Source: Sphagnum magellanicum (lineage: Eukaryota; Streptophyta; Sphagnopsida; Sphagnales; Sphagnaceae). Taken from it: a DNA stretch of 64,000 nucleotides. The DNA lies in NCBI GenBank assembly GCA_021904315.1, contig CM038907.1:20157223-20221222 (forward strand), written 5' to 3'. Made by a program: the position numbers and the translations under genes. Positions 1 through 64,000 of the stretch are shown here, piece by piece (the first letter of the stretch is position 1; each line of letters starts with the position of its first letter). A model generated the notes under the pieces. It had not been told where the DNA came from, searched no databases, and worked only from the letters and a program-made list of their open reading frames with translations.

Positions 1-207
1 CCCACAGAAGGCACATATCTGTCACAGTTCAAACACATGTAATCAAGGTGAGCCAGAGCTCACTGAACCTTGGCATATTGCACAAATCACTGAAAATATA
101 GATTCTTTGAAGGTGAGCAGAGGGTGCAAGGGAGGGAAAGAATGATCAGAGAGGCTTAGAATGAATGCAAAGCAAGCTAAGTCCAAGAGGGAAATCAGTC
201 AACTCAC

Positions 208-406
208 CAATATGGTTGTTGATAGCTGAATCTGTGCCTTGAATGCTCTTCCTGCAGATAGGGCACTTCACCCAATCCCAAGCACCTGCTTCTTCATCTG
301 CCCTATCAGTTTTGGTGTAACTAACCTTGACTTCTGCACAGCTGCTTGTCTTCACAATGTCCGTGGATACACACACCAACTCATGCTCTTGAACAGCTAC
401 TGCCCC
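208..406 (-). CDS. Candidate internal exon with UBZ-like zinc finger (gene runs off the left edge)
   Basis: An open minus-strand segment of about 66 codons has a CPICRKSIQGTDSAINNHI motif near its end. This resembles the first part of UBZ4/Rad18-type ubiquitin-binding zinc fingers (CPxC, then a helix ending in NxH, then C). It stops exactly at a good donor (G|GTGAGT, intron starting at 207), so the last zinc ligand would lie in the next exon. A plausible acceptor (GATGCAG) precedes position 406. The next exon may start near 90-120, where two acceptor-like sites follow pyrimidine tracts, but I could not fix it. UBZ4 fingers occur in plant DNA-repair proteins; I cannot name the family. The exon limits are inferred and the call could be wrong. 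Confidence 0.4.
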
Positions 407-1019
407 CTGCATCAACCCACAAAGCCTTGGTATAAGACCCTTGCCACACCACTCACCACACAACTAAAATGTGCTGCATACTGTGGTGGACCAAAAACTG
501 GTTCTCTGAAATTGCTGCTTCCCAGATGGTTGTGTAAAAGTACTTCCTACAATATGTGCTTTTCTCATCACTCTTTTAACTGCAAATAATTGCTCCTATC
601 CACACATTTCCTAATGCCTGTGTTCCCCTAATTATCTCATGGTAATCTGGTGGTTAAACAACTACCTATAGTCATTTAGCATATACCAGAAACCATAACT
701 TCATCTCTATGTTTGCACCAATGAGTCTCAATTGAATGTCTGAAAAACTCATTTTATCCAATGACCACCTTATGCACAGAACAGGTTCTTAAGTTGTGGC
801 AGCTATATTCTCCTACTACTTAGTCAACATGAGGCAATCCTAAGTTGTTGCTAGCAAAAGGTGAATCAGAAGTGAATTTTACAGGTGACAGGGAGAGTGT
901 TGAAGGATGGAGCTTCCGTCGCTTGCCCACCAAACGAAGGAGAGTCTCATGCCCCCTCAACATGGTTTACTCTCCTTCACCTTCTCCACTCCACATACAT
1001 AAAAATGCTGTTTGTTCTT

Positions 1020-1151
1020 AGCAAACATGTACCACACTGACATGGCACAAAGGTCCCAATTGATCTTAATCTGCTTCCTGCATATGCTACAAGCGGAGAG
1101 TCTCAAATTCCCATGGTCAAGAGAATCAATAAAATAGGAATCACTGCAGGT
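1020..1151 (-). CDS. Possible second exon with a CxxC motif
   Basis: On the minus strand a pyrimidine-rich tract ending in CTGCAG precedes an open frame with the motif ACSICRKQI followed by WDLC. It shares the CxICRK signature of the exon at 208-406 and lies upstream of it in the same orientation, so the two may belong to one gene. No clear donor was identified and no family was recognised. This could also be chance. Confidence 0.2.
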
Positions 1152-1199
1152 AACAAACACCACTCAATACACACCATTCAGCAGCCATGGTTTCCATGG

Positions 1200-2240
1200 C
1201 ACACTGCAAACATAAGAAGAAAATTGAGGAACTTTTGGGAAGAACAGTAAACCCTAAATTCTTCCAACTTTGTCAACACTAAAACCTCAAGTAGCCCCGA
1301 AACTCGAACATTCAGTGAGCTCCAGCATCAAGGTTTGAGTGATCACCTTCCAAAGACCATACAAGAGAAAGACTTAGGTCACCCCTCGCATCTTATTCTC
1401 AATACGGCAGAGACAGTGACAAACGGAAACAAGGAGGAAGGAGAGAGAAGAGTTACATTGGCAAGGGATGCGTACCTCCCAAATCTAAAGGTGGGTTCTT
1501 CAAGCAAGAGACTCGCTGCTTGTGCGATAAAGATCCGCTATCTCCCGCGGCCCAATCTGACAACTTCCAGACTTGTCGTTGCTCACCACCATCTCCAAAA
1601 TCCTACAAACACTCACTTGTCGATTCCAATTGTTGCCCTCATGAGCTGCTTTTTTCCTTACTGTTTCCAATTAGTTCCACATCCTTTAATACTCGATGCT
1701 GCGTCACCCAACTCCGAAATTGCAGCTCCAAGGGTGAATGTGACACTCAGTCATGGAGCTTTTTCCACCCTATGAGTGAAGGCAACATTCAGTTCTTCTG
1801 GACCCCCAGACCGAGGCATCAATCTTCTGCTTCTTCTTCTTCTTCTTCATAATGCGTCATCCTGGTTAGCTACCATCCACGACTCCATTTGCATTACCGC
1901 AGTACACGGATCGAAAATCTCAACGAATGCTGTACCAAATTTGCAGCTGTTTTCGTTGGCTGCTCAACACCTGATTTTTTTTCCCGAAGGCTGGAAAACT
2001 CTCTGCATTCATGAAATAACACCTAATTACTGATTTTTTCGTTGAACGATCGAAAGGGAGAGGGAATGCCTCGATGTGGTAGTAGGAGCGACGTAGGCGC
2101 CAAGCCTTCACAAGGGCGGGACCAAATTAGGGTTGCGCGCTTCTATGTGCCATGTACGTATGTATATGATACCGATATGAAGGTTTAGGGTTAAAGATAC
2201 CTCCGTCTGAGAGCATGCTCTAAATGCCCTTGCAACCCTA
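1200..2240 (-). promoter_or_regulatory. GC-balanced 5' region of the left-edge gene, with telo-box motifs
   Basis: Base composition here is much less AT-rich than from 2.3 kb onward. AAACCCTAA-type telo-boxes or close variants occur near 1249-1260, 2124-2132, 2180-2190 and 2231-2240. In plants these are common in promoters of growth-related and translation-related genes. A minus-strand segment near 1480-1605 has an acceptor-like TTTGTAG, an open frame and a donor-like GGGAG|GTACGC, and may be an exon. No TATA box or start codon is certain. Confidence 0.25.
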
Positions 2241-2879
2241 AAACCTTGTAGCTTTTCTTCCCTTTTTTCGGCCATCATTGAATTTGAAAAAAAATGAATG
2301 TAGCTCTTCTTCTATGCTTTTGGCCATTACCAAATCCAAGGAAGTGCTTGCAACTTTCTTTTCTTCTTCTTGCCATCGTTGAATCCTAGCCTTTTCACTA
2401 GAAGCCTCACATTTTGGCCATGGCTGATTGAGAAAAAAACACCTAGAACCTTTATGCGAGGTTTTTAATTTATTGTTGAATCCCACCAAAAAAAAAAGAA
2501 AGACACAAGCACCCTTGAATACTAGCAATAACCAAAGCTCACCAAAAAAAAAAAAACAAAAACCATAAGAAAAAAATTGAAACATATAGAAACACAATAA
2601 TTTTGAAAAAAATCACAAACACACTGTAATTGAAGCAATGTGCAATTTTATTTGATTCAATGTTTATTTCAGGCCCACAATTGTTCCACCAAATTCATTT
2701 TCAAATTACAATCAACTTGGGAATTCCTTAATTCTTGTGTGCCTTTCATGTATGCTTGAAAGGTTAGATGTTTTCTCAAGATTGTTACATTTGTTCCATT
2801 CAACAATGGAGCTAAATTTTGATTTTGATCATTTCAATAATCATGTTATGAATAAACATCCAACAATCATGAAATTAGA
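2241..2879. other. AT-rich spacer, no gene seen
   Basis: Homopolymer A and T runs dominate and short frames have low-complexity translations. No coding signal is recognised. Confidence 0.5.
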
Positions 2880-4250
2880 AATTACATCCATTTGCCGCAA
2901 AACTTACATGGGTTTTGAATCAAATCAAATCTAGATTTCAATATCCCAAAACATTTTTTTAATACACTTTTTCTTGCACATTTTTGTATTTTTGCGAAGT
3001 GTTGGCTCTTCTCATCTTTAGGTTCAAGTATGGTTTGCATAAAACAAGGCCATGGAGGATAGACACCATCCACTAAAAGATAATATCAAAGGTAGGACTT
3101 ATCATTCATTTTGAACTTCAAATCATTATCAACCCCCTTTATCATGTTTGTAACAATTAATGATTGATTTAACACATTAATGTCATTGTTTCCATTTGGA
3201 ACCCCAAAATCTACATGCCATATCCAAAAACATTGGTTCGCAATTACTTCTAGAATTATGAACTTCTTTCCATCTTTGTTTTGAAATTGCCTTTGCCATC
3301 CAATTAAACAATTCTTCTATCTATAATGCATGCAATCAAGGTTTGTAGACATGCTTGATAAGCCTTTATTTGCATTGATCTTCAGTTGGTTTTCTATGTT
3401 TGCTTTTGTGGGTGTATTCATTAATGTGTGGCTCATCTTAAAGTCCACACAAAGTTCAATTCTATAACGTCAATTTGGTAATATAATCTAATATCATTAG
3501 TAAGTAAAAAAAATCCATGTATCAAAAATAATAAAGTCCATATCAATAGGAACACAAGTAGAGATTTTAAAAATATACATTTGTGAATTTTTTAAAATCA
3601 AGAAAAAACAACAATTTTAATTTTTTTTGAAATTATGGTTCAATTCTAGTCATTCAAAAATATCTAATTAACATTTGATTATGATTTTGAAAAAAAGATT
3701 TCACATAATGTTTTAATATTTCATGTGTTACATGAAATATTGAATCATTATAGATAATGCAGAATGAAATTCAATATGAACCTCTCAATATTTTACTATT
3801 CTAATTAGGCTTCTAGTTCATATTTTTTAATTTCAAAGTTCATTGTTAAAAAGTGGGTGTATTTTTGTCATATATATATATATGATTTTTTTCTCGTAAT
3901 CAAATTGTTAATTCAAGACCAAGTCCCCATTGGTAAAATGAAAATTATGTGTTTTGTTAATAGACATTGAAACAATATGGGTATTGTAAAAACCAAAATC
4001 ATGTCACAAAAGCAAGCTATTCATTCATGCATTTACTTTTGTGATTCTTGAAGGTACCTTGGTTGAAGACTTGCAACTACATCATGCATAGTGAATTTCA
4101 TCCATTCCATTAGTGTATTTTTAGCAAGTTGGTAATATTCATCTATTACATCAGTTGTTCTTTTGTGTGCAAACATGCAAAGTGCAACTATGCATTTTTG
4201 AATCAAAGACAACCCAAACTTCCATATGAAACCTCATTTTTGTAAAAAAA
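2880..4250 (-). pseudogene. PIF/Harbinger transposase, degenerate and interrupted
   Basis: On the minus strand, about 4250-4030 encodes a piece like the N-terminal part of plant Harbinger transposases (QKCIVALCMFA, later DEYYQLAKNTLMEW and LQPRYLQ). About 3370-2880 encodes the DDE_4 part: a NLDCMHY motif (normally SIDCMHW), an IILEVIANQ strand, WIWHVDFGVPNGNNDINVL, then LVDGVYPPWPCF and an FAKIQKCARK helix. These match the order in the family. The two halves are separated by about 650 bases, most of which belong to a repeat also found near 11.2-11.7 kb. In-frame stops occur (for example in DCMHYR*KNC), so it is dead. Terminal inverted repeats were not found. Confidence 0.75.
3440..3915 (+). 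repeat. Dispersed repeat A, copy 1 (inside the Harbinger pseudogene)
   Basis: This stretch aligns by eye, in direct orientation, with 11175-11668. Shared blocks include GTCCATAT(C/T)AATAGGAAC, ATGGTTCAATT and GAATGAAATTC(A/G)ATATGAACC. It is very AT-rich and non-coding. Because it separates the two halves of the transposase, it is probably a non-autonomous element inserted there. Boundaries are approximate. Confidence 0.6.
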
Positions 4251-6539
4251 AATTGATAATCACAAACATCTTGTAATATTTTTGTAAAAAGTTTATGGTT
4301 CATCTTATATCAACATTTAAAAAGTTTTTCATCATACATTAGTGAAGGAGCAAAATAGTTTAAAACCATGCACTCATGCCCAAGCTTCCTCTTTTGGCAA
4401 AATCTAAATGCACCCCACCCTATTGCCACCATGCTTGTGCCTTCTGAATTCCAAAGTTTGAGACGATTTCTTTAAAGTTCCATGTAAAAACACTCCTCCT
4501 CCTCATCATCATCAAGGTTCTTTTGAAGTTGCATAAACAACCTCTCTTTCCATTTGTTAACCTTTTTTTTCCTCCTTGAACATAAAAAAAAATGCATGAA
4601 AAAAAACATGACAAAAAACTTTTAAAGTTTCATGGTGATGGCAAATTTTGGAGAATGTAAAAAAACTTGGTGATTATGCTTTGTACAACTATAAAGCCGA
4701 TTACCACATAGTTGCTAATGATTATTTTACTCAAATGCCACTTCTCATGGTTGGTTTGACATGGTTCAACATTTTTACGTTGTTGTGTGTTTGTAAGGTG
4801 ATTAGTGCAAATGCTTTAAATAAAATAATTCTAAATGAATTGAAAAATGAATGAAATGGATTATGGAATGGAATGAAATGGTTTTTTAAGTTGAAAAAGG
4901 TTGCAAGTATGAAGGATATGAAGATGATGGAAAGCATCAACTAACATGGACTTGTGCATTATTTAAGATGGATGGTGTATGGACAATAAACAAATTTTCA
5001 TGTATCATTTCCCATAGTTAACAATCATAAAATTTAACTATGTACATTAACCATCCACATCTATCTACCCACTTTTACCCACCAAGTGTTTTATTTACTT
5101 AACTAGCTACATAATACCCAGTTACATAGGTAGCTACCTAGGTAGGGGAAGGGGGGGGGGGGGTCAATATACAAAATAAGTTATTTTAATAGATTTGGAT
5201 ATTATTTTGGAAGGCTTTTTTTTAATCCTTGGTCCTTTTGATGCATTTAAATTCATAAGAAAATGGGTGCAAAGTGACACACCTTTAGGTTTGTCAAGTG
5301 ATATTAGGCATAAAAGACTCCATTAATTCCTATAATTTTGCACTTATTGAAATTGGAAATAATAAATTTTCATCATAAAACACATTACATAAATTCATTA
5401 CATAAAGTAATATAATTATATGTATTAATATTTAATGTTGGAAAATACAATATTCATATGAATGTTTTTGGTGATCCATGATTTTTCCAATGGTATGTAC
5501 TTTATAGACATTTTTAGCATTGTTAAAACTATTTTATCAAATCATATTTAATATTCATTTGTGAAATATAATGCTAAGAGGTTTGCCTTGGGATTGGCAT
5601 AGTTGAAATTCATAATTAATAATACATTTTAGTTGCATAAAAACTAATAACTTAACAACATAATATTTTTATGCATAAGAATAATGAATGAATTGAAAAT
5701 GCAAAAAAATATGGATCTTAAATTTGAATATTTATTAATTACACGTGAAATCAATTTTTTAATAATTTCACACAATCATTAATAATAAAAATTTGATGGT
5801 CTTAATCAGTAAAAAAATTATTTAAAATAAAGTAAAATGAACAACAAAAGTTCAAATGTTTTCATTCCATGTTGAATTAAATGATTTTGTTAAATTTGAA
5901 ATTTTCATTTTAAAACTAAAAAATGGAAAAAAATGTTGTACATATCATGTGTTTTAATTGTTTTGAAAGAAACCAAAAAACTTTAAATTAAAAAGAACAT
6001 ACATTTTTTAATGGGTGTAAGCATTCAATCATGAATCAAATCCACCCTTTCAAACCATTATTGTTTTTCAACAATATTCTTCACATCTTAAAAAAAAAAT
6101 CTTTGCAAAAATATTTAAAAATATTTAAAGTGTTTTTATAATATTATGTTAAATTTGATATTAAAAAATTACTAATTTTTTTAGGTAGGCATTAAAATTT
6201 GCCAAAACTAGTAAGGTATGGTTCTTTTTACATTATAAAAAAATGGTTACAATTGTTTTAAAAGTCCTTTAGGCACTTTTATTGTTTAATTTCAAAATTT
6301 TACATTATGTATATCAATATATTGAAAATAACATTCAAGAGTCCAAAAGTGACGTGTAGTTCATTAATTTAAATTGCTTTGGGACTTTAAAAGTGAAATA
6401 AGTTCACCCTTAATTACTTTGTTTAAAGTTATGTTTTTATGGGCCTTAAGGTCATTATGTAATTATCATGTTTCATTATTAGTTGACATAATTCATTAAT
6501 AATTGAAATAATTCAATATAGTAAATATGTTTCTTTTAA
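4251..6539. other. AT-rich spacer with a 13-G run
   Basis: Mostly A+T-rich DNA with many homopolymers. A run of 13 G lies at 5151-5163, directly after a CTACCTAGGTAG palindrome (5134-5145). Minus-strand sequence near 4420-4614 may be decayed Harbinger N-terminus, but no motif supports this. No gene recognised. Confidence 0.5.
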
Positions 6540-7130
6540 TGTTGTTGTTTTAAATATTTTAAGGTATTGTATTTTAAGCTACAATTTTAAACTATTTTAT
6601 CTTAAATTATTTTAAAATATTATATTTTATGTTATTTTAAAATATTTTACTGTATGATATTCTTGGCTATTTCACTTTACCCCATTGTACTATAGACTAT
6701 TATTAGTTATGCCACTTTAAGCTATTGTACTTTTGGTTATTTTTAATTATTGTAACCTATTCCAATTTAGGTTATTTTCAATAGTAAAGGGTTATTACAC
6801 TCTAGGCTATTTATAGGCTATTTATAAGCTATTTTTAGTTATTTAAAATTAATGCATTATAAATTACTTTAGGTTATTTTATCGTAAACTATTTTATGTT
6901 ATTTACACCAGGTTTTTTTGGTTATTCTAAATGATTTCACCTTTCAATATTCTAAGTTATTCCACCTTTAAGTTATTTTTAATTATTATATTTTAAAGCT
7001 ATTTTTTGTTATTTAAAATTATTTCCACCTTAAAGCTATTATGTATTATTCTTGGTGATTCTAAGTTATTTCATCTTAATGTATTTTATATTATTTTACC
7101 TTTAACTAATATACTTTAAATTTTATAATT
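6540..7130 (+). repeat. Degenerate minisatellite, T-rich arm
   Basis: Many imperfect repeats of about 10-20 bases built from TTATTTTAGG/TAAGCTATTTTA-like words. The next 700 bases carry the same words as their reverse complement, so the two arms form a large imperfect inverted repeat centred near 7135. Confidence 0.6.
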
Positions 7131-7139
7131 TGGACCAAT

Positions 7140-7860
7140 TTACCTTAAATTTTGAACCTATGTAAAATAACCTAGAATAATTTGGAATAATTTAGAAAAA
7201 TTTAAGGTGGAATAGTCTAAAATAACCAAAAAAACCTAAAGTGAAAAACAAATAATTGTTCATAATATCCTAAAATAACATAAGGTGTAATAACCTAGAA
7301 GAAACAAAGGTAAAATAATTTAAAATATGATAAGGTGAAATAATTGGGAATAAATAAAAATGACTGAAGGTGAAATAATTGAGAAGAAATAAATATCATA
7401 AGGTCAAATAGTTGAAAATAGAATAGGGTGGAATAATTAAAAATAATCGAAAATAGTTGAAAATGGAATAATTTAAAATAGCCAATAATAGCTTTAAGTT
7501 GAATAGACTAAAATAATGTAAGGTGAAATAATTTATAATAAGCAAGATAACCAAAGGAAAATTAACCTAAAATAATTTAAAATAAAATAATAAATAATAA
7601 TCCAAGGCGAAATTAATTAAAATAACAAAAAATAACCTCAAGTCTAATAGCTTAAGGAATCTATGGTGATATAGTTTGGAATAACCCAAAATAAAGTAAA
7701 CAAAAATGTAGAATAACTCAAAATAACATATGATTCAATAATGTAAATTAAAAAAAAAAACTTACATGAAAATAACCTAAAATTGCATAAAATAATTAAA
7801 GGTGCAATAGCTTTAAATAATTAAAGGTGGATTGGTTGAAATTAAAGCATTGTAAATTAG
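7140..7860 (-). repeat. Degenerate minisatellite, A-rich arm (inverted relative to 6540-7130)
   Basis: Repeats of words such as AAAATAACCTAAAATAA and AAGGTGAAATAAT, the complement of words in the preceding arm. Not coding in any frame. Confidence 0.6.
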
Positions 7861-10382
7861 TTTCAAATGGCCTCTAGGTGGGGACACTCAATGTAAAGGT
7901 TGGGATTTATGTGTGTTAAACAACCATTTTTAAGGGGTTATTAGATAATTGTCCAACTTATTTTTTATCACCTTATTATTATCTAATTTTAAAATATATA
8001 TGCATATTAAAGCCACCTTATATTAATTATAATCTATTATTTCAGATTATTACATAGCTTATATTATAATTAAATTTATTATTGTGAATAAAATATACCT
8101 TGTTTTTAAACTAATTAACTTATATTTTTTACCCAACAACCAATATATTGCATCCTATATTTTTCCTCACGTATTTTTCACTTTTTTATTTATTAATTTC
8201 CCCCTTAGGAATGGCTTGGGGTGTGTAGTTTAAAATAGTTGAAAATGGTTTCACACTTGTGCCTTAAGTTGGTGTGCTAAAGGTTTAAGGTATAGGTCTT
8301 TAGGTCCCTAAATTAAGTTTTTAGATCCCTAACCTAGTTTAGTTATGAATTAGGAGGCTAGCCTAGTGAATTAATCATTAGTGAATTCACGTGTCCAAAA
8401 CAATTGGACTTTGTTCATTATAAGGTGGCTAATTTCACCATGGTAAATGTTTTCAAGTTCATTCAAAATCAAGTGAAACACAAAGTGAACTTGGACACAT
8501 ATTGGTACACAGTGATTGTATAAAAACAATTTCATTTTTTACATTTTTTAAAAATGTTAAATATACAATATTAAACAATGATGTCAATTAACTTTGATTT
8601 TAAAAAAATCATTTACAAGGAATTGTTTGATTTTATTCATTAAAAATCCATTTCACATTCAAAATTCCAAACTTTCACATAGAGTTTTTGGTCAAGCACA
8701 TGTTTACATGTATTTGTAAAATGGTTTACCAATAGGGACTAAACATGGAAAAATAAACCAAAAATGTATCCATTGACACTGTAATATTTTATTTTTGATA
8801 TAAATGTAGGAAGGTAAATTCAAAACCTTTTCAAGTATTATTATGAAACCATCATGCACTTTGTTAAATTTATAAAAAGTTGCATACCAAGTTCCAAAAA
8901 TTTTAATTAAAAAAAGGTAATAAATAGGTTTTAAACTAATTAAGTAAAATGTGATATATATATTATTTGGCAAAATATTGTTTTTAAAGTGCAAAAGTTT
9001 ATAGTGATTATTACATTTTAATGTGCCATCAATCTAATTAAAGTCATACTTTCATCTATTTGAAACCAATTCATAACATTTATTCGCACCTACTAGCATT
9101 TTCCAAAATCCATTTAAATGCATATTAAGAACATAAAACATAATATTATTATATTAAAGTAAAAAAAATCCTCATATTGATCATTAAACTAAAAACTATT
9201 TATAAGTTAAATTTCTATGTTAAGGTTTACTTTATGATTAGTTTCACTGAAAAAAAAGGATCACAAATTTTTGGGGTGTTTAAGAACCAACCTTTGTAGC
9301 ATTCAATGGTTTGTTTTTTTGAGTTTTTGACCCCTTCTATTTTGGGGGGACATAATTATCTCAATTCCATTCCATTTTTGACGATTTTTAGTGTGCCATA
9401 TTTGCCAATAAAAAGGGTTCAAAATTTTTTTGGACACCAAAAATAACAAAGCCCTCCCCTTGGATCTTGCTTGCCTTGAGCATTTAAGTGTTCAATCACC
9501 AACTAGTTTACTTTATGTTGTTGCAACTCAAATTACAACTAAAAAATAACCAAAGGATTTAACCCATATGCCTTGTTTTTGAATCCCGTGTAACAAACTA
9601 TATAAAGAACGTGTCCTTTCTTATGTTTTCACACTAAAACATAAATGCACATGCCATTTTGGGATGAGCTCAAAAAAGCTTAACCCTAAAGGCAAAATAA
9701 AAAACAAAAAATATATATTTACAAAACTATTCTTTGATTCATCTAGTCTTGTATTTTCCTACCTATTTGCCTACCTACATAAGTAAGTAGGTCCTATTAT
9801 TTTACTTACCTAATAGGTAGGTAACTAAGTAGGTAGGTGTGTAGTGTAGGTACGTTGATTTTAGGACTGACCAACCTACCTAGGTATGGTTATTTATCAA
9901 TGTACCTAACTATTAAAATGCATTATTTATTTATTTTATTTTTTAATTTTTAATTAATTTGCCATGTGGAAATTTTTGATTAGGCCATGTGTCATAATAT
10001 TGGACCATCAATAATCATAATAGATGATGGAGATCAATATTTCAAAAAAGAATTAAATTAAAAAATCTTCATAGTGCCATGTGTCAAATTTTAATGGATG
10101 GATGAAAATTACTAATGTCAGCATGACGTTATGGCTATAGTTATAATGGAATTACATAATAGTTGAAAATGAGTGGTTTCAATATAGTTGCAATTGAGCT
10201 ATAATGAGTTACATCGTAGTTGTAGCTTTGCAACTCATGTGATTTGTCTAATAACACTCACGACATAGAAATATGATGAGTTGCAAGTGGTCATTGCAAT
10301 TCAAAAACTGAATTGCAAGGCCAATTACAAAACACCTATTTTTTTCATAATGTTTTGAAACATGGGGGTTGGGTGAAAACAC
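7861..10382. other. AT-rich spacer with a GTAG/CTAC-rich patch
   Basis: No gene recognised. At 9755-9910 the words GTAGGTAG and CTACCTAC recur in both orientations, the same theme as at 5100-5150 and 31020-31100. The rest is low-complexity AT-rich DNA with chance open frames, such as the minus-strand 96-codon frame near 8704-8994. Confidence 0.5.
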
Positions 10383-10788
10383 CTATCTATGAAAGAAGGT
10401 AGTTTGTTTTGTTTTGTACTAATAAGATCCACCAAACTAGGATGCTTGAGATCCTATTCCTGGTTTCTTTGGAAAGCTTTCAACGAGGAGGGGTGCATGG
10501 GCTTGGTATATGATGTTTGGACTTGCAGTGCAAAACTTCTTGAATATTAAATGATTTTTTCACTGAAAATTAAATTAAATCGTAATTGAAAATTTCTGAG
10601 GAATTAGAATGTTCCTTTGGTGTTGTTGGAAAGATCTTGATGAGTATTTAATGTAAGTTATTTGGTGAGATTTTGGATGCAAAATGTGGGAGATATTGAA
10701 TTAAAAATGATTTCTACCATTGAAAATTCAAATAAATTCCAAAAAACTAGGTTTTGGAAGGAAAAATCACTTGAAAGCCTAGTAACAC
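10383..10788 (+). repeat. Dispersed repeat B, copy 1
   Basis: Matches 31791-32190 in direct orientation over about 400 bases, with shared blocks such as GAGGAGGGGTGCATGGGCTTGG and ACTGAAAATTAAATTAAAT. A sub-block (CTTTGGTGTTGTTGGAAAGAT) recurs at about 10829-10858, just past this copy. No coding frame is shared by the copies, so it is probably a non-autonomous element or LTR remnant. Confidence 0.75.
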
Positions 10789-11174
10789 CTGAATGTCTAC
10801 CATTCAATTCAAGTAGAAGAAATTGTGATGTGCCTTTGGTGTTGTTGGAAAGATTTTGACAATTCAAATTTAATTGAATTTATGTTGTGATATTTGGACT
10901 TAGGATGTGGGATGATGTTGATAGGTTGAGTTCATATTATTTTGTAATGGGTTTACACTTGCAAGTCTATTATTCAATTCAAGTAAATGCTTTCCTTTCA
11001 TATTTGATTTTTAAAATGGGATATAGGTATACCTTGCAAAATAATGTCATATGTTGTGTTCACCCTACAATATAACGACTTCACATTTGGGCCAATGCCA
11101 CATGCCACATTAGTGCTAATATGTACCAACTTAGGGTGTATGTATTTTAAGATGGCTTATGTTTTGAAAAAACA

Positions 11175-11668
11175 AATGTCCACAAAAGTTCATTTTATAA
11201 TGTTATATTTTTTAATTTTCTCTAGTATCATGGGTTCAATGATAATAAAGTTCATGTATTAAAAGCAATAATGTCCATATTAATAGGAACCCACCTACAT
11301 ATTCCAAATATATACACCGCTAGGGGAAAAATTGAAAATTGAAAAATAAAAACTATTTTAGGGACTTATGAAAATATGGTTCAATTTTGACCATTCAAAC
11401 ATCCATAATTAAAATTTGACTATGAATTTCGAGGGAAGATTTTCACATAATAAAATATTATTTGATGTTACACCATATATTGAGTCATTATAAATAATTT
11501 GGAATGAAATTCGATATGAACCTTTTTATTTTTTACCATTCCAATCTATCAATTAGTCCATATTTTTATATTTCAAAAGTCCATTGTGAAAATTAAGTGG
11601 ATGGACTTTTATTGAAATATAACTACATGTCATGTATTTTCATAATCAAGTTTTTGATGTATAATCAA
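11175..11668 (+). repeat. Dispersed repeat A, copy 2
   Basis: Second copy of the repeat at 3440-3915, same orientation. Here it sits in anonymous AT-rich DNA. Comparing the edges of the two copies should define the element. Confidence 0.55.
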
Positions 11669-12843
11669 TTTTAAATTTTAAATTTGATAAGTTTTATTAT
11701 TCATTATAGGGGTGCAAATGGGATATCATGAACTACATTCACCCCTTTGGGTGATTGTTTATTGGGTGTTTATTGTAGAATATTCTTGAAATATTTCGAA
11801 CAAAAGTCTTTAAATAAATCTTGAAAATCTTGAAACATCTTCAAAATTTTGATCACATTATTATGTTATGGTTTGTAACATAAAAAATTTGCTGAAAGTA
11901 TGCCATTTTCAAAAAACTTCAAGTGCATTTATTGTTTATAAAAATGCTAGTTACAATGTTTCCAAAGTGATTTTGGGTATTTTTCATTCATTGGATTGAT
12001 TTCAAACTTTTAAAATATATATACCAATACATTAAATATAACATTATTTAAAAAGCAATTCCATTTGGAGTTCTCTATTTTTTCTAAAATGTTAAATACA
12101 CAAAACCATGCACTAGTTACAATTACTTGTGTATGTGTAGTGTGACTGCACCTACAAACATTCAAAGAAAAGGCATTTTACAAAAAAAGGCACTATGATT
12201 CAAAAAGTGAGCCATTTTAGTGTGCATTCATTTCAAAATGATTGTAACCATTTCTTAATTTTTCATATGTTAAAGTGATTATTTACATTAGTGTTAAAGT
12301 TTTTGGATTCTATTATATATAACAACATTTATAATATATCATGAGGACATGTAAATAAATTTAAAATCAATTTAGTGAATAAAAAAATCAAAATCAATTT
12401 AAAAAAATTTGTAAACAATGTTCTTAAGCAATAAAATAAAATGATTTAAAAAGATGTGAAAATGAATTTTTTTTAAAGTTTTAAATATAAACCTCTAAAT
12501 AATATTATAAAAAGAATTTGAAGATTTTTTCTAAATTATTCCAAAAATATTTTGGATTAATTAATCACATAAAAGGGCACCATTGGCTATGAACTTGTTT
12601 TCACCTAATTGTCATGTGCTCATTTTTTATCAAGTATTAAAAATAAAAATAAGGTATCAAAATTTGATGCAAACAAAAAATTAGAAAATTATAGGGTGGG
12701 GTAAAACAAGTTCCCTGACTTAGTATCCTTAAACAATATTAATTTGTCTAATGTAGGTAGAGTAGAATTTTGACATTTATTGTCTTCCCCATGGGTGTGT
12801 TCCTTAAGGGAATGTTTTTCCTTGTAAAACATAAACATGTTCC
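11669..12843. other. AT-rich spacer, no gene seen
   Basis: Low-complexity AT-rich DNA. The end near 12690-12840 adjoins the 3' end of the Ty3/gypsy element and contains words such as CTTAAGGAA that also occur in its 5' flank (21740-22060). It may therefore include remnants of its LTR. Confidence 0.4.
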
Positions 12844-13087
12844 CATGTTGTGATGTGTAGTGTCGTGACGTTCGGTGTCGTAAGGGTGTAAATCCATAGT
12901 AAATTCTATTGAACAAAAAGATTAAAACCAATCAAAGGTAGAAACTAATCAACTAAAAAAAAATGCACGCACATTTATATACAATGCATAAAAGGAAGCT
13001 GAGATGATATTCTCATGAATCCCCCCTCAGACTTGAGCTAGGAAAAACATGGCATGGTCTAAGTAGAAATCAAGGTGTTGTAGGAGA

Positions 13088-13222
13088 ACATGATGAACAG
13101 TACCAAATGCTAGCGGGAACTTGATTGAGCTCTGGTTTAAGGCAGAATAAATGGTATCCACCATTATAATTATCACAAAGCAGCATTTGATCAGCATTGT
13201 TTGTCGTCTGACATACCTAACT
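13088..13222 (-). pseudogene. PHD-type zinc finger at the integrase C-terminus, copy 1
   Basis: The last 50 or so codons before the terminal TGA (13070) have the PHD spacing: (C)xxC, then LLCDNY, GGYHLFC and WYCSSC. Conserved features of PHD fingers seen here are the hydrophobic-CD, the GYHxxC and the WxCxxC ending. The first Cys is Ser here (Cys in copy 2), followed by a TAG. The fourth ligand is Tyr in both copies. PHD fingers usually read histone H3 tails; in this position chromoviral integrases carry a chromodomain. A targeting role is inference. Confidence 0.7.
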
Positions 13223-13289
13223 TGGATAGTCAAGTGGAGGAATCCAAGTCGACATGATGATGGTAGGATCCAAGTTCAATAGGTGGTAG

Positions 13290-14480
13290 GGCGCATAGTT
13301 TTTGGAGTGATCTCGAATTGTGCATCCGTTAGTTCTTTATAACTCCAACACACCTAAAGGCCTGATTGTTTTAATCCTCAAGACAGTGCAACTAGAAAAA
13401 GTGTCTAGAGTATCATTAGGTTGCTATTGGAGATACACAAAGTCACCAACATCAAATTGTCTCACCTTATGTTTGTAACTGCCACCTCGTGTGTGCATAC
13501 CGTAAGGTGTCTCGATGCTGTGCAATGGACAAGTTCTTCATGGCCATGGGCATAACCCTTTTATATAGATCAACCCTCTTTGTGATGACCCTAGCCCAAG
13601 TGGCTGGGGAGTCCAAGTCCACAACCTGGTCCATTTGAGCAGTAATGGAAGAGGGTGGAATGGGATGTCTCCCAAAAAGTAGAAAGTAAGAAACGAAATG
13701 AGACAAAGAGGCGTGTTTGGACATGTAACCCATGGCGATGTAAGGTAGGGCCATGTCCTAATCCTTTTTGTTCCCAGTGAGGCAAATCTTCCAAAGTCCT
13801 TTCTTACATGTCTAAACCATCCTCTCTACAAGGCCATTAGCTTGGGGGTGATCCCTTGAAGTCCGACGTTGGTCAATGAGAGCATGATCAAGTAAGTTTT
13901 GGAATTTTCCTCTAAATTGTGATCCTTGATAAGTAAGGCATTCATCATAAGCCCCAAACCTACTTAGGACTTGTTGTAACAAAGCCTGGCTGGTGCTGTA
14001 TGATGATTTGTTCGGTAGCACAACAAGCTCGATCCACTTTGAAAAATGTTCAATCATAATCATGATGTAGACATTACCCTTGGAGGTTTATGGTAATTTT
14101 CTAGCTAAATCACATGATCAATAATAGAACATGCCTTGAATAGGGAGTGGAGAAAGCGTGAATTGTCAAGAGGAGAAGGAAGTTTTCATTCTATCACATT
14201 ATTCACACCTAGCAATGACGTCTCGGACTTGAGCATACATACTTCTCAATGGTAATGAGGAATGAGAAGGTTATAAATACGCTTAATTCCAAAATGTCCA
14301 AGCTTTGAGTGTACCTTCTAAATAAGACCAGGCTGTTCATGTGGTGGAAAAACCATTTTGTCGCCTTGTAGTAAGCATCGGATGAGGTGATTGTCCCTCC
14401 ATGAATAATGTTTGGACCGATGTTATATGCGATCCCATGGATTTGATGTAATATGGGGAGGGTATTCCCCATGCTGAAGA
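13290..14480 (-). pseudogene. Integrase, copy 1
   Basis: Recognisable parts are the HHCC-like zinc region (about 14200-14340), the core with EHFSKWIELV, and a strand where the second catalytic Asp is expected but reads TYQGSQFRG (Tyr in place of Asp). The glutamate helix reads HPQANGLVERMV. A C-terminal region with GYMSKHASLSHFVSYFLLFG precedes the PHD finger. Several stops and frame changes break it. In the family, integrase inserts the cDNA into the host genome. Confidence 0.85.
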
Positions 14481-14639
14481 AACTTTAGAGTGTCCAAGTC
14501 CTCCCATATATCCACAATGGGATGCTCAACTAGGTTACATTGTAGTAGTGCAAGATAACTAGATGCATAGGATACATGTACTGTTGGAATTTGGTCGAAG
14601 TTTTGCCTAGCTTCTGAGAAATCTTCAGAGGTAGCGAGG

Positions 14640-15120
14640 GGTCTTTGTGACATGGTATCCATGTTTCGATGTGTAATACCAGGTCGGTGAATAACTTTGA
14701 ACTCATATTGCTGAAGTATAAACGCCCAATGAGTTAACTTATCAGTAAGCTTATTGTTGGTCATCAACCACTTAATAGGTTGGTGGTCGTATATAAAGTG
14801 AACTTGGTGCCATAAAGATAGGGCCTGAAATGTATGATGGCCCATATAATAACAAGACACTCCCCTTCATATGAAAAGTAGTTGCTTTTAGCCTTGTTGT
14901 TGCTTAGGGATGCATAGGCGATAACATATTCCTTGCCTTCTTCATTAAGTTGGCCAAGAATAACACCAATATCAAGAGCACTCTAGTAAGTGTGTAGAAT
15001 GAAGACCTTGCTGAAATCAGGTCTTTTCAGAGTGGGGAATTCTGAAAGCTTTTCCTTGAGTGTGTTAAAAGCTTCTTGAGTGTCTTCATTCCATGTCCAA
15101 GTAACATCCTTCTTTAACAA
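14640..15120 (-). pseudogene. RNase H domain of the Ty3/gypsy polyprotein, copy 1
   Basis: Minus-strand frames contain WTWNEDTQEAF, a GQLNEEGKEYVIAYAS segment and HQVHFIYDHQPIKWL, the usual order after a Ty3/gypsy reverse transcriptase. The codon 5' of the AIIHF segment is TGG here, where copy 2 has TGA. Confidence 0.8.
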
Positions 15121-15159
15121 TGCATAGAGAGGATGAGTAATAGTTCTGAAATCTTAGAC

Positions 15160-15790
15160 ATAAATCTTGTAGTAATTACATAGTTCGATGAAGCTCCTTA
15201 AAATGTGAACATTAATAGGATTGGGCATTTTCAAAATGGCTACTACTTTGGCCCAATGAACCATAATACCATTTGGCAAAATTTTGTGTCCAAGGTAGAT
15301 TACTAAGGTGACAACAAACTCATATTTTTTAAGATGGATCTTCATATTAACTTTGTGGAGCCTTTTGAATAACTCCTCAAGATGAGCCAAGTGCTACAAG
15401 AGACCCTTGCTATGCACTAGGACGTCATCTATGTAGCACTTTAGGAAATCCGCCCCTTCAAGAACTTGGTCCATGATTTGTTGAAAGAAGACAAGTGCAT
15501 TCCTCAATCCAAAAGCCATCACAAACCATTCCCACAACTTGTTGCTTCTGTGGAATGTTGTTTTCTTGCGATCCTTCGCAACGAACACAATATGGTTGAA
15601 GCCTTGCTTCAAATCCATAATTGTGAAGATGTTTGAATCTCCAATGTTATCAAACAGTTATTTAGGGATGGGCATGGGGTACCTGTCCTGAAGTGTAACC
15701 ATGTTCAAAGGCCTATAATCTTCGCACATTCTTTTCTCAGTCCATAATCCAATTGAATTTTTTTTTTGCTAGCACAACTGTAACGGTTGT
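15160..15790 (-). pseudogene. Reverse transcriptase, copy 1
   Basis: Family motifs seen: MDLKQGFNHI, NKLWEWFVMAFGLRNA and the catalytic YIDDVLVHS (YIDDV codons at 15421-15435), followed by LEELFKRLHKVNMKIHLKK and LGHKILPNG. The two catalytic Asp of YxDD are intact. The N-terminal part is broken by frameshifts and a T-run near 15760. Confidence 0.9.
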
Positions 15791-16155
15791 GAAATCAGAA
15801 CTTGATGGCAGAATGAGACTAGCTTCATGAAGCTTTTTGCATTTATCATCTACTAGTTTCCACTCATGCTTGCTCAACCTATGCTTCCTTCGTAGATGGA
15901 TGTTTCATCTGTAAGGTCTATAAAGAATTACATGGTCTTACATTTACGTAAGTTTTTCATTGAGAATGCAAACACATTCTCATACATAATTAGTAAGTTT
16001 GTGACCTAGTTTCTTTCTTTCTCAGTGAACTGGTTCCCCATAACAAAAGGGTAGTTGGAAACACATGGAATGGAGTTAGAAAGTGTGTTTGAAGAACTTA
16101 GTGTATTGGGTTCTCCACTATCCAACTGCATAGATTCATAAAAGGTTGTAATTGT

Positions 16156-16347
16156 TTATCTAGAGGTTGATGTACCTCTAGGTGTATTAGAAATAACTTG
16201 AGTCAGATTACATGGTACCTCCTCCCCCCTAACACTAATAGTGAAGTGTAGAGTGTTGAAGATAGGCAAGTGTACATGGTTGGGGTGCCATGTAGTCGCA
16301 TCACCAGAACTGCAAGCTAATTGAATCAGTGCTGGTGTTGTGTACAT
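16156..16347 (-). pseudogene. Linker between methyltransferase and reverse transcriptase, copy 1
   Basis: A 63-codon frame containing WHPNHVHLPIFNTLHF and GEEVPCNLTQVISNTP. Copy 2 has the same segment at 40910-41100, so it belongs to the element. No family is recognised. Confidence 0.5.
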
Positions 16348-17300
16348 TTAAAAGAGTACACAAGTTACCAAGAACAATGTAAGGGAGTTCAGGTCCATGC
16401 TTTTCCCTAGTAGAATGTTACGTTCCAATCTAGTCACCTTGGTGTGATTAGTAGTGCTAGTTTAGAACCCCATAACCCTTTTTCTTTCTTTTGGGCTTGG
16501 TTCATCCCAAGTGGCTGAAGCATGACGATACAAGGTGTGTGCTCTTGGGAAGGAAACAAAGGTGGGCCAAGCACCTCTTGGTTTTCCTATTGTGTTTGCA
16601 GGAAACCAAGAAGGTTTCTCTTGCCTTGTAATTGGTTGGCAAAAATTCAAATCATCCAATATGTGAGAAACCTGCCAGTTGGGGTTTCTGATGGTGTATT
16701 TCAGAGCCAACTACAGAACTGATAGTGGTGCAAGGTTGGTCCACCAGTTGCGTAGCTGGTGCGCATAAGAACCGCATTGTGCTGCATCGAGTAGGAATGA
16801 CTTTCTAAGGTAATGTTTAATTAGTGTGTAGTGCTCCTAGACTTTTTCCTTTTGGTGAAACTAAGAAGGGGTGTTCTCAATTACATACCCAAGCGTAGGA
16901 GAAATGGATTGAGCCCAAGTGATCAATCATACCATGTCCGTGAAGAGACCGGATCTTGTGTCATTCAAGCTTGGTCCAAATCAAGCCATTGAAAATCCTT
17001 GACACTCCTAACTTAAAATGATGGGGTCCACGGGGCCAAATAATTCCATATGCTTCCTCTGAATTAGTTGTAAGTCAGAGGGCAAGAAAGTGAAATTGGC
17101 CTTCCATGTGGTGGTTGCAAACTATTGTGGAAATTTGGTTGTGAGTTCCATCATTCTCGATGCCGCCAGTTTCTTTATAATAGGATCAATGTTTTCGTAG
17201 AAATACTTTCGAATTACCATCCCTAACTATAGTAGGGCTTCGAGACTTGTACCAATACCACCAAGGAATTTTAGTAATGTAATCCCCTCTTTAGGCGGTG
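16325..17300 (-). pseudogene. Cytosine-5 DNA methyltransferase domain inside the Ty3/gypsy polyprotein, copy 1
   Basis: Methyltransferase motifs appear in order on the minus strand. Motif I is ITLLKFLGGIGTSLEALL (about 17230-17285), the SAM-binding FxGxG loop. YFYENIDP follows (motif II-like). Motif IV is ECQGFS (16990-17007), where Cys is the expected nucleophile. Motif VI is GYVIENT (ENT at 16870-16878; family ENV). Motif VIII is LLDAAQCGSYAHQLRN (16738-16794). Then a target-recognition-like region, EPSPKERKRVMGF (near 16462-16500) and RxxxLLGKSMDLNSL (16381-16440, motif X-like). Stops lie between several motifs, including a TAG just before ECQ. The AAQ...HQLRNWW spacing recalls the Dnmt3/DRM type more than Dnmt1. 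It is dead, but its ancestor was probably an enzyme. Confidence 0.85.
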
Positions 17301-17689
17301 TCCAAGTGATTAGTTGATGAAATACTGGCTTAATTAGTTCGCCATGGCTCTCCATGTTTTCAAAAAGACAAAGCTTTGACCAAGGGTTCGTGGGCTGCTT
17401 TGAACCTCTATAAAACTTCTGGTCCGTGTTGAATGTCAATAGTAACCACCCTCGAGCTTTTAGTAGCTTGGGCGTAAGTTGTTTCTTCTTCATTTCCTTT
17501 TATCCACTCGTGGCTAACTTGTTAGATGTAAGAAATAGTGTGTGCTTCCTTGAGCATAAAATGGTGAACCATAAGATTATGGTTCCCATGTAAATCAAAG
17601 GGTATGTATCCCAAGTGGTGTCCATTAGTCTCCCAATCCACTCAGTAGTACGCATGCTCGAATTAGTTGTCAATTGTGAAACTTAGTGG

Positions 17690-18430
17690 AAACAAGGCCT
17701 CTTGCCTATGAGCATATCGTAACTGGTGGCATTGGTGATTAAACATTTGACCTGTAGGTAAAGCTCTCGATCTGTACCTTCATTGAAATTAAATGCAATC
17801 AAATTCGAACTCTCCCTAGGTACCTCTTTTACACTCCACTAGTGATGCAAATTTGCCACATAGATTTCTGTAGTTTGGAATCAAACATGCCCATCTTCTT
17901 CGCAAATTGAACTCCTAGAATCATTAGTTGGGCACTTATATTAAGAAGTACCACTTTGGGTGTATGTCCTCCCACCTGGATTGTTGATTTAGTATTGTCA
18001 ACAATGGCAACTTCGATGGCGATGGAAGTTCTTTCACTAGGCACCACCTTCGGAAATGAGTGAGAGACTTTGTGGAAAGAATGGCTATCCACAACCCCTT
18101 TGTTGAGTAGCAAATCCACAAGTGAGGTGTTCTTAGCTCCCTTCTGATATGTGAATGTAGAATCAAAGGTAGGAGAGCCCATTAGTTTAGCCATGCTAGA
18201 ACTATTGATCAGATTACGAACGCCATTTACAACACATGAGCTAATCGAGTGTCTCTCCAAGGTGTTAGATGGAACCCTTGTAACATGTGGATCAAGGATT
18301 GGTAGAGGACCTGATGTAGTGTTCAAGGTATCCTTTAGTACTGCAATTATGTCCTTGGTGTTTAGCTTCAAATCTTGAAAACTAAACAATGGTGTATTCA
18401 CAAGCTTTTGCGCCACTTCACGCATTTGAA
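17690..18430 (-). pseudogene. Aspartic protease region, copy 1
   Basis: A 198-codon frame ends in a retroviral-type aspartic protease region. The strand VVLLNISAQLMILG aligns with the usual hydrophobic-D-(T/S)-G/S-A flap, but the catalytic Asp is Asn in this copy (AAT), and also in copy 2. After a stop, the region continues with ATSYDMLIGK, the second conserved strand of these proteases. Confidence 0.7.
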
Positions 18431-19119
18431 GTTGGCACTCTATAAGCTGATCAGTGGAAAATTATGTGTTTTCCTGATGTACATGTACTCTTGGGACATG
18501 AGAATTTGATGTCCTAGTAGCTTGTGGTGTAGTTGTTTCCTCCCCCCTCGCCAAGAAGGTGCGTTCTTTTTCCATGTTGAGAGGATGAAAATATTGTGGC
18601 ATGACTATTCGAGCTCCTCTAGCCCTGGTAATAGGACTTGAACTAGATGCGAATCCATCAGTCTGAATTACCTATCAAATGGCAGAAACTTTGGGCGCCA
18701 CACTAGCCTCTTGTGTCGCAAAGTAGGAAGGGTAAAAAGAAGTGGCAAATTCTGGTGTGAGATTATAATTGTGTGCATTGGAAAAACATACTCCCTAACC
18801 ATGGCATCGTGTGAGAAGCCATAAAACAACCTAGGAGGTCCTTTTCATGATCTTGAACCCTGTATAGGTTGGGCATGACTAGCTAGTTGGGAATACTTGT
18901 TTTTTTAGATTAGCAAGTTGGGCCTTCAATGATTCGAGTTCATTTTATAGAGTTTGAACTTGAGCGACACAGGCTTGAAGCGCCTCCCTCTTATTAGCAT
19001 TATGTTCCTTCTTCTTAGCATTCTTACTAAAATTACGCTTGGTGAGGAAAGCCTAAGTGCCTTAGGTTTTGGTTGAAGGGCAACGGAAGATGCTGGCAAA
19101 TTTTGTTGTGGTAATCGGA

Positions 19120-20429
19120 GTTACTTCCATTTCAGGAACTTGGCAAAACAAAGAGCTTCTTGATGTCCCTCTTTCTCACAATAATCACAAAAGAGATCCT
19201 TGGAAGGAATGTTACATTCATTAGCTTTGTGGGCAGGATTGCCATAGTAGTTGGAAGAAGGTAGGATGGGTGCAACCAAATGCACCACTTTAGTCCTTGA
19301 AGAAGAATGTGATGATCTGGTTGGCGCAGCTAGTGGAAGTTGAGGCCTTGAACGTGATGGAGGCCTGATAGTACTGGCCTCATAGTGTGCATGAACAAAT
19401 TCCAACTTTAAAAAAATGGTGTACACATTTTGTAAAGTGTATAAGTTTCCAAATTTTGTAAAAACCCGTTGCAAAACCTACACATGGAGTGTCGGAGTAC
19501 TTTCCAACAAACAAAGATATCGATGGGCACCTTCCAAGTTTGTGATGTTGTTAGTATCCTTTTTGAGCTTGAGAAGCCTCCTGTAGAACATCTTGAGGGT
19601 TTCATCCTTTTGCCAAAAGACGGTGGTGAGCTGAAGAATTTTTTTAAAACTCTTAACCGGAAATTCTAGCTCAAGAATTCGAAAGAATTCCCCCATTAAA
19701 TCAGCAAAAGCTGGTGCATCAATGGTGGGAAGAATGTTTGTGGTAGTAGTAATGAATTGTTGAGGAAAAAGGTTTACTAAAATAGGTATCGAATTTAGAT
19801 TATTGGGCATAGTCCCATGACGTGCAATGGTAGTTTGCACTGTAACTTGAGACGCGACGGCGATGATTGTGGCATAAGCTAAATTGGGGATTTGGGTGAT
19901 GCTCAAAATCCTCGGAGAATGTTACTCTGGACATCCAATGCCTCATAGTGCACATAACATGTCAGTTTTTGAATGCGAATGCTTCGGTGTAATTAACGCC
20001 ATACTTGAGTTCTAATTCACAAACCACAGTTGAGAAAGTTGCCTTGAATTCCTTCAAAAAAATGGTACCTGGCCTTTCGTTGAACTTTTCAATTCTCCCA
20101 GAGGAACTTTTGACCTCCATGGTGTATATGGGTGTAGAGGTAATGGCTTGCAATGGAATATATGGTGATGGTGTGAAAGTTGGTGTGGCAACAGGCGTAC
20201 CCCACTAATTAACCTCTCCAAATGGACTCTGATGAACCGTTGATGTAATGTAACCTGAACTTGATTTCCTGGTAGGAGTTGTACTAAATGATGGTGGTGC
20301 TATAGATGTTTGATGGTACCATTGTGAAGATTGGGAGATTAAAGAAATCGGCTCAAATGATTGTGTGTTACTTCATAGCTGATACCTTGGTTCTAGTTAA
20401 ACAGTAATGTTCTCATCATCCGAGGACAT
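19120..20429 (-). pseudogene. gag with CCHC zinc knuckles, copy 1
   Basis: The ATG at 20429-20427 opens MSSDDENITV, then meets a stop. Capsid-like sequence follows (GRIEKFNERPGTIFLKEFKA, then FADLMGEFFRILELEFP). Near the end lies an intact zinc knuckle, CDYCEKEGHQEALC (C-x2-C-x4-H-x4-C, 19148-19189). A second, damaged knuckle just before it (SNYYGNPAHKANEC) has lost its first two Cys. The start was chosen because both copies have ATG-TCC-TC there after a shared leader. Broken by several frameshifts. Confidence 0.8.
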
Positions 20430-21702
20430 GGTGTTGTCCCATGCCCCAAAATTCTGTAGTAATATAAAGCACTAACTACAAAGTTTTAACACAACATACA
20501 GTTTGAAAAATATGGTGCGTCGACGGGGATGAACGGCAATAGACAGATGTCGGTTGATAGAATTGTGAAGGATGTTAGATGAAAAGGCGAGAGACCTCGG
20601 ATGGAATGATAATGGACATCGGATGAAATAATGACAAACGTTAGATGGAACGAGTGGACGGACAACGACTGCGATAGCGACAACCGGTGACTGCAATGGT
20701 GACAATGACGTTTGCAATGGTGAGGGCCGATGACTATGATGACGACGACCGATGACTTCATTAGCAACAACGCTAAAGAGCGATCTGCATCTGCGAACTT
20801 TGTAGTAATGGTGTGCAGAAGAGGAGATAATTTTATTTTTCTTCTATTACGTGTTTTTTTATTTAAATTTTCTTCTTTTTCCAAAGCTATTACACGAGCT
20901 ACTCACTACATGACTGCAAGTTCAAAAACACATAAGAGTGCACAACCCAGATGCTAACCTCAAAACCCATGTACAAGGAAAGTAAGTGTATGTGGGGTTG
21001 CATCACCTGGTGCAGATCTTGTATTGCAATCAAACCTTATGTGTGTGTGTGTGCATGTTCCCAAGACCTAAAGCTAGCGATAAAACAAGCTTTGGAGCTG
21101 CTCACTCCTTCCTCCCTTCGAAGCTCTAGAATTTACAACTTTAGAGGTTGTAGCTTGTTTTCAATGTCCCTTCTCCCTCACTTGCGTTGATGTTAATTAT
21201 GGTTATTGTTATTCCTATTGTAGCTGTAGTACAAAAGTAGAAAAAGAAGAAGAAATAGTAGCAATTCAAAAACACAAGAAACCAACAAGCAAAAGAAACC
21301 CAAAAAACTCAAAGCTAGGAATTTTTTTTCACTTTCAACATTAAGTGATAAAGAACAATTTTTTTAGAATTAAATTGAAAAGAAGGAAAGAAAACATAGT
21401 GTATGTAAACGGTGGCCATGCAACAGTCGCAGTGAGCATCTAGAAATCTAGTCTAACTATGGAGGAAATTTTTCCTAACAAAGGAATTCTTGAAAAAATC
21501 ACAAGAGAAGGGAAGAGCTTGGCCTTTTATATAATTGTCAATGAAGCTGAAACCTTAAATAAGCCATAACCCTAAAATACCTAATAACGTATAATAACCT
21601 AAAAACGTACATTAACCCTAAGAGCATACATTAACACTAAAGGCATGATTGGCATGCCTGTAACCGATTGTCATGTATGAGGCCATGCATACATGCATGA
21701 CA
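20430..21702 (-). promoter_or_regulatory. Promoter and leader of Ty3/gypsy copy 1 (5' LTR remnant)
   Basis: Shared with copy 2 from a TGTCATGC word at 21702 to the gag ATG. It has a TATATAAAAGG box (21523-21533) and a GC-richer stretch with degenerate GATGG/CGAT repeats (20520-20760). The site near 20490, where copy 2 carries an 822-base insertion, is uninterrupted here. The primer-binding site was not identified with confidence. Confidence 0.6.
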
Positions 21703-23754
21703 CCCAAGAAATGCTTACGTTTTCATAGAATTTAATTGTGCTCCTTAAGGAAATGATTTTCGTTAAAACAAATGCGTTGAATTATTCCTTGAAAAAATGG
21801 TTGTGTTTCTAGGGAACATGACCTTGTGTTCCTTAAGAAAATGGAACCTCCTAAAGGAAATGCAACCATGTTTTCAAAGAAATGTTTGTTTTATTTGAAA
21901 ACCATCATTATGATCCTTAAGGAAATGTGATCATGTTCCCAAGGAAATGGTTTTTTTTCATTAAAAAAAAAGTAACCTTTTCAAAGAAATGGTTATGTTC
22001 CGTAGGAGACAATGTTTCTTGCAATCCAACCATGTTCATAAGGAAATGGTTATCCCAAGGAATTACATAATTGTGTTCCCAAAAAGAATGGGATAAACAA
22101 TTTAGAAATTTTAGGTTGTTAGGATAAAAACCTAGAATTTCCAGGTTGTTGGGATTTTCAAGTAGTTGGAACTTGAACAACCTAGAAATTCTAGGTTGCA
22201 TAGATTTTTATTTTGTTTGAACTTAGTTAAGCAAAATAAAAATCTATGGAACATGTAATCATAATCAAATGAACAAAAGATGAGGTCCAATCTTGGTGAA
22301 AATTGAAAGAAATTGTAAAATATATTTGATTAGTTTTCAACTTTAGAAATGTCCAAAAGTAACCATAAATTTTTAAAGCTCGTTTAAACAAGTATTGAAA
22401 ATGAGTTGAATCAGAATTTGGGGTGAAAGCACATTAAGGTTTAATGACAACTTGGGCAATTTCATGACATGTGTGTAAAGTATACACCTCCAAAATGTGT
22501 TGCATTTAATTTTGAGTTTCATTTTTAGTGTTTAAGGTTTATATTTTGATTTTCACAAAGTGAATGTTATTTCATATTATTTTATTTGAGAAAAAGAGAT
22601 TAAATTCAAGAAATAATGGATATATTTATGGTATACATGTAGTATAATAATATTCATTTTTTGTTTTAGACTACATTAGGTTTAGGACTGAATTAATCAA
22701 ACAAAAATGTTTGAAATTGAATTAAAAAAATGGCCCACTTCACATTTTTATCATTTTCCATTTGAAAATGATTGTGTGTCAAAATTTTAATTTACCACAT
22801 ACTTATGGTCATTGCCTTAAAACATCTACATTTGTGATATGATAATTATTAAAATTTTCATATGACTCAAACTTATTCCAATCATATGGAATCATAATCT
22901 TTAATAAATATAACAAATTTCATAAAGATTAAAAATCGATTCAATAATTTTTTGAATATATTTGCATTTTTTAATACATTGTGATGTACATTTATTTTGT
23001 GCAAATATATTTGAATATCACGTCATAGGAAATAAAAAATGATTTTTTACTTAGTATAATATGCAAAAACACTCTAAAAATCTCTCACAATAATGACATG
23101 GTCAAAATTCAAACATGGTATTTGTGAAAAAAATACAATGTGACAACAATCTTGGCCCCCCCACACTATGTTTTCACCCCTTGGTGGTCACCTGGTGGTT
23201 CACATTTTTTTAAATAAGTGAAAATGAATCGAATTAAAATTTAGTGGCCACAAGGTGGTTCATAATCTTTTTAAGAAATGACAATGAGTTGAATTAGAAC
23301 CTATTGGTCACCTAACATAACCAATACAAAAATGAATTTTAAAAATAAAAAAATTGATATGGAACATTGAAAGGGATTAACAATAATAGGCCAAAAGTTA
23401 AAAATCCAAAAAAAAAATTCATATACACATCCCATTTATTTTTGTCATGTGTTTGTGTCATTTGTATAAAAAATAAATTGTGAACAAGTTTGCAAACTCT
23501 AAGGATTTCACTAATTGCTAACATATTTTAAAGATATTCATCATTGTCCATTAGTTAAATATGCAACTACATCAACACCCTTTTGAAATAAGAATTTAAT
23601 TGGACAACATCATTTTTTACTTTTCAAAGTTGTAAACATCTTTGTGTAGTTTGCAAGCAATAAGCCAAATTGATTACAAACAAAACTTAATAATTGAATC
23701 CTATAAGTATACATAATTCAAGAAAGAACCATAAAAGCACATGAAATCAATTTC
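21703..23754. other. AT-rich spacer with a 17-bp-arm hairpin
   Basis: A perfect inverted repeat has arms 22199-22215 and 22232-22248 and a 16-base loop. Upstream, at 21740-22060, words like TTCCTTAAGGAA recur many times in both orientations. No gene recognised. Confidence 0.5.
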
Positions 23755-23759
23755 TTAAA

Positions 23760-24565
23760 AGTGATAAGGTTTATAGTTCATACCTAAATGAAGTGGAAAA
23801 ATTATACCATCTCCATCATCAATATTCATATATTGCATGAACCCAGAATAATTTGGTGAAAATGAATTCAAACACAATTTAGAATATTTGATAATGATTT
23901 GATAATGGATGTTAATGATACTTGCCAGTGGTAATCTTACCAACATTGGCCACAAACAAGTTGCAAGGACTAGTCACTGGACCTTACCCTTTGGCAATTT
24001 ATGTCCTTTAAAGGATTCAATGAATAAACCATTGCATTTGGATTTTGAAAGGCCTTGCTCAACTCATTGTCAATGAACAATGTTTGGCCTTCTTTCCCAT
24101 AAAGCAATCATCAACAAGTAAAATACACATGTTTCAAATCCTTAAGGTAATAATATGTATTTGTGGTGAGTTGACTTGACATCATGGAACATTGTTCATG
24201 TTGCCAAATGAAAAGGAATTAATGAACAAATATTTGTGGTATCAACATAAGAAGAATTTCCATGACATCCTTCAACAACATATAAGACCAAATTGCAATA
24301 TGAATATTTTTGAATGCTTGAAAAATAGTTGTGGCATTTTAACTCTTGCTTCCATTGTGTTGATGTCAATATTGTTTTTCTTCACATGATGATTCCCTTG
24401 TAAAGTAAAACTTTGTGGAAAATAACACATAACACCATTCATGTTGAAAATTAACAAGTTTTTGTGGTAAAAGTATGTGAATGAAAACACTTGGGTGGAC
24501 GTGTAGTTGATGCAAATGAACATAAAAAAACAACCTACCAAAACTAAGAGATGGTGGCATAACAC
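23760..24565 (-). pseudogene. FCP1-like HAD phosphatase fragment, copy B (degenerate)
   Basis: On the minus strand a frame from 24565 contains KNLLIFNMNGVMCYFP, matching HAD motif I of FCP1-homology phosphatases (normally DxDG or DLNG), with the nucleophile Asp replaced by Asn. It continues with a segment like VEVRxGxxxF. After stops, GKEGQTLFIDNELSKAFQNP (about 24030-24080) matches the later acidic motif (family TLLVDDxxxKAxxNP). The order is correct within this copy. FCP1-like domains dephosphorylate the RNA polymerase II tail, but many plant paralogues are uncharacterised. Stops between motifs mark it as a pseudogene. Confidence 0.6.
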
Positions 24566-24962
24566 AACTTATAGATAATTCTATGATCTCATTAGAAATT
24601 ACGGTCTAATCCAAAATGTTGTTAGATAATTTACAATATGTCTTGAACATCCATTAACTAAACAACTAGATTTAATCAGCTAGTGGATTCAAAACATAAT
24701 AAAACATCACCTAATGGCCACCTAGTCAAGAGAATGATAAATCAAACATTTCAAAATGATGAAAGTCAACAATTGCAATGATATAGATTTTAAAAGCAAG
24801 TTTTAAAAAAATGACAACATGTAATAATAAAAGTTGAAAAGAGATTTCATCTTTTTTTCCATTTTCATTTTTTTATTTGTATAATATGATCCATCACACC
24901 TACTACTAGAACCTTCAAATAACATTTAATATTAAAAACCATTGCAGATAATACTTTTAAAA

Positions 24963-25443
24963 CTACCAAAGGGATTGTCCAAATTTGGAATGATGAAAAG
25001 GTTTTAAATAAAGGAAAATAACCCATAACAAATAATTGTCATCCTTATTAGAATTGTGGAATGATTGTAAGGAAATGGCATTAAATGGCTCATTAAACAT
25101 ATTTTTGTAAGGAATATCATCCACAAGTAATGTATTGCCAACATGAGTGTCATGGTATTTAGAAAAGAAAACATTAATGTTTTTGTGAAAATTAGGCTTG
25201 TTTGGATTAATAAACAAGGAATGAACATTTTTCATGCAAGACTTTGACCTAGTATCTTATACAAATCAATAGTATTTTGGGTTTTTGTTCAATTTAATCC
25301 AAATAATTACTGATATTGTACTGGTTTTTGGGTTGCAAACCATATTTATAAAGTGAACTACATTATAGACCATTCAAGGAATTCCTTTAATTCAGGTCTC
25401 AAAACAAAGGGACAAAATGGAATGGGAAGTTTTCAATGTTGGG
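24963..25443 (-). pseudogene. FCP1-like HAD phosphatase fragment, copy A (degenerate)
   Basis: Minus-strand frames read RPELKEFLEW (near 25400, family RPxxxEFLxF) and then, after stops, NPNKPNFHKNINVFFSKY, NTLLVDDIPYKNMFN and DDNYLLWVIFLYL. The last three match the C-terminal half of FCP1-homology domains in order. Motif I is absent. It lies upstream of copy B on the same strand, so this is a tandem pair rather than one scrambled gene. Confidence 0.6.
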
Positions 25444-25531
25444 TCAAAAGCCCCTATTTGGAATTGTTTTGAAGCAAGTAGCCATGAGAATTACATTCAA
25501 GTCAAAAATAACATGGAAAAGACTCACCTTG

Positions 25532-25725
25532 GGTGAACTTGAAACCATCTCCTCCAAATGTAGCACATTTAAAGGATGAAAAACTAACAACTCCACATCT
25601 TTCCCAACCTTAAACTTCATAGGCGCACTCCTTGCTCTAGTCTTCTGTGTTGGTTGAAGTTGGATATTTGGAGATATGGTCCAATAACCTATGAAATGCT
25701 TGAAACTAGGGGGGCAATCTATCAT
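25532..25725 (-). CDS. Candidate exon upstream of the FCP1-like fragments
   Basis: A minus-strand open segment with normal amino-acid composition (including SAPMKFKVGKDVELL) ends at a good donor (CCCAAG|GTGAGT, near 25530). It may be a 5' exon of the degenerate FCP1-like gene or unrelated. No family recognised. Confidence 0.25.
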
Positions 25726-28084
25726 GTGTATTGTTACATTTAGGAGATTGATATGTGTTCAACTTGTTGCCCCAGTTTAGTGCTTATTACCAAACAAACA
25801 GTTCATCTTGTATTGCTGATCCAATAGCTCCCATTACTTGGATTTAGAACTTTTCATCTAGATGCATGCACTTCTATGGAACATGCCTATGCATCATATG
25901 CACACATAATAGTCCAAATGCCATTCACAGATTGGGTCAAGTTGGAGCCCAAATTTTGTGGCCTAGTCTCTTGAATCTTCCCTATCGCTAGAGCCAATAA
26001 ACATCCTCTTTTTGTCAGGAAGAAAAAATTGGCAGTGAGAATACTAAGTTTACGTGAGAACCCTGCAAAACTTTAGGTCACATGAAGTGGCACAATCAGT
26101 GTAATGGAGGTGGCAGTCAAAGGAGTAATTAACCTTTGATAGTTGTTGGTGCTTGTGTGGTTGTAGGAAATGAAATGTCGAGCCTCACCCTAACTCAGTA
26201 TCTTTGCACACAATGGGGGAAAGCGCACAAGGGATAGGTGTAAATAGCGTTGTAGTCCCAAGGTTTGGGGGACTAAACTCTTTTCTTAGGAAAAAAATAG
26301 CCCCTCATTCCAAACCTCCATACACTAATAATGTTTTTGTTCAATCCAACTGTGACCAAATAGCAGGTCACCTTAATAGTGTGAACACAACAAATTTTTA
26401 GGGTTTCATTTTTGTTTTATTATTTTCATTAGCCGTCACCTTTTTGCATGCTTGCGGCAGGAATATGTCCATCACTGCTGCAAGGAATGCATGGGTAGGC
26501 AACTCTGTTTGTTTGTGTGTTATGAAAAATAGGAATTGCGCCGAGCAATGGATGGTGAAGGGAGCGACTACATAGAAGAAAGGTTTGTGTAATTGACGGT
26601 GGAAGGTAAGATAAGCGGGCAAATGGATGAAGCAAGGAGCAGGTTTTTTCTGGTACTTTTTCTTGTTTAGACTACTGGGTTGGTCATTGAAGAATTCCAC
26701 TGCACCAATGACTTAGCAGAGAAGGTAGTTAGAGGTAAGGATAGCTATAAGGGTTGATGCTTGAGGTATGATGAAGAAGGAAGAGGTCCGAGTTGTAGAA
26801 CTGAGTGGCATATAGGAGTCAAGATGCATTTAGGAAGGGGAAACTTTATGTAGCAGCACCTTGAATCTATGCTGTAGAAGAGTTGCTAGAGTGGTTTCCA
26901 GAAACCTCAAAAGGGCTATCGTCAGATTGTGCAAAATGAGAAGAACAAGGTCAAGAGTGGGGAAAGTTTGAAGAGAAAATCCGTAGTATATTCCTGCATC
27001 AAATCTTCTTCTTGAGTGGTTCTAAGTGAACTTGGCGTTTGTTGTGCTAAATCACGTTTAGAATATTTGAAACCAAGAGTTTGCAAGCTGTAAGTTTTAG
27101 ATGAGAGATTTGATGTTATGTTGCATTGTTACATTAAGTGGGAAAGTGTTTAGCAGCTCACATGGATTGAATGAACCTTAAGAGTTCTGACCTCAAAAGC
27201 CATACCTCGAATAGATTCTAATTTTTTTAGTGGTATGAATTGTTGCTGGGCAGCCAGTAATACATTGTCAATAAGGAAATGTGTAATGAAAATACACAAA
27301 GATGTACCAGAATTCCAAGGCTGTGTGGGCAGAAGTGGGTTTTGTCAAAATCAGTAAACATCAGTAGTAGATCTCCTTGCTTGTGGCATTCACAAATTAA
27401 ATAATGGGATTAGTTGTAGGATTCCAGAGAATCAGTCTCTGTTAGATGCTTTTATATGCCATTGTGTTTGTTCTTTTCATCTTCTCTTTTCTTTTTGGTT
27501 ACACAACGTTAACCCCTAAACGTCAGGACAGCGCACTGAAATACAGCCCATATTGGGACTGTCTGACCTTTAGGGGTTAGGGAAAGAGGTTGTTCTTCAA
27601 AGGCAATAACAGCTTGTACGGTTAGATGGGAGTTAGGGTGCTGGAAGGTGCACTCAGAGTATCTTGAACACGGGATGTTCCAAATTCCAGCCAAATCCCT
27701 TAAGATTGCCCAAGAGCTTCCCCAAGATATTGTTTTAAATGGTTGGGTGAATGCAGGAGTCAGGTCTATTTCTAAATGCAATATGTCCCTCAGAAGTCCC
27801 TCCCCTGTGGACAAAACAACAGGTACATGTGATCCAAACCACTTTTAATCACAAGAAGTTCCACAACAAGCAAGTCAAACAAAACATGACAAACAAGCCT
27901 AAAAAAAGAGAAGGTACATCACCTGTTTACATAAAGTACTCCTCAAATCAGGAGGAAAATTATCTGCTTGGGGAATCACCAGCTCCCTTTATTTACCATT
28001 TCGAAAAATAGATTAAAAGAAAGGGATTTTGACCTGGATTTGCGTCTGGCTACCACTACACTAAGATTTTGAGAGAGTATTTTG
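25726..28084. other. Moderate-GC spacer, no gene assigned
   Basis: Composition is close to genic, but frames stay under about 100 codons and none gives a recognisable domain. A 101-codon minus-strand frame at 27509-27814 has a protein-like composition but no known motif. Old LTR or gene remnants are possible. Confidence 0.3.
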
Positions 28085-28295
28085 TATGGGAGAAGGCCTG
28101 AGGCCCTTCTGAGATTTGACATCATCTGTGCCCGAGGCCGAGGGAATAAGTCGAAAATCACTACAGGCCGTGTACTCAGGTCCTTTTCCTCCGTAAAGCA
28201 GAGATGGGAATTTTTAACTTTTTAGAAATAGTGACAGGCTGGCTGCTACCGTCCATGGCAGAAGATCCTGCTTGCTGAAAACAGGTTTCTTCAGG
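28085..28295 (+). repeat. Dispersed repeat C, copy 1
   Basis: Matches the reverse complement of 62068-62328. Shared blocks include TTTTTAGAAATAGTGA(C/T)AGGCTGGCT and GAAAACAGGTTTCTTCAGG. The second copy has an extra block of about 40 bases that duplicates a GGCTGG...AGAAGATCC segment. Probably a short non-autonomous element. Confidence 0.7.
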
Positions 28296-29351
28296 CAATT
28301 CCAAAACTGGCCTCCTCTTTTACTAAACTCACTGTGTATTAATAAAGTAATTAACACTGTTTTGTGTGTTTAGGCCTTGAGATAGGTGTGCCGGCATGTG
28401 ATTTTGGCAGCAGGTCACCCCTAAGACGACTTGTCAAAATCCCTAAAATGTACTCTCAGCTCAACACACAAATGTAGGTAGTGAGAAGTAAAAGTTTTAG
28501 GCATCTGATGAGACAGACAGTACAAACGAATACCAGTTTTGGTTGACTTATTCCAATCTCTTGTAGTGAGGATAGAGACGAAATTTCAGGAACCCATGTG
28601 CAGAGTCTGGTTTCTCTTCCACGCATGTTACATAATCTTGAGTGCTCACAGGCTCTAAGACAAAGTTCTGTTCCTCTAAATGACACCAAAGAGGTCGGAG
28701 TTACAGTCCTCATTACACTCTAGACCTTACCAGTAATTGAAGAATTGTCATTCATGGAGAACTTTATGCAGGATACTAGTCTTAACAACATATGTACTGT
28801 TGTTCTCTCTAATGCTTCTGGACGAGCTCTCTAATGGTTCTGGCGAACTCTTGGCATGACTGACTTCCACCCAGTGACATAATAAGTGTTCATCTGCCAT
28901 GTTTCGGTTCAAATCCCTGGTTTTTTGTGGTCACCTGTTGCTTGCTACTGGTTTTACTCACACAGAGACTAGAGTTGAAACGAAATAGATCCCTTGTTAC
29001 TTAATGAAGGGGCCACTCTGAAGTTGATGGAATAGCAATGTCACAGAAGTATTGATTGGTTACCCAGTCGAGACCAGTGTTGGCCCCTTGTACTTGTGAG
29101 CCCCAGTTATCAACATGCATAACTCCCCAGTTATCAACGATCTGTATCTCAAATTGGGGTGGGGTTTGGGGTGTTGGTGGGGCAGGCAACTTGCATTGCA
29201 ATGGGCCTACTTCATTTGAAAACTGGGGTTTAATTCTCCCTGAGTTACTCCAATTTAAGAATGTGCTTTTAGGCTACTGGAAAAAAATTGTGATCATATC
29301 TTATATATAAATTCGCTTGTCTGTCTGTGACACGACAATTCTGCTGCAAAA
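28296..29351. other. Spacer, no gene seen
   Basis: Moderate-GC DNA without a recognisable coding frame, RNA gene or repeat. The sequence from 29290 (TATATATAAATTCGC followed by GTCTGTCTGTG) marks a change of composition and may be the edge of an element. Confidence 0.3.
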
Positions 29352-29430
29352 GCATTCTATGGCAAAACGGGCCTCTGCATTTTCTATGGCAGAACCGGCC
29401 TCTGCATTTTCTATGGCAGAACCGGCCTCT
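29352..29430 (+). repeat. 27-base tandem repeat, three units
   Basis: Units at 29352-29376 (25 bases, diverged), 29377-29403 and 29404-29430. The last two are identical, built around GCATTTTCTATGGCAGAACC. On the complement the frame reads a repeated AIENAEAGS, but no gene supports this. Confidence 0.85.
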
Positions 29431-31790
29431 GTATAATTTTGGAGCTGTGGGTCGTGGTGGCGGAGAGACACACGCCCGCCATTGATCACGTCGTCACCAC
29501 CGTCTATTAGTCTGTCAGTCCGTCTGTCTTTATCTTACTTTAACTTACTTTAAGTTACCCTAGGGGGGGGAGAGGAATAAAGATGTGATAAAGTGAGTTA
29601 GGAGCATTGGATCAGGAATCGGATGGGTGGAATGATGTTTTTCAGGGGTAAGTATCGTGTTGGGGTAAAAGTGGTGAGTTGGGAAGTTACACATGGGGTG
29701 GGATGGACCATTGGGGGGGGGGAACCGGTGGGTGAGGAGGCGAGAGACCATTGGACAGAGAATAAACAATACTGCCGTGTGCTCGGTGTTGAGCCCATCC
29801 AACTCTAAAGGACGTTGCTTTGGGGGGGGGGCGGACGGGGAGGGGTCCGTTGGTGGAGACATATTTTTTCACATTGAGAAATGGGGCCCTCCGGCTACTC
29901 TGAGCGCCCTTCTTTTTCTTTTGGGGGTTTTCTTTCTCCGGCAAATATTTGTTTCAAGGAGTGATGAAAAAATTGGAGATAAGGCACACTAGCAAGGGAG
30001 GGTTTGGGTTTGTAAGGTCTCTTATAAAGTTTATAGGGTCCCTCAACCTTGGGATGAATGGATGAATGAGTGGATGGATGGATGCCTCCTTCTTCCATAT
30101 TTTAACCGAGCTTTTATTTTAGCTCCGACTTAGTGGGTGTTCCAAGTTTGAAGTAACCTTACGACCACTTGAAATGTGTCACACTTGAAAACCGTCTGTG
30201 CCTTGCAGGCAAGGGTTACCACTAGTAACTTTTAAGTATGCATAAACTTTTGTATGTATTTGTAGTTCATTTGAATTTTAAAACTGAAAAATTCATATTC
30301 ACTGAAGGATCTAAATTAAACTTGAATCTATATCCTCTTCTATTTTCGCCATAAAAAGAAGACTTCACAACTTAGGGGTTTAATGATGATCAAATACAAG
30401 AAATGTGAGAGCTATCAATCAAATTGTGAGTCGCCATCCAATGACATTTGTCATTTTCTTCAAGAAAACATGTGTTTTTTACAAATACTCTAGAAAGCTC
30501 CCTGCATATGAAGTGTTCTCACAATTCCTAGCATTGATTACTTTCAAATTTTCAACCTAGTTGTAGCTGTCCAGTGGAAAGCACTTATCCATGCAACAAG
30601 AAACAAGTCCTTATTTCACTCGTTTTCCATTAGGTTATTGTGATCATAACATAGTGTGTGTAGCTGTGAATCATAGTTGCCTAATGAAAAGAGACCCTAA
30701 ACCCTTATTTCGTTACACATGTTGTCCTCCCTACTACCTATTCATAGGACTGTCTTTTGGAACAATATAGGTTACCAAGGTAAGTAAACCCAATATGAGT
30801 GTAGTTTGGGTTCATCCTTAACTGAGTGATAATAGGCTTTCAATGGATGGTGTGAAGGTGATTATTGGGTCACTCTGGGCCAAATGAGGGATTATGTGAC
30901 ACAACACCCATCAATGCACTATATTTGGAAATCTTTCATGACTCAGTGGTGGATCATCCACAATTCAGTCCCCAAGGTGAAAACCTATCTGGTAACCCTT
31001 CTACTTTCACCTTGCATTAGAAATAGGTAGCTATCTATGTAAGTGAAAAATATGGTAGGTAAGTAGGTTGAGAATTTAAGTGGTTGCTATGTAGGTAGAC
31101 AAGGCAATTGATAGCTACTTCGGTATGGAGATATGTTTGGATTGTTGGTACATAGGTAACCAATGTGGTTAGCTATGGGACAGGAATACAATGAAATTTT
31201 TTTCCTGTCCACATACGATCCATCCTGCATTGTGTGTTGCTCACTGTTGTTTCAATCCACATGAGGGTGATGCATGCATGACTGTGGAACAGATTATTAG
31301 TACTTCATTGATCTGACACCAGCTACTGTGAGGCCCTCCCCATCTGTGCATCTAGGCAGCTGGCATTACTTCACCTCCCCAATTCACTTACTACAGAGCT
31401 GAAAAGCCCAATGCATCGCGGACACATACAGAGCTGCCTGCATTGACAAATTAATTTAGTTAATTGGCCCGTCCTCTTCATCATTACTTCTTTGTTCTCA
31501 TCTAATTCATTAGGATTAGTCATTTATTGGCTCTTGCCTTGAGAGAAGGCACTTTGCATCAGTGTAGGATTTTGGGGTAAGATTTGGGCTTGAACGTGGA
31601 ACGAATGTGCGAGTGACAGCTGGAGACCTAGCTGTACTTACTAAGTTGTATCATTTAGATCAAATTTATCTTGCAGTCAGATAACCGAAATTACATGACT
31701 ATGTCATGTGGCTTCAGTATTTCTCATGATTCTGTTTTAACCTGGCATGAAGGAGCAGAGCCATTGCACAACGATCCCCAATAGAGACAT
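29431..31790. other. Spacer with G-runs and GGAT-type simple repeats
   Basis: Runs of 8-9 G occur near 29564, 29713 and 29822, and GGATGGATGGATG-type repeats near 30055-30086. GTAG-rich words recur at 31020-31100. Overlapping frames at 29560-29990 are low-complexity. No gene recognised. Confidence 0.4.
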
Positions 31791-32190
31791 CTATCTATGA
31801 AGGAAGGTAGTTTGTTTTGTTTTGTGAATATGAGATCCACCAAACCGGGATGCTTCAGAGCGTGTTCTTGGTGTCTTTGGAAAGCTCTCAATGAGGAGGG
31901 GTGCATGGGCTTGGTTCCATGACGTTTGGACTTGCCGTGCCAAAGTTCTTGAATATTGAATGATTTCTTCACTGAAAATTAAATTAAATAGTAGCTGAAA
32001 ATTTTGGAGGAACCGGAATGTGCCTTTGGTGTTGTTGGAAAGATCTTGATGAGCAAAATCTAATGGAATTTATTTGGTAAGATTTGGATTCAGAATGTGG
32101 TAGATATTGATCCTTCTACCACTGAAAATTCAAATAAATTCCAAAAAACCAGGTTTTGAAAGGAAAAATCACTTGAGGACCTGGTAACAC
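31791..32190 (+). repeat. Dispersed repeat B, copy 2
   Basis: Second copy of the 10383-10788 repeat, in the same orientation. The copies diverge by scattered substitutions and short indels. Confidence 0.75.
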
Positions 32191-34729
32191 TTGGGCCAAT
32201 GGCAGAGGTCGCAGTAGTTCATGTAATGCTACTATTCATCAGCGATTTTTCTTTGTACCAAAATTTGGCACTGCAGCTGGAAAAAATAATCCAGCGTGAT
32301 ACTTTTGGAAAAAAATGCCAAAATCGCCATACTTTGAAGGGCAAAGAGTTTGAAGTCGTCATATTTAGATAGTTCCTTCCTAGTGGTCGCCAAAACACAG
32401 CAGAATGCTAAAATTTAACTCTGGCCAAATTTGGCCCGTTCCTCTTGTGGATGATTGCGCTGCCTACCTCACAAAATTGGAAAAATAAAATTCCTGTTCT
32501 GTCATTTCTTGTTGGGCTTTTAAGTTTTTATCATTTTGTTCACTCTGTTAACGAAGTGACATCTAACTTTCATCCATAAATTATTTGAAAGTTTGCTCAC
32601 ACGGTTTTCATGGGAATTTCCTGTTGGAAGGAAGTGGTGCTCCAAATTTCTGCAGACTGGTTTAAGTAATTAGATCACCTGGTGACTTCTTAATAGATCA
32701 CTATTTGAACTGCAAAGAATCTATTTTCGAAACCTTCTACCAAGGTCAAATAGTTTCACTCCCAAGAAATATGAGAACAAAAATCCAGCCATCTACATAT
32801 AATAATGGAGGATTCTTTTGGGTTCACCACCTCTGCTGCTCTCTCCCGCCTTCAGTCACACAGAGATCTAGTGTATTTCTTTTCTAAAACTAAATGGCAA
32901 ATGCACACTTTAGTCCCATTTCTACTCTGATGTATAAAGACATACAAAAGATGATGTTTGAACTCTGAAGTAGTACAGTAGCAGAAGCGTCATCCCCTAC
33001 ATGGACTGGAAAGTTGCTGGTGCCATCGGGAATCCATCCTGTTGGTGACACCAACTTACAAAGCCTCATGGCACACCAATCAAATAGAACCCACCACCTC
33101 TGAGCAGCAGATTTCAAGCTGTAGACAATGTACTTGTGGCAAAAGGGAGCCAGTCTAACAAGTCATGCCAGCTCCAGCTATCGTCAGAACTCTTAAGACA
33201 TATGCACATCATAGCATCCAATTTGCAAGCAATGAATTTGGGGCATCATGGCATCCAATTTACAAGCAATGTTTTTGTTGAACAATTTTGTTGAACAAAA
33301 GTGTAGAACTGTAGCTCACAATATTGGAGTCACAATTTGGGAATTATGCAACATGGCCAATTTGGAAATTTAGCAATTTGACCATTGCTTGCAATTGACA
33401 TGCGATGGGTCCCCCAATTTTTGTTTTCTGACCAAGAAAAATTGGCACCTGGTGTGCAAAAATCATGCTCATGTTTTTTTGTGAAACTTATCCCAAATGG
33501 AAATGGAGAAGGTTGACCAATCAATGTTTTTATTAACTTCAACTTTTCTTTTTCTTTTTCCTTTCTGTATAAAGAACTCAGATTTTGTGTTTTGTGAAAC
33601 TTTTGACTTGCTTCACCCATGAGCACTAGCATGGGTGTAATGGCTATGGACATTTTATGCAAAGCTTCAATCTTGGCAAATCCATATCCTTGGGTGGTAT
33701 CATTGGGAACATCACCCTTTTGTTTAAGGGGTCTCATCCAACTTTAGAAAAATATATGAAACATTTAAATAAAAAATTTCATTAAAAAAATTTTGTGACT
33801 ACATTTGTTACATTGTATAAATTTTGAGACTTTAATGATATCAAAAATATTTTGTATTTTAATATGTTTAATTATTTCATTTAAAAAAATTTAGAATGTA
33901 ACACCACTTCCTTTTTCTTTGAATTTTTTGCTCAAGAACAAATGTTTGGAGATTTTCTTTCAAAAATATTTTTGTTATACAATTAATTAAATAAGTATGA
34001 TTTTTTTATAAATTACCAAGATTAGTAGTGTGATTTCTAAAGAGACCATGATAATTAGGAATACAAACTTGTGACAATGTTCATTTTTTTTCATCCCAAT
34101 AAAATTTAAAACCATCTACTAGGCATGTAATTAAAAAACATGAAATTTATATATGTGTACAACTTTTTTTAAAATAAAATAAAATATTGATTAATTTTAG
34201 TTCCTTCTTATTTTTTGACGTGATTCCTAGTGATACCACCCAAAGATGGGTTTGCCAATTTTGTTCTGTCATTGTTAAATATGTTGTAGGGATTATAAAA
34301 AGAAAAACTTAACAACCTTCAAATGGATTTTTGAGAAAAATATTTTAATACAAAACTTGGGTTGATGTTTATATGGTATTGCCTTTCCAACTACCTGATA
34401 TTGATATTGATATTGGTCAGACAAGGAAAATAAAGAAAATAAAAATTAAAGAAACAATTCGAAGACCAAATGAAAAAAACACCAATATTGAATTGATTTT
34501 TCATCTAAGAGAATATCCTCTGTTGGAACCAATTTAGTATGTCAAAAAATTCATATTGGTTAATCCAACACTAGAGGTAACCCATGGTTATGTTCCATCA
34601 TAATTATTTATAAAGCTACCAAGACTTGTCCTTGAGCTCATATTAAGAACTATATTAAGCTATTGTAATTGCACTTGTTTAGGTTTATGCTCCATTCAAG
34701 ATTAGGTTGACATTTTAGAAAATTAACTA
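32191..34729. other. Spacer, no gene assigned
   Basis: Two near-copies of a 36-base segment occur in tandem at about 33209-33269 (CATCCAATTT(G/A)CAAGCAATG). The word GATACCACCCAA plus TTTGCCAA occurs at 34231-34260 and, inverted, at 33670-33702. The plus-strand reading at 34231 gives DTTQRWVCQFC, slightly like a BED finger, but it is not extended. The minus-strand 135-codon frame at 33330-33737 has no recognised domain. Confidence 0.35.
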
Positions 34730-34738
34730 AAACTTGCG

Positions 34739-36793
34739 TGTCATGCCCGTATGCATGGCCTAATACATGACGATCGATTACAAGCATGCCAATCATGTCT
34801 TTTAGGGTTAATGTACATTCTTAAGTTACTGCACGTTATTAGGTGTTTTAAGGTTATGGCTTGTTTAAGGTTTCAACTTGTTGACGGCTGTATAAAAGGC
34901 CAAGCTATTCCCTTTTCTTGTTAGTTTTTCTAAAATTCCTTTGTCAGGGAAAGTTTCCTCCATAGTCAGATTAAATTTCTAGATGCTCACGGCGGCTATT
35001 GCATGGCCACCGTTTACATACACTACATTTTCTTTCCTTCTTTTCAATTTAATTCTAGAAAAATTGCTCTTTGTTACTTAATGTTGAAAGTGACAAATTT
35101 TTCTTGGCTTTGAGTTTTTTGGGTTTTTTTTATTTGATGGTTTTTTATGTTCTTGAATTGTTGTTACTTTTTTTTTTTCTACTCTTGTACTGCAATTACA
35201 CCAGGAACAATAACAACCATAACTAACTACAATGTAAGTGAGGGAGAAGGGACACTAGAAACAAGTTACAAGCTGTGAAGTTATGAGTTCCGGAATTTCG
35301 GAGAAAGGAAGGAGTGAATAGTTCCAAAGCTTGTTTTATTGTTAGCTTTAGGTCTTGCGAGCATGCACACGCACACACACAAGGTTTGATTACAGTACAA
35401 GATCTGCACCAGGTGATGCAACCCCATATACATTTACTTTCCTTCTACATGGGTTTTGAGGTTAACATTTGGGTTGTGCACTCTTGTGTGTTTTTGAGCT
35501 TGTAGTCATGTATTGAGTAGCCCTTGTAGCAGCTCTAGAATAAGAAAAAGAAGAAGAAAATTTTTATAAAAAAACACGAAGTAGGAAAAAAAAATTTCTT
35601 TCTTCTTTTTTGCATGCCATCACTGCAAAGCTTGCGGACATAAACCGTTTTGTAACACCATCATTAGTGCAGTTTGTTGCAACCGTAATCTATTCCGTTT
35701 TGCCATCTCGTTCCGTCGTTCCATATGGTGTTTGTCCTTGTTTTGTCCGACCTTCGTTGTCGTTTCGTCCAAACTCCGTCATCGTCCGTTCGTTTGTCTG
35801 GTTCCATCCGTCTGGCCCCTTCCATCCGTTGACGTTCGTCCATAGACGCCTATTTGTCATTGTTCACCCCCGTCGACGCACCATATTCTTCAAACCATAT
35901 GTTGTGTTAAAACTTTGTTGACGCGCTCCCAAGTCACGGGGTGAAACCCACTTGAGGGTTCCACAAAGTCAAGTTGCGGAAAGTTTAGACTCGGAGGCAC
36001 GCTCCCGGCTTCCAACTCTAGAAAGGGGTAGAGGGTCGAATTGGGAGCCCTGGGATTAGACTAGGAAGAGGGACTAGCTTAGCTCGTGTGAATTTGCATC
36101 CAAAAACCAACCACAAGAGGTTAGTTTAGCATTCGGGACACCCTTTGGTGTTGGGATTTGCCACAGGCACTTGGACACACAAGACTCACCATGGCCCGGA
36201 CTCGGGAGTAAGCCACCACCTTATTCCCTATAGTATTCTCTGTAGCTCGCCATGGGGACTACATCCAAATGGCACATTTTGTTGGGACTCCCGAAATGGA
36301 GTCCCAAAATTGTCCCGGCGGGACTCCCGAAACTTTTGAATGGCCATAACTCCCGACTGCAGAGTCCGATTACAACAAGGTCTAAACCAAAGTTGTAGCC
36401 CTCGTCGAGATCTTTCCAACGCCGTGTCGCATTCTCAATTCGGACGTCGGAAACAGGTCGATTCCCGACTTTTAGTGGTCAGGAGTCAAACTGCCAGTTT
36501 GACGCCCGACCCTTCTTTTGCCCATAACTTGGGCTACAGATGTCCAAATTGCCAATGCGAGGCCATTTTCGATATCTACGTTTCAAGAACTTTTCAATGA
36601 CACCAAGAACGCCCCAATGCAAGGTGTTTTGAGCCTTGCTGTCGAGCTCTAAACATTTGGGAGTCCCGGAGGACTCTAAGTCCCCAACTTTGGAAGTGTT
36701 GGGCTTCACCCCCACACTTGGCCAAAGTGGGGTTGCGACATTTGTAGTTAGTGCTTTGTATTATTACAAAATTTTAGGGCATGGAAAAACACC
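34739..36793 (+). promoter_or_regulatory. Promoter and leader of Ty3/gypsy copy 2 (5' LTR remnant)
   Basis: TATAAAA at 34891-34897, in the context GGCTGTATAAAAGGCC, would place transcription start near 34920. CCGT-rich degenerate repeats lie at 35700-35870. The block 35880-35918 continues at 36741 after the nested insertion, as shown by the uninterrupted copy 1 sequence near 20480-20500. Confidence 0.6.
35919..36740 (+). mobile_element. Solo LTR (822 bases) nested in the leader of Ty3/gypsy copy 2
   Basis: The insert begins TGACGCGCTCCC and ends GGTTGCGACA, giving TG...CA ends with near-inverted termini (TGACGC / GCGACA). It is flanked by the 5-base direct repeat TTTGT (35914-35918 and 36741-36745). 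Copy 1 has the empty site with one TTTGT. It is much more GC-rich than its surroundings and has no coding capacity. These are the hallmarks of a solo LTR left by recombination. Orientation is unknown; strand is given as +. The parent family is not seen elsewhere in the window. Confidence 0.85.
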
Positions 36794-38185
36794 ATGTCCT
36801 CAAATGATGAAAGCACTATTGCTCACCTAGAGCCAAGTCATCAACTACAAAGTAACACACAATCATTTGAACTGATTTCATTGAACTCATGATTTTCATG
36901 ATGGTACCATCAAACATCTATAGCACCACTGTCATCTAGTACAACTCCTACCAAGAATTGAGGTTTAGGTTACATTACATCAATGGTACACCAAAGTCCA
37001 TTTGGAGGGGTTAATTAGTAAGGTACGGTTGCTACCACACCAGCTTTCACACCATCACCGTATATTCCGTTGCAAGCCATTACCTCTACACCCATATACG
37101 CCATGGAGGTTAGAAGTTCCTTTGGGGAGAATTGAAAAGTTCAGTAGAAGGCTAGGTACCATTTCTTTGATGGAATTCAAGGCAACTTTTTCAACTATGG
37201 TTTGTGAATTGGAACTCAAGTATGGCGCTAACTACACTGAGACGTTCGCGTTCAAACAATTGGCCCATTATGTGCACTATGAGGCAATGGATGTCTATGA
37301 GCAACATTCTTTGAGGATTTTGGGTGTCACCCAGATCCCTAATCCAGTTTATGCCACAGCCATCGCCATCACCTCTTAAGTTACACTGCAAGTTGCCATT
37401 GCACGTCATGGGATTGTGCCCAATAATCTAGATTCGGTAACTACTTCACTAAACCTTTCTCCTCAACAACTCATTATTCCTACCATAAACATTCCTCCCA
37501 CCATCGATGCACTATCTTTTGCTGATCTAGTGGGGGAATTCCTTCGAGTTCTTGAATTGGAATTTCCAATTAATAGTTTTGAAAAAAAATTAAGCTTGCC
37601 ACTTTTTTTCGATAAAAAGATGAAACCTTCAAGATGTTCCACATGAGGCTTCTCAAACTGAAAGAGGATACTAAAAGCATCATAGACCTGGAAGTTGCCC
37701 ATCGGTATCCTCGTTCGTTGGAAGGTATTCTGACATTCCATGTGCAAGTTTTATAATGGGTTTTTGTAGAATTTGGAGACTCATACACTTTCTTGGATGT
37801 GTACAACATTTATAAAAAGTTGGAATTTACTCATGCACACTATGAGGCCAGTACTATCAAGCCTCCATCATGTTCAAGGCCTTAATTTCCACCAGTTACA
37901 CCAACTAGATCATCACATTCTTCTTCAAGGGTTAAAGCGATGCATTTGGCTCCACCTATCCTACCTTCTTGCAACTACTATGGCAATCCTCGCCACAAAA
38001 TTAGTAAGTGCAACATTCCTTCCAAGGATTTCTTTTGTGATTATTGTGGGAAAGAGGGACATCAGGAAGCTCTCTATTTTGCCAAGTTTTTGGAACGAAA
38101 GCAACTCCAATTACCATGGCAAAATCTGCTAGCATTTTCCGTTCTCCTTAAACCAAAACCCAAGGAACTTCAACTTTTCACTTAA
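36794..38185 (+). pseudogene. gag with CCHC zinc knuckles, copy 2
   Basis: Opens with MSSNDESTIAHLEPS and stops after about 32 codons. It continues in other frames with GRIEKFSRRLGTIS, ELKYGANYTETFAFK and FADLVGEFLRVLELEFPI. Two knuckles lie at 37970-38077: CNYYGNPRHKISKC, with the second Cys lost, and CDYCGKEGHQEALY, with the last Cys lost. Gag packages element RNA; this copy cannot make a full protein. Confidence 0.8.
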
Positions 38186-38779
38186 GTTTTCCGCACCAAG
38201 GGTAATTCCAGTAAGAATGATAAGAAGAAGGAGCACAATGCTAACAAAAGGGAGGTGCTTCAAGGCCATGCTACTCAAGTTTAAACTCTATAAAATGATT
38301 CGAATCATTGAGGGCCCAACTTGTTAATTTAAAAGGCAAGTCTTTCCAACTAGCTAGTCATACCCAACTTGTACAGGGTTCAGGATCACATGAGGGACCT
38401 TTTAGGTCGTTCTATGGCCTTTCACACGATGCCATGGTTGGGGAGTATGTTTTTTCCAGTGCACATAATTGTACTCTCACATTAGAATTTGCCACTTCTT
38501 TTTGCCCTTCTTACTTCGCAACATAAAAGGTTAGTGTGGCACCTAGATTTTCTACCACTAGGCAGGTAATTTACACTGATGGACTCACATCTGGTTTAAG
38601 TCTTATCACCAAGGTTAAAGGAGCTCGAATAGTCATACCACAATCTTTTCGTCCTCTCAACATGGGAGAAGAACACACCTTGTTGGTGAAGGGGGAGGAG
38701 ACTACTACACCACAAGCTGCTAGGGTATCAAATTCTCGTGTCCCGAGAGTACATGTACAATAGAAAAACACATAATTTT

Positions 38780-39551
38780 CCACTTATCAGCTTATGGAAT
38801 GCCAACTTCAAATGCGTGAAGTGACGCAAAAGTTTGTGAATACATTGTTGTTTAGTTTTCAAGATTTGAAGTTAAACACCAAAGACATAATTGCAGTACT
38901 AAAGGATACCCTAAACACTACATTAGGTCCTTTACCAATCCTTGATCCACATGCTACAAGGGTCCCATCCAACACCTTGGAGAAACACTCGATTGGTTCA
39001 TGTGTTGTAGATGGCTTTCGTAATCTGGTCACTATTTCTAGCATGGCTAAACTAATGGGCTCTCATACCTCTGATTCTACATTCACATATAAGGAGTTAA
39101 GAACACTTCACTTATGGATTTGTTATTCAGCAAAAGCATTGTGGATAGCCATTCTTTCCACAAAGTTTTTCAATCATTTTCAAAGGTGGTGCCTAATGAG
39201 AAAACTTCCATCGCCACTGAAGTTGCCATTGTCGATAATACTAAGTCAACAATCCAGGTGGGAGGACATACACCCAGAGTGGTACTTCTTAATACAAGTG
39301 CCCAACTAGTGATTCTAGGAGTTCAATTTGCCAAGAAGATGGGCATGCTTGATTCCAAACTACGGAAATCTATGTGGCAAATTCGCACCACTAGTGGGAG
39401 TGTAGAAGAGGTACCTAGGGAGAGTTCGAATTTGATTGCATTTAACTTCAATGAAGGTACAGATCGAGAGCTTTACCTACAGGTCAAATGTTTAGTCACC
39501 AATGCCACCAGTTACGATGTGCTCATTGGCAAGAAGCCATGTTTCCACTAG
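38780..39551 (+). pseudogene. Aspartic protease region, copy 2
   Basis: A frame from 38794 (MECQLQMREVTQKF) shifts near 39100 into a second frame ending at 39551. The protease strand reads VVLLNTSAQLVILG, with Asn where the catalytic Asp is expected, then FNEGTDRELYLQVKCLV and ATSYDVLIGKKPCFH. The same Asp-to-Asn change is in copy 1, so it predates their separation or reflects recurrent G-to-A change. Confidence 0.7.
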
Positions 39552-39929
39552 GTTTCACAATTGACAATTAGTTTGAGCATGCGTACTACTGAGTGGATTA
39601 AGAGACTAATGGACACCACTTGGGATACATACCCTTTGATTTACATAGAACCATAGTCCTATGCCTCACCATTGTATGTTCAAGGAAGCACACATTATTT
39701 CTTACATCTAACAAGCTAGCCACGAGTGGATAGAGGGAGACGAAGAGGAAATAGCTTATGGCCAAGTTACTAAAAGTTTGAGGGTTGTTCCTATTGACAT
39801 TCAATAAGGACCAAAGGTTTTACAAAGGTTTAAAGCAACCCACGAGCCCTTGGTCAAAGTTTTGTCTAATTTTGAAAACATGGAGAACCATGGTGAACCG
39901 ATTAAGCCAATACTTTGTTAACTAATCAC

Positions 39930-40940
39930 TTGGATATCGCATAAGGAAGGGATTACATTATTAGAGTTTTTTGGTGGTATTGGTACAAGTCTCGAAGCCT
40001 TATTATAATTAGGATGGTGGTTATAGGTATTTTTATGTCGACATTGATCTTATTACAAGGCAAGTGCCAACATCGAAAATTATGGAGCTCATAACCAAAT
40101 TTCCATAATAATTTATAACCACTACATGGAAGGCTAGTTTCATTTTCTTACCTTCTAACATATAATTAATTCAGAAAAAACATATGGAATTACTTGGCCC
40201 TGTGGATTTCATCATTTTAGGTTAAGAGTGTCAAGGATTTTCAGGGGCTGGATTTTGGACAAGACTTAAGTGACACAAAATCCGGTCTCTTCATGGACAT
40301 TGTACAATGGATCACCTGGGTTCAATCCATTTTTCCTACGTTTGGTTATGTAATTGAGAACACCCCTTTTCAACTTGACCAAAAGGAGAAAGCCCAAGAG
40401 CACTACATGTTGGTCAAGCATTACCTTGGGGAGCCGTTCCTACTCAATGCAGCACAATGTGATTCCTATACGCACCAGTTGCGCAACTGGTGGACCAACT
40501 TCACACCACTCTCAGTTCTATAGTTATCTCTTAAATACACCATGAGAAACCCCAACCTATAAGTTTATGACATATTGGATGATTAGAACTCCTACCAACT
40601 AGTTACAAGGCAAGAGAAACCTCCTTGGTTTCCTATGAACACAATAGGAAAACCAAGAGGTGCTTGGCCCACCTTTGTCTCCTTCCCAGGAGCACATGTT
40701 TTTCAGGGAGATGGACCAGGCCTGATGTATCACATGCTGCAATCACTTGGGATGAATTAAGCCCAGAAGAAAGAGAAACGGTTATGGGGTTCTAAACTCG
40801 CACTACTAGGCATAACAAGGTGATAAGATTGGAACGTAACACTCTACTGGGGAAAGGCATGGACCCGAACTCCCTTACATGGTTGTTCGTAAGCTATGTA
40901 CTCATTCAAATGTACACAACACTAGCATTAGTTCAATCAA
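39930..40940 (+). pseudogene. Cytosine-5 DNA methyltransferase domain inside the Ty3/gypsy polyprotein, copy 2
   Basis: Motif I is ITLLEFFGGIGTSLEALL (39952-40008). YFYVDIDLITRQV follows (SAM-ribose-binding acidic strand). HMELLGPVDFIILG leads, after a TAA, into ECQGFSGAG (motif IV, 40226-40243). Then GLFMDIVQWITW, GYVIENTPF (motif VI; ENT 40356-40364), LLNAAQCDSYTHQLRN (motif VIII, about 40440-40502), and RLERNTLLGKGMDPNSLTW (motif X-like, about 40823-40890). The same motifs in the same order in copy 1 make chance unlikely. The Pro of the usual PCQ is Glu in both copies. The upstream neighbour is protease, the downstream neighbour RT. Frameshifts and stops make it inactive. Confidence 0.88.
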
Positions 40941-41263
40941 TTGGCACATCTGGCGATGCGGCTACATGGCACCCCGACCAAGTACATTTGCTTATTTTCA
41001 ACACTCTGCACTTCAGTATTAGTGTTGGGGAGGAGGTACCATGTAATTTGACTCAAGTTGTTTCTAATACACTTAGAGTTACATCAATTTTTAGAGAAAC
41101 AATTATAACCTTTTATGAATTTGTGCAGTTGGATAGTGGAGAACCTAATACATTAGGTTTTTCAAACACACTTTCCAACTCCATTCCATGTGTTTCCAAC
41201 TACCCTTTTGTTATGGGGAACCAACTCACCAAGAAGGAGAAAGCTAAGTCACAAACTTGCTAA
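40941..41263 (+). pseudogene. Linker between methyltransferase and reverse transcriptase, copy 2
   Basis: Contains WHPDQVHLLIFNTLHF and GEEVPCNLTQVVSNT, conserved with copy 1, followed by SNTLSNSIPCVSNYPFVMGN. Function unknown; it could be an extension of the methyltransferase or the N-terminal part of RT. Confidence 0.5.
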
Positions 41264-41489
41264 TTAAATATGGAAATGTGTTCACATTTTCAATGAAAGA
41301 TTTAGGTAGATGTAAAACCATGCAATTCTCTACAGACCTTACAAATGAAACACCCATCTACGGAAGAAGCATAGGTTGAATAAGCGTGAGTGGGAACTGG
41401 TAGATGACAGATGCAAAGAGTTCCATGAAGTCGGTCTCATTTAGCCATCAAGTTTTGATTTCATAGCCGTTACACTAATGCTAGCAAAA

Positions 41490-42080
41490 AAATATTTAGC
41501 TGGATAATGGACTAAAAAAAAGATGTGCGAGGATTATAGGCCTTTGATCTTGGTTACACCTTAGGACAAGGACCCCATGCCCATCCTTGAAGAACTGTTT
41601 GATAACATTGGAGACTGAAACATCTTCATAATTATGGATTTGAAACAAGGCTTTAACTAGATTGTGCTCGTTGCGAAAGATTACAAGAAAATGACATTCC
41701 ACGGAAGCAACAAGTTGTGGGAATGGCTTGTGATGCCTTTTAGATTAAAGAATGCACCTATCTTCTTTCAACGAGTCATGGACCAAATTCTCAAAAGGGC
41801 AGATTTTTTGAAGTGTTACATAGATGACGTCCTAGTGCATAGCAAAGGATTCTTGCAACACTTGGCTCATCTTGAGGAGTTACTCAAAAGGCTCCACAAA
41901 GTCAATATGAAGATCCATCCTAAAAAGTGTGAGTTTGTTGTCACTTCAGTAGTCTACCTTGGACACAGAATTTTGCCAAATGGTATTATGGCCCATTGGG
42001 CCAAAGTAGTAGCCATTTTGGAGATGCCTAATCCTACTGATGTTCACATTTTGAGGAGCTTCATAAAAAATATGTAATTA
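41490..42080 (+). pseudogene. Reverse transcriptase, copy 2
   Basis: Contains CEDYRPL, PMPILEELFDNIGD, MDLKQGFN, NKLWEWLVMPFRLKNAPIFF and YIDDVLVHS (YIDD at 41817-41828), then LEELLKRLHKVNMKIHPKKC and LGHRILPNG. All are in Ty3/gypsy order. The YIDD Asp pair is intact. A TGA after NIGD and a TAG after KQGFN break the fingers/palm region. Confidence 0.92.
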
Positions 42081-42129
42081 CTATAAGATTTATGTCTAAG
42101 ACTTCAGTATTATTGCTCATCCTCTCTAT

Positions 42130-42640
42130 GCATTGTTAAAGAAGCATCTTGCTTGGACATGGATTGAAGACACTCAGGAAGCTTTTAACACACTCAAGGA
42201 AAAGCTTTCAAAGTTCCCCATTTTGAGAAGACCTAATTTCAACAAGGTCTTCATTCTACACACTTACTGGAATGCTCTTGATATTAATGTTATTCTTGGC
42301 CAACTTGATGAGGAAAGCAAGGAATATGTTATTGCCTATGCATCCCAAAAAAATAATAAGGCTAAAAGCAATTACTCTTTATACAAGGGGGAATGTCTTG
42401 TTGTTATATGAGCCATCATACATTTTAGGCCTTATCTTTATGGCATCAAATTCACTTTGTATACCAACCATTAGCCTATTAAGTGGTTGATACCAACGAC
42501 AAGCTTATTGGTAAGTTAGTTCGTTGGGCGCATATACTTCAAGAGTATGAGTTCAAGGTTATTCACCAACCTAGTATTACACATCAGAATGCGGATACCA
42601 TGTCGTGGAGACCTTTCACTACTTCTGAAGATTTTTTAGA
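42130..42640 (+). pseudogene. RNase H domain, copy 2
   Basis: Contains WTWIEDTQEAFNTLKEKL, LDINVILGQLDEESKEYVIA, then CLVVI, a TGA at 42409-42411 (TGG in copy 1) and AIIHFRPYLYGIKFTLYT. It is followed by WAHILQEYEFKVIH and ADTMSWRPF. The TGA is a clear G-to-A change against copy 1. Confidence 0.85.
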
Positions 42641-42889
42641 AGCCAAGCAAGACTTTGACTAGATTCCAGCAATACATGTATCTTATGCATTTAGTTATTT
42701 TCCACTACTATAATGTAACCTGGTTGAACATCCCATCGTGGATATATGGGAGGACTTGGACATTCTGAAGTTTCTTCAGCATGGGGAATACCCTCCCCAA
42801 GTTACACCGAATCAACGGGATCGCATACAACAACGGTCCAAATGCTACTCATGGAAGGACAATCATCTCGTCTGATATTTACCACAAGG

Positions 42890-43990
42890 TGAAAAAGTGA
42901 TGCCTCCACCACATGAACAACTTGGTTTTACAGAAGGTACATTCAAAGTTTGGACACTTTGGAGTTAAACATACTTATAGCCTTCTCACTTTTCATTACC
43001 ATTGGAAAGGTATGTATGCTCAAGTCTATGACATTATTGCTAGGTGTGAACAATGTGATAGAGTGAGAACTTCCTTCTCCTCTTGATAGCTCATACTTTC
43101 TTCACACCCTATTCATGGCATGTTCAATCACTGGTCATGTGATTTAGCTGGAAAATTACCACAGACCTCCAGGGTAACGTTTATATCATGATTATGATTG
43201 AACATTTTTCAATGTGGGTCGAGCTTGTTGTGTTGCTGGACAAGTCATCATACAACACCAGCCATGTTTTCTTACAATAAGTCTTAAGTAGGTTTGGGGC
43301 TTGTGCTGAGTGCCTTATTAATCAAGGATTAGAATTTAGAGGAGAATTCCAAGACCTACTTGATCATGCTCTCATTGACCATCACCAAACTTCAAGGGAT
43401 CATCCCCAGGTTAATGGCCTTACAGAGAGGATGGTTTAGACATGCAAGAAAAGACTTTGGAAAATTTGCCTCACTGGGAACAAAGAGGATTGGGACTTGG
43501 CCCTACTTTACATCGCCATGGGTTATAGGATGTCCAAACATGCTTATTTGTCTCATTTCTCTCCTTACTTTCTACTTTTTCAGAAACATCCCATTCCACC
43601 TTCTTCCATTATTGTTCAAATGGACCAAGTTGTGGACTTGGACTCCCTAGCCACTTAGGTTAGGGTCATCACAGAAAGGGCTGTTCTATTCGGGAAGGTT
43701 ATGCCCATGGCCATGGAAAACTTGTTCATTACATAACATCGAGCCACCTTATAGTATGCACACATATGAAGTGGCAGTTACAAACCTAAAGTGAAACAAT
43801 TTGATATTGATGACTTTGTGTATTTCCAACAGAAACCTAATGATACTCTAGACACTACTTCCAGTCGCACTATTTTGAGGATTAAGGCGATCAAGCCTTC
43901 AAGTGTGTTGGAGTTGCAAGGAGTTGATGAACGTCCAATTCGAGTTCATTCCAAAAATAGTGCACCCTGCCACCTACTAAACTTGGATCC
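42890..43990 (+). pseudogene. Integrase, copy 2
   Basis: The HHCC zinc region is intact (His at 42954 and 42970, Cys at 43045 and 43054; motif HFGVKH...CEQC). The core has CDLAGKLP with the first Asp and MIEHFSMWVELVVL. INQGLEFRG has Asn in place of the second catalytic Asp, and HPQVNGLTERMV keeps the Glu. A TAA at 43278-43280 is CAA in copy 1. The C-terminal part (KQFDIDDFVYFQQ, LELQGVDERPIRVHSKN) leads directly into the PHD finger. Confidence 0.87.
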
Positions 43991-44033
43991 TACCATCATC
44001 ACCTCGACTTGGATTCCTCCACTTGACTATCCA

Positions 44034-44168
44034 TGTCAAGTATGTCAAAGGATAAACAATGTTGATCAAATATTTTTTTGCGATAATTATAATGGTGGAT
44101 ACTATCTATTCTGCCTCAAGCCAGAACCCACTCAAGTTCCCACTGACATTTGGTACTGTTCATCATGT
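44034..44168 (+). pseudogene. PHD-type zinc finger at the integrase C-terminus, copy 2
   Basis: The frame 43791-44186 is uninterrupted and ends with CQVC, IFFCDNY, GGYYLFC and WYCSSC. The spacing matches C4HC3 PHD fingers: Cys pair, CDxC-type pair, GYHxxC, WxCxxC. Here the fourth Cys is Tyr and the His is Tyr; copy 1 keeps the His and loses the first Cys. Together they point to a complete ancestral finger except possibly at the fourth ligand. Confidence 0.72.
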
Positions 44169-44416
44169 TTTCTTGCAGCACCTTGATTTCTACTTAGACC
44201 ATGCCACACTTTTCCTAGCAAAGGTTTAGGGGGGGGATACATGAGAATTTCATCTCAGCTTTCTCTTGTGCATTGTATATATATGTGTGTGCATCTCTTT
44301 TTGGTTGATTAGTTTTCACCTTTGATTGGTTTTAGTCTTATTTTTCAGTAGAGTTTATTATGGATTTACACCCTTATGACACCGAATGTCACAACACTAC
44401 ACATCACGACATGTGT

Positions 44417-45396
44417 TTGAACATTTTTTCTCTTTGAATTGTGAAGTACAAATTGTTGCTGCCTTATATACTATTACCATGGATAACAATTTGATGATAT
44501 GAGAGGTTGACTGTTCTGTGTTTGTAATCAAGTAGAGACAAGGAAAATGATTTGTTCCCTAACTTTGAATTGTGAACTAGAAAATGTTGCTCCCTTGTGT
44601 ATATTATTACCATGCGGATAAAAAAATTGATGATCTGAGAGACTGGCCAGTCTAGCCAGCTTCCGTTCTATAAAGGAAAGTCAAAAAGGTGAACTGATGA
44701 CTAAAGAGATCCAGCTGAAAAATGTGCCCACACATTAAAAAATTTCTGAAGTGTTTAGCCTAGTCCTGAATCAGGACTAGCTACTTGTATGGACTGTCAA
44801 GAGAAGATCATTCTCATTTTGAGTAGAACTTCTCTAGTACTCTCTAATACAAAAGCTGTGCAAGACTTTACGGCAGCAGTATGGCTATAAGTCATACGTG
44901 TGATAAAAGAAAACGGTAAGTACTATAGGTATAACCTCATGAGTTGTTATAACTTGTCTTTTGTTGTTTCTCAAAGGGGAAGTAGCTCTAATTTTAATCA
45001 TTTTTTCCTAGTACACGGCATCTGGTGGAAAAAGGAATCTAGCTAGAGTTCAAAACATGAGCTGATTGAGTGCGAGCTTTCAATCAGGACTCTCACAACA
45101 CAGCAAATTTATGAGCTCCTAAGACCTCAGCTGTGATCATACCATGATCTGCTAATTCTTTAACGGTACAGTTCACATGATCTGCACCCTTTAATCTCTG
45201 TAACAGCTAATCTAAAGATTTTGCAACTGTAATTAATCTGCTTTTCAGTTGAACTAGCTTAATCCTATAGATGAAACTGAATGTATTTACAGCGGTTTGA
45301 AATTAGAGGAGAGGCCCACTATGAAATAATTTATCATTACAGGGAGTTCGTATTAAGACAAATTAATGAGATTAATGATCTAGTACTCTTCCACAA
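44417..45396. other. Spacer with a short tandem duplication
   Basis: Two imperfect units at 44432-44515 and 44562-44652 share TTTGAATTGTGAA, GTTGCT, CTATTACCAT/TATTATTACCATG and TTGATGATATGAGAG. No gene recognised. Confidence 0.55.
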
Positions 45397-45633
45397 GAAT
45401 CTTTTTTGGCATTCCCTGCAGGGAAAAAGAGTGGAAACCTCTCACTAATTAAAGTTGAACTAACAAAACATAGGGAAAGCTCTCCAAGGGAATCGTGGGA
45501 ACAATATTCCGATGTTGTATTCTAATTTTCGCATTGTGAAAGAGAGGGATTAGTGTATTTCCCATTGTCAAACAGACCATTTCATGTTTGCACAGGGAAA
45601 ATTCAAGTTCTTCTCGATGGTCCCACAGGGAAA
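45397..45633 (+). repeat. Direct repeat D, left copy, upstream of the IDD gene
   Basis: Aligns over its whole length with 50120-50362. Shared blocks include TTAAAGTTGAACTAACAAAACA, CCATTGTCAAACA and TTCAAGTTCTTCTCGATGGTCCCACAGGGAAA. Non-coding. The copies flank the IDD gene in the same orientation, 4.7 kb apart. Confidence 0.9.
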
Positions 45634-47448
45634 AAACATTCCATGTGTTGTGAAGCTTTTGATCAGAGCTCAGATAGATGAAATGTACAGAGCAACTCCA
45701 ACAAACACTCTTCTAATTATTTGCAAAGGAGGTTTTAGGTGCAGGCGGAAACTTGGGTTGAAAGCCTTTTGGCGGGGGAGAGGGGGGGGGTTGAATAGAA
45801 CGGCCAATGCAGAAAACAATCTTAGGCTCATGGGTTTAGCCTCAAACCTTACGTAAACCCTAAACCCATGTTCGAGAGCCTTGTTAGTTGAGCACAAATT
45901 CACCTGACATGATTATTCATTTCTTAAATTATTGCAGCTGATCAGACGACCTGAATTACTCATGTCATGGCATATTCATACCCGTGTCATAAAAAGTACC
46001 GGATTTGTTTACGCATTCAACGCCTTTCATAAATGCGCAATCAGATCCCAATCCCAAAGTCTTTGGCTGCAAGCGTGTGTCAAATTACTCGCAAACAGTT
46101 TTCTTTTGTAAAAATCGCAGTCCGCGGACTGCAGATTATCAACATAGATCCATCTTTAAAATAAACGCCAGTGGTATAAGTTATGAAACTACGGATCAAG
46201 TAGCTGGCGAGGGGGAAGCAGCTGGCACGGCATCTTATAGTCAAGCAACAGCGCCCACGATTGAACCGAAGTCAACCGAGATCTGTGATTATCCTGCAGC
46301 AATCAGTTATCATGAATCCACATTGAATCTGGTTAATCAACCCAGCAGTTAGCTGCCGTGGAGTTTTCAGCCTTCTCTATAAGGCAGGAATTGAGAGCCT
46401 TACCGAGCTGTGATCACTAGGCACAAAACAACAATATAACTGGAGGTGCTGCTGGTAGAGCGTCCAAGGACCTCTGGCGATTACAACCATGATGATTCAT
46501 GGTGATTACGTCATGAGATAATACTATAACTTCTTGCTGTCGCTCTTGCATTATAATGTGTGTGCTATTGAAAAATATTATGGACATGTCTAATAAGTTC
46601 TGAAAAGTCGATTCGTGGTGCTTAATGGAAATGTCATTCTCCATTAACTCGTCCTTGATTAACTCCGTACATGTCGGTGTGACCGTGTGTGGGTCAAACC
46701 AGCATCTGAAGAGAAGATATTGCAGCCCTCCGGACGACAAGGATAATGACGACGGATCAGATGATGACATTAGAGTTGATGACGACAATCTGGACGATAA
46801 TGACGCGAACATGACAACTGAGAAGCTGCATATCTGCAAACCATACATCAGAAATTCATAAACTGGCCCTCGACTTTTCAGAAAACCACTTACGCAGAAT
46901 TCTGGCCGGGAGTTCATTCGTAGAAAGTAGCTGATCGTATATGTATTGGGTCAGCGCGTCTATACGCTCAACTATTTGTGACCATATGTGAATGAAGTCT
47001 TCAAGAACCGAATAGGTCACAAGTTATCTTTTGACTATGACCAGGGGCTTCATTAGTAATAGCGCTTCTACAGGACCTTGAGGTCATAAGATATTGGACA
47101 AGAGTTACAGACATGTATGTCGACCAAAGGAGGCCTGCAGGCAACCGGGAATGTACCTCTTCAAAAAGGAATCCAAACAAGTCGCAGTTGGTTTGTAACC
47201 TCGGAAACCGTTTGCTTTGGGACTTCAAACTCTCATGTGAACTGTGCGCACCTGATCATGATTCGTGAGCATCATTAACTTCAGCGTACGCATATATATG
47301 CCCCCTAGAGTTTTTGCACACAGATCGAGATAGAACTATTTTCATCAAACACGGTGGAAAGCCGCAACTTTCAGAACTACGTGAGGGAGAGAATTTAATT
47401 GTCTCTTCTTTATAGCGATTAGAAATTGGACTACAGAATCCAAGAGAG
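45634..47448 (+). promoter_or_regulatory. 5' flank of the IDD gene
   Basis: GC-balanced DNA between the left direct repeat and the first IDD codon. Frames at 46005-46352 and 46625-46861 (acidic, Asp-rich) show no recognised domain and may be 5' leader sequence. No TATA box or transcription start could be fixed. Confidence 0.3.
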
Positions 47449-49982
47449 ATGATGGACACGTTCAGTAGGGGCGCTCTGCAGAATAGATCTGGAACTGGCT
47501 CGAGCGGCGTTGCCGTTGATCGCAATATTGTTCACGTCGTTCAGCTTTCACCTTCAGTCGCTGACATTCCCAGCCTTGATAGGTCCTCGCCTCCTCCTCC
47601 AAGTAGCGCAAACAGGATCAATAAGAAGTGCAAGCGACGTCAGGCGGGAAGACCTGGTAAGTAGCTCTGCTCGACAGCTAGTACAGCTCAACTTCACAGA
47701 GTTTGAGTATTCTTTTGATCATGTGAGGCAACTTGCAGACTCCATAACCTAACATGGTGTAGGGTACTGCTGACTCCTGAGATAGTCTGCAATAATTCCC
47801 TAGACAACGTAGACAGCGTAGAGGCTAAGGCACTGTCGATGTTCCTAACCCTTGGTATGAGTCGCTGCATCAAGCCGTGATAGATCATAGTACGAGAAGC
47901 TCAAGACTCAACCATAACTTCGAGACATTAAAGCTAGGATGTTGTTGACTTTTAAAGCGAGCTTAAGAATCTACATGTGGACAAATCTGAACAACAAAAT
48001 AGAGAGAGTGAGCTACTTATCCAGACGACTCAGATGTATAATATTTCGTGGGTGGAGTCGTGAACCCTGCAGATGCGGATGCGGAGGTCGTCGCACTGAC
48101 TCCAAAGAGGCTAATGGAGTCCGACAGATACGTCTGCGAGATATGTAGCAAGGGCTTCCAACGTGACCAAAACCTTCAGATGCACAAACGCCGACACAAG
48201 GTTAATATTCATGACTCCTCTCCACTCCAGTTGAGCTCCAGACGTTGAGCTCCTGTTTCGACCTTTTACATCTCACTTCGCAGGAGTTGATCACTTTCCC
48301 ATTCTATTAATTTGATGGTCCGATGACAAAAGGTTTTCGTAAGTCATATATGGAATGGTCGAACTCCATTATAGGTGATTGATTTGAGCAAGAATATATG
48401 CAGCATGTGCAGGTTTGTGTTTCGGTTTGAACATTGTTGGTCTTAGATGGTCGCTGGAGTTGAATGTGTTGTGACAGGTACCGTGGACACTGCCGAAGAG
48501 GGGGACTTCTGAGGTGCTCAAGCGCGTTTACGTATGCCCGGTGGAGTCCTGTCTGCATCACAACGCCTGCCATGCGCTCGGTGACCTTGTGGGCATCAGA
48601 AAACACTATCGCAGAAAGCACAGCAGTGAAAAGCAATGGCGATGCGAAAAGTGTTCGAAAGGGTACGCTGTCCAGTCTGACTTGAAGGCACACGTGAAGA
48701 GCTGCGGCGCCCGTGGTCATTCCTGCGACTGCGGTCGCGTCTTCTCCAGGTGAGTACAGAAGATGGCTGAAAAACCTCCGATGATGTAGCTGGATCTTAT
48801 CTTGCGATTATATAATATAAGAGCGATGATCTAAGGGGGATCCAAGATGCCTCTGACATGACGCGATGTTGTATTCTCTGCAACAGGGTGGAGGGTTTCA
48901 TCGAGCACCACGATGAGTGTAACGCGACGGTGCGAAAGGAGAGTGGCGCCATAATAGCACACAATATGGGCGACAGAGCACAAGACTGGGACGGCCAGAT
49001 TCGTGCAAATCACAGAGGTTGGAATCTGTCTCAGGAAGATGCGGCTAAAGTTCAAGGAGTTCAAAATTGTTCATCACGGTCAGGTCGTCAAGGTATTATT
49101 CACGCATTCATGCCATCCTCGATTGCTACTTGGGAGAACGCGGAACCACTTGGTACAAATTCGTGGTTGTCGATGTGTGTCGACCCAAGTTTCCACGATT
49201 CACAGCGATCGGTTAGCGTTGATGATAACGAGGATTTCGTAACTTCACCGTGTCGGACAGATTCTGCCGGATCGTTGGTCAACATAAACCCTACTCTCAT
49301 CAGAACCTCCAGTTACAAAAGCTCCATGACGATCCCCGCAGTTCCTTGCTCAAATCAGCAACAACACTCCAAAATTCAGTTCCAGAATGACGTCTCATGT
49401 GCCAATCACGATGCTCTACGTCTTTCGATTGGTCCTTCCCTTGTTGACATAGTAATGCCGACGTGTCCCAGTGAAAAGAAGCATGACTTTATTCTCATGG
49501 AACCTATTCAAAAATTGCAGTTGGAACAGGAGACACGAAACTCGGACATCATGTCTGTTTATCTCCGAAGGATGCGAAGCAGATGTGACCATATAGAGAA
49601 TCAGGTACCTGCAAAAGAGCTATCATCAGGTACCATGACTGATCCGCGTGAAGGAAGTTATGATCCCGAGCCGCTGAAACCAGCGCAAAACGGTGGATCG
49701 CTTTTGATCCGGCCTCTTGATCGGAGACTAAGCGATTCTCATCATGAGGGTCCGGGAAGTAGCTTCTGTATCTCGAGTCGACCTGAATCTTCAGTGTACC
49801 GACAACCTGCGGTGTCAAGTGATTCAAATATAGATTCGACTTACAACAACGGAAGAGGTTCCTCCACAAGTACAATACTGAGCCCGGAAGTCAGTCTTGT
49901 TGAAGAGCACACATCAGTAGCACCATCCAAGACAAGGTCGATCGTGCAGTTTTGGATTCCCAAGTCCAACCACGGCAATTAA
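47449..49982 (+). CDS. INDETERMINATE DOMAIN (IDD) C2H2 zinc-finger transcription factor, SGR5/IDD14-16 type
   Basis: Exons 47449-47656, 48058-48200, 48478-48749 and 48887-49982 join in phase at GT-AG sites (G|GTAAGT, AAG|GTTAAT, AG|GTGAGT; acceptors GGAG, ACAG, ACAG) and give 572 residues. The first acceptor is the least certain. The ID domain has four fingers: YVCEICSKGFQRDQNLQMHK (C2H2), YVCPVESC...HALGDLVGIRKH, WRCEKCSKGYAVQSDLKAH (C2HC) and HSCDCGRVFSR...FIEHHDEC (C2HC). A basic KKCKRRQ precedes them as a likely nuclear signal. HKRRHKVPW, HALGDLVG and RGHSCDCGRVFSRVE are typical of the SGR5/IDD15 group; other IDDs have HRRGHNLPW. A later ALRLSIG matches the group's LQLSIG motif. Arabidopsis members act in gravitropism, auxin and starch pathways; the role here is inference. 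The long last exon is otherwise unlike known proteins I can recall. Confidence 0.9.
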
Positions 49983-50119
49983 GGGCCTACAGGCCTGCAC
50001 AGCTGGACGCCACATCATTCGTTTGAAAGAAGTATTAACGGACCAAGTGCTAGTTTCTTCTTCACAATACAGAACTAGACTCTTCCCACCATATGCATTG
50101 CGTATACATGTTGCATATA

Positions 50120-50362
50120 AGAAACGTTTTTGGCATTGCCTGTAGGGAAAAGAGTGGAAACCCCTGATGAATTAAAGTTGAACTAACAAAACAATAGCGA
50201 AAGCTCTCCAAGAGAATCATGAGACTAGTCAATATTTCAATGTCTTATTCTAATTCTCCCATTGTGAAACAGAGGAATCATTGTATTTTCCCATTGTCAA
50301 ACAAACCATTTCATGTTTGCATAGGGGAAATTCAAGTTCTTCTCGATGGTCCCACAGGGAAA
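50120..50362 (+). repeat. Direct repeat D, right copy, downstream of the IDD gene
   Basis: Partner of 45397-45633, starting about 140 bases after the IDD stop codon, so it may lie in the 3' UTR. It differs by scattered substitutions and short indels. Confidence 0.9.
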
Positions 50363-50849
50363 CCTATTAAAGTTTCTTGTTGCACCATTTCTAGACAGGT
50401 AGGCCTCGTATTCATGTGGCTTGCAATGAAGTTGGAACTCCTGCCGTATTCTTCATTTCTATAGATTCTTCTTCTTCTACTTCTACAAATTATTGATGCG
50501 TGAATTTATAAAAGCAGCTGGAGTTTTCATGGCTGTAAACACGAAACTGCTATGATTTTCGTTTAATTCACAAAAGCGAGCAAGTCTAGAAATCAGGAAT
50601 ACCGCGAAGTTACGTAAAGCAGGGCAAAAAAGATAGCACGAAACAAAATTGGCAAAAATACCCATTGCACGAATACAGTCCAAAATCCAGAAACGCACAA
50701 CTTACTATGCGAGATTGCAGTTCCATGATCGTCGAGGTGGAAGGTCTTTAAGAAAAATTGCAAGAATTTGCGATTAGGTCGAAGATTCAGTAACTGCATG
50801 GAGACTTTGCTTTTGTAGACATTTCCCCAAAATGGGAACTTAGTGATGT

Positions 50850-50922
50850 TGGAGAAGACGGGCATCGATCCCGTTACCTCCCGTATGCGAAACGGGCGCT
50901 CTACCATTTGAGCTACTCCCCC
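50850..50922 (-). tRNA. tRNA-Ala (anticodon CGC)
   Basis: On the minus strand the 73 bases fold as a cloverleaf. The acceptor stem is GGGGGAG/CTTCTCC with two G-T pairs, the D arm is AGCTC...GGTAGAGC, and the anticodon arm is CCCGT-TTCGCAT-ACGGG with anticodon CGC. The T arm is ACGGG-ATCGATG-CCCGT, with A at position 54 instead of T. The discriminator is A; CCA is not encoded and there is no intron. A TTTT terminator lies 18 bases downstream (50829-50832). The near-palindromic ATCGAT T-loop is, as I recall, found in some plant tRNA-Ala genes. Confidence 0.92.
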
Positions 50923-53584
50923 ATCTTTTATTCCATTCCTGCTTTAATAGTAATTTCAAATGTAGGTTTTATTGCAAATTGATTGAGAATGACTTAGTTC
51001 TCGCTTGCAGCCAGCGTTTGTTTTACTGACGAATTTTAGCCCAATCCCTACCTTTTCTTAGGGGCTGGCCACCTCTAAGCTTGAAAAAATATATAATTTT
51101 TTCAAAATTTGCCAAATATCTCCATTTGGCATTACCTTATTTGCAAGAGAACCCATTAAAAACAAACACATGTTGTCATCATATGGCCTTCACTTTTGAT
51201 ATGAATGTGCCAAATGGCTCCTCCCCAGGGTTAGGATTTGCCATTTTCAACCTTAATTAGGAAAGAGGCACCTTTTCATTCTCTCATATCCGCTGCTCCT
51301 TTTGCCACATTCATGACTATGCTCTGAGAGGAGTCACCTTCAATTTTGACAGTCTTCTCCTTCAATTTGTCAATTTAAGCTCCTTACACATTGGAACACA
51401 CCATTGCCAATTGCTCATGCAACATTTGTACAAGGTATAAATGTTTAAACCTTTTCCCATTTGAAGCTTGAATTTGCTATAAAATACAAATATGATCGTT
51501 AAGGTTTAGTGTTAAAGTGCAAGAAGGTTGCAATTTGCAAGGCCCAAGCTTTAGAAGTTAATCCTTTTAAAGCCTAGACCTTGGCCCCCATTGATGAATT
51601 TGAAGGTTAACCTTTAAGGTTTAATTCATGATTGGTTCTTTTCAAGTTGATGCAATTGCCAAATTCCAACAATTGAATTTGGGTATTATTGCTTGAACTT
51701 CAGATGTTCCTAGTGATTTAATGAATCCTTATGGAGTTATGGACGTTGGTACAAGTTGAAACATTGTTGTCTAAACTTTAGAATATAGATTCTAGATAGT
51801 GGAATTCACTCCAAACCTTTGATGCACACTATACTTTAAAATTTACAATAATCATGAGTTCTAACTTCTTGACAAGCTTCATGAATTTGGTGAGCTACAC
51901 AATCTTTTCAACTTTGCTTTTGGAATTAAGGTTTTAGTATATGTTGTTAAAGTTTGAGTTTTCTTTTTGGAATTAGGGTTTAAGTATATATTGAGCTTTC
52001 AGGCTTAACCTTTGGTTTTAGAATGAAGCTCTAAATGTATGGGCTTTTGCATTTGGAATTAAAGTTTGAATTGCTTCTATAGTTAAGGTTTCAATGTATT
52101 TTAAACCTTGAGGCTTGAGTTTTGGTTTCTAGAATGAAGCTTGTTAAAGGTAGAAAATTGTCCCATGTTAATTAAACACCATGGATGTTCGGAGACAATA
52201 GTACTATCACTAAATGATAATTATCGTCAAATGGCAAAACAATTTTAAAAGAATTCCAAAATGAAAGTCTTTTTTAATAATAGTACTATTAGTATAATGA
52301 ATTTCATGGGATAGAATAATCAAAAATTAATTCTAACAGGCATTTTAATAAAAGTAATGTTAATTATTTAAAATAATATCCTATTATAGTTCATTTAGAA
52401 GGGCATTATAATAACTATTTAATTACAAGTGGTAAATATTTTACTTACCATTTTTTATTTACCAAAAGGTGAAGCCATCTAAATTACGAGTTAATTAATC
52501 CAAGTGGATAAGGGATGGATGAATTTCCTTTAACTAGGATGTGTGTAAGAGGTTAAAATAAGGAGATTTAAGAGGATAAAAATTCAACCTTTGTGTGATG
52601 AATATCCTTCTTGGGTTTTTTATTTATTTCTTTAGAAGAATGAAAGATTTCATTAGAAGATTAAAATATTAGATCATTAACATTAGGAAGATGCTTGTGT
52701 GTTACACCTTTGTGTGAAAAAAGAAGGAAAAAAACATGGAAGAAAATTATATTTGTCCTTATGTAATGGAAAATGGTTGAAATTATATGGATTATAGTGT
52801 TTTTTCTTGGTTTGTGTTCTACTTAGAATGTCAGAAAGAAGTGAAAATAGTTCAAATCAAATTTATATAAAGCTTTGTTATTCTTATGTATTAGTTCTTC
52901 TTTTTTTCTATAAAGTTAAAATATTATCTATTATCTATTATCTATTATCTATTCTAACAACAAAAAGGTAGGTATGAAATTTGAAGTTTGTAAGGAAAAT
53001 AACGTTGCTCCAAATAATTACAACTAAAAAGGGTTTACAAGTGTTGTAAACAATAGGCAACAACTATCAAAGGTCTGCAAGCGATTGTGGGTCTTCTTTT
53101 AAGTTTACAAATGACGCTATGTGTAGGATAGTAACTATTGCATGAAAGTAGATATTGCAACATGGTAGGCAAATAATAAACAAGTCTTACTTTCATGTGT
53201 TTTCTTCTTTTTTTTATTCCTTTCATTATTCAACAACCTTTATCCTTAATGGTAATTAAGTTACCAAATTCCATGTTTAAAAAAACTTTAAATGTATGGG
53301 CTTTGCATTAACAACCATTATAAGTTTGGTCTATGAATAAAATCCATTTTAAACATTTATTTGGATGACTATTGAAACTGAACATTTAGTGCAATTTCAA
53401 TTTTTTAAAAAGTTTTATTACATTATGCACAACAACACATCTTGGTTTTGTGATTAACTTTTAAAATGACTATTGTCTTTTTCGATTATGTTTATAATTA
53501 TTTGTTCATAAAATTATTATGTATTTCTAAGGACATCATGATTTTGTGACTATAGTTAATATGGTGACTTGTTCAATTTTTGGG
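50923..53584. other. AT-rich spacer with short tandem repeats
   Basis: Two diverged units near 51965-52030 and 52050-52142 share TTTGGAATTA, GGTTT, GAGGCTT/CAGGCTT and TAGAATGAAGCT. A 7-base repeat ATTATCT occurs four times at about 52922-52951. No gene recognised. Confidence 0.45.
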
Positions 53585-53609
53585 TATATATATATATATA
53601 TATATATAT
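53585..53609. repeat. (TA)n microsatellite
   Basis: About 25 bases of uninterrupted TA/AT. Confidence 0.95.
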
Positions 53610-53765
53610 TTGAATTTATATTAATATAATTGAATGTTTTAAAATTAACTATTCAAAAATACCATTTACTTTTGCAACTAATAGTGACTTAATTTTTAAT
53701 GATGATGATTTGACATACCATATGTCAACAAAGCGTTACAACTAATAGTCAACTTCATGACTCAT

Positions 53766-54045
53766 GACATTAATTTCAATAAAATTACATTTATTGATTT
53801 GTTAAAAATGTTCACGATGTCAAAACATGTCTTTTATAACTTATTTTATGCAACTACAATGTCTAACATGATAAAAACATGATTAAAATGTCTTTAACAA
53901 TTAATAATTAACGTTAAGACATTAATTTCAATAAAATTGCATTTATTGAATGGTAAAAAATGTTCATAATGCCAAAACATGTCTTTTATAACTTGTTATA
54001 TCCAACTACAAAGTCTAACATGATTAAAAAAACGACTAAAAATGC
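53766..54045 (+). repeat. 152-base tandem duplication
   Basis: The units start at 53766 and 53918, both with GACATTAATTTCAATAAAATT. They share ATGTCTTTTATAACTT, CCAACTACAA/GCAACTACAA and GTCTAACATGAT. The second unit is slightly shorter. Confidence 0.8.
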
Positions 54046-54099
54046 TTTTAAAAACAAAAAAATAATAATCACATAGGACCAATCATTTTATAAACCAAG

Positions 54100-55250
54100 T
54101 TTATTTAAATAACTTAATTTATAATTTTATCATAATTTAGCCAAATTTAACTATGTATTGCTTCAATAATGAACTTTACTTTAATTTTGTCAAATTTAAC
54201 CAAATTTAGCCCAAAATGTTATTCAAATTTAACTTAATTTATCATTATTTAGTCATGTTTAACATATGTTTAACTCCATTTATGTTAGTTTAACCATATT
54301 TAGCATGAATCACTATTTAAATTTTAAATTATATTAATTTAACCATACAGTAATAATTTTGAACCATGTTTAACCATCTTCAGCCAAAATAATTGTGTTT
54401 AATTTCATTTATGATAGTTTAACCATGCTTAATTTAATTAATTGTGTTTAAAACTTCTAACCATATTTAGCCATGTTTAACTAAAATAATCATATTTAAC
54501 CATGTTTAATTAAAGTATTTATTGTGTTCAGCCATTTTTAAACTAACTTAATTTAAGTTTACCTTACATTAAATTAGGTCTAACCTAAATAGGTTTATTT
54601 TAGTTTAATCTAAATTTAGCTTAGAGTTTAAATAATGTTCTAAGCTAGGTTTGTAAGTAACCTAAGTTGACCTAACTCATTTTAAATCAACTCAAGGAAG
54701 CATAGGTTAACCTAGGTTAAGTTGGTAAATAATAGGTAGGTTGACTTAGGTCAACTTATGTCAATCTAAGGTGATTTAATTTAATTTGAAGTTAAAATTT
54801 TTTTTTTTTATAATTTTGTGATTAATACAATTAGTATAAAAAAGTGTGATAGTGCAATGGATGAAAAGTTGAACCCCAAAATGGAAATGGGGGGTTCAAG
54901 TCCTTGTTTTTGCAACTTATGATACGTAGGCCATTTAAATTAGGTTAAATAGCCTAAGTTACTTAATTTAGGAGGTCGAAATTTGTTTCTAACCTAGGCC
55001 ACTTAATAGCTTAAATTAGGTAGCCTAGGCTAAGTTAAATTGATTTTTGGCTAGGTTAACTACCTAGGCTACCTATGGTAAAAGGACAAGGTTTGTTTTA
55101 ACATAGTCCACCTAGTAGCTTAGGTTATGTAACTTAAGCTAGGCAAGGTTGATTTTTGGTTAATCAAACTACCTAGGTTACCTAGGCTAAGCTAGGTTGA
55201 CTTTTGGTTAGGCTAACTACTTAGGTTATCTAGGCTATACCAAGTTGATG
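54100..55250 (+). repeat. Degenerate short repeats (TTTAACCATG and CCTAGGTTA types)
   Basis: At 54100-54560 the word TTTA(A/G)CCATGTTTA and variants recur every 10-25 bases. At 54560-54780 and 54930-55250 the theme becomes AACCTAGGTTA and GGCTAACTACCTAGG. Not coding. Confidence 0.6.
54846..54905 (+). repeat. tRNA-like (possible SINE head) segment
   Basis: A TAGTGCAATGG box resembling an RNA polymerase III A box (about 54850) is followed at tRNA-like spacing by GGGTTCAAGTCC (about 54891-54902), which resembles the B box. No full cloverleaf forms. It interrupts the short-repeat field. It could be a decayed tRNA, a SINE head or chance. Confidence 0.3.
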
Positions 55251-57489
55251 TGCAGTCATGTGTGATGATTCATAATTAAACATGTGTTTATAGAATTTTA
55301 ACACATGTTGTCTTTATAACACTTAATGAAATAAAATAACTACGTTGACATGTCATGCACTTTACACATCAAACCAAGATCAATGATGATATAAAATTTC
55401 AATATTATAAGGGGAAAAATTCACAATTGATAAGATGAATAAGCTTTACAACTATACATTCTTTGTGACTAAATAGGTGAAATAACATAGATTTAACAAT
55501 TTAATAATCACTAGTTGCAAATGTCCTTTCTAATTAATACATGGTCATAAAAAGAAGTCACAAAACGCAAAATATGTTCTTGTGATGTGTACTATAAATA
55601 TACCACATTGATTATTTGAATTCAAATGACAACAAAAAAAAATCAAATAATATTATATAAATTAGTTTTGTGGAAATCAAAATTCTAATGCCTGAACACC
55701 CAAAATTAAACCCAAAATTAAATTCATCACATTTTGAAAACATATATTATAATAATAGTCCCAATAGGTTTGAACATATAAGGCCCCCCTACATTTGTGT
55801 AAGTGTATAACACAAGACTTGTAACTATAATCGTAAAACCATATAAGTCCATTTTATGCCATGTAAAATTATTCAAATGTAAAAAATTATACTTGGTTTT
55901 ACATTACTCACTCCTTGTTTTCTCCTACAAAACCCAACCATGAAACACCCAAGAATAAGTTTCCATGATAATAGCTTTGGAACAACACAACACCCAAGCA
56001 AAACATGGTGAAAACTCAAGAAACACTAAAGTAAAACACTTGAAAACCCAAAAACCTACATGAAACTTAAACAACATGCTCACCTAGGTGACCTCATTAC
56101 TCATCATTGGAGAAGGGGGGTGGGCCTTCCTCCTTTCTCTTCGTTCATGTTAAGGAGCAAGGCTCCATAGTGGGAGGTTGGAGCAACTTGCCTCCATAGT
56201 GGAGCAATCAAGTAAAATACTCAAACACACATAAAACCAAACTACAAAACACTCAAAGAGCATGTTGCACTACTCAATGTCATAGCAATGCTAGGGTAAG
56301 GGTGAGGTGTGCTCTTTATTCTTCGTTTGTGCTTCTGAAGAAAAACAATGATGATTGGAAAAAACAAATCTACCCTTGTACCTTATACCCTAAAAAAAAT
56401 CCACTTACAATTACACACACAACATGAAATTACATGGCTGCAAGTGTAAATCATAATGATTTACACTTCAATAATGTAAATTTAAGTTTAAAACAAAAAA
56501 ACGTGCCTTGAAATATGTGGAAGTATAAATAATTTTAGCATGTAAATCATTTACATTTACATGATTTTACATGACTATTTATATGAAGATTATGCTTCTA
56601 TGCACAATGTTCATCAACACCCATATGTGCCACTAGCAAAAAAAAAACAATATGCAACCAAAGAAAAGAATGCAATTAGAAGAACACAAACCCACTCGTC
56701 AATGAAAGGACTAACCTAGCACTAAATGTACAAGCTAGGTAATCCTCCATGAATGATGGCCTAGCCAAGCTCTATTTCCTTCCATCGCATCTCCCACATC
56801 TTATTCTCATAAGTAAATTAGACATCAAAACTTCCAATCAAAATATGAAATCATATTCAATTCAAAACTGAGTATGGAAAGTTAATTATGTTAGTTTTAA
56901 TGATTCCATAATTCATTATGTGTAGGGTAAGGCCCCCAGATAGAGGCATACCCAATATCAGAGGGCTAGGACAAAGTGATAGTCCAGTGTCACCCACATT
57001 TAGAAATGTCCCCTATTCATGGGGCTTACCCATCACAAAGCACAAGGTGAACTTTATCACAAACCTAAAAATATTTTGATCATGAGGTGATAGGAGAGAG
57101 AAGTTCATTACACCTACAATATGCCTCTTACACCCATTGAATAGGTGTAGAAGGTCTCACCTTAGGTACACCCTTAAATTCACAGAACCAATATTAATGT
57201 GTAACATGCCTTCAAAATACACTACAGAAATGATGTGTATGGTAAAGCCCATCGGTGGGGCACAACCTTGAAATGAAAGCCAAACTCAACTAAAACCTTG
57301 TCCTGTTATTTCAAAAATCTCTAAACATCTTTACCTATTGTAAAGTATGAGGCAAATATTATGATGTGCCTAAACATTCGTACATCATGAGGTGGTAGGA
57401 GCAGGAGGCACCTTCCATGTTTAAGGGGCCTCTTACAGGTGTCTATAAGGGGCCTCCTACACTTTGTAAAAATCCTCTTGTGCATGTCC
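55251..57489. other. AT-rich spacer, no gene seen
   Basis: Low-GC DNA to about 56.7 kb, then more balanced sequence to 57.5 kb. No frame, RNA gene or domain recognised. Confidence 0.45.
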
Positions 57490-57974
57490 AGACTAGTGGT
57501 GGGTGAATATGAGAAAAAATGTGAGAACTGGGCAAGGTTTCAAGCCGATTCTCAGTTTGACTCTCAAGGTATCACATTGAGTGATGCCCATTATGAAACC
57601 CGGCTACAAGGTTTCATATAATCTGAGAACCAGGCCTTTGACACCCTAATTAAATATGTATTTTAATTTTATTGAAACCCTAGCATGGTATTAAAAAAAA
57701 TCAAGGTTAGGGTTTCAAAATTTAGAATTAATTAGGGTGTCAGTAGGTCAATAGGATTTAGTGTTTAATGTTTAGTCATTTAATCATTTAATCAATGTTT
57801 AGTTAGTAGTTAATTTAGGGTTTAGTTAGGTTTAGGGTTTAACAAGCAAGTGGAGTTGCTTGCTACTTGTTATAAAGCAAATGTTTCAAAGTTGCTTATT
57901 CATTGTGTGTGAGTTTGTCTCACTCTTTTGAATTTTATTTTCTTTCTTGCTTAGTTTAATGTTTATTAGTTAGT

Positions 57975-58565
57975 TTGCTTAGTGTTGCTCTTGTTCCTCT
58001 TACTCGACCCTCTACTTTGATCCTGTTATTCCGCTCGTCTTGCTCAACCTGCTACTCCGCTCCTCTTGTTTGACCTACTCCATTCCTATTCCTCAACTTG
58101 TTCCTTTTACTCGACCTGCTGCTCCACTCCTTTTACTTGACCTGGTATTCCTCTTGTTTGACCTATTGCTCCACTCTTCTTGTTCGACTTGCTATTCCTC
58201 TTGCTCAACCTATTACTTCTCTCCTCTTGTTTGAGCAATTCCACTCCTTTTACTTGACCTGTTGTTCTTCTCTTCTTGCTTAAGCTATTCACTCCTTTCA
58301 TTTGACATGCTGCTCCATTCCTCTTACTCGACCTGCTACTCTTTTTGGTCGACCTATTGTTTCATTCTTCTTGTTCGACTAGGTGTGCTCCTTTTGCTTG
58401 ATCTATTGCTCCTTTTGCTCGACATGTTGTTCCACTCCTCTTGCTCAACTTGCTCTGCTCCTTTTGCTCAACCTATTGTTTTGCTCCTTTTGCTTAGTTA
58501 CCTTTTTGTTATGCTCGTAATTTTGCTACTCCTTATTCCTCTTGCTCAACCTTGTTATTTTACTC
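57975..58565 (+). repeat. Pyrimidine-rich degenerate minisatellite
   Basis: Roughly 20 imperfect units of about 25-30 bases built from CTCCTCTTGCTCGACCTGCT-like words. It lies upstream of the transposase start inside the hAT element. Plus-strand frames are Leu/Ser/Cys-rich low complexity, not a gene. Confidence 0.75.
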
Positions 58566-59006
58566 CTTTTGTTTCAAATTGGTACTCCCCCCACCCCCCT
58601 CCTTTCCCCCCCTTTTTTGTTTTCCAAGTGTGAAATGTGGAAAAATTACCCAAATTCAAGTTTTTCAAATTTGAATTCTTTAAGCCAAACTTGGAAAGCA
58701 AGATTTTTTGTGTTCAATTTTTGTTTGTTGATGAGTTTTTTAATTATCCATGTTTTTGAAAAATGGTGGTTAATAATGTGTTTTTTTTTTGTGCAGGAAT
58801 TATTTGGACGTTGTACATTTAATTATACACATTGCATTTCATTTGCACAATTGCATTGTGCATTTTTTGAACACATTGCATTTTTATTTATTTTTAATTC
58901 TTGTAAATTTTTAGGTTGACTTTCATATAGTTGGAAGAATATTATTTTGCAAGAAATATTCTTATTTCTAACTTCTCCTTTAGGGAAAATAATATTTTAG
59001 TAGAAA

Positions 59007-61451
59007 ATGGGGGAGTCAAGTCAAAATGAAAAATTAATTTTCATTCAAGAAAATGAAACAAATGAAAATGAAATAGACATTGAAGAAGGTGGGGAAAGAG
59101 GAGAAAGTGAAAATTTGCAAACAAAAAATAGCAAAGTTGAAGAAATTGGGAAACAAATAATGAAAAAAAATTTGCAACAATTACATGTTCAAAGAAAATT
59201 TTGGGGAAGGCATAATAGAAATTCTTTATGTTGGGCATTTTATTGTGTGAATGATGGGAGAGAAGCTAAAGCTACATCTCATCAAGTCCCGAGATATATT
59301 TTATATTATGATAGTGCAATAAATATTCTTAATGCAAGAACTAAAAAAAAAGGAATTAATAACTTATTATAAAACTTATGGTATAATTACTCTTTAAAAA
59401 CATGTAGATGCATATCATTTATAATTGTGAAAAACTTTGAAAAAAAATTAACAATGAAATAATAGGAATTGTTGAAAGACAACCTGCAAAGAAAAGGCGA
59501 TCCAACATGTAATATCTGTTTTTTTTTGTTGTAAAAGAACCTTTCAAAAATGATGATGTGCAACGAAAAAACTTTTTGTAGGACCTTGGCCTTTTGATTA
59601 TGAAAAATAACCTATCATTGTAGTTTGAAAGTGTATGGTTTAAACATTTAATATTACATTTGTCTCCTAGAGTTGTGTTCTTCTATAGAAGACAGTTTTC
59701 TTAAGAAATATTACCTAATTTGGTGGAGAAAACTAAATAAGTATATGTTTTGCCAAAATTAATAGATTGTATTTTTGTCATAACAAGCTTTGACTTGTGA
59801 ATGTCAAAGGGTGCACATGATATATTTGCTTTTGTTATAAAAAATTTGGGATTTTATTGGCAACCCAAATAAATAATTATTGATTTTTTTAGACAAAAAA
59901 AATTACTAAATAAGCATTAGCTAACAATTTGAAAAAATTGCTTGATCAATATAGGCTAAAAACCAAAATCATTGTTTATGTTACGGATGAGGGCTCAAAT
60001 TTAAATACTATGACAATTGCTTTAAAATCAGTTGGAAAATGTGAAGTCCTTCGTTTAAATGAAAGTTTTCAAGGTGCTTGTTTTGGCCATGTTTTTTCCA
60101 AGTATGTCAATATGCTATTACTAATGAAAAGTTTGCAAGAATTTCAAATTTGTTTCAATCAAATCTACCTAGTCATATTTGCAAAAATGTATAACTTGAC
60201 CTAAAAAATCTAGAAAAGGTAAACAAGAATGGAACAAGGCTTGTTCAAATTCTAACTTGCCTCCAAGAAAATTAAATACTCCAATGAAAACAAGGTGATT
60301 ATTTAATCTATTGCAATTTTTTTTTAAAATTATTTTCTTTCTTGTTTCTTATTGATTTGTTTTAATTAGATCTTTTAACATTGGAACTTTAAATTTGTTT
60401 GTAGATTTGCCAACAAAATCACTATGTTTCAAAAAGCCTTGCAGTTCAAAGATGTTATTATTCTTTGTTATAGTACGCAAAATATTGTTAGAATAAGTGG
60501 AAGAGTTCCTCCTTTTCTTACTTGGCAAATTTCTAAAATAATTATGTACTCCTTATCTGTTGTTGTGATTGCTTGTGTTCTAAACCAATCTAAAAGCCAC
60601 TAGTTACTTTTTGATGCATTATAATCTGCCATTAGTTTGTGATTAAAATTCAAGAAAGAAATTATAAACCCATCTGCCCTAGTTAGTTTGATTGATGATG
60701 ATTCTAAGATAGCTTTTGAGTTATCTTTGTTGCTTCCAACATCAAAAGAGAAATCTATGGTGTTTTGGATTCTTTTCTTTCTTTTTAAAGAAACTTTGAA
60801 AAAAGAAAAGCTCACAACATGTTGTCTTTGATGGTAGACCCTAGATTCAAAAGCCTTTGTCTAGTATCTTCTTTTGTTGACCGAGAGGAAGGTGTAAGTA
60901 TTGTGGATGAATATGATAGGAGAACTTTATATCCTATGCTTTTGAAGCATTAACATCATTTGCATCCAATGACAAAAATTGTTGGATGTGAAAATCAAAT
61001 AGGTGATGAAGATTCTAATTTGGATACTTTTCAACAAATTGGATCCCCAAGTGAACCATCAAAGGAACTTGTCACCAAGGAACTATTGATTTTCAAACAT
61101 TACCAAGTGGATCTTAAAGACATCTAGTGTCCTCTTCAATGGTGGAGAAACCATGAAACCATGTTTCCTACAATTGTTTTTTTGGCTCATCAAATCTTAA
61201 GCATTGTAGGGTCACAAATTGAAACAAAAAGAATTTTTTCTTTAACGAGCATACTTACAAATCTTAAGAGATGTCGTTAACAATCAAAAAAAAATTTAAA
61301 GTTGATTTTTGTGAGCAAAAATTGGCCAAATGATCCTAAAGATGGATTTAAACCACCTTCCAATTATATAGAGTTAATTAAAATAAATTTTGAAAAGGAG
61401 TTAGAAAAATTTGAAAGTTCATTTGAACGAGATAAAATAGAGGACATATAA
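59007..61451 (+). pseudogene. hAT transposase, degenerate
   Basis: The first frame (59007-59372) is acidic and then has FWGRHNRNSLCWAFYC, where a BED-type finger would be expected. The core at 59929-60204 has IVYVTDEGSNLNTMT and FGHVFSKYVN, like plant and algal hAT transposases. The C-terminus (about 61074-61451) has WWRNHETMFPTIVFLAHQIL, then SQIETKRIFSLTSILTNLKR, KNWPND and NYIEL, the hAT dimerisation region. It is in one frame apart from two in-frame stops (TAG, TAA). Other frameshifts lie between. Not functional. Confidence 0.85.
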
Positions 61452-61690
61452 AATATTGAATTACTTTTTTAATTTTTACTTTTTGTGCATTTAAATTTTT
61501 TTTTGAGATAATAAAATTTCTAATAACTGGTATGCGAAAATCGGCTTTGAAAACTGACTCATATCACATGTTGGAGAATTGGCGCTTTGAAACCCTGCCC
61601 AGGTCTTGAAAATATGAAAATAAAATTTAAAAAAAGAACCAGGTCAGGACTTTGTAAACAGTCTCGTACCCGGACCCAGTAGTTATCATA

Positions 61691-63252
61691 AAAACTAGAG
61701 ACTTGGCCAACATTGGTCCAGACCTTCTCCAAAAAAATTTAGTCCAATTAGAAGGCACCTTGCCTGTCATATTTTTTGGCATTTCAAGCAATGGAAAACA
61801 CTCTGGCAGGCATCCCATTTTTCGAAACACCTCACATATTAATTATTTCTGGTTTTTTTCATAAAATAAAAAATAAACAAAAACTAATTTACACTCAACA
61901 AAGGCCTCAACCACAGGCTTTACCAAAATAGGTCCTATGCTCTAGGCCACCTGACATGGGCCCTTATTTCAGTAAAACCCACTTTATCCTACACAGAGTG
62001 TGCCTCATTTGTTCACAATCGTAAAGCACTGCTGGATTTTTCATTTGTATTTTCAGCTCGCTACCTACCTGAAGAAACCTGTTTTCAAAAAGCGGGATCT
62101 TCTGCGGTGGAAGGTACCAGCCGGGCTGTACTGGGATCTTCTTTAGTCCAAGGTACTAGCCAGCCTATCACTATTTCTAAAAAATGAAAAAAACCCAGCT
62201 CTGCTTTACCTGGGAAAAAGACCTGAGTACAAGCCCTTCCGTGATTTTTGACCTGTTCCCTCAGCCTTCCGACCTTGGGCACAGATCTCAAATCCCGGGA
62301 GGGCCTGACAGGCCCTTCTCCTATACATAAGGTGCCCTCCACATTCTGAGACTGAGATCAGTTTCGACAAAGCAAGAAAGAGAGGGAAAGAGAGAGTCAG
62401 TCCAAGAAAGACAGTTATGTTAAAAACTCTACTACTTGAAAGTGGATGGGTGTACCTGGCACAACCATTAAAATGTGACGTGCATCGTGACAAAACAAAA
62501 ATAATAATAATAATTCACCGCCTCTTTGTCGTCGTCGTCGACTCTCCACCAGATTGCAGCTTCTTGGCCGCCTCCTGCAATCTAACACACCGTTTCGAAC
62601 ACCGCCTTGCTTCCTGGCTAGCCAGTTCACTGCTCACCAAAAACCAAACAATATAGGTCCACGCAGCAGCACTCTGACACCCATGTCAAAAATTTCAGCA
62701 GATAGTTTTCTTCACAAGAGTATCGGTACATAAATGTTCTCCCCAGTCCGCACTACCACCATTCCTACAGTCATAAGGATGCTTTTCATAGTCCAACGAT
62801 CTGCTATCTTCATTTGCAAAGTAGGTGTGTTGGAAATTTCTGCATATAAGCTTCGTGATCAATTCGTGATTCTTGAAGTTTGGTATTGAGTTAGAATGCA
62901 GCATGTAACAACCGTAGCATTCTATCTTTTTGACATGCTTGTTAGTCATAGATCTCGAATTTCCAACTTCTACCGAAATAGATTTTTGAATGTTTTAGAG
63001 GATTGCACCAATGTGCTATTCACATTGCACAATGTTCAATTTCTTCCGAATGAACGTTTGAACAGAGTTCAGTCTTTTTTAGATTGCCCGGATCCACAAT
63101 TATGCAGATTGTAATCCTTTTGTTCTCCATGCAGATATTAGGATTTTTCATGATTCTGATCTGACCCAAATTCTGGTTGAGAGAGGGGAATTTGAGCTCA
63201 GGAAGTTGAGCAATCTTGAGGATTGTAGAAGCTCTCCTGAAGAGAGATTACA
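61691..63252. other. Spacer with dispersed repeat C and the 5' flank of the last gene
   Basis: Repeat C copy 2 occupies 62068-62328. A short (GTC)n run (TCGTCGTCGTCGTC) lies near 62527-62540. From about 62.4 kb the composition is genic and may include promoter and 5' UTR of the gene at 63253. No TATA box was chosen with confidence. Confidence 0.4.
62068..62328 (-). repeat. Dispersed repeat C, copy 2
   Basis: The reverse complement matches 28085-28295. It is longer by about 40 bases because of a local duplication (GGCTGG(C)TAGTACCTT then GGCTGGTACCTT). Confidence 0.7.
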
Positions 63253-64000
63253 ATGAGCATGGCAGCTGGAATTGTGGGGATGAGGAGAGTTACCACCCAC
63301 GAGGAGATCACAGGAGGGAGCTCCTCTCGCACAAGAATAGCTGCGCCGATGCCAGGACGCAAGAGCACTAGTGATCAGAAGCGGTCTCAGTGCATCATTT
63401 ATGTTGTGTTCTTCTGCTTTGTCTCTTTCATCTTTCTGCAGTTCTTCGTCTTCCAGAAGCGCTGGGCGACTAGCTTAGCTCTCATGGGCACAAGAACCAG
63501 AAGCCATGGAGACTTGGCAATTGCAGCTGCTGCGTATAACAATTGGAATCTTGGACTTAATCCGTCTATTAAAGGTATGCAATGTTAGCCTTCTGATCTT
63601 CGCATCTTGTTCTGTTTGAACCATGGGCTTGGATCCATAGACTGAGTGAAGGAAGCTTGCTTCATGAATGCGCGCAGAGCGCGAAGGTCTCCACGAGTCG
63701 AAAAGTATAAAGGATGTGAGGAAGTCTATGGGTGATGTGCGGAAGAGGATGACGGAACTAGCTTCTGCTGCATGCTTGGGCTCCAAGCTATTGGCCATCA
63801 CCGATAACGTAGTCGACGTTGAAAAGCTTAGAGCAGAATGCAGGCAAACTGCAGACGTGGACCCAGCAGATCTGCCAAATACTTCAGGAGCGCGACAGGA
63901 TTACCATGTTCTTGATCCCTCCGAGATCACAGACAGTGGGACTGTTGCAAGTAATCCAAAAACGGTAGTCGTGCCCAGAACTGCTAAAGCTTTAGCCGTG
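63253..64000 (+). CDS. Type II membrane protein, N-terminal part (runs off the right edge)
   Basis: Exon 1 is 63253-63574 (donor AAAG|GTATGC) and exon 2 is 63678 to beyond 64000 (acceptor GCGCAG). They join in phase and give 215 residues. Residues 1-46 are basic and Ser/Thr-rich; residues 47-67 (IIYVVFFCFVSFIFLQFFVF) form one membrane span. After it comes a stem region with DVRKSMGDVRKRMTELASAA and VVDVEKLRAEC, likely helical or weakly coiled. This layout is typical of Golgi type II enzymes such as plant glycosyltransferases, but no catalytic motif lies inside the window. The ATG is the first in the frame; an internal Met follows at residue 3. Intron 63575-63677 is 103 bases. The acceptor has a weak pyrimidine tract. 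Confidence 0.6.

What the first reader, a model, noticed from the sequence alone, without database searches (positions are those of the whole stretch)
39930..40940. A Ty3/gypsy retrotransposon family carries a cytosine-5 DNA methyltransferase domain between protease and reverse transcriptase
Motif I (FFGGIGTSLEALL), an acidic YFYVDID strand, motif IV (ECQGFS), motif VI (YVIENT), motif VIII (AAQCDSYTHQLRN) and a motif X-like LLGKGMD occur in family order. The same set is at 16325-17300 in the opposite-strand copy, so the domain belongs to the element. Such captures are, as I recall, known from a few algal and protist retrotransposons. A writer enzyme in a land-plant element could let it methylate its own copies or its target sites.
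Basis: partly seen in the sequence, partly recalled or inferred. Interest (0 to 1): 0.92.

Follow-up and report, generated by a model that had tools for sequence, protein, structure and literature searches.

The report
Moss retrotransposon carrying a DNA methyltransferase
A family of jumping genes in this moss-like genome carries its own DNA-methylating enzyme plus a chromatin-reading finger, and relatives sit in liverworts and green algae, although one published article says such elements are absent from land plants.

Summary
Confirmed. Window copies 34739-44411 (+) and 12846-21702 (-) are decayed copies of one Ty3/gypsy-like family: gag-PR-MT-RT-RNase H-IN-PHD. A profile of 56 methyltransferase (MT) domains without this genome's loci hits copy A at 3.2e-83, copy B at 1.6e-47, three shuffles not at all. 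Intact copies match DNMT3A best among solved structures. A lower-bound search found 109 MT matches, 10 full length without stops. The MT is constrained like RT and integrase (dN/dS 0.21).

Repeats run A-coding-B-GC-A-B or A-coding-B, with exact 4-bp target duplications in 8 of 10 copies. KnitGypsy-Dnmt3 of Klebsormidium has this repeat plan, so the kind is known. New here: land-plant members (Sphagnum, Calypogeia, Marchantia); a C-terminal PHD finger; two Pol layouts (PR-MT-RT, RT-MT-IN) that change once on the MT tree; frequent loss of the motif-IV proline while the catalytic Cys stays.

Most likely the MT methylates the element's cDNA or insertion site. Activity is unproven: KnitGypsy's domain was silent in yeast, which its authors call inconclusive.

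The parts
34739..44411 (+). copy B, short form (A-coding-B), starts TGTCATGCCCG, ends CACATCACGACA
34735..34738 (.). 5' target duplication TGCG of copy B (3' partner TGTG at 44412-44415; 3 of 4 bases match)
34739..35100 (+). stretch of copy B that matches the 5' part of other copies at about 73-76%; repeat A proper is about 310 bp in L010, L014 and L023
37125..37855 (+). gag capsid-like region, copy B
   Evidence: tblastn
37946..38110 (+). gag zinc-knuckle region, copy B
   Evidence: tblastn
39243..39646 (+). aspartic protease, copy B
   Evidence: tblastn; gag-asp_proteas on L009
39922..40909 (+). DNMT3-like cytosine-5 methyltransferase domain, copy B (motif IV ECQ at 40226-40234)
41311..42210 (+). 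reverse transcriptase, copy B
   Evidence: tblastn; RVT_1 on L009
42271..42689 (+). RNase H, copy B
   Evidence: tblastn
42910..43466 (+). integrase (H2C2 zinc domain and rve core), copy B
   Evidence: tblastn
44013..44183 (+). C-terminal PHD finger, copy B
   Evidence: tblastn; PF00628 8.5e-12 on L009
44234..44411 (+). repeat B of copy B (length of 178 bp inferred from L010)
   Evidence: for the length, for the end
12846..21702 (-). copy A, short form, flanked by an exact 4-bp duplication TGGG (on the - strand)
19370..20117 (-). gag capsid-like region, copy A
   Evidence: tblastn
17585..17990 (-). protease, copy A
   Evidence: tblastn
16351..17313 (-). methyltransferase domain, copy A (single frame, 9 stops)
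15043..15942 (-). reverse transcriptase, copy A
   Evidence: tblastn
14564..14982 (-). RNase H, copy A
   Evidence: tblastn
13785..14368 (-). integrase, copy A
   Evidence: tblastn
13073..13243 (-). PHD finger, copy A
   Evidence: tblastn

Best explanation
The window holds two decayed copies of an autonomous Ty3/gypsy-type retrotransposon with split direct repeats (A-coding-B-A-B) whose Pol carries a DNMT3-like cytosine-5 methyltransferase and, after the integrase, a PHD finger. Shown here: the domain is real, recurs in a wide lineage of such elements, and is under purifying selection like RT and IN; copies with open frames and nearly identical repeats exist, which points to recent insertion. 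Inferred: as a Pol domain it is packed with RT and IN, and methylates the freshly made cDNA or the flanking insertion site before or at integration; the PHD finger steers the integrase to a histone H3 tail state. A pre-methylated copy would look like host heterochromatin or escape recognition as foreign DNA. Step likelihoods: DNMT3-like domain 0.97; functional trait of the element 0.9; catalytically active 0.65; acts on own cDNA or insertion site 0.5.
For: Profile hits. Catalytic Cys in 62 of 62 aligned rows; in the 59 element rows motif VI Glu 59, motif VI Asn 58, and both motif VIII Arg 58 of the 58 rows with a letter. dN/dS: MT 0.208 (95% 0.142-0.305; 11 of 15 loci), RT 0.268, IN 0.158, PHD 0.109, against 0.51 and 0.57 for two linkers. 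MT and RT distances covary (32 rows, Mantel r 0.711, 0 of 2000 permutations). In long-form copies L010, L014 and L023 the two A repeats are 99.7, 98.7 and 96.8% identical over their longest matching piece. Exact 4-bp duplications in 8 of 10 copies. Precedent for activity: SymbioDIRS-Dnmt3 domains methylate CG in yeast (PMC5890265 passages).
Against: Motif IV is ECQ, not PCQ, in this family; I recall no known activity for such a motif. The KnitGypsy-Dnmt3 domain gave no methylation in yeast (authors: inconclusive). The C-to-T differences of the window copies in CG and CHG are what host methylation alone would give and are no evidence for the element's enzyme. The dN/dS loci were picked for open frames and by an MT profile, which may favour conserved MTs. 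No expression or methylome data were available, and no structure could be predicted.
Confidence: 0.55

Rival explanations
1. The MT fold is kept but catalytically altered or inactive; it serves as a nucleic-acid or cofactor-binding part of Pol, and the glutamate in motif IV marks that change.
For: The motif-IV proline is replaced by E, D or A in 29 of 62 aligned rows, with at least 8 changes on the tree; KnitGypsy's domain was silent in yeast.
Against: The catalytic Cys (62 of 62), motif VI Glu (59 of 59 element rows) and motif VIII Arg residues (58 of 58 with a letter) are kept, which an inactive fold would not need; a second family in the same genome has PCQ.
Confidence: 0.25
2. The methyltransferase acts on the host or on rivals: methylating host DNA to blunt silencing, silencing competing elements, or defending the cell against DNA viruses.
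For: PMC6338049 (passages) speculates on an antiviral role of transposon-encoded methylases; a Pol-borne enzyme would reach the nucleus (inference).
Against: Pol domains mostly act within the particle (general knowledge). In the 15 family-1 loci of 9.9 kb the similarity to the window element runs on both sides of the MT, so none of these 15 looks like a free-standing, domesticated MT gene; the other places fetched were too short to tell.
Confidence: 0.12
3. Two independent captures of related DNMT3-like genes, one in the layout with MT after RNase H and one in the layout with MT after protease, and not one capture with one move.
For: Layout splits cleanly on the MT tree; only one DNMT3A and two host DRMs stood as outgroups, so a host DNMT3 could lie between the two. 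The earlier 62-row MT tree left the PR-MT-RT subgroups unresolved.
Against: Element MTs are one side of a 99/98 branch against the outgroups and mostly share GW[PE]CQ, HRLRNxWTN and ERERAMG-like text; RT, IN and PHD of the two layouts are homologous too.
Confidence: 0.3

Closest known systems
KnitGypsy-Dnmt3 of Klebsormidium nitens (de Mendoza et al. 2018, PMC5890265; abstract and passages seen)
   Same: Dnmt3-type domain in the Pol frame of a gypsy-type element; repeats in DIRS-like order; purifying selection on the DNMT (Ka/Ks below 0.2 there); unrearranged motif order.
   Different: The word PHD does not occur in its main text; its DNMT position and motif IV letters are not in the text I saw; reported from one charophyte and read there as an independent capture. 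A 2025 paper by the same group (PMC12344493, passage) speaks of LTR Copia and DIRS elements in streptophytes and dinoflagellates. Its sequence was not at hand, so kinship with the window family is untested.
SymbioDIRS-Dnmt3 and SymbioLINE-Dnmt of Symbiodinium (PMC5890265 passages)
   Same: Retrotransposon-borne DNMT; split repeats in SymbioDIRS; proven CG methylation for SymbioDIRS.
   Different: Tyrosine recombinase or LINE machinery; here an rve integrase with 4-bp duplications.
REM1 of Chlamydomonas (recalled; a passage of PMC2774666, says its integrase is truncated and in reverse frame and keeps the chromodomain)
   Same: Green-algal gypsy-type element with a chromatin-reader domain (a PHD finger there is recalled, from no call).
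   Different: Here the integrase is in forward frame with the PHD finger after it, and there is a methyltransferase.
Domains rearranged methyltransferases (DRM) of the same genome
   Same: DNMT3-related (recalled) host methyltransferases.
   Different: Motif X precedes motif I in L026, L027 and L032; the element's order is I-IV-VI-VIII-X, so it is not a recent copy of a host DRM.

Membership tests
Ty3/gypsy (Metaviridae) | Pol order RT-RNase H-integrase with rve core | tested here: met
   RVT_1, RT_RNaseH, Integrase_H2C2, rve in that order in L009 and L024
Ty3/gypsy (Metaviridae) | TG...CA ends with short target duplication | tested here: met
   TGTC...GACA; 4-bp duplication exact in 8 of 10 copies, 3 of 4 bases in wB, absent in L017
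Ty3/gypsy (Metaviridae) | one full LTR at each end | tested here: not met
   A-coding-B-GC-A-B in L010, L014, L023, L024; A-coding-B in wA, wB, L009, L017, L018, L025
DIRS order | split direct repeats A-coding-B-A-B | tested here: met
DIRS order | tyrosine recombinase and no target duplication | tested here: not met
   rve integrase found, no phage-integrase hit in the 9 pieces scanned; duplications present
C5-MTase, DNMT3 subfamily | motifs I, IV, VI, VIII, X in canonical order, best match DNMT3 | tested here: met
C5-MTase, DNMT3 subfamily | motif IV PC(N/Q) | tested here: not met
   ECQ in the window family (Cys kept); PCQ in the second family L024
C5-MTase, DNMT3 subfamily | methyl transfer to cytosine | not testable with these tools
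   needs expression
DRM | rearranged motif order | tested here: not met
KnitGypsy-Dnmt3 | Dnmt3 in a gypsy Pol with DIRS-like repeats | tested here: met
KnitGypsy-Dnmt3 | same clade by sequence, same DNMT position in Pol | not tested
Chromoviruses | chromodomain after integrase | tested here: not met
   PHD finger and no chromodomain hit in the pieces scanned

The most novel reading that the evidence does not exclude
A single capture of a DNMT3-like enzyme, near the base of green plants, founded one lineage of split-repeat gypsy elements that carries both a methylation writer and a histone reader (PHD) in Pol. It reached or persisted in chlorophytes, Closterium, liverworts and mosses, moved once inside Pol (after RNase H to after protease, or the reverse), and repeatedly changed its catalytic-loop proline to glutamate, giving a mobile and recently active de novo methylation system in land plants that may have tuned its chemistry many times.
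Probability: 0.35. Interest if true: 0.86.

Novelty: new variant of a known kind. Interest (0 to 1): 0.72.

Why it matters
[quoted passage not shown] Here they are present in moss and liverwort sequences, including Marchantia polymorpha, a genetic model. That makes it testable in a tractable land plant whether a retrotransposon writes its own methylation, how this meets the host's own methylation, and whether ECQ methyltransferases work. Counts of host DNMT3 genes in bryophytes made by profile search may also be inflated by these elements.

Tried and rejected
Rejected: chance motif match (shuffles); single-copy accident (109 matches); capture from a host DRM (motif order); a close viral or bacterial source (hits in viral contigs and genome contigs other than L056 are 22-49% over part of the domain; those scans used two short peptide patterns each); standard LTR reading. 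My first reading of the short form as a novel integration product was dropped: recombination between repeats B1 and B2 gives the same product, and I cannot tell the two apart. I assumed at first that PR-MT-RT was the general layout; one search showed the opposite in 31 of the 31 proteins that have both domains.

Led nowhere: structure prediction; counts of the second family and a search for MT-less relatives in the genome (unanswered; one search had a wrong frame); ten paper searches listed no paper that I recognised as reporting these elements in land plants. I read few of the listed papers, and subscription journals and preprints are not held, so this is no proof of absence in print.

Full report
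Setting. The window is a 64-kb stretch of a 439-Mb genome in 31 contigs. Two copies of one element lie in opposite orientation, 34739-44411 (+) and 12846-21702 (-), 84.7% identical over 7.7 kb.

The observation. Motifs I, the acidic strand, IV, VI, VIII and X are present in both copies (the acidic strand is weaker in copy A). Copy A's MT lies in one frame with 9 stops; copy B's needs three frames. A profile of 56 MT rows without this genome's loci gave 3.2e-83 for copy A and 1.6e-47 and 4.3e-27 for two frames of copy B, and nothing in 3 block-shuffled windows.

Intact relatives. PF00145 has 124 matches in the genome, a number of them in open frames over 1000 aa. I fetched 20 stretches of 9.9 kb and smaller ones. 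Of 28 loci compared, 19 are the window's family (fam1), 3 are a second family (fam2), and 6 rows (4 places) are neither: by their motifs three are DRM genes and one is MET1-like. L009 has an uninterrupted 2379-aa frame. A search with its MT gave 109 matches (108 places) at 79-100% identity, 10 of them full length without a stop; only 108 of 1136 first-look candidates were scored, and the window's own copies are not in the list, so the real number is higher.

Domains. L009: protease, PF00145 (1.4e-9), RVT_1, RNase H, Integrase_H2C2, rve, and a C-terminal PHD finger (8.5e-12). L024 (fam2): PF00145 at 2.9e-13, RVT_1, RNase H, integrase, PHD at 1.2e-8; a protease DSGA motif but no protease hit. 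The MT's best solved relatives are DNMT3A, 3C and 3B; with the profile, DNMT3A at 7.6e-20, then DRM over the motif I-IV half, then HhaI. The PHD finger's best solved relatives include KMT2D, KMT2C, KDM5 and UHRF1 fingers; that it reads an H3 tail is inference.

Ends. L010, L014 and L023 have A (about 310 bp)-coding-B (172-179 bp)-GC-A-B, the last A and B contiguous. Copies wA, wB, L009, L017 and L018 have A-coding-B only. Both forms are flanked by 4-bp duplications: exact in L009, L010, L014, L018, L023 and wA, 3 of 4 bases in wB, absent in L017. Fam2 shows the same two forms: L024 long (TTTC; its second A holds extra sequence), L025 short (CTTG). In all, 8 of 10 are exact, and in 10000 re-pairings no exchanged pair matched. 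The B-GC-A junction reads GACAGCTGTC in L010, L014 and L024, GACAGCTATC in L023. L056, a 9.2-kb contig in a bin titled Synechococcales, closes on itself by a 45-bp overlap and has the same element type and a junction CACGACA-GC-TGTCACGG. The short form may come from B-B recombination; a direct product is not excluded. KnitGypsy-Dnmt3 is described with the same repeat order (PMC5890265, figure legend).

Selection and decay. Pooled dN/dS among 15 fam1 loci, each domain where it was covered by one open segment: MT 0.208 (95% 0.142-0.305; 11 loci), RT 0.268 (12), IN 0.158 (10), PHD 0.109 (13), RNase H 0.428 (14), protease 0.314 (11), gag 0.317 (5), MT-RT linker 0.574 (11; upper bound above 1), gag linker 0.508 (9), but the PR-MT linker 0.170 (15). 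Loci were chosen for open frames and by an MT profile. Against L009, copy B has T where L009 has C (either strand) at 33% of CG, 36% of CHG and 15% of CHH sites (copy A 31, 33 and 13%), against 6% for the opposite change at A/T sites; taking the window copy as reference the figures are 19, 18 and 7% in copy B against 15%. L009 against L010 and L014 shows no such lean. This is the mark of long-lasting methylation in CG and CHG, which host enzymes explain.

Relatives and range. MT region of L009: 33 proteins, each with another element domain (32 in the Pfam column, P0001); named are Chromochloris, Haematococcus and Monoraphidium. MT profile: 372 proteins, 120 listed, only the 8000 candidates with most shared words scored; named are Calypogeia fissa, Sphagnum compactum, Closterium, Cymbomonas and Chromochloris. 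MT of L024: 67 proteins, among them Marchantia polymorpha, Calypogeia, Sphagnum troendelagicum, S. jensenii, Closterium, Monoraphidium, and one titled Obscuribacterales. In Closterium NIES-54, P0094 joins a copia-type gag to such an MT.

Two layouts. In 31 of 31 proteins with both domains, the MT follows RT; PHD was found in 29 of the 33 and follows IN in 29 of 29. Of 214 MT sequences (213 proteins and L056), 44 are RT/RH-MT-IN (type I), 41 are PR-MT-RT (type II), and 129 cannot be told. Named type I rows are chlorophytes (Chromochloris, Haematococcus, Monoraphidium); named type II rows are bryophytes or Closterium, apart from L056 with its bacterial title. On an MT tree of 63 rows (57 with a known layout; redundant, short and most undetermined rows left out) type II is one clade (96/89) and layout changes once; the type I side has no support of its own (41/0), and the bootstrap had not settled. 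The earlier 62-row MT tree left the type II subgroups unresolved. On the RT tree (37 rows) the 7 type II rows are one clade (100/99). MT and RT distances covary (32 rows, r 0.711, 0 of 2000), in part perhaps because of this split. Element MTs are parted from DNMT3A and two DRMs at 98-99%, but host DNMT3 of green plants was not available, so one capture is favoured, not shown. Horizontal spread is not excluded.

Motif IV. The residue before the catalytic Cys is P in 33, E in 26, D in 2 and A in 1 of 62 aligned rows (3 of them outgroups, all P); Cys is there in 62 of 62. At least 8 changes are needed, 10 on a quick tree without those columns. Fam1 is ECQ in the 11 MTs aligned. I recall no biochemical work on such a motif; I did not search for it.

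How it probably works. Shown: the element codes for the domain, keeps it under selection, and has copies with open frames and nearly identical repeats. Inferred: as a Pol part it enters the particle with RT and IN and methylates cDNA or the insertion site; the PHD finger biases integration. SymbioDIRS-Dnmt3 domains methylate CG in yeast, while the KnitGypsy-Dnmt3 and SymbioLINE domains did not, which the authors call inconclusive because DNMT3B failed as well (PMC5890265 passage).

Papers seen. PMC5890265: abstract and passages. PMC6338049, PMC12344493, PMC2774666: passages. Others: search listings only.

Noticed in passing
G000 C14:10653126-10662055 (L024/L035), C18 (L025), C8 (L004): A second family with canonical PCQ, the same Pol domains, repeat plan and 4-bp duplications (L024, L025; L004 is only a short stretch); relatives in Marchantia and Calypogeia.
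   Followed up: partly
L056 (genome contigs, bin titled Synechococcales); P0168 (titled Obscuribacterales): Methyltransferase sequences of this element lineage sit in records titled as bacteria, most likely binning errors; L056 closes on itself.
   Followed up: partly
P0094 (Closterium sp. NIES-54): A copia-type gag (PF14223, 1.6e-17) joined to the same kind of MT: perhaps a transfer of the domain between element superfamilies.
   Followed up: partly
window 35639-36740: Leader of copy B is about 800 bp longer than that of copy A (20483-20789) and holds repeated GACTCCCGA-like text; leaders vary between copies.
   Followed up: no
window 50848-50923 (-): ARAGORN calls a tRNA-Ala (anticodon CGC).
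   Followed up: no
window 48816-49979 (+): Open frame of 388 codons outside the elements, not identified.
   Followed up: no
window 45395-45633 and 50119-50362; 10379-10791 and 31787-32193: Two further repeat pairs at 84-87% identity outside the two element copies.
   Followed up: no
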